This document shows positions 1 through 64,000 of a stretch of DNA of 64,000 nucleotides, piece by piece (position 1 is the first letter of the stretch; every line of letters starts with the position of its first letter). Source of the DNA: Tetradesmus obliquus (lineage: Eukaryota > Chlorophyta > Chlorophyceae > Sphaeropleales > Scenedesmaceae); assembly GCA_030272155.1 (NCBI GenBank), contig CP126205.1, positions 980,501 to 1,044,500 on the forward strand, given 5' to 3'. Under the pieces are notes generated by a model. That model had not been told where the DNA came from and made no database searches. It worked only from the letters and a program-made list of their open reading frames with translations. The position numbers and the translations under genes were made by a program.

Positions 1-39
1 GTGTTGTGGGTCTCTGCCCATCTGCAATGCAAACCGCAG

Positions 40-762
40 GTGGCTATAGCAGCGGAGTTTCGACGCCCTATCAGCATGCACTGCGTGCGCGGCTACGGCC
101 ACTTGCTGCAGCTTTTCACCGCACTAGCAGCCAACCCAGACAACTGCCCTCCCAAGGTCATGCTGCACAGCTACGGCGGTTCAGTGGAGGAGATCCCGAG
201 GTTTTGCAGGCTGAAGGGTATAGGCGACAGGTTTTACTTCAGCTTTAGCCACGCCATCAATGCAAGGACGCCAGAGAAGCTGGCGGTGAGGATTGCTGCA
301 GTGCCTGATGACCGGTTGCTGATTGAGTCGGATCAGGTGGGTGTTGACAGAGACTTTGCAGTTTACTTGTAAGCGTGTGAGCCACGTGGGCGTCGAATGT
401 TTCATTGCACTGGGATTGTAGCGGTCAAAAGCGTGTGTGCTTGGCGGCGCTGTGTCACCGCTACTAGTTTTAAGTGCTGTTGCTGTCGTCGCTGCTGCTG
501 CTGCTGCTAGCCATTGCTGCTGTGAAGGGAGAGTTTATTGTTTGCGTGTAGGCTGCGATCACTCATGAGTGTGGTTTTGTAATTGTTTGTGGGTAGATCT
601 TGCAGTTTGCTGGCAGGGTACAGGCGGCTTCATGTTCTGCTGGCAGCAAGGTAACATCTCTGGCCAGTGACTTTGTGGGGCTCAATCGAGTGACAGTGGT
701 TCACACTTCTGCTGGGTCTCACAAGGCTGCGGCCGCAGCCAATGCTTGCTTCTGCATGTTCA

Positions 763-819
<57 letters not shown>

Positions 820-992
820 TGCAGGTGACGCCGCTGGTCATAGATGGCGGGCTGTTGGAGATCTGCAGGGTGGTGGCTGGTGTGAAGGGCTGGGGCATAA
901 TGGAGACAGCGCAGCGCATGCTGGACAACTTTGAAGCCTTCTATGCCGGTCAACTCAGCGAAAAAGATGTGCGACATGTCTGGCCGTGCTAG
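40..992 (+). CDS. TatD-family metal-dependent hydrolase, 3' end (partial gene)
   Basis: The last two exons of a gene that starts before the window. Exon 40-336 follows an acceptor ending CCGCAG and reads to the donor at 337 (GTGGGT). Exon 824-992 follows a (CTG)n tract ending CTGCAG and stops with TAG at 990-992. The protein reads RRPISMHCVRGYGHLLQLF, then a VMLHSYGGS block, then DDRLLIESDQ, and ends with an ETAQRMLDNFEAFY helix. The His in SMHC, the His in LHSYGG and the Asp in ESD sit where TatD-type amidohydrolases bind metals. The overall style is closest to the eukaryotic Scn1 (Cut9-interacting) branch. These enzymes are metal-dependent phosphodiesterases/nucleases; the substrate here is unknown. 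The N-terminal HxH motif lies outside the window. Degenerate copies of the terminal exon occur at 9641-10772. Confidence 0.8.
764..816 (+). repeat. (CTG)n tract ending at the TatD last-exon acceptor
   Basis: About 17 CTG/GCT units run almost to the acceptor at 823. They occupy the place of the polypyrimidine tract. Confidence 0.9.
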
Positions 993-1317
993 GGTTGCGT
1001 GCTCAAGAGCCTTGTAAGCAACATGTCGATTGAGTGATGCCCGATCCGCTACATCAGTTACATGTGTAAAAGCAATATACAAAATGAACGTTTAAATGGA
1101 GCATGTAACCCAACATACCGTAACAAACTGGTGGACTTGAAATCATGGTGAGTTGAGCGTGCCTCATGTCCACCGGACATGCGGCATGCGCACCTCATGT
1201 GTACCAGCACACAAACCACCAGCGCAAAAGCCTTTGCTCTGGGCAAGGCGATGTTACCCATGCTCCACTTCGCACGTCAAGGTACGTGCATGTCATGCTG
1301 CATGTGCTGAGAGTGAG

Positions 1318-1413
1318 TAACTACCCAGGCAGCTCTGCAGCTCCTGGGTAAGTTAAGGCTGGAGAAGGTGTGTGTGGCCAGGGGCGGCGCCCCTGGGCTT
1401 CACGCCCTCTACC
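1318..1413 (+). mobile_element. Hairpin-rich dispersed element, copy 1
   Basis: Starts TAACTACCCAGG and ends CCCTCTACC. It contains two palindromes, CCCAGG..CCTGGG around CTGCAG and CCAGGGGCGGCGCCCCTGG. The reverse complement of nearly the whole unit recurs at 18057-18170. It has no coding capacity. It could be a MITE, a SINE-like unit or an introner-like element; no clear target-site duplication is seen at this copy. Confidence 0.6.
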
Positions 1414-1861
1414 TGCCCACTTGCACCCCAGGGCACAAGCGGGGCGTGCATGTGCTCCCTGATGCCCACTGGAACCACTCTGGCCGGCTGGCCAGCCACG
1501 GCACGATGGCATACTGATGCATCATGATTACTAAATGACGACAAGATGCCATGCAGCACAGTGCAGCTGGCTGCACTGCAGCGCATTGTATGGATGATGC
1601 TGGCAGGTAACACCAGCATCTGTACCCCAGCACATCACGGCTGAAGCTTGTTGCAACCTTGCCTGCAGATCGATCAACATCAAGGTACCTGCATGCCTTG
1701 CTTTCTCATTGCTCGCCCCCAAAACCAGAGAATGCACAAGTTTATACCTTGCAGATCGTCACAGCAACCGCATCTCCCAGCAAACAAAGCACAGATGCGG
1801 CAGAGCGACCGCACGTGCGCCACAACAGTAAAGTAGTAGTAGATCAGTAGCAAACAACAAA

Positions 1862-1951
1862 CTCCGGATATCAACCCCCGGATATGAACCCCCGGATATC
1901 AACCCCCCGGATATCGACTCCGGATATGAACTCCCGGATATCAACCCCATG
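1862..1951. repeat. GGATAT minisatellite
   Basis: About six imperfect units of the type CCCCGGATATCAAC / CCCCGGATATGAAC. Confidence 0.85.
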
Positions 1952-2788
1952 GAGGTGGTGGCCACCCCGCTTGACACACCAAAGTCAGGCACGCGCCCGG
2001 TATTGTGTGCGCACACACATCTGGACAGCGGTAGAAAGATACCTTGTGCAGTTGCAACAGACAGCCGCCAGCATGATGCATCGTTCATCAACAACCACTA
2101 ATGCCTGCAATGAACTAATCCATGATCGAAGCACATCGCATCCTTCAAAGCAATGTATACAACATCTGTCATCATGTCAGTGACATCGTTGTCATCACTG
2201 AATGTCTGGTGGGCCGCCAGAGCACCGTGTTAACCCAAATCAGATCAGATCAGCCCCAACAACTGTGTGATTTGACAAAGCGCCCACCCATGCTGATAGG
2301 ACCTCTGTTGTTTGTGCAGCGGCATGGACACAAGCTGGTGACAACCACAGCTCCATGTTGTTGTGAAAAAAGCTCACACACAAACATGAAGTGGCAGCTG
2401 CACACTTGCTAATCAAAGCAGCCTGGTTCTGACAAAGTGAAGTGGATGGTACCGAGGTGGCAGCTGGCCTTAAAGCTGCCCACACACATGCTGAGTACTA
2501 CAAATACACAAGCTGCTTAGTGCAATGTGGCCACAACAGCAACCTTATGTTATCGTCATGCACATCCTATCAACGGCGCTGCAACCTACTGCACCCTTCC
2601 GCCCCACAGCTGCTGTATATTGGACGAGTACCAACAAAGATGACATGTGTTTATTGCTGACAACCGTGCATTGTGTGCTCTAATTAGAGCAGCGCGCTGC
2701 TCGAACACCAGCACACCCACACCCCCACACCCCTTGCGCACAAACCCTGCGCCCCACCCTTGCGCGTAACACTAGTGCCTGGGGCCCC

Positions 2789-2849
2789 CACCCATGTGCA
2801 TAGCCCCATGTGCATAACCCCAAGTGTATAACCCCATGTGCATAGCCCC
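2789..2849. repeat. 14-bp minisatellite
   Basis: Four tandem units close to CCCCATGTGCATAG, followed by a C-rich stretch. Confidence 0.85.
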
Positions 2850-3802
2850 TCCCCCCGCCTCCCCCAAACCCCCCACACACAGGGAACACCCTGCGGACCT
2901 GCAGATAACACCAGTACAAGCTTCACAGAACTAGGTGGCCCAACACCAAACTGCCCACCAATACGTGAAATATCCACCAATACGTGACATCACCACTCGC
3001 CATTATCATGGTACAAATGCGCATGTCATGCGGCAAGCGCATTACACTTTAAACCTGACAGGCTGCAAGCGACAACCTGCATGAGCTCCCAGCGAGGGTG
3101 TGGCCGGGCAGCACTGCGTCAGGCCAGTGCGCCACGCGTGCCCTGTTCCATGCCGTACACGTAGACAAAAATTCAGACCACGGCATCATACATGTAGTGT
3201 GACGTGCTGGTCTCGCACCCACGGTTTGTGGGGCAAGGCAAGCTGCAGCCGTTCTCCGTTGCACCCAACATGCACACGTGGTGAATGGCTGATGTCTGCA
3301 ACACGTGCACAGACAGCACATGAGGCAGCCTCTAAGAAGCTTAAGTGACGGCGTTTATAGCAGCACAACATTGCGACAGCACACGCTCAAGCTGGCTGCC
3401 ACAAACGTATACATAGACTACTGCATAGGCCACAGCCATACTTACTGCAGTGCCAGATGATGGCTTCCATGTTACAACAACAGCTCAAGCTGAGACCGGC
3501 GATTTGACGTCGGAATAACATGCCATGGGCACCACCTAGGCATGTCTTGAGCTCAAAGCATGACATCAGTGCCATGTAATCGGCTCAACACGGCTGGTGG
3601 GGAGTAGCGGCCACTCAGCTGCAGCCCAACAGCCGTTGCTGCCAGAGCCTCAAGACGGCCGCTTCGCCTCAAGATGCACCGTTCTTGTGTACTTCTGGTC
3701 ACTTGACCACACCGAGCTTACCGAAGGTGCAAGCTGCCCCTAGTGTTCAATCTTATGCGGTGTACGGCGCTGCTGTGCTGTGATGTGCAGCTGTGGCTGC
3801 CC

Positions 3803-6800
3803 TTAGGTGGAGAAGGAGGTGAAGGAGAAAGCGTCAACTCTGATATCGGCGGTAACTGAGTCCAAATCGCCAACACTGCAGCAGCAGGGACAACTTAAAA
3901 TAGTTGGCACAGCGTACTGCCAGTCCGCGGAATGCCAGGACAGCAGGCAACATTTATTGGCCCGTCATTGGACTTTTGCTGTGGTTGCCTGTGCATGTTC
4001 ATTGGTGTGGCTGCACAATCACCTACACTGCTGTCTTACCCATCTAAGCACAAATATAACCATACTGCACATGCATGCGGCATATTCAGGTGCTCAGTCA
4101 TGGTTCAGCATGGCGCCAAGCTTGGGGCTGCTGAATTGTACTCTGTTCACGTCACCAGTGTGAGGCTATTTTCAGCAGGCCGCAACAATGTCATCTGTTG
4201 AGCTGGCAACACCAGGCGGCAAGGGTATCATCTATTGTCAGATTGTATCCTGTAGCGCTGCCAGCCAGCTGCACCGGATCAAGTGCTATGACAATATACC
4301 TACCTCGGCCCTGCAACCACTCCAGCTGGGTCGGAGCGGTCGCTTTGAGGTATGAGAGCAGCTGGCAGCGGCGCCACCTCCCAGCTGGCAGTAGCTCCGT
4401 TGCTTGGAGCTCCAACGATGCTGCCACATGACGCCCCCACAAACGCTTTGAATATCTTCATCAAACCAAACACACACTTAGTGCCGGTAGGGTAGTCTGT
4501 TGGGCAGTCCCGAGCATTGAAGACATGCTGCAGGTAGTACCATCCGGGCTCTGTGATTGGAATGGGTTTGCTGTGAGGGCAGGTGCATGCAAAGACAATC
4601 GGGACAATGTCAGCACATCCGCGTAGATATTGTGTTGTGCTGCTACTGCTGGCCTGACAATCATGCAGTTGCCCTGTGTAGGTACTCTTCAACAGAATGC
4701 ACACCGCAGACACGGATGCCAAGCATACAGCTTGTCATCACTGTCCTTGACATTGCTGGGCAGCAGGCAGTAATGTGCTGCTGCAATTCCAACATACGCA
4801 GCACCTGGTTGAGGTTTTGGGGTCAGTAACTTCAATGTCGCTCGCGGTCACCCAGAACGTCTTAGCCGGTGGTGTCAGGCCAGAGTCTGCCGCGGCATAC
4901 CTGAGGCAGCACAGCACGCGACCAAAGATCAAGGGGTCAGCAGAGCATGCTGTTCAGTAGCACAAGCTCAATCCCGGTCCATCGGGTGACGCAAGCAAGG
5001 TGTGACACTGGTGCGCAGACTCTGCGGTTGAACCGTGCTGCAACCTGCTGTTGTTGTTGCTAATTTAAGATGGCCGCTTTACCACAGTGACGGCTTGCTG
5101 GCGTATATTGTAGTCCTGCGGTGTTTCACGTAAGTTATTGTGGTGCAGCTGTCCATGTTGGCCACCAAAGACTCCCCGTGTAACACAGCTGCACCTGCAT
5201 GATGCAGGCTGCATCTGCATCTGCATCTGCAGCCTAGCTGCAGCACCGGTGCCGCCTCACCAGCCAAAGGTGAATAGAAAGTTTCTGTACTCCCCCCCCC
5301 CAGCAATTTGAGCCCTGTTCAGGGAGACACTGTAGGTGATAATCTGGTTAGTGATGGTGAGATCAGTAGATGTGGGGTCCAGGTAAACGGCAACTTGAGT
5401 GACCAGCTTGCCGAGCACGGGGAACAAACTTGGGTCCCCTAGCAGCCACCGGGTGCCGGCAAAATCATACTTTAATTTGACCGCAAAGAAGCTGCCTGCA
5501 AACGCATGAACACAGTATGATACACGTAAGTATGAGCCAGTTGGTCAGGGGTTGTTTCGATCTATCCAACACTTGGGTGCAATATGTTTGTTGTTATGAG
5601 TAGTGTCAACCGTGTATCCATTGCAACACAGAATCACCTGCGTTAAGTGTACACATAACAAGGCATGGCCGCCATGGGCGGCCCTGCATGATGAAAAAAT
5701 TCCTGTCAGTGTCTGCCTGCACTTCTCAGACAGCTTTCATGCTAACCCGGCAAAACTGCGCGTACCACCTTACCCTGCAAAGCCCCTGGAGTCTGTGTCA
5801 CGGGTACAATTGAGAACGAGCCATACATGCTGTTGGCGGGAGGGGTCGTCTCGAAGCCTTCGTAGTACTGTGTGGTGCCCGTGCCAGTCAAGCCGCCACA
5901 CAGGGCCACCAGCACTGGCACGGTGCTTTATGTGGACACACTGCCGCCAACAGCAGGTGATGCAGTCACAATCAACGTGATGCTAGCGGAAAGAGGAGCT
6001 GTCGTGCCTGGCACAGTTTGGGACAGCGGCCCAACAACGCAGGTGATCAAAGTGATACCTGACGCATTCGTGGGCAACATCGTCGTGTCGCACTCGGGTG
6101 AACTAACCCCGGTCCCAAGGTTGTCTGTGATCGTGATAGTCTTTCCAGCCACGTCAGCGTTTGCCTGTGTCAGCGTTGCCTGGGAGGTTATGGTTTGGCC
6201 AGATGCAACGGGGCTAGCGCCGACAAGCTGCAAATCAAGAGATGCAGGGCCAACACACGGGCCAGAGAAACTCCAGCTGCCGCTGCTGCAGGTGGCAACA
6301 GGAAGTGTAAGGGCTGGGTCGGCTGTGTAGGTGGAATCACAGGCTGCAGCAGCAGCAGCAGTGGCGGCAGCAACATCAATAGCAGCAATTTCAATCATTT
6401 ATGAGTCAGTGCTGGCTAAGCTTGGGCAGCGGTGAATGTGCTGCAAGCAGCATCACGCTTGCGGAGAAACATGAGAGGCGGCATTGCGTTGCTGTGACAT
6501 ACATGCATGCATGACACGGTTTCATGGCAGCTGGGCGTCCAGCAGTAACCAACACAAGTTCGGCTACATCAGCTATGGCGTATGCAAAGCCAGCACTGTG
6601 TAGCCTGTGCTCGCTCTTATAGCTTGGTCTGGCTTTGGCTGCTACCGTCCTTACAGATGTTACTGATATCACAGTTATCACACGCTAGCTGCCCACCGAG
6701 TGCATGCACGCGATACACATTGATTTCTCCTACAACCCACGGCTGCAAATGCGCCGGCGCAGAATGCCTAGGTAGAGAGTATACTAGTATTCCCGCCCAT

Positions 6801-7207
6801 GAACATGAGGACTCGGATGCATGCTGACTGGGCACTCACCTGAAGCAGTGCACTGGCTGCCGCTGGTTGCGCTACCACAGCTGGTGAACACAATGTTGGC
6901 AAGGACGGGCGCAGTGGCACATCCTGGGTCTGCGCAGCTGCTTGTAACGGGCCCCCACTCCGCCTTGTTGTTTGCAGTGTTTAAAGTGCAAGTAGCCTTG
7001 GGGGGACTCCCGTTGCATGCAACCAGGCAACCTGCTGTTAAATCGCCAGTGCACTCGCTCTTGCAGTCGTCACCCACGCGCACAAACTTGCAGCCGCCCC
7101 AAGTGATGTCGGCGCGCGTGGTGATCGTGTTGAGAGCTGCTGGGGTTGTTGGAGGCCCACGGCATCCTAGGGCAGCTGCGAGGAAGGGCGGTGGCGGCGG
7201 CATCAGC

Positions 7208-7239
<32 letters not shown>

Positions 7240-7251
7240 CAGCAGCAGGGC

Positions 7252-7291
<40 letters not shown>

Positions 7292-7307
7292 GTGGCAGAG
7301 GAAACAG

Positions 7308-7341
<34 letters not shown>

Positions 7342-7877
7342 CGCAGGAGCAGCAGCAGCAGGCGCAGGAGCAGCATGTGCAGTACTTCGTGGCCCTGTTT
7401 TTGCTGAGCAGCAAATGATTACGTCATTCCTGTGCACTGCTATGGCATAATTTTGATGTTGCGGCACCCGCTGCATCAAGTGATGTGCATGCATGCTGGC
7501 TGAACTGTCACGCTGCGCAGTGAACTCAAAGACTTTCAGCCGCTGGCTGCTCACAGCAGATGTCATCGTAGTTCAAACAGCCTGTGCAGCTTGCAGAAAC
7601 GCAGAACTTCTGCACTGCTTGGTCTGTGGCGTCCTTGTTGTCTTTCCCTTTGTCACTTTTCCCGTTTTGAGGTTGGCTGGCTGTCCCTGGGTACGTTGCT
7701 CCACTCAGTACACCCCAGGCTTGTTTGCACTGATCATTGCACTTGAAATTGCGGGTCAGCTGGCACAGTGCGCCGGCGCCGCACAGCCTCAGCAGCGGCA
7801 GCAGGTGGTGCTTGCACCCTCGCGTGTGCAACCCCCACGCAAAGCAACAGACACACTGCTGCGATTGTGATGCGCAT
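3803..7877 (-). CDS. Secreted sushi/Ig-like modular protein, paralogue 2 (frameshifted in exon 1)
   Basis: Exons inferred from splice motifs and comparison with the 12976-19613 paralogue: 7555-7877, 6840-7175, 5774-6343, 5261-5495, 4805-4900, about 4378-4570, and 3803-3875. The start ATG (7877) opens a signal peptide, MRITIAAVCLLLCVGVAHAR. The next Cys-rich segment (KCNDQCKQAW, FCVSASCTGC) lies in another frame. Exon 1 is 323 nt against 316 nt in the paralogue, so one frameshift is present. Downstream exons keep phase. Exon 2 holds sushi-like module A (CRGPP..W..C..CKSEC..TC..W..C) and the start of module C. The 190-codon exon finishes module C and adds an Ig/Big_1-like beta domain (ITSQATLTQANADVAGKT). 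Later exons carry LVTQVAVYLDPT, SGLTPPAKTFWVTA and ITEPGWYYLQ, ending VDAFSFTSFST. It is probably an extracellular or wall protein; no enzyme motif was seen. It is either a pseudogene or carries an assembly indel. Confidence 0.65.
7196..7375. repeat. CAG-rich tract in intron 1
   Basis: Clustered (CAG)n blocks in the + reading are CTG-rich in transcript sense. They lie just 5' of the acceptor of the exon ending at 7175 (TCGCAG). Confidence 0.85.
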
Positions 7878-9199
7878 GTCTGGTTTCAGGTAGAACGTGT
7901 AAGGGTGGTGTGGGTTGCGGCTGTCGCCAGGGACGCCTGTAGTGCAGTTGACAGTTGTCCTGCAGGCAGCAGAGCAGTTGCGCAACTGCTGCTGTGCATG
8001 CGCATGCACAGCATGAGCAGGGGCCTGCTTGGATTGAGCGACGTCACAACGCGCGCAGGCCAACGGCTGCACAACATGATACTCTGCCTAGGGTTTATAT
8101 CAGTTGAAATGCATGCCAGCAGTGCCAGCAGCTCAGCTGAGCAGCTGATGAGCGCTCGTAGCGAGCCCTGGATGACGCCAAAACCACCCACCGCATTGCG
8201 CCTGAAACATATACTGAGATATAATCCATACCAACTTAAATCTATAGACATTACGACAGGCTTCAAGGGTGGCTGCACGCTTCATTTCCAAGCAAAGTTC
8301 GTGCAGCAGTCCGTGACGATCAACATCACGCTTCAGGCGGTACTGCACTTGAATCATGCTGAAATCGAACAAATTAATATGACGTTTCACCTTTGTGCTG
8401 ATGCAGACTTCCTTGCGTGCGGCTGCCTGCCAGCTGGGAGCTGATTGGGTACACTCGTCGGATACTGCTGTACCTTGATTGAGATACAAACAAAGTAAAA
8501 CTTAGAGTAAGCAAAAAGCAGTTCATCTACCTTGTATGGGTTCGGACCGACCTGCCATTGACCTGACTGTCAAGTACTGGGGTTGAAGTCACTGACGAGC
8601 AGGCTTCCGGGAAGCTTCCGCTGGTGACACTTATCCGCATCTGCTAGGCCAGCTGTACTGACTGATCACACTTATAAACCTTGGCTGATCACACTTACAA
8701 ACCTCGGCGGCAGCAGACACTAGTGACCAGTCAAGCCTTGACTGGCCGGGCCACAGACGCAGCCGCTGCGGCGGCCGCTGCAGCAGCAACTTGCTTTTAA
8801 CTTGAAGGTGTAACCAAGTAACAGTATTTTTGGCACTGGACGTTGCTGGCGGCAGCTGCAGCAGCATGTGTTACAGCAAAGGTGGCAACTGGTGACGGCG
8901 GACTCCGTGCGCGCGCTGCTGTCACACTGTGACAGTGTGATGATCACCGGTACAACCAACAGTGGGTTCATCTCAGATGACATTCGGCAGTAAAGGGACG
9001 CAGTCATGGATCTGGAGGTAGCAGAAAAACAGTGACACCCCAAGACCTAGCTTGACACGCGTGGGCCCGCAGGCTGCATGCACGCGGGCCAAACGGCTCT
9101 GCGTGCCCGCCACAGTTGCGGCAACACAGAAGTGTAATTTTGTCTGTTTACAGCAGGAAGGACAGCGCTGGAGGTCCATAAAATTCCATAACTTGTTTG
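7878..9199. promoter_or_regulatory. Upstream region of paralogue 2, shared with paralogue 1
   Basis: Blocks in this region recur upstream of 19613 at matching distances. ATTGCGCCTGAA lies about 0.3 kb before each ATG. GTGCAGCAGTCCGTG lies at 8300 and at about 20029, roughly 420 bp before each ATG. GGACCGACCTGC lies about 665 bp before each. A proximal block, CTGCAGGCAGCAGAGCAG, also matches. This is either conserved promoter sequence or simply the duplicated flank. From about 8650 to 9199 I see no gene. Confidence 0.5.
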
Positions 9200-9322
9200 C
9201 ATTACATTACATTACATTACATGCTCCACTCAATGAGGTGTGGGACCCCCAGACAGGAGCCAACGAGAGGCTCATAGGGGGAGGAAACATCAAAGAACAA
9301 CTCATCATCGTCCAAACTGCTG
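9200..9322 (-). mobile_element. 5'-truncated LINE-A stub
   Basis: On the minus strand it reads DDELFFDVSSPYEPLVGS plus a 3' UTR ending GAGTGGAGCATG and a (TAATG)n tail. It matches the 3' end of the longer copy at 60215-61583. About 120 bp remain. No clear target-site duplication was found. Confidence 0.9.
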
Positions 9323-9575
9323 TTGTGAAGATCGTTATAAATCGCATGTGCCGTAGCAGTGCCACAACAGCGGGCGTGGCAGCAGCCTACGTTGGCAGAT
9401 AAGCCTGCAGCTGGTATATTCGCTACAAAGCTGTTGGCAGGCTGTGCCACGGTGCTGCCTCTATCCCTTGCTGCGACGTATTTTTGTGGATAGTGTTCAG
9501 ACTGCCACGTGTGTTGCTTCAGCAATTCACACCTGTCACTGTCACTGGTGGCCATGCAGTGACGGCCGCTGCTGC

Positions 9576-9637
<62 letters not shown>

Positions 9638-9640
9638 GGC

Positions 9641-9946
9641 CCCAGCTGAGGTGGCTGTACACTGCTGGCGGGCTGCTGCAGATCCCCAGCGTGGTGGCCG
9701 GTTGAGCATGCAGCAGGCAGCGCAGCGCATGCTAGCCAACTCACAGCCTTCTTTACAACAACTCAGCAAGCAGGAGGTGTGAATGCCTGCAGTTTATGCG
9801 GCTTCGTGCTCAGAATGTTTGTAAGCAAGCGTGCACACACAGTCGGCAGCCTGTTGGATCTCTCTGCCACCTGCAGCGTGGTGGCGGGCGTGAAGGGCCA
9901 CCACTGTCGGCTGCTGCTCATCGACGTACTTGAGTACTGCTGCTGC

Positions 9947-9981
<35 letters not shown>

Positions 9982-10772
9982 ATTGCCGGGGACGCCACTT
10001 GTCGTTGACGGCGTGCTGCTGGAGATCTGCAGGGTGGTGGCTGCCGTGGAGAACTGGAGCATGCAGGAGACATCGCAGCGCATGCTGGCCTACTTTAAAG
10101 CCGCCTACGCAACTGCTTCCTGCAGGACAGCTGAACACAAGGGATGAGTGAGATGCTTGAAGTTTCTGGAGTTGCGTGCTCAAGAACGCTTGTAAGCAAC
10201 CCTACTGTTGAGTCGTGCATGTCCTTATTCGAATGAGTCAGAATTCTGACATCAGGCACCTTTGTTACAAACCAACTGGCAACCGATTCCCTGTCTGACA
10301 GGGATGCATGGCTGAGACAGCGTAGCGCATGCTGGCAAAGGCGGTGACGGGCGTGAATGGCTGGGGCATGGCTGAGACAGCGCAGCGCATGCTGGCAAAT
10401 TTCAAAGAGTGGAGCATGTCACCCAACAGTTTGCAAGGTGGTGGCTGTTGTGAAGGGCCGCCCCGGGGGCATGGCTGAGACAGCGCAGCGCATTCTGGAA
10501 AATTTCACTGCCTTCTATGCGGGGCAGCTCAGGCAGCAAGATGTGTGAAGTGCCGGTGCCGTTTCTGATCAAGCAGCCCGGTTGCTTGTCATACATGTGT
10601 TTGTGAAGAAGCAAATGAATGCAGCTTTGCAAGCACACACGCACTGATGGCGGGCTGCTGCAGATCTGCAGCATGTGGCAGCTGTGATGGGCAGGGGCAT
10701 GACAGAGACAGCGCATCGGATGTTGGGCAACGTTTTTGAACATTCTGTGCAGGACAGCTCAGCAAGCAGGAC
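9641..10772 (+). repeat. Array of degenerate copies of the TatD terminal exon
   Basis: At least six fragments resemble exon 824-992: 9641-9780, 9856-9905, 9984-10210 (also includes a 3'-UTR match, GTTGCGTGCTCAAGA), 10304-10412 (two short pieces), 10432-10548 and 10646-10772. Recurrent peptides are GGLLQI, EICRVVA and AETAQRILENFTAFYAGQL. Large CTG tracts at 9567-9635 and 9937-9977 precede the first and third copies, as in the parent exon. Most copies have lost the acceptor or frame. They are best read as the duplicated TatD end that then amplified. Confidence 0.8.
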
Positions 10773-12975
10773 GAGTGAGATATCTTTTTTACAGTTGTGT
10801 AACCAACAGCAACCTTCATTATGGTGTGTGCTCTTGACCCACGAATATACCCAACAACGATACAACTGGAGGCCACAACATCATCATGACAAGCTGAACC
10901 ACCCCAAACCATAGGCATGTGTGGTACACATGCACGTGCCTCAGAACACCTTTCAGCAGCAGCATGTATTTGCCTTCAAACCAACGCACTTGTGATCAGC
11001 CAGCTCACTTTTGTGTGGTGCAAGGTAGTAACAACTCTGCCGATCCCAGCTCCATGCATGCACCCCACTCATCTTGATCCTTGATGCAAGCAGCATGCAT
11101 TCTGATCTTTGCCCCCTCCCCCACAACTGAATAGTAGGCGTGACATAATGTCTAAACGTTGCAGTGCAGTTGAAGCCTCTCTCCAGTACACAAAGCACTA
11201 TTGCCACATAACAACTCCCTGATTGTATCACGCAGCAAACTTATTGGTATACCTGTCCCAAACACCGGACTCCAGTCTGTGCGTGGCGCCCAACCTTGCT
11301 CAACACACAGGCAATGCACAGCCACAAACCATTCAGCTGGTAGCTGAAGTATGTGCCTGCCGGCAGATGCAACAACGTGTGACAACGCCGCCAGGATGTG
11401 ACACAGGAAGCTGCGTTGTCACCACACCTGTGTATCAAGTAGCACATGCTGAGGTGACGAGCCAGCAAGATTTCAACCCTGCCCCTCCCCCTCTGGTAAC
11501 AAAACAAAAGAGCACACTGACCTGGCTACAGATGACCAACCAACAGCTGAAAGCCCATACGAAAAGCATCTGAACCCAAAGCACCTGCAGTGCTAGCGTT
11601 GACAAAACACGTCTTATCAAACCGCCATTGTAGAACTATCACTTCTGTGCCTGTGTCACTAGCGCTGAACCCCAGATGCTCTTGGGGCACACCCTGTTTG
11701 TGCGGCAACATACCATACACACCTCGCATGCTGCATGTTGTTGGGCAAAAACACAGCTGGCCACAACAGCATGAAATGATGAACTGTGCCAGCTTACGCA
11801 CAGCCTGAAGTGACAGCTGGGCCGGCTTACGCACTGCTGGCAGCAAGCAGCATTGCTGTGACAAAGTGCCGGCATAGCTAAGCTATTCCAAACTCGGCAA
11901 AGCAGCTGCTGGCGGCATGCTGAAATTCCACCGCCTAACAAGCTCCAAAGTGCAGCTCGATGCGTCGACGTGACCAATCTGCTCAGCATCTGGCGAAGAT
12001 TCCCCAAGCACAAACTCTGCATGGTGCTGCACGCACAGCAACACATGCTTCACAGCTGCTGATAATGATGGAAAAGATGTGTTACTGCATGCAGCAACCA
12101 TGCAGCTGGTGCCACTGTGCAGCCAGCACCCTGCTCTGCATGCGCTTATGCCCACACACCCCGTATCCAAACCTAAACCCACATCCATACCAACATCCCA
12201 CAGCAAAACCCGTTGAGATTGACTTTGTTATAGTGTAGTTGCCAAACCTGACATCAAGCACCGGTGATGTAGGCCTCCATGCATGATCGTGCACGTTGTC
12301 ATGTCTTTCAGCACACCAAGCTGGAGATTTTTGAGCAGCTCCAAAGGCCACAGCAAGGAGCTGTCCTTTGTGTGCTGCTGTCAAGCATGGAGGCAACTCT
12401 GCACTGTGCCTGGCCAGCAGCTAGGTGACTGTGCAGGTGCACTGTTCAATGCCATACAAGCAGATACAACAGCCCACATCATTCTGCTCTGCGATGTGAT
12501 GCAAGCATGCGAACTCGGGATAGGCACATCCTAAACAACTGCAGCTGTTCCTGTCAATGCAGTGATGTATCACAAGCAAAAGTAGAGGTGTATTTAACTT
12601 GCAGCGCAACGTAACGCAAAAGGGCACACACGGCTGTGTGACAAAGCATCAGTCAGATGGCAGTGCAGTTTGCCAGCTGTTGCATGATAGCATCTGCTCA
12701 AGCTTACTGCACTGCCACAAAGACAAGGATCCCTGCCATGGGCCTTCAGACAGACAGCAGTGCCACGGGGCGAGTATCGCTCAACCTGTTTAAATCAGCA
12801 ACTCAGCTGGCACCCCAGCAGTAGACACCACACCATCACATTACACCAGAGCCCCGGCGGCCAGGGCATTAATCGCTGTTGAAGAACACGATGTGTTGCG
12901 GCATCAGGCTGCCCCTTCAACTGTCATATGGCGCTGCTCTGGTGTATGAAGGTGACCACAGCCACTGGTGGCACC
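10773..12975. other. Intergenic region without a recognisable gene
   Basis: Only short reading frames occur, with no domain, splice pattern or repeat I can support. It corresponds in position and length to 993-3802 in the segmental duplication, although I see little sequence similarity beyond short blocks such as TGGAGCATGT.ACCCAACA (about 1096 and 10417). Confidence 0.5.
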
Positions 12976-15862
12976 TTAGGTCGAGAAGGAAGTGTAGGAG
13001 AAAGCATCCACGCTGAGGGATGGCGAGGACTGGAAGAAGTAAAAGAGACCAGGGCTGTACAGCAGCAGCAACAGCAGCGGCAGCAACAGCAGGAGGTTGA
13101 CTCAAAACACAGCTAAGCGCACGGCATGTCAGCAAGGTTGAAGTTAGGGTGATGATTCCCAAGCAGCCTCAGCAGCCTGTGTTTGTGCACTGCCATGCTC
13201 TTGTGGTCACTGTAATGCTTAGGTGTAAGCTGGCTAGACGGAGACAATGGTAGCACCACCCTTCACTTGCATGACCTTATTTCAGACAGTGCTCTCTCCC
13301 TGAATCAGCTTGCGGTTGGTTCACATCACAAGGTACAGACAGTCTGTAGTCGAGCTTGTTTTCCTGCGATGTGAGGCTGAGCAGTCACATGCCTCTGCTC
13401 ACGAGCTATCAACGGCCAACCGTCTCTGCTACGGCGTAGCACATTTTGACGCGCCCCTCTGGGCTCATGCACGCACCTTGGACCACCTGCATCGGCTGCT
13501 AAGTCGGAAGTATGGCTCTGCACATACAGGCGGGGCAACACTCTCCAGCTGTTTGGGGCCGCAACAACGCTGCCGCATGAACCGCCGAGGGATGCCCTGA
13601 ACACTCCCATCTGTGCAACCACGCACACGCTGTTGGTGGGGTAGTTGAACCCACTCTGGCAGGCCTGGCGCTCATATGCGACCTGCAGGTAGTACCATCC
13701 TGGCTGCGTGATGGAGACCCGGTTGCTGTGCAAGCAGGGCAAGGGGAGAAATAAAAAATGTCAGAATAGCAGTGTACGTACAGTGGAAAGATTTGTTATC
13801 GTGCTGCTGGATCATGACTGCTTGGCGTAGTACGCTGACATCTCTTGCAGCCACAAACAAAGGCAGCCATTCAGACAGCGCGTGCTGCATCATCGGCAGC
13901 CGTACAGCTGTTTGTCTTATCAGCAAGGAAAGATGGTGCAGCTGCACTTCAAAGTGCATACATGTTGCAATTTCTACAGCATCCCCGGGTGATTACAGTG
14001 CAGCTGATCTCAGCTGCTGCCACACCTTAAGGAGGTCGTGGGATCCTGGATGGAATCGCCAGCAGTCACCCAGAACGTCTTATTCTGAGGTGTCAATCCA
14101 GAGCTGGCTGCATCATACCTAGTGCAGCGCAGCAGCAAGCGAGGAGGCGTACGGACCAGAAGTCTTGCGTCAGGAGACTCTAGAGTGGCTATTAGGGTGG
14201 CCTGAGGCTGTAGTACGGCAGGCTGGTTGACAAGTGAACACACACAAGTCATGCTCAGGATGGACAGGGCCCATATGGGCATGCATGCTTAGGATACGTT
14301 GCACTGCAGTGTGCCATGTTATGTCGACTTATGTTGTTTTGTATTTTGTCCTACTGCGCTGGGCTGAGGAAAGCCAAGGCCAAATTTTGACATGCTTGCA
14401 GAGCTGCCATCATCTTCATTGTGTGCTTTGTACTGAGGCCTGGCTAACAGCACAGCAGTGGTGGCTGGCTGCTGTCAGTCGTCCTGCAAGATGCGCGGCT
14501 ACATCTGCATCTGCAACCAATTCTGCCTCTACATTTGCAGCTGCCATAGCAAGCATTGAATCTTACCAGCCAATGGTAAAGAAGAATTCCCTGGACTTTG
14601 TAGGTGTCCCTGCCTTGTTCAAGCCGACAGTGTACGTAAACAGCAGCCCATTTGTGTATGTAGAAGCGGTGGGGTCCAGGAAGACGGCAACTTGAGTGAC
14701 CAGCCTGCCTGCCGCAGGGAACGTTATGGGGTTGGGAGAACCCCAGAGGGAGCCAGCTCCAGTGGCAGTGATACGCCCCACGTTGCCGCCTGCACAAACG
14801 CATCACAACGCACTCGATTTAGTGTCAGGTGGCTCAGCTGTCGCAGCCACGCGCTTCGCAGTCCTGCGTTTCAGAATTTGCAGCTGTTGCTTGCGCTGGC
14901 CACAGCATGCCATTTCAACATGCAGCAGGAGATATGCGCGTACCGAGTGGCATGGCAATGCCCCCTGTCAGTGCTGATCTGTTTAAACCAGCAGCAACCA
15001 GCCTCAGATCAAGTTGTGAGCATCATGCAGCAAAACGCCCCTAAAGTACGCACATGCATCACACCTGGCAGAACTGTTGTTGTAACATGCTCGCTTTCAA
15101 GATGATGAATTTAAATTTCACAAGCTGCAGACCCTGTAATAGCCAGGTGGCCTCAGATTGTGCGGTCGCGCAAGTGTTCCAGGTAAGAGTCACAACAGGA
15201 TGAAGGCATGGTGTAAGACCAGATATTCAAAGAGTAAATGGACATATGTAGCCTTGATTGAGCTCATAGTACACTGCCTTGAGCAACTCACCTTGATAGG
15301 CTCCCGCTAGCGATTGTGCTGAAATTGCGCCGGTCACGCTGCTGGCAAGAAGAGGCGGCTCAAAGCCTTCGTAGTAGGCTGTGGTGCCTGTGCCAGTCAC
15401 ACCGCCACACAGGGCTCCTGCCACTGCTACATTGAGTGTAGGTGAGGTCACAGGGGTGCCAACGGTTGGCGCGGCGGTTGCAGCGAACACGATGGTGGCA
15501 AGCAGAGGAGCAAGCTGGCCAGCCACAGGTGGAGACAGCTGTGTAACGGTGCAGGTGAACGACACGACACCAGACGCATCCGTGGTCAATGTCAGAGCTT
15601 GACAGGAGAACACAACGTTGGTTCCTGCAGCAGTGCCCAAGGCAACAGTCCTGCCGCTCACGCCAGCGTTTGCCTGTGTCAGTGTGGCCTTTAGGGTTAT
15701 GGTTGCGCCAGTTGCAACAGGGCTGGAGCCGACAAGCTCCAGCTTGAGGGCTGCTGGGCCCACACACGCGCCACTGAAGGTCCACCCGTTGTTGGATGTG
15801 CAGGTGGCAACAGGCAAGGATGTGACAGATGGGAAGGGTGTGAAGCCGGAAGTGCAACCTGT

Positions 15863-15899
<37 letters not shown>

Positions 15900-17268
15900 C
15901 AAGCAGTGCATGGTCAGCTGATCTTGCAGGCAGTGGTGGCCAGCCTTTGGCTGCAGCAGCAGTGCAGTGACGAGAATCGTGCTTGGGGCAACAGCTACGT
16001 CGTGGGTCAATGTGTTGGGATCTCTGCAATCAACCAGCCAAAAAACGTGCAAAAGCACATCGGACAAGCAACGCGCAGCAAAGCACCAGCCGATCAATGC
16101 GCAACCACTTACCAGCAAAGCAGCATGCAGCAACATGGCAGCTGAGCAGCGCACAAAAAAACGTAAAACGCGCAGCAGCGCGCTACACAACACCAGCCGC
16201 GCAGTCCTCAACACCAGCCAGCTGAGCAGCGCCCAACATCACGCCAGCTGCGCAGCGCACAAGTTGTGGTGTTGAACATCACGCTCACTGCGCAGTCCAA
16301 AACGCATGTAACTATCCTCTCTCAAACAACACGCCAGCTGTGCGTCCACAACAGCACATCAGCTGAGCAGCATGCAGCAACATACCAGCTGACTAGCACG
16401 CAGCAGCACACCAGCTGCGCAACGCTTGGCAACACGACAACTGTGCAGCACGCTTAAACACGTCAGCTGATGCAGCAACACCAGCCAGCTGAGCAGCGCC
16501 CAACAACACGCCAGCTGTGCAGCGCAACAACCAGCCAGCTGTGCAGCGCACAAGTTGTGGTGTCGAACATCACGCTCACTGCGCAGTTCAAAACGCATGT
16601 AACTATCATCTCACACAACACGCCAGCTGTGCGTCTACAACAGAACATCAGCTGAGCAGCATGCAGCAACATGGCAGCTCGCTAGCACGCAGCAGCACAC
16701 CACCTGCGAAACGCTCGGCAACACGACAACTGAGCAGCACGCTAAAACACGGCAGCTGAGCAGCAACACCTAGCCGCGGAGCAGCACCCAACAACACGCC
16801 AGCCGCTGAGCAGCGCGCCACAACGCACCACTCGACCACCACCCCACCACACAACAGCTGAGCAGCACGCTGCAACACGGCAGCTGAGCAGCAGGCACCA
16901 CGCCAGCTGAGCAGCAAGCAACAGCATGTCAGCCGCAGAGCAGCGCGCTACAACACACCACTTGAGCAGCGCCCCACCACATGGCAGCTGAGCAGCACGC
17001 TGCGACACGGCAGCTGAGCGGCAGGCACCACGCGAGCTGAGCAGCAAGCAACAGCATGTCAGCCGCAGAGCAGCACGCTACAACACACCACTTGAGCAGC
17101 GCCCCACCACATGGCAGCTGAGCAGCACGCTGCGACACGGCAGCTGAGCGGCAAGCATTATAAGTTCAGCCGAGTAGCGTGCAGTGAGATTCCAGCCCAG
17201 CATGGCATCTGCAGCAGTTCTAGCATACTCCCATAACATTCAAATGTTACAATTCATCCCACTGTCTC

Positions 17269-17302
<34 letters not shown>

Positions 17303-19002
17303 GTTTACAACAGGATGCAGATTGTGCAGAAGCAGCAAACCTGCACCCACGCGGCATGGGTGTGTTGTACATAGAGATCCTATCGCTCTTATACAATGCA
17401 TTGTCACTTTTGTGACTTGCCGGGTTTACTCCGAGTGTGACAAACCCGCCAGGGCACCCACCCCAACACACACACACACACACGCACACATGCAGGCCAA
17501 TGGCAGTTGTTCGAGGTATGTTCAGGTCTGGAGGAGGGCACTCCAATACTATGCCTGCTTGAAGACCCTGACATGCTGATGTGTGCTCACCTGTCGCAAG
17601 GCACTGGGTGTTGATTGTAGTAGCACAGCCGTTGGGGAAGGTCGTGTTGGCGAGGACAGGCACAGCAGTGCAGGTCTGGGGTGGTGGGATAGCGGCTGAA
17701 CAAGCGTCTGTCACCACCCACTTAGGTGCCGGCTGGTCAGTGCAGGTAGCGGTAGCTGCCGCGGTAGTGGTGCCTGCGGTTGCAGGTGTGAGGCAAGCGG
17801 AGTCGCAGCAGATGTGAGTGCGGGAGTCACCAGGCCTGCGTGCAGTTGGCTGCATGCACACACTGTTTGCATGCAGAGAAGAAAAGCAGCAGGCTGCTGC
17901 ACAATATGCATGTAACAAAGGGATCTGTTGTCGGCAGCTGGCAGGTAGCAGCAGCCTACTTGAACGTCAGCATTGCACAATGCAGAGCTGGTACATTGAT
18001 CCAGCAGCAGACACAGGCAGCTGATGTTCAGCCACCCGCTGATCTCACCAGGTGAAACGGGTAGAGGGTGTGGAGCCCAGGGGCGCCGCCCCTGGCCACA
18101 CACACCCTCTTAGCCTTAACTTACCCAGGAGCTGCAGAGCTGCCTGGGTAGTCACTCACTCACTCACTCACTCACCAGGTGAACAGGTCACTGTGGTGGT
18201 GCAGGCTCCGCCAACGGTCAACTCCCTGCAGCCGTTCCAGTTGTAGGTGATGGTGCTGTCGGCCTTGCTGGTTGGTGGCCCCTCGTCGCATTTGCGCGCA
18301 GGCGGCGTGTACACAGGTCCGGTGCAGGCGCCGTTGCTTGTGATCTTCCATACAGCTTTTCCTGCCTCGAGGGTGCAGGTTGCCCTGGCAGGATTGCCAC
18401 CGCATGCCGACTTGCAGTCGCCGTTGCACTCGCTCTTGCACTGCCTGCTCACCAGCGTAAACCTGCAGGTGATTAGAAAGGAAGCCACTGTGAGTTTGTG
18501 TGTGAGCTCTGAACCTGTAGATTGTAATATTGCTGCGCTTGATGGTAGATAACTATGTGCAAGAAGTGCTAATCACACAACCGGCCTGTTGATAAACACA
18601 CTGTGTTTTACAGAGTCAGTCCGAAATCAGACACTTTAATGTGCTGAGCCTGAAAGCTAATTGAACTCACTCAGCCAGCAAGTGTTTGAACTGTGTTGTG
18701 TGCAGTGATGGCCAGCCACATCACGTCCAAAACCGCAAACAGAGCTGCAGCTGTCCCATGTGATGTCGAGATGATTACCTGGCGCTACATTGAACCTACT
18801 CAGCAAGCACGTGATTTGAAGTGTGTTGCATGCAGTGATAACAAGCCATTTCACCACCAAAACAAAAAAAATGTTTGGAAAATTTCAGACCTGCAGCTGT
18901 CCCATGAGATGTCGGTTCGCGCGGTGGCTGTCTTGAGGAGATCTTGGGAGGGGGGCCCACGGCAGGCGGCGGCGTCTGTTATCAGCGGCAGCGGCAGCAG
19001 CA

Positions 19003-19076
<74 letters not shown>

Positions 19077-19613
19077 GTACATTTGTGGGCTAGAGAGAGC
19101 CATGCACAACTGCCGCAGCAGATCAACACATGGCACTCGTCTCTTGCAGTATCGGTTGATGATGACGACTGTACCGCTGCAGGGCATGCACACAGTGAAT
19201 GCGGCAATGCACGGTGCACGCCTCATGCAGCAGTTGTGTTGAATTGGCTGACACACTCCCCGGCTGACGCACAGCTAGGAAGCTGCTGGTCACTTACCGC
19301 AGAAAGAATTGTAGTCCAACAAACAGCCTGTGCAGCTTTTACCCTCATCACAGAACTTCTTCCATGCGTCGTTGATGATGCCTTTGTTGTCCTTGTTGTC
19401 ATTGCCTTTGTTGTCGTTGTTGCCATTATTGCCATTGTTGCCATTGCCTTTGTTGTCCTTGTTGTCCTGCGCCTGGCTGCTGCGTGACCTGGGGCAGGAC
19501 GGGATGTTCGAACAGGCTCTCCTGCACTTCTCATTGCACCCTGCTGCTGTCAGCCTGGCATGGGCAACGCCCAGGCACAGCAGCAGACAAACTGCCACAA
19601 TCGTGTTACGCAT
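12976..19613 (-). CDS. Secreted sushi/Ig-like modular protein, paralogue 1
   Basis: Exons inferred by eye: 19298-19613, 18891-18975, 18176-18462, 17591-17773, 15292-15858, 14567-14789, 14026-14118, about 13550-13725, and 12976-13054. Phases agree through the first seven junctions. The N-terminus MRNTIVAVCLLLCLGVAHAR is a signal peptide, so the product is secreted. Next comes a CNEKCRRAC/CTGC Cys-rich stalk with an NKDNKGNGNNGN low-complexity spacer. Three sushi-like modules (C-GPP..C..G..C..TC..W..C) follow; paralogue 2 has two. An Ig/Big_1-like domain (ATITLKATLTQANAGVSG), then a GTTAYYEGFEPP segment, LVTQVAVFLDPT, SGLTPQNKTFWVTA and ITQPGWYYLQ come next, ending SVDAFSYTSFST. Extracellular matrix or wall adhesion is an inference. 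I recognise no named family for the C-terminal modules. Confidence 0.7.
15863..15900. repeat. Trinucleotide tract abutting the acceptor of the Ig-like exon
   Basis: In transcript sense a (CTG)n run ends CTACAG and is followed directly by the exon whose 5' end is 15858. Confidence 0.9.
16020..17150. repeat. Complex CAGCTGAGCAGC-based tandem array inside an intron
   Basis: The whole stretch is built on short CAGCTGAGCAGC-like units. Two higher-order periods are visible. Copies starting near 16255 and 16547 share ACAAGTTGTGGTGT and the following 100 or more bases, a period of about 292 bp. Copies starting at 16910 and 17040 share AGCAGCAAGCAACAGCATGT, a period of 130 bp. It lies in the intron between exons 17591-17773 and 15292-15858 of paralogue 1. 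I see no gene in it. Confidence 0.85.
18044..18183 (-). mobile_element. Hairpin-rich dispersed element, copy 2, with 13-bp flanking repeats
   Basis: The 114-bp core (18057-18170) matches 1318-1413 in reverse orientation. It is flanked by identical CTCACCAGGTGAA at 18044-18056 and 18171-18183. The right-hand copy contains the exon-intron junction of exon 18176-18462, so the insertion duplicated a splice donor (CACCTG|GTGAG). A (TGAG)n run sits at the junction. Confidence 0.75.
18463..18890 (-). repeat. Intron carrying an echo of the preceding exon
   Basis: This 428-bp intron splits a codon stretch that is continuous in paralogue 2. It contains two tandem units of about 130 bp (about 18665-18785 and 18798-18925, the latter overlapping exon 18891-18975). 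Both contain GCTGTCCCATG and, on the minus strand, DITWDSC / DISWDSC. The sequence CTGCAG|GT occurs at both splice ends. Confidence 0.75.
18995..19075. repeat. CAG/CTG tract in intron 1 of paralogue 1
   Basis: It lies shortly 5' of the acceptor CTGATAACAG of the exon ending at 18975. Paralogue 2 has a tract in the same place. Confidence 0.9.
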
Positions 19614-21189
19614 GGCTGCTTTCAGTCAGGTCTTTTTCAGGGTTGGTAGTGGTTGGGTGCGGATCCCAGAGATGCCTGCAGTACAACCTGCAAGCAGCAG
19701 AGCAGACACCAGGGCAGCTGCAGAACATGAGCGGAAGTCCAGCATGCATAAACGATCGGCGCAGTAACGCATATGGTATTACCCTAATTAATAAAGACTC
19801 ATGTCTCGAGCAGGTGCTGTGAAGACTAGCTGTGCCCGCAGCTGGGGCGTGATCTCATGCGTGATCTGGTGGCGAGGCCCTGCACTGTTGGCACTGCGGC
19901 CAAAACGAAGTGCGGGATTGCGCCTGAAGAATACACCCTAAGGTCTGAAAATTTACTTGAAACATATGACGAATACGACGGGGTGCAAGGATGACTGCAG
20001 CCGATACGCAGCGCCACTGCGGGGATTGCGTGCAGCAGTCCGTGGCGGGCAACACAACGAATCAGGCGCTTCTAGCCTGGAATTATTGCTTCAGATCTTT
20101 GGTTACTTTGAATAGTCTCCTTGGGGCTGGCTTTGTCTTCGCTTCCTTTGAGCTGCCTGGCAGCTGGTGGATCAACCCGTTGGGTACTGCTCTGCCTTTG
20201 TATCAAAGTTTCGGCAAAGAACGCAGAACTTAATGAAACGAATCACAGCAAGCTTTTGAGCTGTTTGCGGCTGGACCGACCTGCGAGTGACGCTCCCTGT
20301 CACTGACGCGTACGCCTTCCCAGAACTTGAGTCAGTTGGGGCGTAACCCCCTTCCGCAGGACTTCAACCGCCATCAAAAAAGCATCGCAGCTGGTAAAAA
20401 CCCGGATCAAAGCGACACTGGCTAGGTGAGCTATCACACCTTGTAGAGGGCAGCTCTGCTAGGCAGCATCAGAGTCCCATGGACAGCAGAAGATGTTCCT
20501 AGGGCTGTTAACTGATCTGGTTGCCAGAACAACGGCCGACATGCTGTAAACTCACGGCACAGTGTACCATGTAGTACACGAACAGACTGGATGCAAAGCA
20601 TTCCTTTGCACCAGTGGATGCAGTGGCTGGAAACTGCACAACACGCCTCAGCCAACAGTACCACCTCAGCCTTGTGCAGCCTGCAATCAGCCTGGCAGAC
20701 AGGACATGACCACCACCATGTCATTGTGCTGCTGGCCAATGAACACCAGGCAACCACTAAACGCTGTAGCAGCAGAGCAGCAGCAGCGGCTGAAGCTTCT
20801 GCACAACTTCAGGTACAGCGGTACGTACCGCTGTGCGCAGCAGGCAAACAAGCTGCAGCATGTGCGTGGCCAAGAGCAACCCAAACCAGCAGCAGTAATC
20901 ATAGCCTCATGCACATTGACCCCATGAGCCTTGTCTGGCTCCTTAGTGGGTGGGCTTGTGGCCCTACTTTGGTAACTGGTGGTTATTGCTCCATAACAGC
21001 CACGCATCTGCATACACTGCAGCATTGTCAGCACAAGCAGCAGCAATGCAACTCAGGCTGCTCACTCCTGCAAACTGCAGTACCAAGGTACTTGCCCCGC
21101 TTCTTCTTGTGTTACACTGCCCTGTCCATCCTACTGCTACCCATACCACCACCCTCCCCACTGCAGATGCACCGCCAACCCGCACCCTC
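19614..21189. other. Upstream flank of paralogue 1 and intergenic spacer
   Basis: 19614 to about 20345 is homologous to 7878-8650, with matching blocks at matching distances. 20350-21189 holds no gene I can support. Confidence 0.5.
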
Positions 21190-21705
21190 ATCCCCTTTTC
21201 CCACCAGCTGCTGCAACAAGCACTCCCTGCATATAACCCCCTCTCGCCATGCAGCCCCAGCAGAAGAGTATGCAGCATAGCAGGCAGCAGCTGGCTGACG
21301 ACATCTACATCACCGCAGACATGGCTACCACACTGCAGCTGCTGCAGCTGCCGGGTAGTACCCTTGTCCCCTCTGCCCACCCAATGCTGCTGCTACTACA
21401 AGCAAACCCCTGCTGCAAACCCCTGCACTGAAGCGATGCAGCCGCACACGTAGCGCCTACAGCGCAACACTTCCTCATCCCTCATCTACGTCAGAGCAGG
21501 TCTCCCCATCCGCATCAAGCCCGCTGCACAGCGCCTGCCAGTACGCAGACATGGCCTTGCCGCCCTTCTTATCAGCCTGCTGACACAAGCACTCCATGCA
21601 CAGAAACCTCTCGCCAAGCAGCCCCAGCAGCAGCGTCTGCAGCACAACAGGCAGCCGCCACTTCTGGCATAGCCACTTTAACATGTCTACTTGACCCCTG
21701 ATCTC
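21190..21705 (-). repeat. Two echoes of the final exon of the large minus-strand gene
   Basis: 21476-21705 encodes KKGGKAMSAYWQALCSGLDA, nearly the same as the true C-terminus (GLEADGETFSDVDEG) at 21724-21830, including the stop context. Upstream in transcript sense it carries TLLLGLLGERFLCMECLC. 21190-21330 repeats that last part as TLLLGLHGERGLYAG. The copies lie 3' of the gene's stop. Confidence 0.8.
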
Positions 21706-21723
21706 TACAACACAGGACCCTTC

Positions 21724-22978
21724 TCATCCCTCATCTACATCGGAGAATGTCTCCCCATCTGCCTCAAGCCCACTGCACAGCGCCTGCCAGTACGCAGACA
21801 TGGCCTTGCCGCCCTTCTTACCAGCCTTGGTTCCCTCTGCTGCTGCCTCACCACCACCACCAGCAGCAGCAGCAGCAGCAGCAGCAGTGCCGCCACCAGG
21901 CTTACCAGCCTTACCCTTACCAGCCTTACCCCCAGCAGCGGCAGCTGGCTTCTTGGCTTTCCCGGCAGCCTTGCTGCCAGCAGCACCGCCGCTGCTGCTA
22001 GCACCAGCAGCAGCAGCTCCAGCAGCCATTGCCCCCAGGGCATACCCAGCTGCAGTGGTTGCTACCGGCACTAGCATACCATTCACATACATGTAGCCTA
22101 TGCCAGTGCCTGCAGCATGGCCACCTGCAGCAGCAGCAGCAGCAGCAGCACCTGCCACCCCACCCACCCCAGCAGCAGCACCGCCACCTGCAGCAGCAGC
22201 AGCAGCAGCAGCGCCGCCGGCCCGAGCTGCAGCTGCATATGCGTTCCAGTTGCCATACCCTGGGCCATAGCCGCTGACAAGACTTGCAGCAGACAAGCCG
22301 CCGAGCCCGTAGCCGCCAGCCTGTGCTATCATTACTGCTGCTTCCCGCTCTACTTTGGTGGGCAGCGCTGCTCCGTGCTTGCGGCAGTTGACCACGAGCT
22401 TGCCGTTAACCTCGCCTTTGTGCGGGTTCTTCTTTTCTGCCTTCTTTGCAGGCTTGCCGGCTGCTGCTGCCTCTGCTGCTGCTGTTTTCGCTGCCTTGGC
22501 TTTCGCCTTCTTCTCTGTGAGGGATTCAGCCAGCTCTGCTAGTGCCAGCAGCAGGGTGTCTTCAGGCAGCTGCAGAGCAGCAGAGAGCCCACTCTCATGA
22601 AGCTCCCCTGGGGGAAGCAGGTGAGTGCGCACCAAGCGGCCGAGGTAGGCCTGCGCACGCGGCATGTGATCAAAGCGTGACATCCAAGGCGCAGCAGCAA
22701 ACACCCAAGCAGGAATCTGCTCCTCTCCTGCTGCTGCATCCTGGCCTTGCTGCTGCGCCTGTGGCTGCTGCGCCTGCTGGTCAGGTGCTGCTGCCTCAGC
22801 AGCAGCTGGTGCTGCTGCTGCCTGCATACTTGCCAGGGCCTGAAGCCACTGCTGCTGCTGCATCTGCTGGAGCTGCTGCTGCTGCTGCAGCATCTGCTGC
22901 CGCAAGGCCCACTGCTGCTGCAGAGCCGTTTGTTGTTGCTGCTGGATTTTGTGGTTTGCAGCAGCACCTGCATCCGTC

Positions 22979-23023
<45 letters not shown>

Positions 23024-26000
23024 GCCCTAGAACCAGCATATCCCCTTTTACGTGGAGGAGAAGCAGATTCAGAAGCAGACCTCTTGCCCCGCCGCCTCCT
23101 AGCCAGCGGTGACCTGCTTCTGCTCCTGCTCCTGCTTTTGCTCCTACTGCTGCCCCTACCGCGCGCCTCATAACGACTGCCGCGCCGCCCTCCCCAACGC
23201 CGCTCCCTGCTGCTGCTCCTGCTGCGGCTTCTGCTGCCGCGCCGCAGCTGCTGCCGCCCCCGCTGCAGCTTCACATCTCTCGCTGCTGGCTGCGCCTCAG
23301 CAGCAGTAGAGAATGCACCACGGCCTGCAAACCCTACAGGCATAGCCCGCGGCTCTGCCCTATCTGCTCTGCTGCTGCGCGGCCTGCGGGGACTGTGGAA
23401 GGAATAAGGCCGCCCTGCCCCGACCTCTCCTTCCTCATCATCTGTGCTGAGAGCACCCTCCTCCTCATCGCTGCCCCTGCCACCCCTGCTGCTGCTGCTG
23501 CCGCCGTCAACGCCCGCATCCCTCCCAACCTCATTGTAACCGCCAAAGGCGCCGCTGCTGACGCCGCTGCTGACAGAGCAGCTGCGGCTGCGGCTGCGAG
23601 ACATGCGCCAGTGCCGCTGCCGCTTTGCAGGGCGCTCCAAGCTGCGGCCGCGCTGCAGCAGCTGCTGCTGCGCCTCATGTAATGCTGCTGCTGCTGCTGC
23701 CGCCTCTTCTTCGAGTGAAGGTAGGCCGGCTGCTGCTCGCGCAGCTGCCTCCGCTGCAGCTGCCTCTGCTTCCTGCTTCTGCCACTGCGCACGCACCACC
23801 AGAGCTGCAGCTGCTGCTGCCTTTGCTGACTTAAGTGCCTCGCCTGTCAGCTGGCCTGCACCATCTGCTGCCCCTGCAGCGGCACTTGCAGCTGTGCCTG
23901 CTGCTGCCAAACCAGCAGCAGCAGCAGCAGCAGGTGGTAAGTCGACTGGCTGCACCAGCAGCCGCTGGCAGAACCACCAAGGGTCTTCCACTGTTAGCCA
24001 CACCCTGTTGTGCACAAACAGCTCCTGGGCATCCATTGTGTTGGCGTCAAACTCATCCTCCTCTGCTGCTGCTGCTGCCTCCTCACCCTCTGCCTCGCCA
24101 GCAGCAGCTTCAGCTGCTGCCAACGCAGCAGCAGCTGCCTCCTCGCGCTGCTGCAGGCGCTGCACGCGTGCTACCCCAAACAGCAGCTGCGGCGGCTGCG
24201 GCTGCTCAACTTGCCCTGTATACATATCAGCAATCTGCCGCAGCGTGGCCATCTGTGCTGGCGGCAGTGCAGCCATTAGGGTGCCTTGCCTGATCGAGCC
24301 TTTTAGGTGTGCCACAAGCTTCGACAGGCCAGCAATCGATGCAGCATCTGGAAGCATGCCCTGCTGCTGCTGCTGCTGCTGGCCCGGCTGCTGCTGCTGC
24401 TGCTTGTGTGCGTCCAGCAGGGCAGCCAGCCGAGGCAGTAGCTGCCCAACTTGTGAGAGCTGCTGCAGCAGTGGCCCGCAGCTGGCAGGGTTGAAGCCTG
24501 GTGTGCTGCTAGGGTTCAGCTGTGCTGCTGAGACCTGCAGCAGCACCCAGCCGTAGCGTGCCAGCAGCAGCTCTGCTGCTGCACAGACGAGGGGCGAGCG
24601 GCTGCCACATGTCACCCAGGCCTGCTGGGAGCCTGCAGCAGCAAAAACAGGCACATGCAAGACAGGAAATGTCGAGGTTAGGCACGAATCCCAAGGCGGA
24701 TTCGGTTCATATCATGTAAAATATATGTACACGCAGGCAGCACAGCTGCAGCACAATATGCCTGTGAGCTTCTGGCACACGTCATCTGAGTTGACAGTTG
24801 TTAGGCAGACTGCAGCCACACGCAGCACAATCCCTACAGCCTTGCAAAACAGGTAAAACATCAGCTTTCAAATGGCTAGCCTGATACAACCTGCAACCCC
24901 ACCGCACCCAAGTACTTTTACTCACCAGGCACGACGACATCAAACAGCAGCAGGTGCCCGTCACTACACCACGCATGCTGTACGCAGTGTAGCTCATCCT
25001 AGCCAAACACATACTGCAGCTCGATCACCTATCCGTTACTCACCAGGCACGACGGCATCAAACAGCAGCAGGTGGCCATCACCCGCCTGCGTAAGGCCCC
25101 TGCCCTGCGGCAGCAGCCCAGCAGCCGCCAGCGCCTGCTGCAGCTGCGTCCTGGCTGCTGCTGCTGGGGCGACCACACCTGACCAGAAAGCCTCGCCTGC
25201 TGCTGCCAGCTGGCCTGCAGGCACTGGGCGCTGCACTGGGCCGCCGATGCGCAGCACTACAAGGCAGTACGCCTCAAACACCTACAGGCAGTACATGGTA
25301 GCAGCAGGGTTGGATGATCATGCCAACACGACTGAAGAGGAGAGCCCACCAATGAGCAGCACTACCAGACAGTACGCCTCAAACACCTGCAGATGCAAGG
25401 CACGACAGTGCAGGATGTAAGCAGCTGCGGGGATGAGATAGGTGCAGAAATACTATGAACGGGGCGCTGCACTGGGCCGCCGATGCCAGCACTACCAGAC
25501 AGTAGGCTTCAAAGACCTACAGGCAATACAGCAGGCAGTGGCGTGGTTAGATCTCTCAAAAAAGGCCAAAGAAGAGGCCCGCCAATGCGCAGCACTACAA
25601 GGCAGTACGCCTCAAACACCTGCAGGCAGTACAATGCAGCGCGGCGTAAGCGGATTGTGCAAATAAGGCCAAGAAGGAGGCCCGCCGATGCAAAGAACCA
25701 CCAGGCAGTGCAGCTCTACAGATGCGCATAGACACACGCGTGCGCACATGCACAGGCAAACACACACACGCGCACATACACATAGGCACACAGGCGCGCG
25801 CACAAACATGCACATGCAGCCACGCGCGCGCGCACACACACGCACATGCGCACAGGCACACACACGCGCGCGCGCGGACACGCACACACATTCATGCACA
25901 GGCGGCCACGCGCGCGGACACGTGCACGCGTACATGCACAGGCACATACGCGTGCGCACACAGGCACACGCGCGCGCACACATGTCTGGTCATGCATTTG

Positions 26001-27454
26001 CACAAGCACACACAAGGGCATGCACGCAGGTGATCGCACCATCACCCGTTCCCGCCCCCGCCCATGCTCGCGCCACACGCGCACCTGCGTCAGCTGCGCC
26101 TGCTGCAGCCCCACTTCCGGCTTGTCCAGCGCCACAGCCATGGCGTCCCACAGCTCCAGCATCAGCCCGCCAGCCACAGCCTCAGCCACAGCCAACGCAT
26201 GATTGCATCAGCATCCAAGGATCCCACCTGCCTGAGAAAGTGGACGAACCAGCCGATACCAACGCATGCGTCGCAACCCACCTGTGTCAGCTGCGCCTGC
26301 TGCAGCCCAACATCAGGCTTGTCCAGCGCCACTGCCATGGCATCCCACAGCTCCAGCATCAGCCCGCCAGCCACAGCCAGCCCCCATAGCAGCTGCACTG
26401 CTGCGGCAGCACTGCAGGCAAACACGCCTCCCACTGCCACCTGGCTCTCCACCACCTGCAGGGGTGCAGGGAAAGCACAGGAGCAGAGAACGCGCAAGCA
26501 AGCGGGGTGGGTTAAATGTCTGGTGGCTGTTTTGCGTTGCAGGTAAACATGCCGCGAACTGTCACCCAGATCTCAACCACCTGCAATGCACATGAAGGGA
26601 GGAGCGTGAAGAATGGCGAGCCACAATTTGTGCAACACAGCACAGCCCGCCAGCCACAGCCAGGCCCCACAGCTGCGGCAGCATTGCAGGTAAACATGCC
26701 ACCGACTGCCACCTGGCTCTCTCCACCTGCAACAAGGATGTGAAGGCAGTGAAGACGCAGGCAGGCGGGGTGAGTTGAACGTCCGATGACTGTTTGGCGC
26801 TGCAATCAAGCACGCCGCCGATTGCCACCTGGCTCTCCACCGCCTGCGGGGGAACCACACAGGCAACATAGGTTTGACATCAATCAACATTAACGTAAGC
26901 AACTCTGCGAGTCTCTCAGTGATACCACAGATTTCACACAGATTTCACACAGATTTCACACAGAAGCAACCCAGAAAAGCAGCAATGCATGCGGCTCACC
27001 TCCACAACCAGCTGCACCAGCTGCTGCGGCAGCTCCCCTGGCATATACCAGTGCACATTTGTCGGCAAGCAACCATCAGGCAGTCGCAACGCTGCCCACA
27101 GTCCAACAGTTCATCCAGCTCACCTCCACTACCATCTGCACGAGCTGCTGCGGCAGCTCCCCAGGCATATACCAGTGCACAATTGTCAGCAAGCAACCAT
27201 CAGGCAGTCGCAACGCTGCCCACAGTCCAACAGTTCATCCAGCTCACCTCCACTACCATCTGCACCAGCTGCTGCGGCAGCTCCCCAGGCGCGTACCAGT
27301 GCACACAGCCGTGCAGTAGCTGCGCCAGTGCCTCCCAGTCAACCTCAGCAAACACAACAGGCGCCATCATTGCTGCTGCTGCTGCTGCTGCCGCTGCTGC
27401 TGCTGCTTCAGCGCCTGCAGCTTCTGTAGCGTCCCCTGAGGGTGGTGGTGGTGG

Positions 27455-27492
<38 letters not shown>

Positions 27493-30396
27493 CCTGCGAC
27501 GCTGCAGCTCCTGCAGCACTGCCTGAAGGTGGAGGAAGCGGGGGAGGCGGCGGCGCAGCACCCCCTGCTGCTGCTGCTGCTGCTGAGGGTGGTGGTGGCG
27601 GCGGCGGCGCAGTGGCAATTTGCTGCTGCTCCTGCTGCGTTGCAGCAGCTGCGGCAGACGGCGGCAGCGGCTTGTGCAGCAGCACTTCTGTATCCAGCAG
27701 GGCCTGCAGCAGCAGCGCTACCGCGGCACGTGGGGACACACCTGCAGGCCCGTCCCCGGCTGCTGCTGCTGCTGCTGCTGGTGCGGCTGCTGTGGCTGCA
27801 TTGGGATCTGGGTGCTGCTGAATGACCAGCTGCACCACTGCAGCCACATCTGCAGGACTCAGCTCGCCCAGAGCCTGCTGCAGCTTCTCACCATCTGCTG
27901 CTGCTGCTGCATCGCTGGCGTCTGCAGGGCTTTCTGTAGCACAAAGTTGCTGGATCGCAGTTGGCAGCTGCCCCTGCAGCTGCTCTGCCACTACACCCTC
28001 AAACTTCCCCTGCTGCTGCAGCCCCGCGGCTAGCTTCAGTACAGCCAACGGCTCACTTTTCAGTGCTTCCTGCAGGGCTTGCCCCTGGCTAGCTTGCAGC
28101 GCTGTCAGGCCTTTGATCAAGCTGGTGAGGCCAGCCTGATGCTGCTGCTGCTGGCCTGATAGGTCCTGGAGCTCTTTCTGAAGATCAGGAAGCGCCAGCC
28201 AAACTGGCAGCTGCAGCCGCCGAAGGGTGAGCTGCTGCTGCAGCTGGTCCACGAGCTGCTGCTGCTTGGGGGAGTTGGCACGCAGGCAGCCCAGCTGCGC
28301 GAGCACGCTGCAGGCCTGCAGCAGCTGCGCGCAGGCGCAGCTGCTCAGCAGCGGCTGCAGCTCGTCGCACAGCCTGCAAGTTGTCAAGGGTCAGGAACAT
28401 GCAGGCACTGGTGAGTTGGATGCGCGCAGACATTGAGGAGATGCAAACGACACAGCCTGCAGGCCTGCAGCAGCTGGGCAAGGGGCGCAGCTGCTCAGCA
28501 GCGGCTGCAGCTCGTCGCACAGCCTGCAAGTTGTCACGGGGCAGGAACATGCAGGCACTGGAAAGTTGAGTGCACTGCAGACGTCAAAGAGATGCAAAAC
28601 AAACAGCCTGCACGCCTGCAGCAGCTGAGCGGGGGCGTAGCTGCTCAAAAGCGGCTGCAGCTCGCCGCATAACCTGCGGGTGTGGATAAGCAGGCAAGGA
28701 TCATTGCTGAGTGGGAGTGCCGAGGCAGCTCCTTCACAAACGCACACACCGCACCATATTTTACAGCGTCAAACATTTAAAAGTATACACAGCACAAGCT
28801 ACTCGCTTTGCCAGCAGCTGCGGCGGCAGCTCCTTCAGCATCCCACTACCGCCAGCAGCCAGCCCAGTCAGCACCCCGAGCAGCAGATCCACGCCAGCAG
28901 CAGCCACAGGCCTCCGCAGGTACTCCGCTGCCGAACCAGGACATTGCCATGCAAACAGCCTATACCACGCTTGCAGCTGCAGAGACAGCTGCACTCACGC
29001 AGCCCACAGCAGCAACTGCCTCTGTCAAACCAACCCACTACAAGAGCCAGAACTTGCTCAAGCCACTCACTTTGCCAGCAGCTGCGGAGGCAGCTCCTTC
29101 GCACTTGCAGCGCCACCAGCAGCCAGCCCAGTCAGCACCCCGAGCAGCAGCTCCACGCCAGCAGCAGCCACAGGCCTCCGCAGGTACTCTGCTGCTGTCT
29201 TGCGCAGCAGCTTTGCATAAGATGCAGCAGCAAGGCCCAGCCGGGCATGGCAGGCAAGTAATGCCGCCAGCTGAGGCGGGCTGAAGCGCGGGAGCGTGTC
29301 CTGCAGCACCTGTTTACGTTTGGCAATGGGGAGCGCAGCAGCACGGCAGTGGCGGGCGTGTTGATCAGGATGCTTGCTATGGCTTGCAGGTTCGTGCTGG
29401 AGCTGGGCCTCGCTGCATGCCATTGCACGCTGGGTGAGCCGCCGGATTAAGTCAGCTGCTTCGTCCCTGCAGACAATTGCTCCACTGCTGCTGCTGCTGC
29501 TGCTGCTGCTGCTCACCTTCGACACCACGTCCTGCAGCTTCTGCTGCAGCACCAGCCACGCTTCACGTAGCCCCATAAGCAATCAAACCGCGGCATCCAC
29601 TGAATCCGGTACAGAAACCTGCTGCTGCTGCTGCTGCTGCTGCTGCTCACCTTTGACACCACGTCCTGCACCTTCTGCGGCAGCACAACCCCCGCCTCAT
29701 GCAGCCCCATCAGCAATCGAATCGCAGCATCCACTGAATCTATACAAGAACCTGCTGCTGCTGCTGCTGCTGCTGCTGCTCACCTTTGACACCACGTCCT
29801 GCACCTTCTGCTGCAGCACAAGCCACGCTTCACGCAGCCCCATCAGCAAAATTGCAGCATCCACTGAATCTGTACAGGAACCTGCTGCTGCTACTGCTGC
29901 TGCTGCTCACCTTTGACACCACACCCTGCACCTGCTGCGGCAGCGCAACCCCCGCCTCATGCAGCCCCATCAGCGATCAAACCAAAGCACCCACTGAATA
30001 TCGTACAGGGACCTGCTGCTGCTGCTGCTGTTGCTCATCTTTGACACCGCATCCTGCACCTTCTGCGGCAGCACAACCCCCGCATCATGCAGCCCCAACA
30101 GCGACCAAACCAAAGCATCCACTGCATCCAGTATAGACACCTGCTGCTGCTGCTCACCTTTGACACCACACCCTGCACCTTCTGCTGCAGCACAACCCCC
30201 GCCCCATGCAGCCCATCAGAGTTTCAAGTACTACATCAACCGAATCCGTGCAGACACCTGCTGCTGCCGGTTTTGCTGCTCACCTTTGACACCACATCCT
30301 GCACCTTCTGCTGCAGCGCCGCCCCCGCCTCATGCAGCCCCATCAGCGATCAAACCGCAGCATCCACTGAATCTATACACTGAATCTATACAAGAA

Positions 30397-30430
<34 letters not shown>

Positions 30431-32571
30431 ACCTTTGACACCGCATCCTGCACCTTCTGCGGCAGCACAACCCCAGCCTCATGCAGCCCCATCAGCGCCT
30501 CCAGCAGCAGCCTTGCCCCTGCATCCGCATCTTCCTTGTGTAGCCTTTTCAGCAGCGGCTCTGCCAGCAGCAGCGCCACACCTGCTGCTGCTGCTGCTGC
30601 CGCGCCGCCCTCGGCGAGGCCTGCCAGTGCTGCTGCTGCCACGAGGAAGGAGTCTGGCTGCTGCTTGAAGAGGCCGGAGTCTGTCAGATTTGTCAGCAGC
30701 GCTTCTACCAGGCTTTTGGGGATGGGACCTGCAGCAAAAGGTTGCCAACACACAAAGTTTAGACATCACGTTGCTGTGGGTGGTGCCAGCGTAGGCTGCA
30801 CCATCAATATTGAGGGAGGCAGGATTTGTAGCAGCACCGTAGAGCAATGCCATAACGGCATCACAATGGGCCATGCAGAGCTGCTATTGAAGTATTGTCG
30901 AAACAAGCTTCTACCGCGCAGGCAGCTTATGTGAATGACAACCGGATCATGACCAAATCCCATAACAGTGTGTTACTGACAGCATGCTGCCCTGCTACGC
31001 AACATCAGATCATTCTGCCTGTATACACAAATGCGCAAGCACGCACACACCCTGCTTCCACACTCACCTAGCCCAGCTTGCGCCACAGCAGCAAGGCACT
31101 CCAGCAGCTGCAGCTGCTGCGCAGCCTCAACCTCTTTCCAGCCACTTGCACACCAGCTTGAGCACTATACTACCAGACAACACCAGACTGAGCATTGCCC
31201 GCTACTTGAAACCAGATCACCACAAGAGTACCCGCAGCATGCTGCCTGACCACCCTGCCTCAACACAAACAAGCAGGTATGTGCATTGCCCCCCAGCTTG
31301 CTCACCTAGCCCAGCTTGCGCCACAGCAGCAAGGCACTCCTGCAGCTGCAGCTGCTGCACAGCCTCAACGCCCGCCAGTACCCTAGCCAGCCATTCAAAT
31401 ACCATCCCAGAATATGATACCTCATTAACGCCGCATAATAATTGAAATAAGATTGCCACAACAGTACCCGCAGCATGCTGCCTGAGCATCCTGCCTCATC
31501 ACAAACAAGCAAGTATGTGCATTGGCCGCACATGCTCACCTAGCCCAGCTTGCGCCACTGCAGCAAAACACTCCAGCAGCTGCAGCTGCTGCGCAGCCTC
31601 AACCTCTGATAGCACCCTCGCCAGCCACTCGCACAGAAACTGCACGCCAGCGTGCTGCTTAAGCTGTCGCTGCTGCTGCTGGCTGTCTGCCTGGCGCTGC
31701 AGCCGCTGCAGCTGCTCCGGCTGCTGCGCTGCTGCTGCCAGCATCTCGGCCGCCTGCACTGCATCTGGGGCAGTCAAGTTGGGCAGCCGCGCTGCTTGCT
31801 GCTGGCTGGCCAGGTGCTGCAGCAGGCTCAGCAGGTTCTGTAGTATCAGCAGCAGCAGGTCAGAACATGGAAAATGTGGCAGCACAGCAGGGGCGCAGAT
31901 GTCAGTCAATGGTGGTGGCTGGCCAGGTGCTGCAGCAAGCTCAGCAGGTTCTGTGGTAAAAGTGAGTTGAGAACACAAAACGGCGGCAGCACAGCAGGCA
32001 CGTAGATGTCAGTTGATGGTGGTGGCTGGCGATGGTGGTGGCTGGCGAGGGGCTGTTGCAGCAGCAGCGGGTGGTGACGAGTTGCAGTGGAGCAAAAGGT
32101 GCAGTGCAGCAGAGCGGCAGCCAAACAATCAAGGGCGGCTGCTTGCCAAAGGGGTCGCAATGCAGTGCCCAGCAGCAGAGCTGCTCTGCCACAGACGCAA
32201 TTGAGCGTGTCAGCATTCAAACAGGCACCATCATGACTAGCTCCTCGACACCACCCAAGCTGCAGCACCCATTCTCAGAGAAAATGCAAGTGAACCGAAA
32301 CTGCAGCTTCAGATATCAAAGCGCGCGCATCGCAAACTGCACAAGCAAAACTTTGCAGCAGCCCACCTGCAAGTTGCCAGCTGCAGACTGCAGCAGATGT
32401 GACACTGGGGGCATCATCACACCAGTGGGTGCCCCACCCACACCCACCGCTGCTGCTGCTGCTGCTGCTGCTGCAGCTTGTGGGGGCACCGGCCCAAGCA
32501 CTACCACCTGCTGCTGCTGCTGCTGCTGGGGTGCGGCAGGTGGTGGATGCGGAGGCACAAGGTTGTTGCCG

Positions 32572-32608
<37 letters not shown>

Positions 32609-33863
32609 TGGGGACATGCGGATTGCTTTGCCCCATGGGTACTAGGATAGGCCCTGCTTTATGATGCTGCTGCTGCTGCTGTTGCATGCTGCCAGGCGGA
32701 AGTGCAGGTACTGCCCCAACAGCTGACGCCACTACAGCAGCTGCTGCTGCTGCTGCTGCTGCTGGTTGCAAAGGTGCGCCGCCACCTGTACTGCCTGGGG
32801 CAGATGGTGGTAGCGGCCCCGGAGGCAGTACAGCAGCCGCTCCAAGCATGCTAGGAGGCATGCTGCTGTTCCCTAGAGCACCATGCATCATCATCATCAA
32901 CTGTTGCTGCTGCTGCTGCTGGTGCTGCGGGGGTGGAGTGGCTGCTGGCTGTGGCACATCCAGGCGATCAAGCACCAGCACACCACCTGCAGGGCTCAAC
33001 TGCTGCCCTAGCTGCAGCACTGGGATGTGCTCATGGCCTTTGCCCTGCTGTAGCTGCTGCTGCTGAAGTGGCTGCTGCTGCTGCAGCGGGTGCAGCATGA
33101 GCTGTGGGATGTGCTGCTGCAACAAGTGCGGCACAGGGAGCAGCACTGGCTGCTGCTGCGGCTGCTGTTGCAGCATGGGCGATGGAACCCCATGCTGCGG
33201 TGGTGCAGGTGGACGCACCTGCTGCTGCTGCTGCTGCTGCTGCTGCTTGTTAGGCGGTTCAGCAGTATCCCATCTACTGCGCCCTTTGCGCTTGGGTGCT
33301 GCTGCACTGCTGCTGTTGTCATTGCGTGTTTCCTGCAAGCCTGAGGCTGGGTGAGTCTGCATTGGTGCTCCACCAGGCGGTACACTAGGTGGTGCACTAG
33401 GTGGTGCAGGATACGTTTGCTGCTGCAGCTGCTGCATCTGCGGGGGCCCTGGTAGCTGCTGCTGCTGCGGCTGCTGCTGGTTGTAATGGTGCTGCAGAGG
33501 CGACTGATTCGAGCCATGCCCCTGCTGCTTTCGCTGCATACGCCTGGGCTGCTGTTGCTGCTGCTGCTGCTGCTGTGCTGCTACCTGAGCATGCTGTTGC
33601 ATCAGATGTTGTACACCAGGCGGCAGTTGGCTGCTGAGTTGCTGCTGTTGCAGCTCCTGCCAAGATCGCAGGTCTGCAGGTGCTGGCAGCAGCTGCTGCT
33701 GCTGCATGGGCAGAATGCCTGCAGGACCAAACCCCATCTGTCCACCCTGAGCCGGGTTTTGCACCTGGTGTTGGCCAGCGGGCGGTTGCTGTGCCCCATG
33801 GGCAGCAGAGGTGCCTCTGCGGCCCTGGCCCCTGTGACGCTGCTGCTGCGCAGCATCACGCAT
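21724..33863 (-). CDS. Very large Gln/Ala-rich protein with helical-repeat middle and RS-rich C-terminal exon
   Basis: Exon model: 32367-33863, 31540-31837, 30433-30728, 29071-29466, 27248-28373, 26282-26455, 25044-25281, 21724-24632. The first exon (start MRDAAQQQRHRGQ) is Gln/Pro-rich and contains KRKGRSRWDTAE, which fits a UHM-ligand motif of splicing factors. The middle exons are Leu/Ala helical repeats (FSPPQLAALLACHARLG, LVEALLTNLTDSG, ELLLGVLTGLAAGG) reminiscent of FASTK/OPR/RAP-type organellar RNA-binding proteins. The exon pair ending GWVLLQVSA is weakly RAP-like. The last exon has poly-Gln, poly-Ala, an RS stretch (SRSRSRSRSPLARRRRGKRS) and a KKNPHKGEVNGKLVVNCRKH block, and stops at 21724. 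A role in RNA binding or processing is inferred. The 30433/29466 junction is out of phase, so this may be two genes or an exon is missing. Confidence 0.55.
22979..23021 (-). repeat. Poly-Ala coding GCT/CAG tract
   Basis: In-frame alanine run of about 14 residues inside the last exon of the large gene. It is coding, unlike the intronic tracts. Confidence 0.8.
24915..24966 (-). repeat. Donor-side echo of exon 25044-25281
   Basis: TACTCACCAGGCACGACG and the following AACAGCAGCAGGTG match the 3' end plus donor of the exon at 25038-25082. It lies downstream in transcript sense. Confidence 0.8.
25337..25725 (-). repeat. Acceptor-side echoes of exon 25044-25281
   Basis: Four imperfect copies of the exon's 5' end and acceptor occur near 25350, 25480, 25585 and 25688. 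Each has GCAGCACTAC(A/C)AGGCAGTACGC-type sequence followed by CTACAG or CTGCAG in transcript sense. They lie upstream of the exon in transcript sense. Confidence 0.75.
25725..26030. repeat. Alternating purine-pyrimidine (CA/CG) tract
   Basis: About 300 bp dominated by CACACA, CGCGCG and GCGCAC steps with few breaks. It is intronic to the large minus-strand gene. Sequence of this type can adopt Z-DNA; nothing else is evident in it. Confidence 0.85.
26085..26180 (-). repeat. Donor-side echo of exon 26282-26455
   Basis: Encodes GLMLELWDAMAVALDKPEVG, followed by QQAQLTQ and a donor-like sequence. It matches the 3' half of the exon upstream in transcript sense (one residue differs, KPDVG). Confidence 0.85.
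26530..26855 (-). repeat. Three acceptor-side echoes of exon 26282-26455
   Basis: Near 26535-26590, 26680-26740 and 26800-26850 the minus strand repeats the exon start (VVESQVAVGGVFACSA-like) with a CTGCAGG- or GTTGCAGG-type acceptor. All three lie upstream in transcript sense. Confidence 0.8.
26997..27190 (-). repeat. Two donor-side echoes of exon 27248-28373
   Basis: Units starting at 26997 and 27120 repeat the exon end (HWYAPGELPQQLVQMVVE) with its GTGAG donor, in a period of about 123 bp. The true exon end is at 27248. Confidence 0.85.
28454..28690 (-). repeat. Two acceptor-side echoes of exon 27248-28373
   Basis: Two copies of the exon start LCDELQPLLSS occur at about 28460-28530 and 28610-28680, with TTGCAGGCTGTG-like acceptors. 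They lie upstream of the true exon start at 28373. Confidence 0.85.
28760..28925 (-). repeat. Donor-side echo of exon 29071-29466
   Basis: Encodes EYLRRPVAAAGVDLLLGVLT and KELPPQLLAK. The donor has decayed from GTGAGT to GCGAGT. Confidence 0.85.
29507..30432 (-). repeat. Seven tandem donor-side echoes of exon 30433-30728, each with a CAG tract
   Basis: Units begin near 29512, 29646, 29778, 29907, 30034, 30156 and 30280, with the true exon end at 30433. Each unit repeats LMGLHEAGVVLPQKVQDVVSK, or close variants, followed by AAG|GTGAGC and a (CAG)n run in transcript sense. A shared GATTCAGTGGATGC lead lies on the other side. Unit length is about 120-150 bp. Confidence 0.9.
31061..31400 (-). 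repeat. Two donor-side echoes of exon 31540-31837
   Basis: 31061-31155 and 31300-31400 repeat QQLQLLECLAAVAQAGLG with its TAG|GTGAG donor. Confidence 0.85.
31900..32050 (-). repeat. Acceptor-side echo of exon 31540-31837
   Basis: The exon start NLLSLLQHLA and its ACAG acceptor recur about 118 bp upstream in transcript sense. Adjacent intron sequence (TGGTGGTGGCTGGC) is repeated as well. Confidence 0.75.
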
Positions 33864-34421
33864 GGTGCGCTGCTGGTTGCAGCCTGTCTGATGTTCTAGC
33901 TAGCTAGATGGGCAGCACATACTTGAATCCAGCTCCTGCTCCGTTCAGATTCCAGCTCACAGGCAAGCAAGCAAACAGCAGAGGAAGGCAGCTGACTCCA
34001 GCTCTAGTACAGCGGTTGGATCCACAGAACAGCAGCAGCGGCCCTGCCAGCGAATCGATATGCAATCACGCGATGCTCGTCATATACATTATGCATCAAG
34101 GCGGACACACCAACTCTCTAGACGCTTACGCTCAGGACGCACAGGCACGGTCTATCTGTGAACAAGCGAGAACGGCCAGGGTCAGGCCTGGACGCAAATA
34201 CCGCATTCATATCGTCAAGCACCTGATTCTTGTTCCTTGTGAATGGCAGCATGCTTAATGACGAAGTGACAGACCCTAAACAACCTAATGTGTCCACCTC
34301 AGCCTTTCACAATGGCGTTAATGCCTCGGCTCGGGTGGTTGAGTACTGTATGTGCTTTGATCAACCAGTTCATTACGAACAACGGTTGTAAAAGCTTCAG
34401 TTCAAGAGCGTTGCAAACAGT
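33864..34421. promoter_or_regulatory. Divergent intergenic region
   Basis: 558 bp between the minus-strand start at 33863 and the plus-strand ALDH6 start at 34422. It must contain both promoters. I see no clear TATA box or other motif. A CTAGCTAGCTAG palindromic run sits at about 33896-33907. Confidence 0.5.
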
Positions 34422-35242
34422 ATGCAGCGCTCCCAGCAGGGCCTTGCTGTGGCATACGCCCGTCTGCTGCAGATCAGGAGCTTTTACTCTTCTGCAGCAG
34501 CAGCCAGTGCAGATGCGGTGAGCATGGTCTCGTACCCGGAACTGCTAACACGTACTACTTCATAATCGCGGTGCTGACGGGGCTTCTTCGTTCCGCTCGC
34601 AGCCGAAAGTGAAGCTGTTAATCAATGGAGAGTTCAAGGACAGCAGCACCGACAAATGGATCAACGTCACAAACCCGGTGGGTGGACTCACACTGCTGCA
34701 ACAGCATCATGTTTTCCTTTTCCCTGCAACATCAACAGCCTTCCTGGCCTGCGGGTGCTGCATTCGCTGAAGTTACTCGTTCATATTGCAACTGCTATGC
34801 CACGGCATCCATGCGATGTTTACCATCTGGGTGACCTCTCACTTTTCAAGCCCTAGCAAGGTGGCATGCCGCTGCCTTCCCATGTGATCGAAGCCAGCCC
34901 TGACAACCATGTTTAATTGCAGCATGCTCACTATTGATCGCATTCTGATCGCATTCTGACAAACTGCATGCAAATATCACCTATTGATTGGCTCCAGCTT
35001 CCTGAGCTGGCAGCATGCTCGACCCTCTGCCTCCTCTCAGGAGAGTCTGACTTGTCCTCTGTCATGTGTCTCCTGCAGGCAACGCAGCAGGTGGTCTCCC
35101 GCCTGCCGCTGACGACAGCAGCAGAGTTCAACGCAGCGGTGCAGGCAGCAAAGGACGCGTTCCCAGCCTGGCGTGCCACAGCCGTGCCAACCAGGCAGCG
35201 CGTCATGCTCAAGTTCCAGGAGCTCATACGGCAGCACTGGGT

Positions 35243-35281
<39 letters not shown>

Positions 35282-38200
35282 GCACGGCTTTTCTATTGCA
35301 CATGCGGGCAGCAGCGGGCAGTTCCCTGCAAGCAGTAGCCGTGACCTGTTGCGTGGGTGCCGCCCGTCAGTAGTAATTTGAGCGGTTGCCCTGATCGACT
35401 TCTGCCAGCACCTAACTGCTGATCAGACAATGCCTCCTGCTAGGGATGCATCACCCTCACGAATGAAAGTTAAAGCTTAGCGCTGCTATGTCGCTGCTGT
35501 TAACTACCTGCTTACCTCTGTCATCCCCTGCAGGATGAGCTGGCCAAATCTGTGACCACCGAGCAGGGCAAGACCTTCCAGGATGCAAAGGGTGACGTGT
35601 TCAGAGGCTTAGGTGGGTGAAGCAGCTCAACTTAAGTCGCCACATTCAATCAAATACAAGACCGTGCTTGAAGCAGCATTGATGGCAGCCAGGCATCACA
35701 AGCAGCTGTACTGCATTGCTCGCCTGTGCACTGCAGCAGTGCATGCCAAGCTTGCCAGGGACTGCAAAGCTCAGCCCATATAACTGATGCAGCAAGGACT
35801 GGCCCACATCCTTTGGCTGCTCAGCTGCTGCTGCTGCTGCTGCTGTGCCTCAGAGGTGGTTGAGGCTGCATGTGGCATTGCGCCAATGCTGATGGGTGAG
35901 ACGCTGGAGAACGTTGCTGCAGGCATCGACTGCTACAGCCTGCGCCAGCCGCTGGGGGTGAGTTGTGTTTGTGTTTGTCTGGCTGGCACAACAGGATGTG
36001 AAGTTGATGGCACAACAGGATGTGAAGTTGCTGCGCTTGATGGCAATCGGTTGATGGCGATTGTGCAGCAACAGCAGCAGCAGCGCTGCAGGCTGCATGC
36101 CATGAAGTTGTTGCTAGTGTCAGCAGGGATAAGCCCTGCAGCAGCAGGCTGGAGAACGTGGTGGCAGTCATCGACTGCTACAGCCTGCGCCAGCCGCTGG
36201 GGGTGATTTGTGCTTAGGAGTCAGCTGTGTGCCGTTCTGAAAGCAGCTGCACAACCGCAGTAGCTGCAGCATGTGGCTGCAGGCATCAACTGCTACTCGC
36301 TGCGCCAGCCGCCTGGAGTGAGTTGGGCAGACTGCCACTTGTACGGTGTTTGACAGCTGCATGAGCAGTAGCTGCGGCGTGTGGCTGCAGGTATGGACTG
36401 CTACAGCCTGCGCCAGCCGCTGGGGGTGAGTTGTGTTTGTGTTTGTCTTGCTTGCACAACGAGTTCTAGGGCTGCTGCGGTTGATGGCGACCGTGCCGCA
36501 ACAGTGGCAGCAGCGGCAGCAGCAGCGCCGCAGGCTGCACGCCATTCAAGTTGTTGCTGGTGTTAGCAGGGATATGCGCTGCAGCAGCAGGCTGGAGAAC
36601 GTGGCTGCAGGCATCGACTGCTACTCGGCGCGCCGGCCACTGGGGTGGAGTTATGGGTGCAGTGCATGATACATAACATGACATAACATGTTACTCCTTG
36701 CAGGTGTGTGCCGGCATCTGCCCCTTCAACTTCCCGGCCATGGTGCCGCTGTGGATGTACCCCATGGCCATCACAGCTGGCAACACCTTTGTGCTGAAGC
36801 CCTCAGAGAAAGACCCGGGAGCTAGCATCATGCTGGCTGAGCTGGCGCTGCAGGCGGGACTGCCAAAGTGAGCAAACATGTTGATAGATATGGTGGTTTG
36901 CAGCTGTGCAGAGTGCTGCTTGGTTTTGGGGTCTCCATGCAGGGATCAACACAACATGCTGAAGTGCTGCTCAGTAATGCACTGCACAGCAGCATGCGTG
37001 TGTTGTGGAACATAAGAGGCAGTAGGTGCCGTTATGCGCGTGAAAAGCCGAGGCGTGTGTTACTTCACCTACTTGCTGCTGTGTTGTTTCAGTCTCCCTG
37101 GGCTTGTTTTGCGCTTCACTTCTTTGTTTCCTGCCGCTTCTGCCGCACCTGCCTGAGCTGCAGGAGTGCGCTCATCACCACGCACTTCCTAGCTTGCACA
37201 TTGGGCCTGTTGATTCCCATTTTGCTGTTCTCCGGCATGCTGACTCCTGCACTTGCTGCAGCCGCCTGTCTCCTCACGGGTGTGCTCAACATCGTGCACG
37301 GCACACATGACGTGGTGAATCACGCTGGACCGCTCAAGTGTGTTTCCTTTCTTGCTTGCTGACGTGTCACGCTATGCTGTGCTGGCTTGCACGGGTGTGC
37401 TGAACATCGTTCACGGCACACATGACGTGGTCAATCACATCCTGGACCACCCCGACATCGCTGCTGACGCAATCCGCCTGTCGTCTGGCGCGTTCCATGC
37501 CTGTTTCATGCCTTTTGTTATGCTACCTCTCTCATCTGTTGCACCTGCTTGATGTGCTGATTCACAGGGGTGTGCTCAACATCGTGCACGGCACGCATGA
37601 CGTGGTCAACCACATCCTGGACCACCCCGACATTGCTGCCGTCAGTTTTGTGGGTGGTGACGCAGCGGGGCGCTACATCTACAGCCGCGCAGCAGCAAAC
37701 GGCAAGCGCGTGCAGGTGCGAGCGCGTATATGGGATTTCAGCTTATGCTGCAGGAATGATTGCAGGGTGAACCAGCAGCAGACGGCAAGTGTGTGCAGCT
37801 TTGGCCGTGTCTCTCGTGGCGTGCTGCACACTTGTTTTGACGCTTTGTATGTGCTGGACTTGGTACTGGACCACGGCGACATCGCTGTAGTCAGCTTCGT
37901 GGGTGGTGATGCAGCGGGGCGCTACATCTACGGCCGCGCAGCAGCCAACGGCAAGCCCGTGCACGTGCGGGCGTGTGTTAGTGGCAGGGGTTCAGGTTTT
38001 GAGCTTACGCAAAAGCCATGTGGTGTGAGTGTTACTGCAGAATGAAGCAGGAGCAATCGGGAAGTGTGAGCAGGGTTTGCTGCGGGGTGTACACATCAAC
38101 TCCACTGTCATCATTCAACCACGTGCGCCACTGCAGTTTTCCTGCTTCTCGTGTTGCTGCGCAGTGTAACCTTTGTGCCAAGAACTACGCAGTGGTGCCT

Positions 38201-39401
38201 GATGCAGACGTTGATTCTGCAGTCAAGGCGCTGACTGGCGCTGCTGCTGTCCCTGCTTGTTGTGTGTTTGTTCATGCAGTGCAACCTTGGTGCCAAGAAC
38301 CACGCAGTGGTGCTGCCAGACGCAGACGTTGACTCCACAGTCAAGGCGCTAACTGGCGCTGGCTTTGGTGCTGCGGGGCAGCGCTGCATGGCCATCTCTG
38401 CCGTGGTGTTTGTGGGCGGCTTTGAGCGTTGGCGGGAGCCAATGCTGGAAGCCGCAAAAACACTCAAGGTGGGCTGGGGCAGGCATGCTGATGGTCCTTT
38501 CTGTTCTGATTCAACGTTCCCTTCTTGCCTAATGAGCCTGTCATTGGCTCCCCAATCAGGCTCAGCTGGTCTGGTCTGCATACATGAAGGTCTTGATTTG
38601 GCTGACTGGCGCTGGCTTTGGTGCTGCGGGGCAGCGCTGCATGGCCATCTCCGCTGTTGTGTTTGTGGGCGGCTTTGAACGCTGGAAGGAGCGCATGCTG
38701 GAGGCTGCAAAGACGCTCAAGGTGGGCTGGAATGCATGGCTTTTTTGGTCTTGCTGCAATTGCCTTATGCGTTCTACATGGCCATGCCTGCCGTGATGTT
38801 TGTTTGTGGCGTCGTGTGCTGGACGGAGCCTATGCTGGCTGCTGCAAAGGCTCAGGTGGGCTGGGCGAGATGCATGCATGCATGCATGCATGCAGGTGTT
38901 TGCATGACTGTTTGGTATTGCTGTGTTTGCCATTGTGCAATCTGCATGGCCATCTCTGCTGTTGTGTTTGTGGGCGGCTTTGAGCGATGGCGGGAGCCTA
39001 TGCTGGAGGCCGCAAAGACGCTCAAGGTGGAGTATGGATGCATGCACATGTTCCGCAGGCCGTGGGGTCCTGACGCTGACGTGGGCCGCGTGATTATCTG
39101 CTCTGCCTTGTGTCCTCTCCCGGTATGCAATCAAACTGTGTTTGCAAATTAAATATATCTGAATATCTGAATATCTGAATCAAACTGTGTTTGCAGATTG
39201 ATTGAAATCTTCTTGCTGCAGGTCAACGGCGGCATGGAGCCCGATGCTGACGTGGGCCCCATGATCACGCCAGAGGTCACATGCAACCAGAGACTTCCCT
39301 TCTCCCCTTTTTGTTTATCTTGCTGCAGGTCAAAGGCGGCTGTGGGCCCCATATTAATCATAGACATGCTGTCTGTCTTTTCAATTTAGGGTTGTGTGTG
39401 C

Positions 39402-39442
<41 letters not shown>

Positions 39443-39897
39443 AGGTCAACGGCGGCATGGAGCCTGATGCTGACGTGGGCCCCATGACTGCTATGAGCTG
39501 CTGTCTGCTTTGAAAACTACATTATGTTGCAGCGTGCCCTGTTGCTGCTGGTTCTTCTGCTGCAGGCCTAGGCCAATGGGGGCATGGAGCCTGTTGTTGA
39601 CGCGTGACCCATGATCAAATTCTCTGCCAACCACCACAACCGTGACCTCGACTTTACTGCCACCCTGCGTGTATTGCAGGTCAACGGCGGCATGGAGCCA
39701 GACGCTGACGTGGGCCCCATGATCACGCCAGAGGCCAAGCAGCGCGCAGAGGCGCTCATCCAGGCAGGCATCGACCAGGTGCGTGCAGCTGCGGGGGGTA
39801 GAATTCAGAGGTACACTTTAAATAAGGTCCTGCTGGTGTCACCTCAACGTTGCTTGCATTCTTACCACACTTTCATAGTGACCCTGCCTGCTTGCTC

Positions 39898-39947
<50 letters not shown>

Positions 39948-41128
39948 ACCTCTGGTACTATAACAGGGCGCGCAGTGCCTGCTAGACGGGCGTGGTGTGA
40001 TGGTGCCTGGTTATGAGAAGGGCAACTTTGTGGGACCTACGCTGCTGGCCGGAGTCAAGCCACACATGGACTGCTACAAGCAGGAGATCTTTGGGCCCGT
40101 GCTGAGCTGCTTGGAGGTGGGTGAACTCACATGGTGTTGGTATGTTACGTTCATTGTTGTTACTTTGTTGTTGCATGAGTAATCCACCGCAGCAGCAGCT
40201 ATTGTATGCAGATGGGTTGCAAGGCACACATGGAGTGCTGCATGACAGCATGCTTGTATGGATGCAGACAAGGTTGTATCAATATTTGCTTGTCACTCCA
40301 CCTTGCTGCATGCTTGCTGTGCCGTGGTGTTCAAACGCCACGCCTATTGGTTGTGGCTGCAGGTGGACACCCTCGATGAGGCGATTGCGCTGGTGAATGC
40401 CAACCCCTGGGGCAACGGCACAGCCATCTTCACCGACAGCGGCTCAGCAGCACGCAAGTTCCAGCACGACGTACAGGTGAGGCAAGAGTGCTGCAAAACG
40501 TCTGCAGTGATTAAGGGTTTTTTTTTCGCACGGCTAGCATGGCATAGTCATTTTCACCGACAGCGGCTCAGCAGCACTCAAGTTCCAGCACGACATGCAG
40601 GTGAGGCAAGAGCGCTGCACAAGGATTGTGGGGCGTGATTCTTGGGTTTCTTTGCCATGCTCACCTGCTGTCGTTGTAGCTCTGCATGCTGACCAGGCTG
40701 GACACATTTCTCAGACAATGAATATATGTTTATCGGTTGCAACTGTTCTGCTGCAGCTGGGCATGGTTGGTATCAACGTGCCCATTCCTGTGCCGCTGCC
40801 CATGTTCAGCTTCACAGGCTGGCGCTGCATGCCAACCATCTTAGCCAAAGTAACCCAAAAGCCTTATTAAATTCGTCATATCTGCTCAATCATTCTGCTG
40901 CAGGTTGGCATGGTGGGCATCAACGTGCCCATCCCCGTGCCGCTTCCAATGTTCAGCTTCACCGGCTGGCGAGGCAGCTTTGTTGGCGACCTGCACATGT
41001 ATGGCAGGGCAGGAGTGCAGTTCTTTACACAGCCCAAGACAGTCACAGCAAAGTGGACGGCGCCCAGCGCTGCAGGCAGTGCTGTGGCGGGCGGCAGGAT
41101 GCCTGGCTTGGACAGGGTGGGGGCGTAA
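34422..41128 (+). CDS. ALDH6: Methylmalonate-semialdehyde dehydrogenase (CoA-acylating), mitochondrial
   Basis: Exons: 34422-34517, 34603-34677, 35079-35240, 35534-35612, 35854-35957, 36704-36867, 37568-37715, 38280-38468, 39680-39778, 39967-40116, 40363-40476, 40904-41128. All junctions keep phase and give 534 residues, the usual family length. The N-terminus [20 protein letters not shown] is Arg-rich and acid-free, followed by FYSSAAAA, fitting a mitochondrial presequence. Diagnostic blocks in order: [21 protein letters not shown] (oxyanion Asn), TFVLKPSE (cofactor-site Lys), [30 protein letters not shown] (catalytic Cys), [25 protein letters not shown] end. The family oxidises malonate and methylmalonate semialdehydes to acetyl-/propionyl-CoA in valine, thymine and uracil catabolism. 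Introns are full of partial exon copies, so automatic gene finders may mis-splice it. Confidence 0.93.
35241..35280 (+). repeat. (CAG)n tract starting in the donor of ALDH6 exon 3
   Basis: The donor reads GTGAGCAGCAGCAG and continues as an uninterrupted CAG run of about 13 units. Confidence 0.9.
36139..36650 (+). repeat. Four donor-side echoes of ALDH6 exon 5
   Basis: Copies of [17 protein letters not shown] end near 36205, 36317, 36427 and 36650. Three retain a GTGA(G/T)T-like donor; the last has TGGAGT. Two larger units also repeat the following intron sequence (GTTGTGTTTGTGTTTGTCT). Confidence 0.9.
37258..37475 (+). repeat. Two acceptor-side echoes of ALDH6 exon 7
   Basis: [15 protein letters not shown] occurs at about 37279 and 37397; the second extends to ILDHPDIAA. 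Acceptor AG has become ACG or CACG in both. They lie upstream of exon 37568. Confidence 0.9.
37850..37969 (+). repeat. Donor-side echo of ALDH6 exon 7
   Basis: Encodes [20 protein letters not shown], then NGKPVH and the donor GTGCGGG. It matches the exon 3' half. Confidence 0.9.
38125..38262 (+). repeat. Acceptor-side echo of ALDH6 exon 8
   Basis: GCGCAG acceptor, then [20 protein letters not shown] with KALTGA, missing one codon relative to the exon. Confidence 0.9.
38597..39028 (+). repeat. Three donor-side echoes of ALDH6 exon 8
   Basis: 38597-38720 repeats [20 protein letters not shown] through KTLK with a GTGGGC donor, including the catalytic Cys. 38811-38857 keeps only [10 protein letters not shown] plus donor. 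38938-39028 keeps [20 protein letters not shown] and on to KTLK. A (ATGC)n run lies between the last two. Confidence 0.9.
39222..39617 (+). repeat. Four acceptor-side echoes of ALDH6 exon 9
   Basis: GCAG acceptors followed by [18 protein letters not shown] (39222), VKGGCGP (39329), [14 protein letters not shown] (39444) and a decayed [11 protein letters not shown] (39567). The true exon starts at 39680. Confidence 0.9.
39405..39441 (+). repeat. (CTG)n tract fused to an echo acceptor
   Basis: Twelve CTG/GCT units ending CTGCAG, directly before the echo starting at 39444. Confidence 0.9.
39900..39948 (+). repeat. (CTG)n tract near the acceptor of ALDH6 exon 10
   Basis: About 15 units, some 18 bp before the exon start at 39967. 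Confidence 0.9.
40537..40600 (+). repeat. Donor-side echo of ALDH6 exon 11
   Basis: [17 protein letters not shown] followed by the same GTGAGGCAAGAG donor context as the true exon at 40476. Confidence 0.9.
40753..40830 (+). repeat. Acceptor-side echo of ALDH6 exon 12
   Basis: CTGCAG, then [20 protein letters not shown] with GWR; the similarity then ends. Confidence 0.9.
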
Positions 41129-41140
41129 GGTTGTTGCTCG

Positions 41141-41209
41141 ATTGCGGTGGATATCATCATCATCATGTTACCCATCAAGCCATAGCATCAACACCATTGC
41201 GGTGGATAT
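41141..41209 (-). mobile_element. 41-bp LINE-B stub with 14-bp target-site duplication
   Basis: ATTGCGGTGGATAT occurs at 41141-41154 and again at 41196-41209. Between them, 41155-41195 reads on the minus strand as the 3' end of LINE-B (DAMA stop, then TAACATGATGATGATG), as at 61601-61640. It lies just after the ALDH6 stop. Confidence 0.85.
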
Positions 41210-41286
41210 ATGTGGCAAGCGCAGTAGGAGGTGGAGTGCGTGCTGTGTTTTTTGCGTGCTGTAGCTGGTGCCAGCGTTTGTGAAAC

Positions 41287-41443
41287 GACAGCTTTGTTGG
41301 TGACCTGCACAGTTATGGCAGGGCAGGCGTGCAGTTCTTCACACAGCCCAAGACCGTGACGTGGAGGTGGTCCGCTCGAAGCGCTGCCGGCAGTGCAGTG
41401 GCGGGCGGCAGGATGCCTGGCTCAGACAGGGTAGGAGGTTGAA
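41287..41443 (+). repeat. 3'-side echo of ALDH6 exon 12, after the stop
   Basis: The frame stays open: [20 protein letters not shown], then a diverged tail ending [12 protein letters not shown] and a stop. It could serve as an alternative C-terminus only if spliced in. No good upstream acceptor is seen. Confidence 0.85.
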
Positions 41444-41662
41444 GGTGTAATGACATTCTGTGTTGCAGGTGCGCATAGTACACAGGAGAGGCGTTTGATG
41501 CAGCACGCTGCGTGTGCTGTGGTTGCTCTCTGTGTTGTAACGTGGGAACTTGGTGTTGCAGCCATGTTGCAGGAGTAGCCGGAGTTTGCAGGTGTTGACA
41601 TTCGTGAGACGCATCACAATCCAATCGGCTGGCTTGTGGTGTCACTTTCGTGGTTGTGTGGG

Positions 41663-42133
41663 ATTTACAACATGCCATACATGGCCACTAGGACAGTCAA
41701 CTTTGAATGACAGTAGTACGAAACGGTAAAGCAGGCATACACATTCCCCCATTACATGCAATTTCCACTACTGCCACTCCTGCTTCTTGCGAGGAAAACT
41801 TCACCTTCAATCTGAGCTACGGTGTCAACCAAGTGGCGTCACTGACAAGGTGTCACTACCCAGGCTACCAAGGACTACAAGAGGATGGAAGACTGTCAGT
41901 GCCGTTGCCCCCGAAGGGCATCGTGGCTCTTCGGGACGGCGCTGACCAGGTGTTGTTATGGTTGCAGGTAATACTAGACGACGTAGGAGCAGAAGCAGGA
42001 GCTGCACATGCTAATCTGAGGTTCAGCAGCCACGGTGGCCTTTCGGGGGACCACTTCTTGCCATGTGAGTGCGCATTATGTTGCATGATGCTGATGCTTG
42101 TAATGAATGCAATTCGGCAACTTTCCTTATATG
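41663..42133 (+). repeat. 471-bp direct repeat, copy 1
   Basis: Nearly identical to 43754-44224; the one difference I see is CAATTTCCAC against CAATTTACAC. It carries an open frame with SCEENFTFNLSYGVNQVASL and a splice-like TTGCAG|GTAATA point. It looks like part of an exon of a secreted-type protein. The parent gene is not recognised. Confidence 0.9.
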
Positions 42134-43753
42134 GTACCAAGCGCTACACCTGTAAGTTTTCTGGTGGGCGCCCCGCAGCTTCGCAGTCCCTGCTGTGGCT
42201 GAGGCTGTTTGTGGGGCAGTTTCTGTATGTGTGTTCCGAAGCCGTTACCGGTACTTGTCATTCGACACGTAGCACGTATCCGTGACCGCGCAGTAGCACA
42301 GGCCTCCAGCAGCCCACCTCGGTGTCGGACTATTGCAGCGACTTCCCTTCAGGTAACATCAACAGCAGCTCGAAACAGATAATTTCAGTGACAGACACAG
42401 CAATGAGGTGCCTCCTGGGTCATACACACATGCACTTCCCCACATAGCTTCACCTCGCCTCGGCTTTGCTGCGACGTTATTTTAATTCGTTCGATCCTTA
42501 CACCTTCATTTTACGGGTGCACATTATCCACAGCCTTGGCCAGCTTTATAGTCCCAACCCCAGAAGGCAGCTACCATCACCACAGCAGCAGCTACAAGTA
42601 CTACCCAGCGTATCACAGCAACGTTTTGGCGGCAGTTTCATGCACGATACTACAGTCACACATTAATACAGTACGCTCAGCGTGGCTGGGCTGTCATTCA
42701 GCGTGTATAGCATCAGATACAGCAGCAGCTGTCTGCCAGCCTAAACAGGTTACAGCATGCACTTTCCGCTGTCAGCTCCAGCAGCAGCAGACAAACCACA
42801 TGTCTGCCACACAGACAGCAGCGCACCTTGCTATCAGCATCACGCAGCAGTTAGCAGTTAGTGGCATGGGGACTGGATGTTGGGCCACCCATTGACATCT
42901 ACAGTGACTAGAGCAGCCGGAGCACCTACATTGGCTGCCACACAGTCAGTATGCGGGCTGTCCAGAACAACAGCATCTGCCTGCTATATGCAGTGGAGGC
43001 AGCAGCAGCAACAGCAACAACAACAGCAACAGCAGCGACAGCAGCGGCGATGTTGTTTGTGGTGGATTATGTTTTGATGTTGTGTTATCGTGGTATGCGT
43101 CTGTTCGGGGGGAGGGTGACGGGCAGGTTGGGCGTGTGGTGTGGCCTGCTCTGAGAGGAGCAAACACCGGAAAGTGGGGCGTTCGAAGGTACACGTTGCT
43201 GGGCGATGCTTTTTTCATGAATGTTTTGTGCACACATACACAGCCTACATGTCGTCGCAGCATCGGGTTTGGGAGGAAGGGTTTGGAGACTAGCAGTGTT
43301 GGTGAAAACCAACACTGAGAGGTTCTGTGCAGTTTTTTGGTTTTTTTTTGTGTGTGTGTTGGGGGGGGGGGGTTACGTGGATTTTGCTGTCTGGTGTACC
43401 TGGCACACCTGTTGGTGTAGCAGGTACTACAATTTTTGTAGTGCGTGAAAGAAATCCTGCAAGATGGTGCAGATACCAGGCGACCCAGAGCAGCACAGGC
43501 TGCCCATACAATGTACGCGATATTTATTTCACACCTACACGTTACACCTGACTTTTTGCATGTACTGACGCACTCATGAACTGGGAGTTACTGTTATGTA
43601 ATAAGGAACTAACACATGCCTATACTGTCAAGGGAAGAGTAGGTGCTCATACACCAAGGAGGTATCCTCAATGCATATAACACATCCCATACGATCACTC
43701 GCACGTGACGATGGGGAGCGCTGAGCGCCCGTCGTCTGATAAAGGACGACAAA
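42134..43753. other. Spacer between the 471-bp repeats
   Basis: No gene recognised. It contains a CAG/CAA tract at about 43000-43050, a T-run followed by (GT)n and 12 G at 43335-43371, and AT-richer sequence. Confidence 0.5.
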
Positions 43754-44224
43754 ATTTACAACATGCCATACATGGCCACTAGGACAGTCAACTTTGAATG
43801 ACAGTAGTACGAAACGGTAAAGCAGGCATACACATTCCCCCATTACATGCAATTTACACTACTGCCACTCCTGCTTCTTGCGAGGAAAACTTCACCTTCA
43901 ATCTGAGCTACGGTGTCAACCAAGTGGCGTCACTGACAAGGTGTCACTACCCAGGCTACCAAGGACTACAAGAGGATGGAAGACTGTCAGTGCCGTTGCC
44001 CCCGAAGGGCATCGTGGCTCTTCGGGACGGCGCTGACCAGGTGTTGTTATGGTTGCAGGTAATACTAGACGACGTAGGAGCAGAAGCAGGAGCTGCACAT
44101 GCTAATCTGAGGTTCAGCAGCCACGGTGGCCTTTCGGGGGACCACTTCTTGCCATGTGAGTGCGCATTATGTTGCATGATGCTGATGCTTGTAATGAATG
44201 CAATTCGGCAACTTTCCTTATATG
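43754..44224 (+). repeat. 471-bp direct repeat, copy 2
   Basis: Offset of exactly 2091 bp from copy 1. The copies end abruptly on both sides and the termini are not TG..CA, which argues against LTRs. Confidence 0.9.
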
Positions 44225-45050
44225 ATTTGTGTTGGCGCTTTGATGCTGAGTGTGTTGACGTCTTGACTTGAAGCTTATACTCTTGGGCATGGCAGCTTTT
44301 GAGCCGAGATCACCACGACACCTTGCACCGTAGTGGCGGCTGTGCACTGGCTGCAGCTGCACAGCTGCGCAGCGAGCTGCACTTGTGTTTTTTATGCTAG
44401 CGGCTATAGGAGGTGGTGTTGCCGCAATGCAGATTGCATCATGCATGATGCATATGTTGCAGGGCCGTAAGAGTGTGGCTGTAGTATGGCGTACTGAGCC
44501 CGATCGAAATCCAGGCCCCAGACATGTGCGTGTCAACTCTGTCACTCTTTCCTGTGACTGCCTCAAGATCTGAACGTACTTTTAGCGACAACCAAATCCC
44601 CAGCATCGGCAGTGCACTCACAGCTTCGGTGGTTGCACATGAAATTTCTGGTCAGTATCTCGAGATACTGTTCCATATCTTGCGGCAGCAGGCATGATTC
44701 GATCCGGATTTGATTAAGGTATTAAAGTTTCAAAGGAGAACATGCCTTCTGCCGCCAGACATGGGTCCGCGAGCGTAAATACGCTCGTCAAGCACAGTCA
44801 ACGCACAGAAGAGGAAGCCTGTCACTGACAGTCAGACCTGTCAACGCACAGCGCATGTAACAGGTGAATCAAGACCAACTCATTCACTACTGTGACGCTG
44901 AGAAATAAATTTCGCGCATTTGAAATCATCACAGGTGTCTTTGGTGTTGCTCTCGCCTGCCAGCTGCGTGAGTCCCCATGCAGTTGGCTTGCCACCATCA
45001 AGCATTGCACCGACCAATTACAATTACTCCTTGATGCCAAGATGACTTTT
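44225..45050. other. Region without a recognisable gene
   Basis: Short reading frames only; nothing I can assign. Confidence 0.4.
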
Positions 45051-45059
45051 TTCAACGCT

Positions 45060-47210
45060 TGACCTGGAAGCACTACACCTTGTGCTTGTTCTTGGCCGTT
45101 GTGCCGGGGTTATGCTGGGTAAGGGAGGAAGCAGTTGTTCATCCGTTTTGCCTAATACGTTCATGTGCTTTAATGATGCAGCAGGAGCGTGTCATGCTGC
45201 CGGAGCATGTAAGCCTTTTACATACCCGACAACTAAGGTACATGATGGTTGCTGCAGATTCAGCTCAAAAATCTGGCAGGGGACGCAGCAGCCACCTTCT
45301 ACGGCCTGAAACAGAACTCTTCAGCAACAAGCCGAGCAGGGCAGCAGTTCAGCTGGAGCCCAGGTGATCCACATGCCGACACAGGCAGTGACATGGCTGT
45401 AGCTCATGCAGCCCCTGGCAGTTCTGGCGTGGTCCTGCACAGCAGTGCTGCCGTGGAAGCAGTTTCTTCAAGTACTGGCAGTACTTGAGTGGTCCTGCAC
45501 AGCAGTGCTGCCTTGGACGCAGTTCCTGCAAGTGCTGGCAGTGCTAGCATGGTCCTGCACAGCAGTGCTGCCGTGGCAGCACTTAAGGAAGCTTCCTGCA
45601 AGTGATGACAGCACTAGCGTGGTCCTGCACAGCAGTGCTGACATGGCAGCAGCTCCTGCAAGTGATGGCAGTACTAATAGCGTGGCCCAGCACAGCGGCG
45701 CTGACGAGGAAGCAGTTCCTGCAGGTGTTGGCAGTACTAGCGTGGTCCTGCACAGCAGCGCTGACGAGGAAGCAGTTCCTGCAGGTGTTGGCAGTACTAG
45801 CGCGGTCCTGCACAGCAGCGCTGGCACAGGCGTTGCTCATGCAGACGCTGGCAGTGTTATGGCTGTCATTCCTGCAGCTGATGCTAGTGCTGACGCAGGC
45901 CTGGCAGCGGATGCCTTCCTGCCGACCAGGGCTCTGCGTGGCGCACAGCTGTTGAACAGCTCTGGCTCCGAGGCAGCTGTAAGTCACGCCACATGGGCCA
46001 ACACCAGCAGCGCTCGCCGCGCTCGCCAGCCCCTTGCTACAGCATCAATCTAGTCAGCTGGGCTGCCTGGCAGCAACCACTTACCAGGAGCCCTGCCCCA
46101 GCAGGTCTTGGCAGCACATGGCTCACTCCACTCAGCATAACAAGAGACAGTTGTGCAGCGTCAAAATTACGCGCTACATGCAGACATCTGCAGACATCTA
46201 CAGATGCTTGGTGATGTCGCCCTATCCCCTTGTGTGTCCCTGTTTCCTGAAGTGAAGTGCTGCAGCAATGCTACGCTGGAGGTCGAGCGGCGGCAGGCCA
46301 TGGCGAGGCAGCAGGCCACAGTGACACCCGGCTACTGCAGCTCACTCACAGATGGAGTTCAGAAGCGCTGCAAGCAGGCAATTGCAGCGTTGCCAACAGC
46401 AGTGGCCAAAGTGTGCGGCAGTCTTCATGCAGCAGCCAATGCGACCACTGCAACCTTGGGCGCTTCAGAAGTTACTGTTCCGGACAAAGCTGCTGCACCC
46501 CCTTGTGCCGCGTCCAAGATCGTGGACGCCATGATGGACATGCTACTGCACGCAGTGGAGTACCTTCCGCGAGGTGGGCATATGCCCGACACAGCAAGCG
46601 CTTGCAGGACTAGCCTATGTTGCCCACAGCTACGTTGCTGAAAGTCGCCCGTAAGGCACATCTGTGGGCATGTTGGTACATGCGTCAGGCGCGTCATTCT
46701 GTGTTTGTCCTCGCTTGTTCTGCTAATGTTTGTACAATGTCATACATGCAGATCATCCAAGTGTCTGATGCTGCTTGAGGCTCTCTGCGTATGCTTAGGC
46801 TTATGCCTGGCTCTCTGCTTATGCCGTCATCTCTCAATGCCACACTACCCAACAAACCCTAATGCAAATGGCAGCACTGCATGTGACGTGCATCACATCT
46901 GACAGCTCAGCTACTGGTACTTTGAGATACAGGGCACACCCGTTGCGGCGGGTTACTTTCCTGAACGCGTTGCTGCTTTGGTTCACCAATGCCATGTTGT
47001 TCATCCTGTACTTGTGCTTGTTTTGCTTGCTTGCAGGCATCGGTCTGCTGCTTCACGACAGGCTATTCAGTGTAGAGCCTGCAGCAGCCACCTACACAGT
47101 GTTGGTGCTGGCAGTTTTTGTGCTGGCAGGGTGCTTGCCAGTAGCGCGCCTGCTGGCCGCATGCATGCTGGCATTAATCAAGTTCCCTATGAGGCATGTC
47201 CAGTGGCAGG
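45060..47210 (+). CDS. Hypothetical Cys-rich, repeat-containing membrane protein (fragmentary model)
   Basis: Possible exons: about 45100-45260 (SCSSVLPNTFMCFNDAAGAC), 45259-45365 (QLKNLAGDAAATFYGLKQNS), a repeat-rich frame through 46053, 46250-46620 (CCSNATLEVERRQ, YCSSLTDGVQKRC, several Asn-X-Thr sites) and 47036-47210 (hydrophobic LVLAVFVLAGCLPVARLLAA). The Cys-rich ectodomain-like parts followed by a membrane segment suggest a cell-surface protein. The first minisatellite units contain in-frame stops, so either they are not coding or the locus is decayed. I do not recognise the family, and I cannot show that these exons form one transcript. Confidence 0.3.
45415..45832 (+). repeat. 60-bp minisatellite, about seven units
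   Basis: Unit close to GTGGTCCTGCACAGCAGTGC plus TGACGAGGAAGCAGTTCCTG. The later units encode the 20-residue repeat VVLHSSADEEAVPAGVGSTS. Early units are interrupted by stops. Confidence 0.85.
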
Positions 47211-47872
47211 TGAGCATGGCAGCTGTGTAACCGCTGCTGATTTTAGTCCCATGCCCAGTGAATCAAGGCAAGCTGCCGTGAGTGGTGAAGGCGTCGCATG
47301 ATTGGTAGAGAGGCTCTATTTGACCTGCCTGTGTCAAAGAGCAACACTGAAACAGGGTGCACAATGCACTGCCCAAGGCGAGTGTGTCTGCTTGCCCTGT
47401 TTAATAAAAACTTCTGCTGCCGGCGCCTGCAATACTCATGCTAGCAGATGCGCCGCTTGAACCTGAGAATGACCGAGCCGCAGCCAAGAGAGGAGTCTGC
47501 CAAGGTGTTGCAGCGGGTGAGTTGCTCTGGGCAGTAAGTTGGGCAGTCAGGTGTGCATGCTGGGTCCAGCCTGTGTGTCAGCTGCATGACCTTGCTTTCG
47601 TTGTTCCTGCTGGAGGCGCAGCGTCGTGCCCATGCTGTTACTATTGTTATTTCTGTTGTTATACTGCTGCTGTTGCTGTTGCTGCTGTGTTGCTGCTGCT
47701 GCCGTTGCCGCTGTTGCTGCGTCTGCTGTTCCTGCTGCGCTGTTAGCAGGTGCCAAGCGTGGGATTTTCACGAGCGGCAGGGTGAATCACATGGGTACAT
47801 GAAATTTTCTTGCATGTGCGTGTGTGTTGTTGACTGTAAGCTGCAATGCCTTGCCCTGCTGGTTATTTGCAG

Positions 47873-49163
47873 GTGGTGGCGCCATCCTGCTCGGAGCTGG
47901 ACATGCTCAAATTGATGGCGCTGGCGACGGGCACCCCAACCCATCATGTGTCACCTGGCAATGCGGACGGCTGCATCCTGATGGAAGGAATTCTGCAAAA
48001 GCGCGGGTTTGGTCAGGTGCGTTGTGTCGTACTATGTTGACATCGTTATGTTCTTGTTAGTTTGTGTGGTCACCTGCTACCTGGTTTGTCTTCCGTCGCC
48101 GATAACCAGGCAGTGTGTATTGATGCCGGCCCATTCCGGCTCAGGCGTCGTTAGTGCGTGATGTCGGTTATTCTGCGTCCCTGTAAAGCATTCCCTATGC
48201 GGTGGCTGACATATCTGCTGCTGCTGCTGCTGCTGCGTCACACTGCAGGAGGCCTTGTCTGCCATTTACCGCGGCATCAGGGCCGCGCGTGCGAGCCAGA
48301 AGACTCCTATCAGCAGCTTCATATTTGCTGGCCTTGGAAAAGCTGCCAAATCTGCGCGGTGCTGGCAAGTCTGCATTGTTTCAAATGCTCAGCAGCAACG
48401 ATGTGCGCGCAGAGGAGGCCATGATGGGTGCAGGCTGTCACTGCTGGGTTTTGCTGTTCTGTCAACAGTGCGTCAGTCGCGTGCCATTAGTCAGTTGTGT
48501 CTTCACATACATGGCACAACAGCATGCTTTTCAAGTGGCTGACTGCAGTAAGCACACAACCAGTACTATAATCACACCGCATGCCAAGTTCATGTTCTAC
48601 CTTGTTGCTGTCCTGCAGGCGCGCTTGGACATGACTGGCTTCATTGAGCGCCACAGAGCGTGCAAGCTGATGAGCTTTCCCCGCTACGAGGGGAGCCAGG
48701 AGGGGGGCCAGCCCTCGGAGGCAGAGTGCTGGAGACCCCACACGGTGGTGCTTTTGGGACACATCGAGCAGGAGTCCCCACATGTTTTCAGCAGGATGTG
48801 CCAGGTAGGCGTGGGGAGCTGCGCAGCAGCACTTCTGGCAGTGTTGGGAGGCCTTGTTGCATGTCTTGGCAACGCCAGGCGGCATTGCTGACTTCAAGCC
48901 TGCACCCGGGGAGGGCAACAGGACCGTGCAAGAATGCGATGCCGACAGGGCCGACATGCCATGCAGTTATTGCCTTGCTGCTGCTGCTGCTTCTGCTGCT
49001 GCTGCTGCTGTTGCAGCTCCTCTTGGGCGGTTACTCCAGCTCCATGTGCGGCGCAGAGGACAGCCTTTTGATTGTCCTGAGCAGCAATGTAGCAGCCAGC
49101 TTTGTTGAGAGGCGCAGCTGCAGTTTGCGCTTCATCCACCCTGCCAATGAGCAGGCAACACAG
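47873..49163 (+). pseudogene. Degenerate ClpB/ClpC second AAA+ domain
   Basis: Exons 47873-48016, 48249 to about 48430, 48619-48804 and 49017-49163 read like the D2 domain of Hsp100 Clp ATPases. The order is LMALATGTPTHHVS (WTGIPV region), MEGILQKRGFGQ (HKRVIGQ), ALSAIYRGIRAAR (AV.AI.RAIRRAR), ISSFIFAG, then a P-loop-like GAGKSALFQML in another frame. EEAMM, RLDMTGFIERHRACKL (RLDMSE.MERH), EGSQEGGQPSEA and PHTVVLLGHIEQESPHVF (PY.VVLFDEIEKAHPDVF) follow, then LLIVLSSNVAASF (L.IMTSNVG). The Walker B DE is replaced by GH. The P-loop frame is broken. Such a domain should not hydrolyse ATP. It is a pseudogene, or a captured pseudo-ATPase fragment in a larger gene. Confidence 0.7.
48976..49016 (+). 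repeat. CTG-rich tract at the acceptor of exon 49017
   Basis: Interrupted CTG run ending GTTGCAG immediately before the exon. Confidence 0.85.
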
Positions 49164-49270
49164 GTGCGGCGGCACTGGTGATTGGTTTAGCTTACAAACT
49201 CTTTGCACGCGAGTTGTCATAATGCTGTTTCTTGTCAGTTAGAATCGTCAGCAGAGATGTGATCCTTGGC

Positions 49271-49271
<1 letters not shown>

Positions 49272-49312
<41 letters not shown>
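49272..49312 (+). repeat. (CTG)n tract upstream of exon 49356
   Basis: About 13 units. A similar shorter tract at 49831-49850 precedes the next copy of the same exon. Confidence 0.9.
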
Positions 49313-49316
<4 letters not shown>

Positions 49317-49355
49317 ATCCCCTGCCTGTTGTTGCCTTGGCATGTTGTCCTGCAG

Positions 49356-52300
49356 ACAACCAAGCCCGCCTTGGGCCGACAATCCCTGACCACCATGAGC
49401 CCCACGGAGCGCCAGCCCACTACACCCGGCGTGATCATGCCAGGAGGCAAGCAGCCCATGCTCAAGTTGCAGCAGGTGGGGTCACTGCGGCTGGTGGTAA
49501 GTGTCATCCACGACACTGCCATGCTTGGGGCGACCCTTGACCTGTTTGGTTGAGACAGCGGCTGCCTGCGCCTGCGCCTTTGCATGCTAGCAGATGTGCC
49601 GGAGTTATTTGGGAAGGGCAATTGAGCTCCTTTGTACGGGAGAGCAGTCTGCCTAGATATGTGATGTTTTTCCCACAGCGTCAACAGTCGCCTGCAGCCA
49701 CCGATGCTGGCGGTGCTGGCCTGGGGCCTGCCCCTACATCAGCTCTCCATGCCTCTGTGGCACTGCAGTGACCACTCCTGCTTGATGCATCAGTTCTCGT
49801 ACAACCGCCATGCCAATTCCTTCTCCTGCTGCTGCTGCTGCTGCTGCTGGTGGTGGTAACCGTCTGCCTGTTGTTGTCTCAACTTCCTGTCCTGCAGCTC
49901 ACAATGCCTTCCTCAGGTGGCCCAGCCAGTTCCGCCATCGGCTCCAAAAAGCGCCAGCTCATGGTGCCCGGCGTGGATATGCCGCCAGGAGGCAAGCGGC
50001 CCACTCTCATGGTGCAGCAGGTGGGCGCGCATTGCGTGGGGTTGATTCAGAGGCTGGTGATCAACGAAAAATGATGTATTTAATCTTTCACTGTAATAAC
50101 AGACAGGTGGTGGAGTGACGCTGTGCATGGCAGGCAGGTGCTGAATTGATGCTGTGCATGGCTGCTTTGCTGCATGCTGCTGTCTGGAATACGATGCTGC
50201 TGGCATGCTGCCCTGATGCTCGCGGCAGCGATGAGTCAGCCAGCAACCTGTGCAGCTGCTCGTATGCTTGTCAAGCATGCCCGCCTGGCAAATGCATTGT
50301 CTTGTGGCATTGTTTCCATGTGTTTGCCAGCAGACCCCTCACTGATGCTGCTGAAATCTGACAAGCCCTAATGTGGGTCTCCTTGCAGGCTGGCACTGCC
50401 CCAGACAGTCCTGGCATCGTACGGTGTCTGCCCCGCCAGCTGCAGCGCCCTCCGACTTGGTGACCGCAGCAAAAGCAGCGGCAGCAGCACCAGACGAGTC
50501 TGCGGTCTCCTCTCCTGCAAAGCCCTGCAGCCCCGCTGCTGCAGCAAAGCCCGCAGAGGGGACAGCACCAGGGGCAGCAGAAGCGGATAAGGAGGTGGCA
50601 GCAGCAGCAGCGGCGGCAGCAGCGGTGATGACCAGCGTGCCAGGCATGGCCAGCTCCGACCATGTACAGCTGCTGGCAGGAGCACAGAGCGTGCCAGGCA
50701 TACCAAGCTCTTACCAGGCGCAGCTGCTTGCAGCAGCTGAGGCAGAGACTGCCACTGCCCTGAAGGCCTACCAGGTGGCAGCAGATGACGTGAAGGAGGT
50801 GAGCCAGCTGGCAAGGTGCTTTGCAAGCAACATTTGCAAGATGCGCAGGCTTGCATGCAGCTTGGTCTGCTGCAGGAATGTGAAAGGGACTGCAGCAGCT
50901 TGCAGGAAGCACGCAACCAAGCTGAACCTCAGCTTGTTGGGATGGTCTGCTGTCTTGGTGTTTTTTGCTGCATCCTCACAATGTGGCTCTTTGCTTACAG
51001 CGTCGACATCAGCCAGTATTCACAGCTGCTGGCGGTGCTGGCCTGTGCTCTACATCAGCTCCATACGCCCCCTGTGGCACTGCAGTGCCCTTCCTGCAGG
51101 GTACTCAATTGTCGCACTACCATCATGTCCATTCTTTCTGCTGTTGCTGTTGCTGCTGCTGCTGTTGCTGCTTATCGCCTGCTTGCCGTTGCAATTTCCA
51201 ACTTCACTCCTGCAGCCCGCCAAGCCCGCCTCAGGCGGCCCAGCCAAGCCCGCCATCGGCTCCAAAAAGCGCCAGCTCATGGTGCCCACTTGCAATATGT
51301 CACCAGGAGGCAAGAGGCCCACCCCGATGGTGCAGCAGGTGGGCGCGCATGGGGTCGATGTACTAATGCTGCTGTTTAATTATAATTGACGCATATATAT
51401 GTGTTGTGCTGTTCAGTGTGTTGGCAGGCAGGTGGTGGATTGGCGCTGTGCATAGCTGCTTTGCTGCATGCTGCTGTCTGCAACACGATGCTGCTGGCAT
51501 GTAACCCTGGTGCCCGCGGCAGCGATGAGTCAGCCAGCAACCCGTGCAGCTGCTCACATGCTTGTCACGCATGCCAGTCTGGCAGATGCATCGTTTTGTG
51601 GCGCTGTTTACGTGTGTGTGTCAGCAGACCCTTCACTGCTGCTGAAACCCGACATGCCTCTGTGTGCTGCTCCTTGCAGGCTGGCACTGCCCCATCCAAT
51701 CCTGGCACCGCATCAGTGCCTGCCCCATCAGCTGCAGCGGCTTTCGAGCCCCTCACCAAAACTACAGCAGTAGCAGCAGCACCAGCAGAGTTTGAGGCTT
51801 CCTCTGCTGCACAGCATCCAAGGCCCTCCAGCTCCGCTGCTGCAGCAAAGCACGCAGATGAGACAGCACCAGCAGCAGCAAAAGAGGATGAGGAGGTGGC
51901 AGCAGCAGCAGCCGCAGCAGCAGGAATGGTGCTCAGCGTGCCAGGCATACCCAGCTCTGACCTGGCGCAGCTGCTGGTAGGAGCACGTGCTGGTTTTGCA
52001 GCTGTCAGTGCAGCATCTACAGCAGGCTATGCAGCTGTTCAGCACTCGCCAGGAGAGGCACAGCAGTGGGCAGGTGGTACTTATGAACAGCTGCAGGCAC
52101 CAGCTGCATGCCTGTCAGCTATCGTGGCGCCACATGCACTTCAAGTGCAAGTGCTGAACCATCAGCCGCCACAGCAGCACGCTGCAACAGCGTTAGCACA
52201 GGAGGCAGCTGCTTTTCAGCAGACAAAGACGGCGAGCGCGATCGCCAGCGATATGCAGGTGCGGCATAACCTCTTTGGACAGCTATATGGCAGTCGTCTG

Positions 52301-53042
52301 CAGATCGTGTGGCTTCCTGTAATGACCGCAATCAGCTGTTGAATGAAGCCAATTTGCCTGGTTATTTTTGCGAAAATGCAACACTGGTGGCCATTTCTAT
52401 CCGTTGGTGCATGGGTGCTGCTATGACTGCGCTGCCACCGGCTGCGGCATCTTGCCTCCAATGCTGCTGCTACTGCTGCTACGCCGCCTGCTGGTGGTTG
52501 AAGGACGTATTCAACATAACGCCAGCACATACACACATCCGGGTTGCTGTGTTTTGTTTTCAACTTTTGGATGCATCGCTTTGCCCTGTTGTGTGTATGC
52601 AGGTGACACAGGTAACGCAGCCGGGCGCTGCCAACATGGTGACGCAGCAGACACGTGTCCCCATCAAGTGCCTTGAGGTGCGCGACCTGCTGCCCAGGCG
52701 CATCAAGCCCCTCGCGTTGGATGAGCTGCTGCGTGGGCGCACCATCAGCCAGGTGCGTCGCGTCACAGCTTTATTACACTGTTCTGTCAATGTTACTTTG
52801 CTCGATAGTGTGCTGCTTGTTTGGCCTCCTTTGTCAGCCGCCGACAGAGTGTGAATGTTGCTGGCGTTTTGATGCCGTCGGGTGGTTGCAGCTGCAGCGG
52901 GTGATTATCAATGCGTTTTACACTATCGTATGGCTGAATTGTCTGCTGCTGGGCCTTCACACCGCAGGAACCCAAGTCTGCCATCGCTCACACCATCAGC
53001 CCGGCGCTACTAAATCCAGAGATCCCCGCGGGTGCGGCCTGA
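49356..53042 (+). CDS. Unrecognised gene built from repeated phase-0 exons
   Basis: A 40-41-codon exon occurs at 49356-49475, 49898-50020 and 51216-51338 (GSKKRQLMVPGVDMPPGGKR and variants, ending MVQQ), always between CTGCAG and GTGGG. Ala-rich exons follow at 50389 to about 50800 (frameshifted after AGTAPDSPG) and 51680-52258 (AGTAPSNPGTASVPAPSAAA, ending ASDMQ). Then come 52603-52752 (CLEVRDLLPRRIKPLALDEL) and a terminal exon 52968-53042 (EPKSAIAHTISPALLNPEIP, stop TGA). All exon lengths checked are multiples of three, so most combinations would stay in frame. No domain is recognised. It may continue from the Clp-like exons upstream, which are also phase 0, or start separately. Confidence 0.45.
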
Positions 53043-53079
53043 CGGGCCCCACACACCACCTCTACAGCTCCAATCAGGC

Positions 53080-53375
53080 GCAGCTGCTTGCAGGAGCACT
53101 CAGCGAGCCAGGCATGCGCAGCTCTGATCAGGCACAACTGCTTGCAGGAGCACTCAGCGAGCCAGGCATGCGCAGCTCTGACCAGGCGCAGCTGCTTGCA
53201 GGAGCGTTCGGCGAGCCAGGCATGCGCAGCTCTGATCAGGCTCAGCTGCTTGCAGGAGCACTCAGCGAGCCAGGCATGCGCAGCTCTGACCAGGCACAGC
53301 TGCTTGCAGGAGCGTTCAGCGAGCCAGGCATGCGCAGCTCTGACCAGGCGCAGCTGCTTGCAGGAGCTGAGTCAG
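53080..53375 (+). repeat. 54-bp coding-frame minisatellite
   Basis: Five to six units encode the 18-residue repeat QAQLLAGALSEPGMRSSD. Two diverged units are also present at about 50640-50740 (SVPGMASSDHVQLLAGAQ), so the array expanded after the block duplicated. Confidence 0.9.
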
Positions 53376-53774
53376 AGACTGCTACCGGCCCCAAGGCCCA
53401 CCAGGTGGCAGCAGATGACATCCAAGAGGTGAGCCAGCGCTGGCAAGGTGCCCTGCAAGCAAGATGTGCAAGATGTGCAGGCTTTCATTCAGCTCTGTCT
53501 GCTTGCAGGGACTTGCAGCAGCTTGCAGGAAGCATGCAACCAAGCTGCACTCAGCATGCTTTAGTTTTTTTTGCTGTCTTGGTAATGTTTGCTGCATGCT
53601 CACCATGTCGCTCTTTTCTGAACAGCTTAGGGTGTCAGCAACAACTGCTGCTGGCGATGCTGGCGTGCTTCCTGCCCCTTACATTGGCTCCCAAACACCT
53701 CCTGTAGCACTGCACAGCCTTTCCTGCAAGACGCCTTGATTGCCGCGTACCCACCATGCCAATTGCGCCTCCTC

Positions 53775-53806
<32 letters not shown>

Positions 53807-53846
53807 AATTGCTGCCTGTCGTTGCCTCAACTTCACTGTCCTGCAG

Positions 53847-55870
53847 CCCGCCATGCCCGCCTCCAGCAGCCCAGCCATTCCCGCCATTGCGTCGAAGAAG
53901 GGCCAGCTCATCGTGTCCGGCGTGGGTATGCCACCAGGAGGCAAGCGGCCCACTCTGATGGTGCAGCAGGTGGGCGAGCAATCGCGCGGTTGGTCTACTG
54001 ATGTTGCTGGTCAATGATAAATGATCATTAAATACGGTTCAATGTGTTGGCAGGCAGGTGGTGGATTGTCACTGTGCATGGCTGCTTTGCTGCATGCTGC
54101 TGTCTGCAGCACGATGCTGCTGGCATGTAGCCTTGATGCCCGCGGCAGCGATGAGTCAGCCAGCCACCTGTGTTGCCTGGCATGCTCGTCAAGCATGCCA
54201 TCCTGGCAGATGCATCGTCTTGTGGCGCTGTTTACGTATGTGTGTCAGCAAACCCTTCACTGCTGCTGAAACCCGACATGCCTTTGTGTGCTGCTCCTTT
54301 CAGGCTGGCACTGCCCCATCCAACCCTGGCACCGCATCAGTGCCTGCCCCATCAGCTGCAGCGCCTTTTGACCCCGTCACAAAAACTACACCAGTGGCAG
54401 CAGCCCCAGCAGAGTGTGAGGCATCCTCTGCAGCAGCAGCAGCAGCAGCAGAAGAGGACGGGGAGGTGACATCAGCAGCAGAGGGACAGCAGCTGATGCA
54501 GCTAGCTGCTGCCCAAATGGCGAAGCTGGATGCTGCGGCATCGTCAGACACATCTTCCTTTGATCAATTTGAGCAGCTAGCAGCCGGGGCAGCAGCGCTG
54601 GCAGTCAAGGACAGTGCAGCTGACCAGCAATTGCTGGACCAAATTGAGGACGGCAGTGGCGGTGTGACATTGCTGCTGTTGCCAGCAGCTGCAAACTCAG
54701 CTGTACCTGCAGTGTCACTTGCAGGCCAGGTGGCAGCGAGGGTGCAGCAGCTGCAGCAGCGGCTAGCGCGGCTGATTGAAACTGGATTCGCTATGGAGGC
54801 AGCTGCTTGTGCAAAAGCTGCGGCTAGGCAGACCCCTCTGCAGTTTCGGCAGCTGTGGGCAGCAGCGGCCAATTCAGCGGCGGCTACGGCGGCTGCCAGC
54901 TCAGCAGTGCAGGTTGAGGCGCTTGAGTCGCTTGTGCAGCAGCTCAACGATGTTGTTGCATCAATGATGGTGGCGGCCAGGGCAGAAACACCTGAGCTGT
55001 CCGAGCAGGTGCAGCAGCATGAGGATGCTCTGGCGGTGTCTTCCACAGCTGCAGCTTACTTCGAAGACAGCCAGGTTGAAGGAGGCCAGCAGCAGCGCTA
55101 TCTGGTTGAGCTGTGCAGCAGTGACTCTGCAGTTCAGGGTCTGAGCATCTCAGGTCCCTTTTCTGGAGACACTGCTATTGATGGCAGCACACACACGGCA
55201 GCGTTAGAGCAAGCTACGAGTGGCGGCTTTAGCAGCTTGATTTCTGCATCATGGCCGTTCACAGCTGCTGCTGGCAGCAGCAGCAGCAGCAGCAGCGGCG
55301 GCGGCGGCGGCATGCATCAGCAGCTCGCTGAAGGGTGCATGGGCTTCCTGCAGGGTGCAGCTGCCGCTGCTTCTAATGCTACTCTGGGCGGTGAAGCTGC
55401 TCTAAATGCTATATGGTGGTCAGTGGGAATCAATCAACCTGACTTGCGGCAGCAGCAGCAGTGTCCCAGCAGCAGTGATGGTGCTGCGGCGGGCCAGCAG
55501 CAGCAGCAGGGGGAACAGCCGTTCGACAACCAGCTTGTGTTTGACCTGCTGCACGGGCCGGGCAGTCAGTCAGACGACTTTAATGAGCATCATGATCTGG
55601 TGGTTGCGGCACGGCAGGCTCTTCCGCAACCTGCACGCCAGGCTCTTCTTCAGCGGCCTGCATGCCATGCATGTGCCCATGATGGGCGCAAAGGATGTCA
55701 AGCTGCTTTCAGCCCGCTCGTGCTTGGCACCAGAACGCTGCCAACTTCTGCACTGATTGCAATGCAGATCATACACACGCAGGCAGCCCAATCAACCAGC
55801 TGTGCACGAGTTGCGGCTGCTCACTTGTACTCAAGTCCACACACACCTGGAGCCCTGCTGCAGGGTGTTG
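53847..55870 (+). CDS. Third block copy with a long Ala/Gln-rich exon
   Basis: 53847-53969 is the fourth copy of the 41-codon exon (QLIVSGVGMPPGGKRPTLMV). The exon from 54304 starts AGTAPSNPGTASVPAPSAAA like the one at 51680 but runs on openly for more than 1.3 kb. It has DSAADQQLLDQIEDGSGGV, helical Ala/Gln segments (AARVQQLQQRLARLIETGF) predicted to be amphipathic, a Ser/Gly run, and LVFDLLHGPGSQSDDFNEHH near 55560. After that the sequence becomes repetitive (RQALPQPARQALLQRP) and no clear end was found. The length of the open frame in GC-rich, low-complexity DNA is weaker evidence than usual. Function unknown. Confidence 0.4.
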
Positions 55871-57301
55871 CTGCTGCTGCTGCTGCTGCTGGAGGTTGGC
55901 GTGTAGTTCCGCGAGTACACGTCTGGCCTTCACCAGGAACCCTTCCACCTGCACCTGTCTTTTTCGTTTTGGCGCCATGCTTCACACCTGCTGCAAGAAA
56001 CATGAAACATGCGGCAGTTGCTTGATGAGCTGGTCTTGCAAGGTGCTGCATGTCAGGGCAGGCTGATGGGCGACAGTGGTTGGACCTCCTGTTTGTACGT
56101 CTGCTGCGCTGCAGTTCTGTTGTCCTGCAGCAACAGGTAGGTGTTATAGCATAGCACGGTGCAAGCGTGCTAGTGCAAGGCTACACGGAGCGGTTATGCA
56201 TGCTAGGTTCACGATGGTCATGTCAGGACGGAGGAGTGCTGCTTTAGAGGTGAGGGTCCAAGATCACAGCTGGTTCGCCGTCACATGCTGTGACAGAACT
56301 TCAGCTTCTACTATTTCAACCAGCTGGCCGCTACGTATCCTGCCTGAGGAACGCCAGTAGCGTTCGCCACAGGCAAACTAGCTTAATCTACGCCGAACAT
56401 CATCCAGGCCCGCGCCACGTACCCGCAAACAGCGTCAGGGCCCGAAATACGTGCCTTTGTAATTTGAACTGCTGCTGGTGCTTCCGCTTGCCAAAAGACA
56501 GCGATCAGTGCCGGAGCATGATGGCGTAGATGATGTCCAGCGTAAGTAACAGCAGAACACGTTCAAGGACAGATTCAATACTAGTGCACGCCGTCAGGGA
56601 GCGCTGCACAAGCCACAAGTAGGGGGGGTGTCCGCGGGGTCCAGAAACCCTTGTTAGGTGATTTGAAATGTGGACTGCACAGCACTGACAGTGCTGTGCA
56701 GTCCAGCAGAGTGGTTGTTGGCCAGATAGATTTTCTCTATGCCGGTATGATGCGTTCGTCACATGCTGCAAGAACGCACCTCTTAGATTGCCCGGCAGCT
56801 AGCAGCAGCAGCAGCAGCAGCAGCAGCACCTCACCCGGCAGCCAGCAGCAGCACCTCACCTGCTGCGGCGCCATGACGACCATATATCAGAATCAATGCT
56901 GGTGACCAGCACGCAGCACTGTCTCGCATGGAGCAGAACTGTACTGATGCTGGCAGGCTGTTTGCTGGTGGGCTGCAGCTTCAACGGCAGAAATCAGGGA
57001 CATTGGTTGCAGCAGCAGCAACCGAGCAGCCATTGCATGCCTCAACAGCCACAACATGGTAACCAGGACTCCTGTCAACAGTAGAAGGGGACTCGCACTA
57101 TCAGCGCATCCTGGCCAACAACGGCTACGCCAGCTTGGTTGGTGGTGTTAGTTCCATTACAAGCTTTGCCCCATGGCCCGCTGGCACTCACCACCACTCG
57201 CAGCCCAGCTCCGAATGTGGCTGCCGCATGCTTGTGCTGCAGGGCATCCAATACACGTGCTGGGCCTGATACCGTGAGCCACCAGCACTGGCTGGCCATC
57301 A

Positions 57302-57335
<34 letters not shown>

Positions 57336-57559
57336 GCGAAACACAAGCAGCAAGAATCGAAGCTGAAACAACCAGCAGCGTGAATGGCAGCGGTGGTGAG
57401 GCACTGCTGCCGCTTGCGCTGGAGCTGCAACAGCTGATGCTCTGTAGCAGGCTACAGACAGTTGCCTGATTCAATGCTGCAAACTGTGCGGTCCCTGCGC
57501 ATGCGCACATGGGGCAGCAGGAGGTGGTCGGCGCCAGCATAGACATTGGCACACACAAA

Positions 57560-57619
<60 letters not shown>

Positions 57620-58478
57620 TGCTGCAACAGCTTACAGCCAGCACTGCCGCGGCATGAGCAGCATGGGGAAGCTGTGATGTGCTTTGGTGCACCTGAAAGG
57701 ATCTGATCTTCTGATGCTAATGCTTCAAAAAGCAATGTGGACTGGTAGCGGATTGGTAGTGCTCTAACACACTTGCTTTCGCTACACTCAACGCAGTGCT
57801 GGGCATCAGGCAATGGGTTAAAGCGTGTTCTTTCGCATGGCACAGTGTTGTATGCGGGCTGCTTCCTGAGTGCCATGGGTGCGCCAGCTCGCCTACACTC
57901 GGTTCAACCATATAGTCCCCCTAGGAGTCGGAGTCTGGATCCCTAGGTGTCAGCAGTTGCCGCCATGCGCTCTCCCATGCCCATTGCATTTGTGCGTGTG
58001 CCTCTGCTGCTGCTCCTGCTGCTGTTGCCGCAGGGTTTCCTACGGCAACAACTCCAGATGTCACCTGGATGGAGCCAACGCAACCGCCAGGACGCTGCAT
58101 TTGCAGTACGATGTTGAAACATCAGCAGCAGCAGGTGCTGCGGTGATAGAGGCAGTCTGGTCAAAACTTTGTGGTGCTTGCGCTGGCAGTAGCCGGAGCC
58201 TTGAAACAGCAACAAGAGCCCAGATGTGAGCGCTAGCACCTGCTCCCACACCTCTGCTGCTTCAGCGGGCTGCTGGCACATGGCTGCAGCCAGCCCACTG
58301 TATTAGCAGCACAACGCCCACCACTGCATGCAGTGCTCAGCCACATGTCATGTGCCCTGCTCGGGAAGCTCACATTGCGCAGCTCTGGCACCCCTGGAAG
58401 CTCCGGTCTTGCCTGCCCCTGCACACCTGCTGTCCTATGTGCTGCTCATGCTGCGCTCATCAAATTTCGGCTGTGCCG

Positions 58479-58509
<31 letters not shown>

Positions 58510-58700
58510 CTGCTGCTGCTGTGCTGCTGCTGCTGCTGTGCTGCCACTGTCGCCGGTGTGCGTGAACGGCCTAATCGACCACTTGCTGGCGCATGAAGGT
58601 CAGGGCAGGAAGCACAGCATGGTGTCGCTTGTCGTGGGGGCGGTGGTGGCAGGTGGGGGGCAGAGCAGCACCAGCAACCAAAGGTGGTGGCGTGCCGTGG
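55871..58700. other. Region without a confidently recognisable gene
   Basis: CAG/CTG tracts lie at 55869-55895, 56803-56830, 57308-57335, 57563-57620 and 58482-58530. Possible ectodomain fragments of the downstream kinase may lie at 58050-58230. Nothing else can be supported. Confidence 0.4.
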
Positions 58701-58737
58701 CCCAAATGATGCCGTGTACGCTACCAACCTGCCAGCT

Positions 58738-59144
58738 GGCACTGCCAGTATTGATATTGGCTCGCCCTGCAGCTGCACTCAGGCTGACAGTGCTGCTCTG
58801 CTCTGTTGTGGCATGTTTAACAGCTGTCGTGGTTACTGCTGCTGTCGCGGTGGCTGCTGCTGTGGCAGAGCTGTTGCTGTGGCGGCGCCAGCGCCAGCGC
58901 AGGCGGCAGGCAGCAGCCAGGCAGGGCGCCCCAGGCAGCAGGGATCTGGACAGGCACCACGTGAGTGGCTGGCAGCACACTACGTGGCAGCAGCTGCGCT
59001 ACTCGCCTAGTAACAGCTGCCACCGCAGCCTGTGCAGCTCCTGACCACAACGTTCTCAACCTGAACCTGCAGCTACACAGGCATCGCTCAACAGCAGGTG
59101 TGCTCGCCACCTCATGGGAATCGATCAGTAGTGCTTACTCTGCC

Positions 59145-59187
<43 letters not shown>

Positions 59188-60040
59188 ATACCGTGCTGCC
59201 TGCAGCTCCTCTGGCGCTGAGCCCGTGGCCTAGCCCGGTCAGGTGCTGGCTGAGCCGCTGCTGGACATCGGTGGCTGAACGTGCAACCTGGCGCTGCTGG
59301 ACGACACGCGCATCACGCTGGGTGAGCGCACAACAGCAGCAGCAGCAGCAGCACTACCACAGCTTGGCAGGAGCGGCCCTGCTACCTGCCGCAAGCTTGT
59401 AGTGTTTTCAAGGGCGGCTTGGCCTTAGGCTTAGCCAGTGCTGGCCGGTTATCTTATGTACTCTGGTCCCCAGTGTTGATTGCACAGGAAGCGTTGATGG
59501 GAACATGGGAACATGGGAACATGTCTTGTGCAACTGCTGGCCCGGCAGTCCGGGACTGCTTTGAAGCTGCTGCTTCCTCTGCTCGCGCAGGCATGTTGAT
59601 TGGTGCCGGCAGCTTTGGCCGCGTGTTCAAGGGCGCCGGGGAGGCAGAGACGTGGCTGCCAAGGTCATCGAGCACGAGAGCGTGGTGGAAATCGAGGTGA
59701 GGGTGATGGCGAGGCACCGCCGCAGATGCACCACACAGCGGCCTGCGCACTCTGCCTCGTATTTGAGGCAACCGTAAGGCGCGTGTGTGTAGCGTGCGCT
59801 GCACACGCGCTGCAAACGCGCTACATAGCAGCAATTGCGTCATTTGCATTATTTGTTAGCGATTGGAACGGCCTGCACACCGTTACCTGCGTTGGCGCCG
59901 GCTGTTGCACCAATGCCGCAGCTGCCAATATACTCCTGCTGCTGCTGAGCCGTACATTGCCTGTGTTGCCATGCAGGTCGAGCTGATGCTATCCATCAGT
60001 CCCACCAAAGTGGTTGGTGCTGCCGGCATGTGTTGATCCG
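58738..60040 (+). pseudogene. Receptor-like protein kinase, broken and truncated
   Basis: One exon ending at 58960 encodes a membrane span (LTVLLCSVVACLTAVVVTAA and on) followed by a basic stop-transfer, LLWRRQRQRRRQ. A juxtamembrane piece LALLDDTRITLG ends at about 59331. Exon 59591-59696 gives the glycine-rich loop MLIGAGSFGRVFKG, then, one base out of frame in a GGGG run, GRDVAAKVIEHESVVEIE with the VAAK lysine. Exon 59977 starts VELMLSISPTKVV, which fits the alphaC/beta4 region of TKL-type kinases, and hits a stop after about 20 codons. No HRD, DFG or later lobe is present. It is a receptor-like kinase remnant; LINE sequence begins about 180 bp further on. Confidence 0.7.
59146..59187 (+). 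repeat. (CTG)n tract in the kinase remnant
   Basis: About 14 uninterrupted units. Confidence 0.9.
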
Positions 60041-60214
60041 GGGGGCAACAGCAGTGCATATGTGTGTTTTGATGTCCGCGGCAGCTGGGCAGGCTGGTGA
60101 CAACTGACAGACAGGTCGCATCTACAAGCATGCAAGCACGTCCGCAGCACGCTTTGCTGCGCGTTTGTCTGAACAACAGTGCCCACTAGTGATGCACATA
60201 TGTTGAGTAACGCA

Positions 60215-61583
60215 TCAGCAGTTCAGGTACTTGGGCGTCCAGTTCCATTCCACTCAGGGTGTGTCTGTTTGCACTGATGCTCTGGCTGCGGCTGGTAGTA
60301 GAGCGATGTGGGCTATGCTGGCCAGATGTAAGGAGCATGGCATTCGCAGTTTGTCAATGCAGGTGCAGCTCTTCAACTCTCTTGTGTCTCCAATTCTGTG
60401 TTACTGCTCCGAAGTGTGGGGTCCAGCCCTGCTCAGCCAGGCGGGCTCGGGTGCTGCTTTGGTCGGCAAGTTGCAGAACAATGTCATCAGCAGGGTGCAG
60501 TTCACGTTTCTGCGTACACTTGCAGGACGTGTCCGCAAGTCCACTGCTCGCTTGCTTCTGTCAAGAGAATTTGGGGCCCAGCCTTTGGTCAGTTTGTGGC
60601 TTCGTGCGGCGGTGAGCATGTGGAATAGGGTTGTGGATATGGATGCGTCCTCCCTTTTGGCCTGTGCTATGCGTGACAACTTACGGTTGTCCACTGCTTC
60701 CAGCAGCGGCGCAGTGTGGTGCACACAGTTGCGACGTGTACTTGAATATGTGCATGCCCACTCACAGCAGCTAGGAGATACCGTGCAACGGCTGCAAAAC
60801 TTCCAGTCTCTGGATCTGAAAACCATAGCGCGTGCTTTTGATGGCGTTTTGTATCAGCAGTGGCAGGGGTGCCCTGTCAACCCGCGTGATGCTGCTAGTG
60901 GTCATGGTGTCTACAGTACCTATGAGCGGTGGTTTGCGGCATGCTCTTCTGCTGACATGCTGTCTGTGAGCCCAGCTTTATGGTGCCCAGATTATGTCTC
61001 TCAAACTGCTGGGATAAACAGAGAGCATCTGGGGTCCTTGACCCGTTTCCGGTTGGGTGCCCATGATTTACGTGTCTGCAGTGGCAGGTGGCAGCGACCA
61101 CCTGTGCCGCGAAGTGACAGGGTGTGCCTACGTCCTGGCTGCCAGTCTGAGGTTGTTGAGGATGAGTTTCATATGATCTTTGAGTGCCCTTTCTATGCAC
61201 CAGTCCGCGAGCGATTTGCTATGTTGTTCGAACCCTTCGGGGACTCGTCACAAACATGGGCTACTATTGCGGGTTGCCACCCAGCAGGCGATGACATGAT
61301 CACTTTTATGAAGCAGGCACCTGCTTTGGTGGCTGCTTTTGTGCACTGCTGCTATCTGATGCGGTGTCACCCGGACACTGATCCTGAGGTCCTTCTGTCC
61401 TGTCAGGCTATTGCTCAAGTTATTGATGATGCTGATGAGTTTCTTTCTGCGATCTCTTCTGACGGTTGGGATGATGATGAGTTGTTCTTCGATGTTTCCT
61501 CCCCCTATGAGCCTCTCGTTGGCTCCTGACTGGGGTTCCCACTCCTCGTTGAGTGGAGCATGTAATGTAATGTAATGTAATGC
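60215..61583 (+). mobile_element. LINE-A: 5'-truncated non-LTR retrotransposon
   Basis: An open frame of about 435 codons starts inside the reverse transcriptase (FRYLGVQFHSTQGV), continues through the thumb/connection region (LFNSLVSPILCYCSEVWGPA) and a CCHC-like zinc motif (CLRPGC.. EDEFHMIFECPF), and ends DDELFFDVSSPYEPLVGS with TGA at 61527-61529. The 3' UTR is short and ends in a (TAATG)n tail. The RT catalytic YADD lies upstream of the truncation, so this copy cannot move on its own. It matches the stub at 9200-9322. The 5' break is near the kinase remnant. Confidence 0.88.
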
Positions 61584-61585
61584 AT

Positions 61586-61875
61586 CCTTCTCTCCTTGAC
61601 ATCATCATCATCATGTTACCATTTAAGCCATAGCAACGTCGCCATCGGCCCCGCGCCCCACAGGAGCGGCTGAATGAACAGGCGAAGGGGGAAGGGGAGG
61701 GAGCACTATTTCATTATCCCGCTTGCAGACATTCCTGTGATTCCAGGCAAGAACAAGGTAGTCAGCAATCAGCCGAGCAGCCAACCTGCAAACACCAGAT
61801 CCACCCCAAACATCGTCAGAAACAAAACGCAACACCATGGCAGAGGGGTCAGTCATGGCCTTCTCTCCTTGACAT
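61586..61875 (-). mobile_element. LINE-B: short 5'-truncated copy with 17-bp target-site duplication
   Basis: CCTTCTCTCCTTGACAT occurs at 61586-61602 and at 61859-61875. Between them the minus strand reads VSDDVWGGSGVCRLAARLIA, then DYLVLAWNHRNVCKRD and a stop after GDVAMA, followed by TAACATGATGATGATGATG. This is the 3' end of a second LINE family with an (ATG)n tail, also seen at 41155-41195. Confidence 0.8.
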
Positions 61876-62488
61876 GTTACAAGTTGACAAGTTACAAGTC
61901 CTACGCATGAGAAGCAGGCAAGCCTGCTTGAGCACATGCTCTTCCGTGCGTAAGTTAGAGAAGGACAAGGACATGCCTTGTATGGGCATGAGAGCTCTAT
62001 CGCAAGAACACATTCATATCCTACTATGCGCTGACTCACGAAGCACCTCTCCTTGACTTGCAACTGTGTGTCGCTCGCCAGGTGCGCGCGTACCACTAAA
62101 TCACCTACACCACAAGGCGACGCCGCCAAAGCCCAGCCCAGCCTGCTCAGCGGCGCAGCAACCATGCAGCCAGGCGACCAGCTGCTCTCACAGCCGGCAG
62201 CAGCAGCAGCCTGGCGCAGGCCTGCGGCGTGATCAGCCAGCCGCGCAGGGCACCAGGCGAGCCGGGCGACGCCGCCAGCAAGGCAGCTGCCGCCTAGCTG
62301 GGCGCACTGAAGCATGTGCTGAGGCTGGGCGAGCAGCAGCAGCTGCTGCAACAGCAGCGCAACAATAACAGTGACCTTGACATCAGCTCAAAGTAGGACG
62401 CGCATGCACAGTCCTCCAGCAGCGACATGTCACACACAGCTGACCAACCCACGGAGCAGCAGCAGCAGCAGCGGCTCATGCAGCCGAT
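61876..62488. other. Region without a recognisable gene
   Basis: Short frames and CAG-rich sequence (62195-62360) only. Confidence 0.4.
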
Positions 62489-63240
62489 AAAAGCTTAGGA
62501 CCATTGGAGCAAGTATGTAAAACTACATAGCGTTTGAGCTTGGGCCTCGACAGCGCCGCTGGCTGCCAGTAGTAAGACAAACCCTTCAGTTTTGCAGAGT
62601 TGCCCTCACCAACGGATGTTCGTTGCTAGAAACCTTTAAATGGTTTGGCATAGGACACTTGTAAAAGCTCAGGACCATTGGAGCAAGTATGTGAAACTAC
62701 ATAGCGTTTGAGCTTGGGCCTCGACAGCGCCTCCATCTGCAGGTAGTACGACAAACCCCTTCAGTTTTGCACAGATGGTAGAGGACCTCACCAACGGAAT
62801 TTCCTTGCTAGAAACCTTTTAATGGTTTGGCATAAGACACCTGTAAAAGCTCAGGATCATTGGAGCAAGTATGTGAAACTACATAGCGTTTGAGCTTGTG
62901 CCTCGACAGCGCCGCAGAGTTGGTAGAGGCCCTCACCAACGGATTTGCCTTGCTAGGAACCTTTTAATGGGTTGGCATGGGACACCTGTAAAATCTCAGG
63001 ACCATTTGAGCAAGTATGTGAAACTACATAACGTTTGAGCTTGGGCCTCGACAGCGCCGCTGGCCGCCAGCTGCGCAGCAGTAAGACGAACCCTTCAATT
63101 TTGCAGAGTTGGTAGAGGCCCTCACCAACGGATTTTCCTGCTTCTAATGCATAGGACGTGTAACTTGCAACTTGCAAGCGTGTAACACTACATATATTGT
63201 GAGCTTGGGCCTTTACTGCGGCGATGAAAGCAAGGACCAT
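62489..63240. repeat. Noncoding tandem array of about 150-180-bp units
   Basis: Units start at 62489, 62663, 62844 and 62990 with AAA(A)GCTCAGGACCATTGGAG. A partial unit follows at about 63180. A strongly conserved core is GTGAAACTACATAGCGTTTG plus AGCTTGGGCCTCGACAGCGCC, and later CCTCACCAACGGA. Length differences come from internal deletions. No open frame is conserved across the units. Confidence 0.9.
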
Positions 63241-63660
63241 TGGTCATGTCATCAGTAAACACCACCAGTTGCATCCTAGATATCATCCCACATAAAATCG
63301 CACATCGGTTCCTGGTGGTGATCATCAATCAAGTGCACCAAGTGTGCAACAGCACTTTGAATTGCATGGTTCATCAGCCAATGCATACTCGCAGGGTGGT
63401 CGGAAAATTACTTCAATGTGCTGCGGGCAGTGTTGCGCCCGCGGCAGCCCTGCGCAATGGCCACTCTGGCTGCTGCAACCATTGTGTCTACGCACTTGAT
63501 ATGCGCAAACTGGAAGCCACGGAAGCGCACCTGCGGCAGCAGGCAGCAGCAAGGGCGTTGCAGAGCTGGTCAGCACGAGCACTAGTTCATGCCAATGCAC
63601 ACAACACTGCACTAAACGTGGACCCCAGTTGTGCCAGATCTAGCATGCCAGCCAACAATT
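63241..63660. other. Spacer without a recognisable gene
   Basis: Only short reading frames; no domain or splice pattern seen. Confidence 0.4.
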
Positions 63661-63677
63661 ATCCCCAGCAGTAGCAA

Positions 63678-63712
<35 letters not shown>

Positions 63713-63745
63713 GCGGCAGCAGCAGCGGCAGCACACCCCACTCAC

Positions 63746-64000
63746 CACATCATCCACGCTGGCCAACATCAGCATCAGCCGCTTGGCAGCGTCTGGCTGC
63801 AGGGGCAGCGGGATTGCACCCTGAGTGCTGTGCCCTCCATCCTGTTGCTGCTGCTGCTGCTGCTGTTGCTGCTGCTCGCCGGCTAGCGTTGCGTGGTGCG
63901 CCAGCACCTGCGTGTGCATCTCTAGCCGCATGTGCCGCATCTGCTTGTAGATGGCCACGCGCTGCCGCTCCATTTGGCGGATCTGTTGCAGCACAGAGCA
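63746..64000 (-). CDS. Exon of an unrecognised gene entering from the right edge
   Basis: The minus strand reads LQQIRQMERQRVAIYKQMRH, then MRLEMHTQVLAHHATLAGE, a poly-Gln run, and PDAAKRLMLMLASVDDV before a GTGAGT donor at 63745. The first half is strongly helical with Arg/Gln heptad-like spacing, possibly coiled coil. CAG/CTG tracts lie just beyond the donor (63680-63735). Start and end of the gene lie outside the exon; function unknown. Confidence 0.5.

Follow-up and report, generated by a model that had tools for sequence, protein, structure and literature searches.

The window analysed here, a 64,000-nt stretch of the Tetradesmus obliquus genome, raises the question of how the introns of an intact gene come to hold partial copies of its own exons. 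It contains an intact 12-exon ALDH6 gene (methylmalonate-semialdehyde dehydrogenase, MMSDH) of this sphaeroplealean alga, for which we reconstructed a model by reading splice sites (34422-41128, one open 534-aa protein). Residues 1-276 of the product matched NCBIfam TIGR01722 (MMSDH) with E=5.6e-109 and 365 bits, a score obtained with these first 276 residues only, while the cut-off of 448.5 bits is a whole-protein value. The product is 93% identical to a relative, P0001, and the transcript-derived 534-aa protein of a relative contains no inserted exon copy. An ALDH6 paralogue as source of the copies was rejected, as the scored matches contained no further ALDH6. The gene is organized as follows.

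34422..41128, + strand: ALDH6/MMSDH gene; 12 exons, open 534-aa reading, TIGR01722 match, relative P0001
34422-34517, 34603-34677, 35079-35240, 35534-35612, + strand: exons 1-4
35854-35957, 36704-36867, 37568-37715, 38280-38468, + strand: exons 5-8
39680-39778, 39967-40116, 40363-40476, 40904-41128, + strand: exons 9-12

Six exons have one to four partial copies each, hereafter echoes, as an earlier note on this DNA had proposed. We confirmed 18 of them, a count that leaves out two 26-nt pieces (exons 7 and 9). The note had also described every second exon as echoed, which is wrong: the echoed exons are 5 (four downstream copies), 7 (two upstream and one downstream, plus the weak 26-nt match), 8 (one upstream, three downstream), 9 (four upstream and the 26-nt piece), 11 (one downstream) and 12 (one upstream and one in the 3' flank). 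For 17 of the 18 copies E-values ranged from 2e-7 to 8e-40, in a comparison from which rows of a stretch matching itself with a one-base displacement had been removed; copy 39318-39352 of exon 9 was found in one repeat comparison only. The 17 intronic copies amount to 1433 of the 5102 intron nt of ALDH6 (28%). Exons 1-4, 6 and 10 gave no matches except those including CTG/CAG runs, and a minus-strand search of ALDH6 for inverted exon copies found none beyond CTG/CAG-driven matches, except exon 8 against its own stretch. The echoes are:

36148..36215, + strand: exon 5 echo 1, exon 3' part and donor, 91% identity
36263..36325, + strand: exon 5 echo 2, 83%
36381..36460, + strand: exon 5 echo 3, 3' part, donor and 35 nt of intron, 94%
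36591..36655, + strand: exon 5 echo 4, 83%
37248..37331, + strand: exon 7 upstream echo, acceptor region and 5' part, 79%
37375..37464, + strand: exon 7 upstream echo, acceptor region and 5' part, 88%
37866..37976, + strand: exon 7 downstream echo, 3' part and donor, 87%
38125..38243, + strand: exon 8 upstream echo, ~43 nt of intron, acceptor and 5' part, 78%
38601..38730, + strand: exon 8 downstream echo A, 3' part and donor, 89%
38774..38877, + strand: exon 8 downstream echo C, decayed, 74%
38942..39054, + strand: exon 8 downstream echo B, 3' part and donor, 86%
39217..39279, + strand: exon 9 upstream echo, TGCAG acceptor and 5' part, 95%
39318..39352, + strand: exon 9 upstream echo, decayed fragment, repeat family D11
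39440..39487, + strand: exon 9 upstream echo, acceptor and 5' part, preceded by (CTG)n, 96%
39570..39617, + strand: exon 9 upstream echo, decayed, 79%
40541..40653, + strand: exon 11 downstream echo, 3' part, donor and intron, 81% gapped
40731..40829, + strand: exon 12 upstream echo, acceptor and 5' part, 83%
41289..41446, + strand: exon 12 3'-end echo in the 3' flank, 84%

All of them lie within introns or in the 3' flank, the exons around them are intact, and the reading frame needs no new intron. Every ALDH6 echo is truncated at one exon end, and there is no full exon copy with both acceptor and donor. The polarity described in the earlier note, in which a copy upstream of the exon holds the acceptor and the exon's 5' part and one downstream of it holds the 3' part and donor, was found at all nine copy-bearing exon ends when read by hand (8/9 by an automatic rule).

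This arrangement is not a peculiarity of one gene. We sampled 314 kb, comprising the window and 25 further stretches and divided into a 264-kb main set, whose 20 further stretches were chosen at fixed positions, and a 50-kb replication set of five stretches. Local direct repeat pairs occurred in 15 of the 20 further main-set stretches, in agreement with the suggestion of a widespread process. After microsatellite masking, pairs less than 1 kb apart were direct rather than inverted in 201 versus 2 cases in the 264 kb and in 45 versus 0 in the replication set (246 versus 2 combined), all these counts being alignment pairs and not independent events. The copied blocks were mostly 40-150 nt long and the copies mostly 100-500 nt apart. 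At least one exon-edge copy has recently expanded into an array: in stretch L028, a coding-like block with the right polarity forms a 100% identical array of period 137. For the arrays in L024 and L023, the coding score does not tie the repeats to exons.

The polarity also recurs at many places in the genome, with 30 concordant exon ends among the 32 that were callable outside ALDH6. In the main set, 113 pairs with all flanks included 47 coding-like ones, of which 29 had one clear coding extension, corresponding to 26 exon ends (25 concordant); in the replication set 5/6 were concordant, all six coming from two of the five stretches and the ends having been merged by eye. One discordant end (L019, 947/1080) resembles an echo-echo pair, and the other (L035, 3422/3594) is a weak call among copies ~172 nt apart; under a looser calling rule, 8/47 pairs were discordant. 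In an ALDH gene of contig 14, picked by its Pfam match independently of its repeats, each of the two exon cores has its 5' part copied upstream and its 3' part copied downstream. As a second check on polarity, family searches covered Helicase_C (92 places), AAA (32), DEAD (37) and kinase (at least 157 matches) and yielded, by eye, three clear overlapping partial matches, all with the right polarity (two Helicase_C on contig 14, one AAA on contig 12), the ambiguous cases including C15:1399073/1399280 (kinase) and C7:5449444/5449606 (AAA).

We consider exon-edge echoes to be, with fair probability, the visible trace of a widespread process in which short stretches are duplicated locally and in direct orientation. 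Such a process need not be directed at exons. A copied stretch straddling a splice site would survive only if a complete exon is kept and, since the exon must stay complete, an upstream copy would retain the acceptor and 5' part and a downstream copy the 3' part and donor. The polarity needs no exon-directed mechanism, because, when one breakpoint of a direct duplication lies in the exon and the other in the intron, the event can survive in one form only. The strict polarity emphasized in the earlier note therefore holds without being a separate surprise, as any exon-sparing local direct duplication yields it; likewise, the idea that copies are tolerated since the intact exon remains is supported. 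The birth lesion would be a backward joint linking a position in the intron with one in the exon; a staggered break closed by end-joining, or slippage during replication, are candidate sources. The copies would mostly be skipped in splicing, and the balance between their gain and loss may shape intron length.

The proposal that introns here grow by tandem duplications that begin or end inside an exon and have their other end in the intron is largely supported, but simple tandem duplication plus drift fits poorly with most copies: in these, the intron half of the presumed unit is unrecognisable, even with exon parts 90-98% identical. The intron part does match in the contig-14 ALDH gene, where similarity continues through the intron (e.g., 86% over 212 columns, ~46 of them core), and in ALDH6 exons 5, whose echo 3 belongs to a longer 77% match (35913-36202 / 36381-36645), and 11, whose echo match spans most of the 124-nt spacing. 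Among 64 pairs, 12 splice-side flanks exceeded the 95th percentile of mismatched controls (3.2 expected). At 90% identity or more, 8/39 pairs had a spacer resembling a flank at z>=5, these 39 including array and echo-echo pairs and being drawn from a set made with a complexity filter that had removed multi-copy arrays. At least 80% of the spacing was covered in 1/66 coding-like pairs versus 12/48 non-coding pairs. The copy numbers of recent arrays are fractional (2.43, 2.58 and 2.75), as if the block alone, and not the whole unit, had doubled first. A footprint-like limit of the copies at the splice site was considered and rejected, the overhangs ranging, by eye, from 0 to >30 nt.

The missing intron homology might have another origin, unlikely in our opinion, in repair from a diverged template: an exon break would be copied from a homologous chromosome with a different intron, and the new end joined to the old one. 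This would produce in one step the new exon, a foreign intron piece, part of the old exon and the old intron, so that a single joint accounts for the polarity as well as for the disappearance of intron homology slightly past the splice site. It presupposes, however, alleles with near-identical exons but unalignable introns, whose existence is assumed. If true, the introns of this lineage would have been rewritten through failed repair between diverged homologues, and exon echoes would be a fossil record of exon breaks, with introns growing and diverging by such accidents. Codon positions bear on this scenario in two directions. In ALDH6, the third-position excess fits it: the ratio of third-position differences to those at positions 1+2 was 2.93 (11 pairs; p=0.023 versus an upper bound of 2), with changes by codon position of 23/32/98 in 17 comparisons that share exons. 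Outside ALDH6 (33 pairs), by contrast, the difference rates were 0.080 at positions 1+2 and 0.159 at position 3, a ratio of 1.99 that requires little extra silent divergence at birth. By our own estimate, a ratio of ~1.7-2 is expected where an echo drifts freely next to a constrained exon, and the echoes outside ALDH6 drift about as neutral sequence beside a constrained exon does. The rate comparison excluded pairs with a discordant strongest extension, more than 3 gap columns or a low coding score, the repetitive stretch at 49-54 kb and, by hand, four ALDH6 echo-echo pairs; the ALDH6 rows still contain a few splice-side nucleotides. Functional or coding constraint on the echoes was hinted at in ALDH6, weak in a further test and unneeded outside ALDH6, and was rejected. 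Separately, a regression outside ALDH6 had an intercept of 0.138, pointing to silent divergence at birth; biased by small counts, it was given no weight.

Alike blocks beside unlike introns, together with the GT retained at 15/21 scorable echo donors (our own reading), would also be expected if old tandem copies had stayed similar through gene conversion or through selection on a functional (alternative) exon. We regard this as distinctly unlikely given that some echoes have decayed (74-83%), each copy is truncated at one exon end and substitutions outside ALDH6 look neutral. In addition, two exon-8 echoes have in common five silent differences from the exon, and two exon-7 echoes have two in common, so the exon has not overwritten its echoes, although these shared differences could equally stem from a common echo ancestor. 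The spacers, mostly neither duplicated nor found elsewhere, are in turn compatible with the local copying of fragments into nearby sites in direct orientation. Insertion on either side at the ALDH6 gaps, however, predicts that ~41% of tolerated cases would be discordant, against 2/32 observed (P(at most 2 of 32)=1.3e-5), and gives no reason for the scarcity of inverted copies (2/248 pairs); we disfavour this process as very improbable. An assembly artefact joining two haplotypes or strains in series would give alike exon parts with different introns, but hardly as many as four copies of a single exon end with divergence graded from 74 to 96%, nor many loci and multi-copy arrays on a 17-contig assembly, which makes it highly implausible. 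Introners (mobile intron-like elements) or transposons with target-site duplications would explain spacers flanked by direct repeats, but can practically be dismissed, and are disfavoured, as the repeats are variable and mostly 40-150 nt long and ten spacers (1123 nt) compared with the genome, in a search that skips very common words, revealed no dispersed family except the CAG-rich matches of one spacer.

Intron lengthening is commonly attributed to transposons. In ALDH6, more than a quarter of the intron sequence is recognisably derived from the gene's own exons, and similar echoes occur at many other places. If short local direct duplication is the source, introns accumulate decaying partial copies of the neighbouring exon, with a copy direction that reflects simple geometry. 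Since exons stay constrained, they provide a stable reference for recognising, orienting and dating old duplications, and intron growth and the tolerance of splicing to nearby decoy sites become countable. The many decoy exon ends also call for caution in gene finding and RNA mapping.

In the literature that we searched, to which subscription journals were mostly external, no account of exon-edge echoes as a pervasive process came to light. Duplicated exons in tandem and mutually exclusive exons also place exon copies in the adjacent intron, but these are whole exons with both splice sites, whereas the echoes are truncated at one end. Close precedents are internal tandem duplication and the tandem repeats that green algae have near their intron ends. 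In Chlamydomonas and Volvox, intronic tandem repeats are denser towards the ends of introns (PMC3887541), similarly concentrated by exon junctions, but the available part of that study is a survey of repeat motifs and does not relate them to the neighbouring exon or to polarity. Small tandem duplications result when breaks with overhangs are repaired by end-joining (PMC8355091), and such short, direct, local duplication by break repair is a plausible birth event for the echoes; in the part available, the units described are tandem, whereas most copies here are separated by sequence not recognisably duplicated. Finally, intron gain by tandem duplication has been described for ATP2A1 and a potato RdRp (PMC4974935), where a short exon-touching duplication likewise results in intronic sequence that contains an exon-like copy and splice sites. 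According to the accessible sections of that work, the source of the new intron there is either an exonic segment bearing AGGT or a duplicated piece of intron plus exon, whereas in Tetradesmus ALDH6 it is introns already present that lengthen, and the coding sequence stays the same.

The 64-kb window spans positions 980501-1044500 of contig 15, in a 17-contig genome assembly of 104.66 Mb. Its gene for ALDH6, a methylmalonate-semialdehyde dehydrogenase (MMSDH), forms a single open reading frame over 12 exons, and a profile search with the first half of the protein matched the MMSDH model. The protein is 76% identical to that of Monoraphidium neglectum, 77% to a record labelled Chrzof1, which we read as Chromochloris zofingiensis, and 93% to its closest relative, the transcript-derived protein P0001; these relatives indicate a sphaeroplealean green alga. 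For Tetradesmus obliquus, PMC5966456 gives a mean intron of 462 bp and an assembly of 108 Mb. The features of the window are:

34422-41128 (plus strand), ALDH6 gene
37866-37976, partial copy of ALDH6 exon 7
32316-33863 (minus strand), open frame of 515 aa within CTG/CAG-rich sequence, adjoining ALDH6
41663-42133 and 43754-44224, direct repeat of 471 nt (99.8% identity, copies separated by 2.1 kb), directly downstream of ALDH6; a recent event
29485-30497, 16050-17157, 45389-45859, 62488-63139 and 53065-53367, tandem arrays outside ALDH6, spacings ~108-174 nt
49675-51986 and 50633-54441, repeats of ~1.0-1.2 kb, 76-80% identity; possibly a gene with an internal duplication

Self-comparison and exon-by-exon searches found 18 partial copies (echoes) of six ALDH6 exons, affecting nine exon ends; 17 are intronic and occupy 1433 of the 5102 nt of intron sequence. 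These are the exons listed in the earlier note (5, 7, 8, 9, 11 and 12), whose title wording, 'every second exon', was inaccurate. Upstream copies hold the acceptor side and the 5' part of the exon, whereas those downstream combine the 3' part with the donor side (for exon 12, they hold the 3' end). The exon-by-exon search revealed no inverted exon copies in ALDH6 except matches driven by CTG/CAG.

The note had also proposed looking for such copies beyond ALDH6, and in sampled stretches both direct local pairs and the right polarity recur. We sampled 20 fixed-position stretches, each of 10 kb, across the 17 contigs and, later, five more for replication. With a first filter, 15 of the 20 contained at least one direct pair less than 1 kb apart. 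With microsatellites masked, direct pairs within 1 kb outnumbered inverted ones by 201 to 2 in the first set plus the window (264 kb) and by 45 to 0 in the replication set, these being counts of alignment pairs and not of independent events. One stretch (L026, 1-3959) contains a satellite-like array whose repeats recur every ~275 nt at 95-97% identity. Elsewhere, two DEAD-domain matches (G000 C2:8541825 and C2:8545417) have equal score and query range at a distance of 3.6 kb, suggesting a recent tandem segmental duplication.

Strand and frame were assigned to each pair by a self-trained codon-preference score (correct frame in 12/12 ALDH6 exons, though these were also in its training), and the exon member was the copy whose coding sequence continues past the block. 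All four flanks were present in 136 of 140 pairs, 113 of them outside ALDH6. Among these 113, 47 were coding-like and 29 had one clear extension. The 29 group into 26 exon ends, of which 25 were concordant (13 of donor type, 12 of acceptor type) and one discordant. A looser rule on all 47 gave 39 concordant and 8 discordant pairs. The replication set added five concordant ends and one weak discordant, all from L033 and L035. Together, 2/32 exon ends outside ALDH6 were discordant. On ALDH6 itself the automatic rule was concordant in 8/9 cases, the ninth being an echo-echo pair adjoining a CTG run.

A direct duplication with one exonic and one intronic breakpoint would keep the exon intact and place a copy of its 3' part after it or of its 5' part before it; only these two forms would arise, hence the polarity. 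ALDH genes fetched by Pfam match provided an anchor independent of codon-score gene finding. In one on contig 14, both exon cores are copied on both sides (5' part upstream, 3' part downstream), with an additional internal piece of 28 nt, and similarity extends across the intron, e.g. for 212 columns at 86%. A gene on contig 1 has a single copy pair at its exon core; for two others, no copies were detected in the sequence retrieved.

In the contig-14 gene the intron part matches as the tandem duplication proposed earlier would predict; in most pairs no match of the intron half is recognisable. If a tandem unit is present in two copies, whatever lies beyond the echo should match what lies beyond the exon and, at a drift of 8% per copy, stay alignable, as in many non-coding pairs of the same sample. 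Only 12/64 splice-side flanks exceeded the control's 95th percentile (five the 99th), and spacers showed homology at z ≥5 in 8/39 pairs with at least 90% identity. The match reached 80% of the spacing in 1/66 coding-like and 12/48 non-coding pairs, a contrast due in part to the choice of coding-like pairs, which favours mostly-exon blocks; this leaves the missing homology unexplained. The template may have been already diverged at birth, nested events may turn introns over very fast, or the birth event may double the block without the spacer. A search of the genome with ten spacers found no dispersed family, so these are unlikely to be mobile elements or filler from elsewhere. If fragments were copied and inserted close by, ~41% of the tolerated copies should be discordant (reckoned from ALDH6 exon sizes and gaps alone), against which ≤2/32 has P = 1.3e-5.

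Outside ALDH6, 33 exon-echo pairs carried 69/54/122 changes at codon positions 1/2/3 (769/769/767 sites), i.e. rates of 0.080 at positions 1+2 and 0.159 at position 3; their ratio, 1.99, is about that expected for a free echo next to a constrained exon. In ALDH6 (11 pairs; 18/31/72 changes) the ratio is 2.93, silent change exceeding the free-echo model (p = 0.023). Alignments read by eye contain differences from the exon common to two echoes, five for exon 8 and two for exon 7, which suggests that the exon changed after copying without overwriting its echoes, unless these have a common ancestor. The listed exon 7 echo codes Gly, as does P0001, where the ALDH6 exon has Ser, so that it may keep the ancestral residue. 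Certain blocks were amplified later, e.g. in L028, where an array of period 137 with 100% identity lies at a coding-like block with the right polarity. For the recent arrays of L024 and L023 a link to exons is not established; copy numbers are fractional in all three.

Exon-edge echoing is, in sum, a genuine and widespread process that can for the most part be explained, the intron half of the unit being the one puzzle. The literature searched on exon copies in introns yielded no description of this pervasive form. Its close precedents are the short tandem duplications yielded by break repair (PMC8355091), intron gain via tandem duplication (PMC4974935) and, in Chlamydomonas and Volvox, the concentration of tandem repeats at the ends of introns (PMC3887541).
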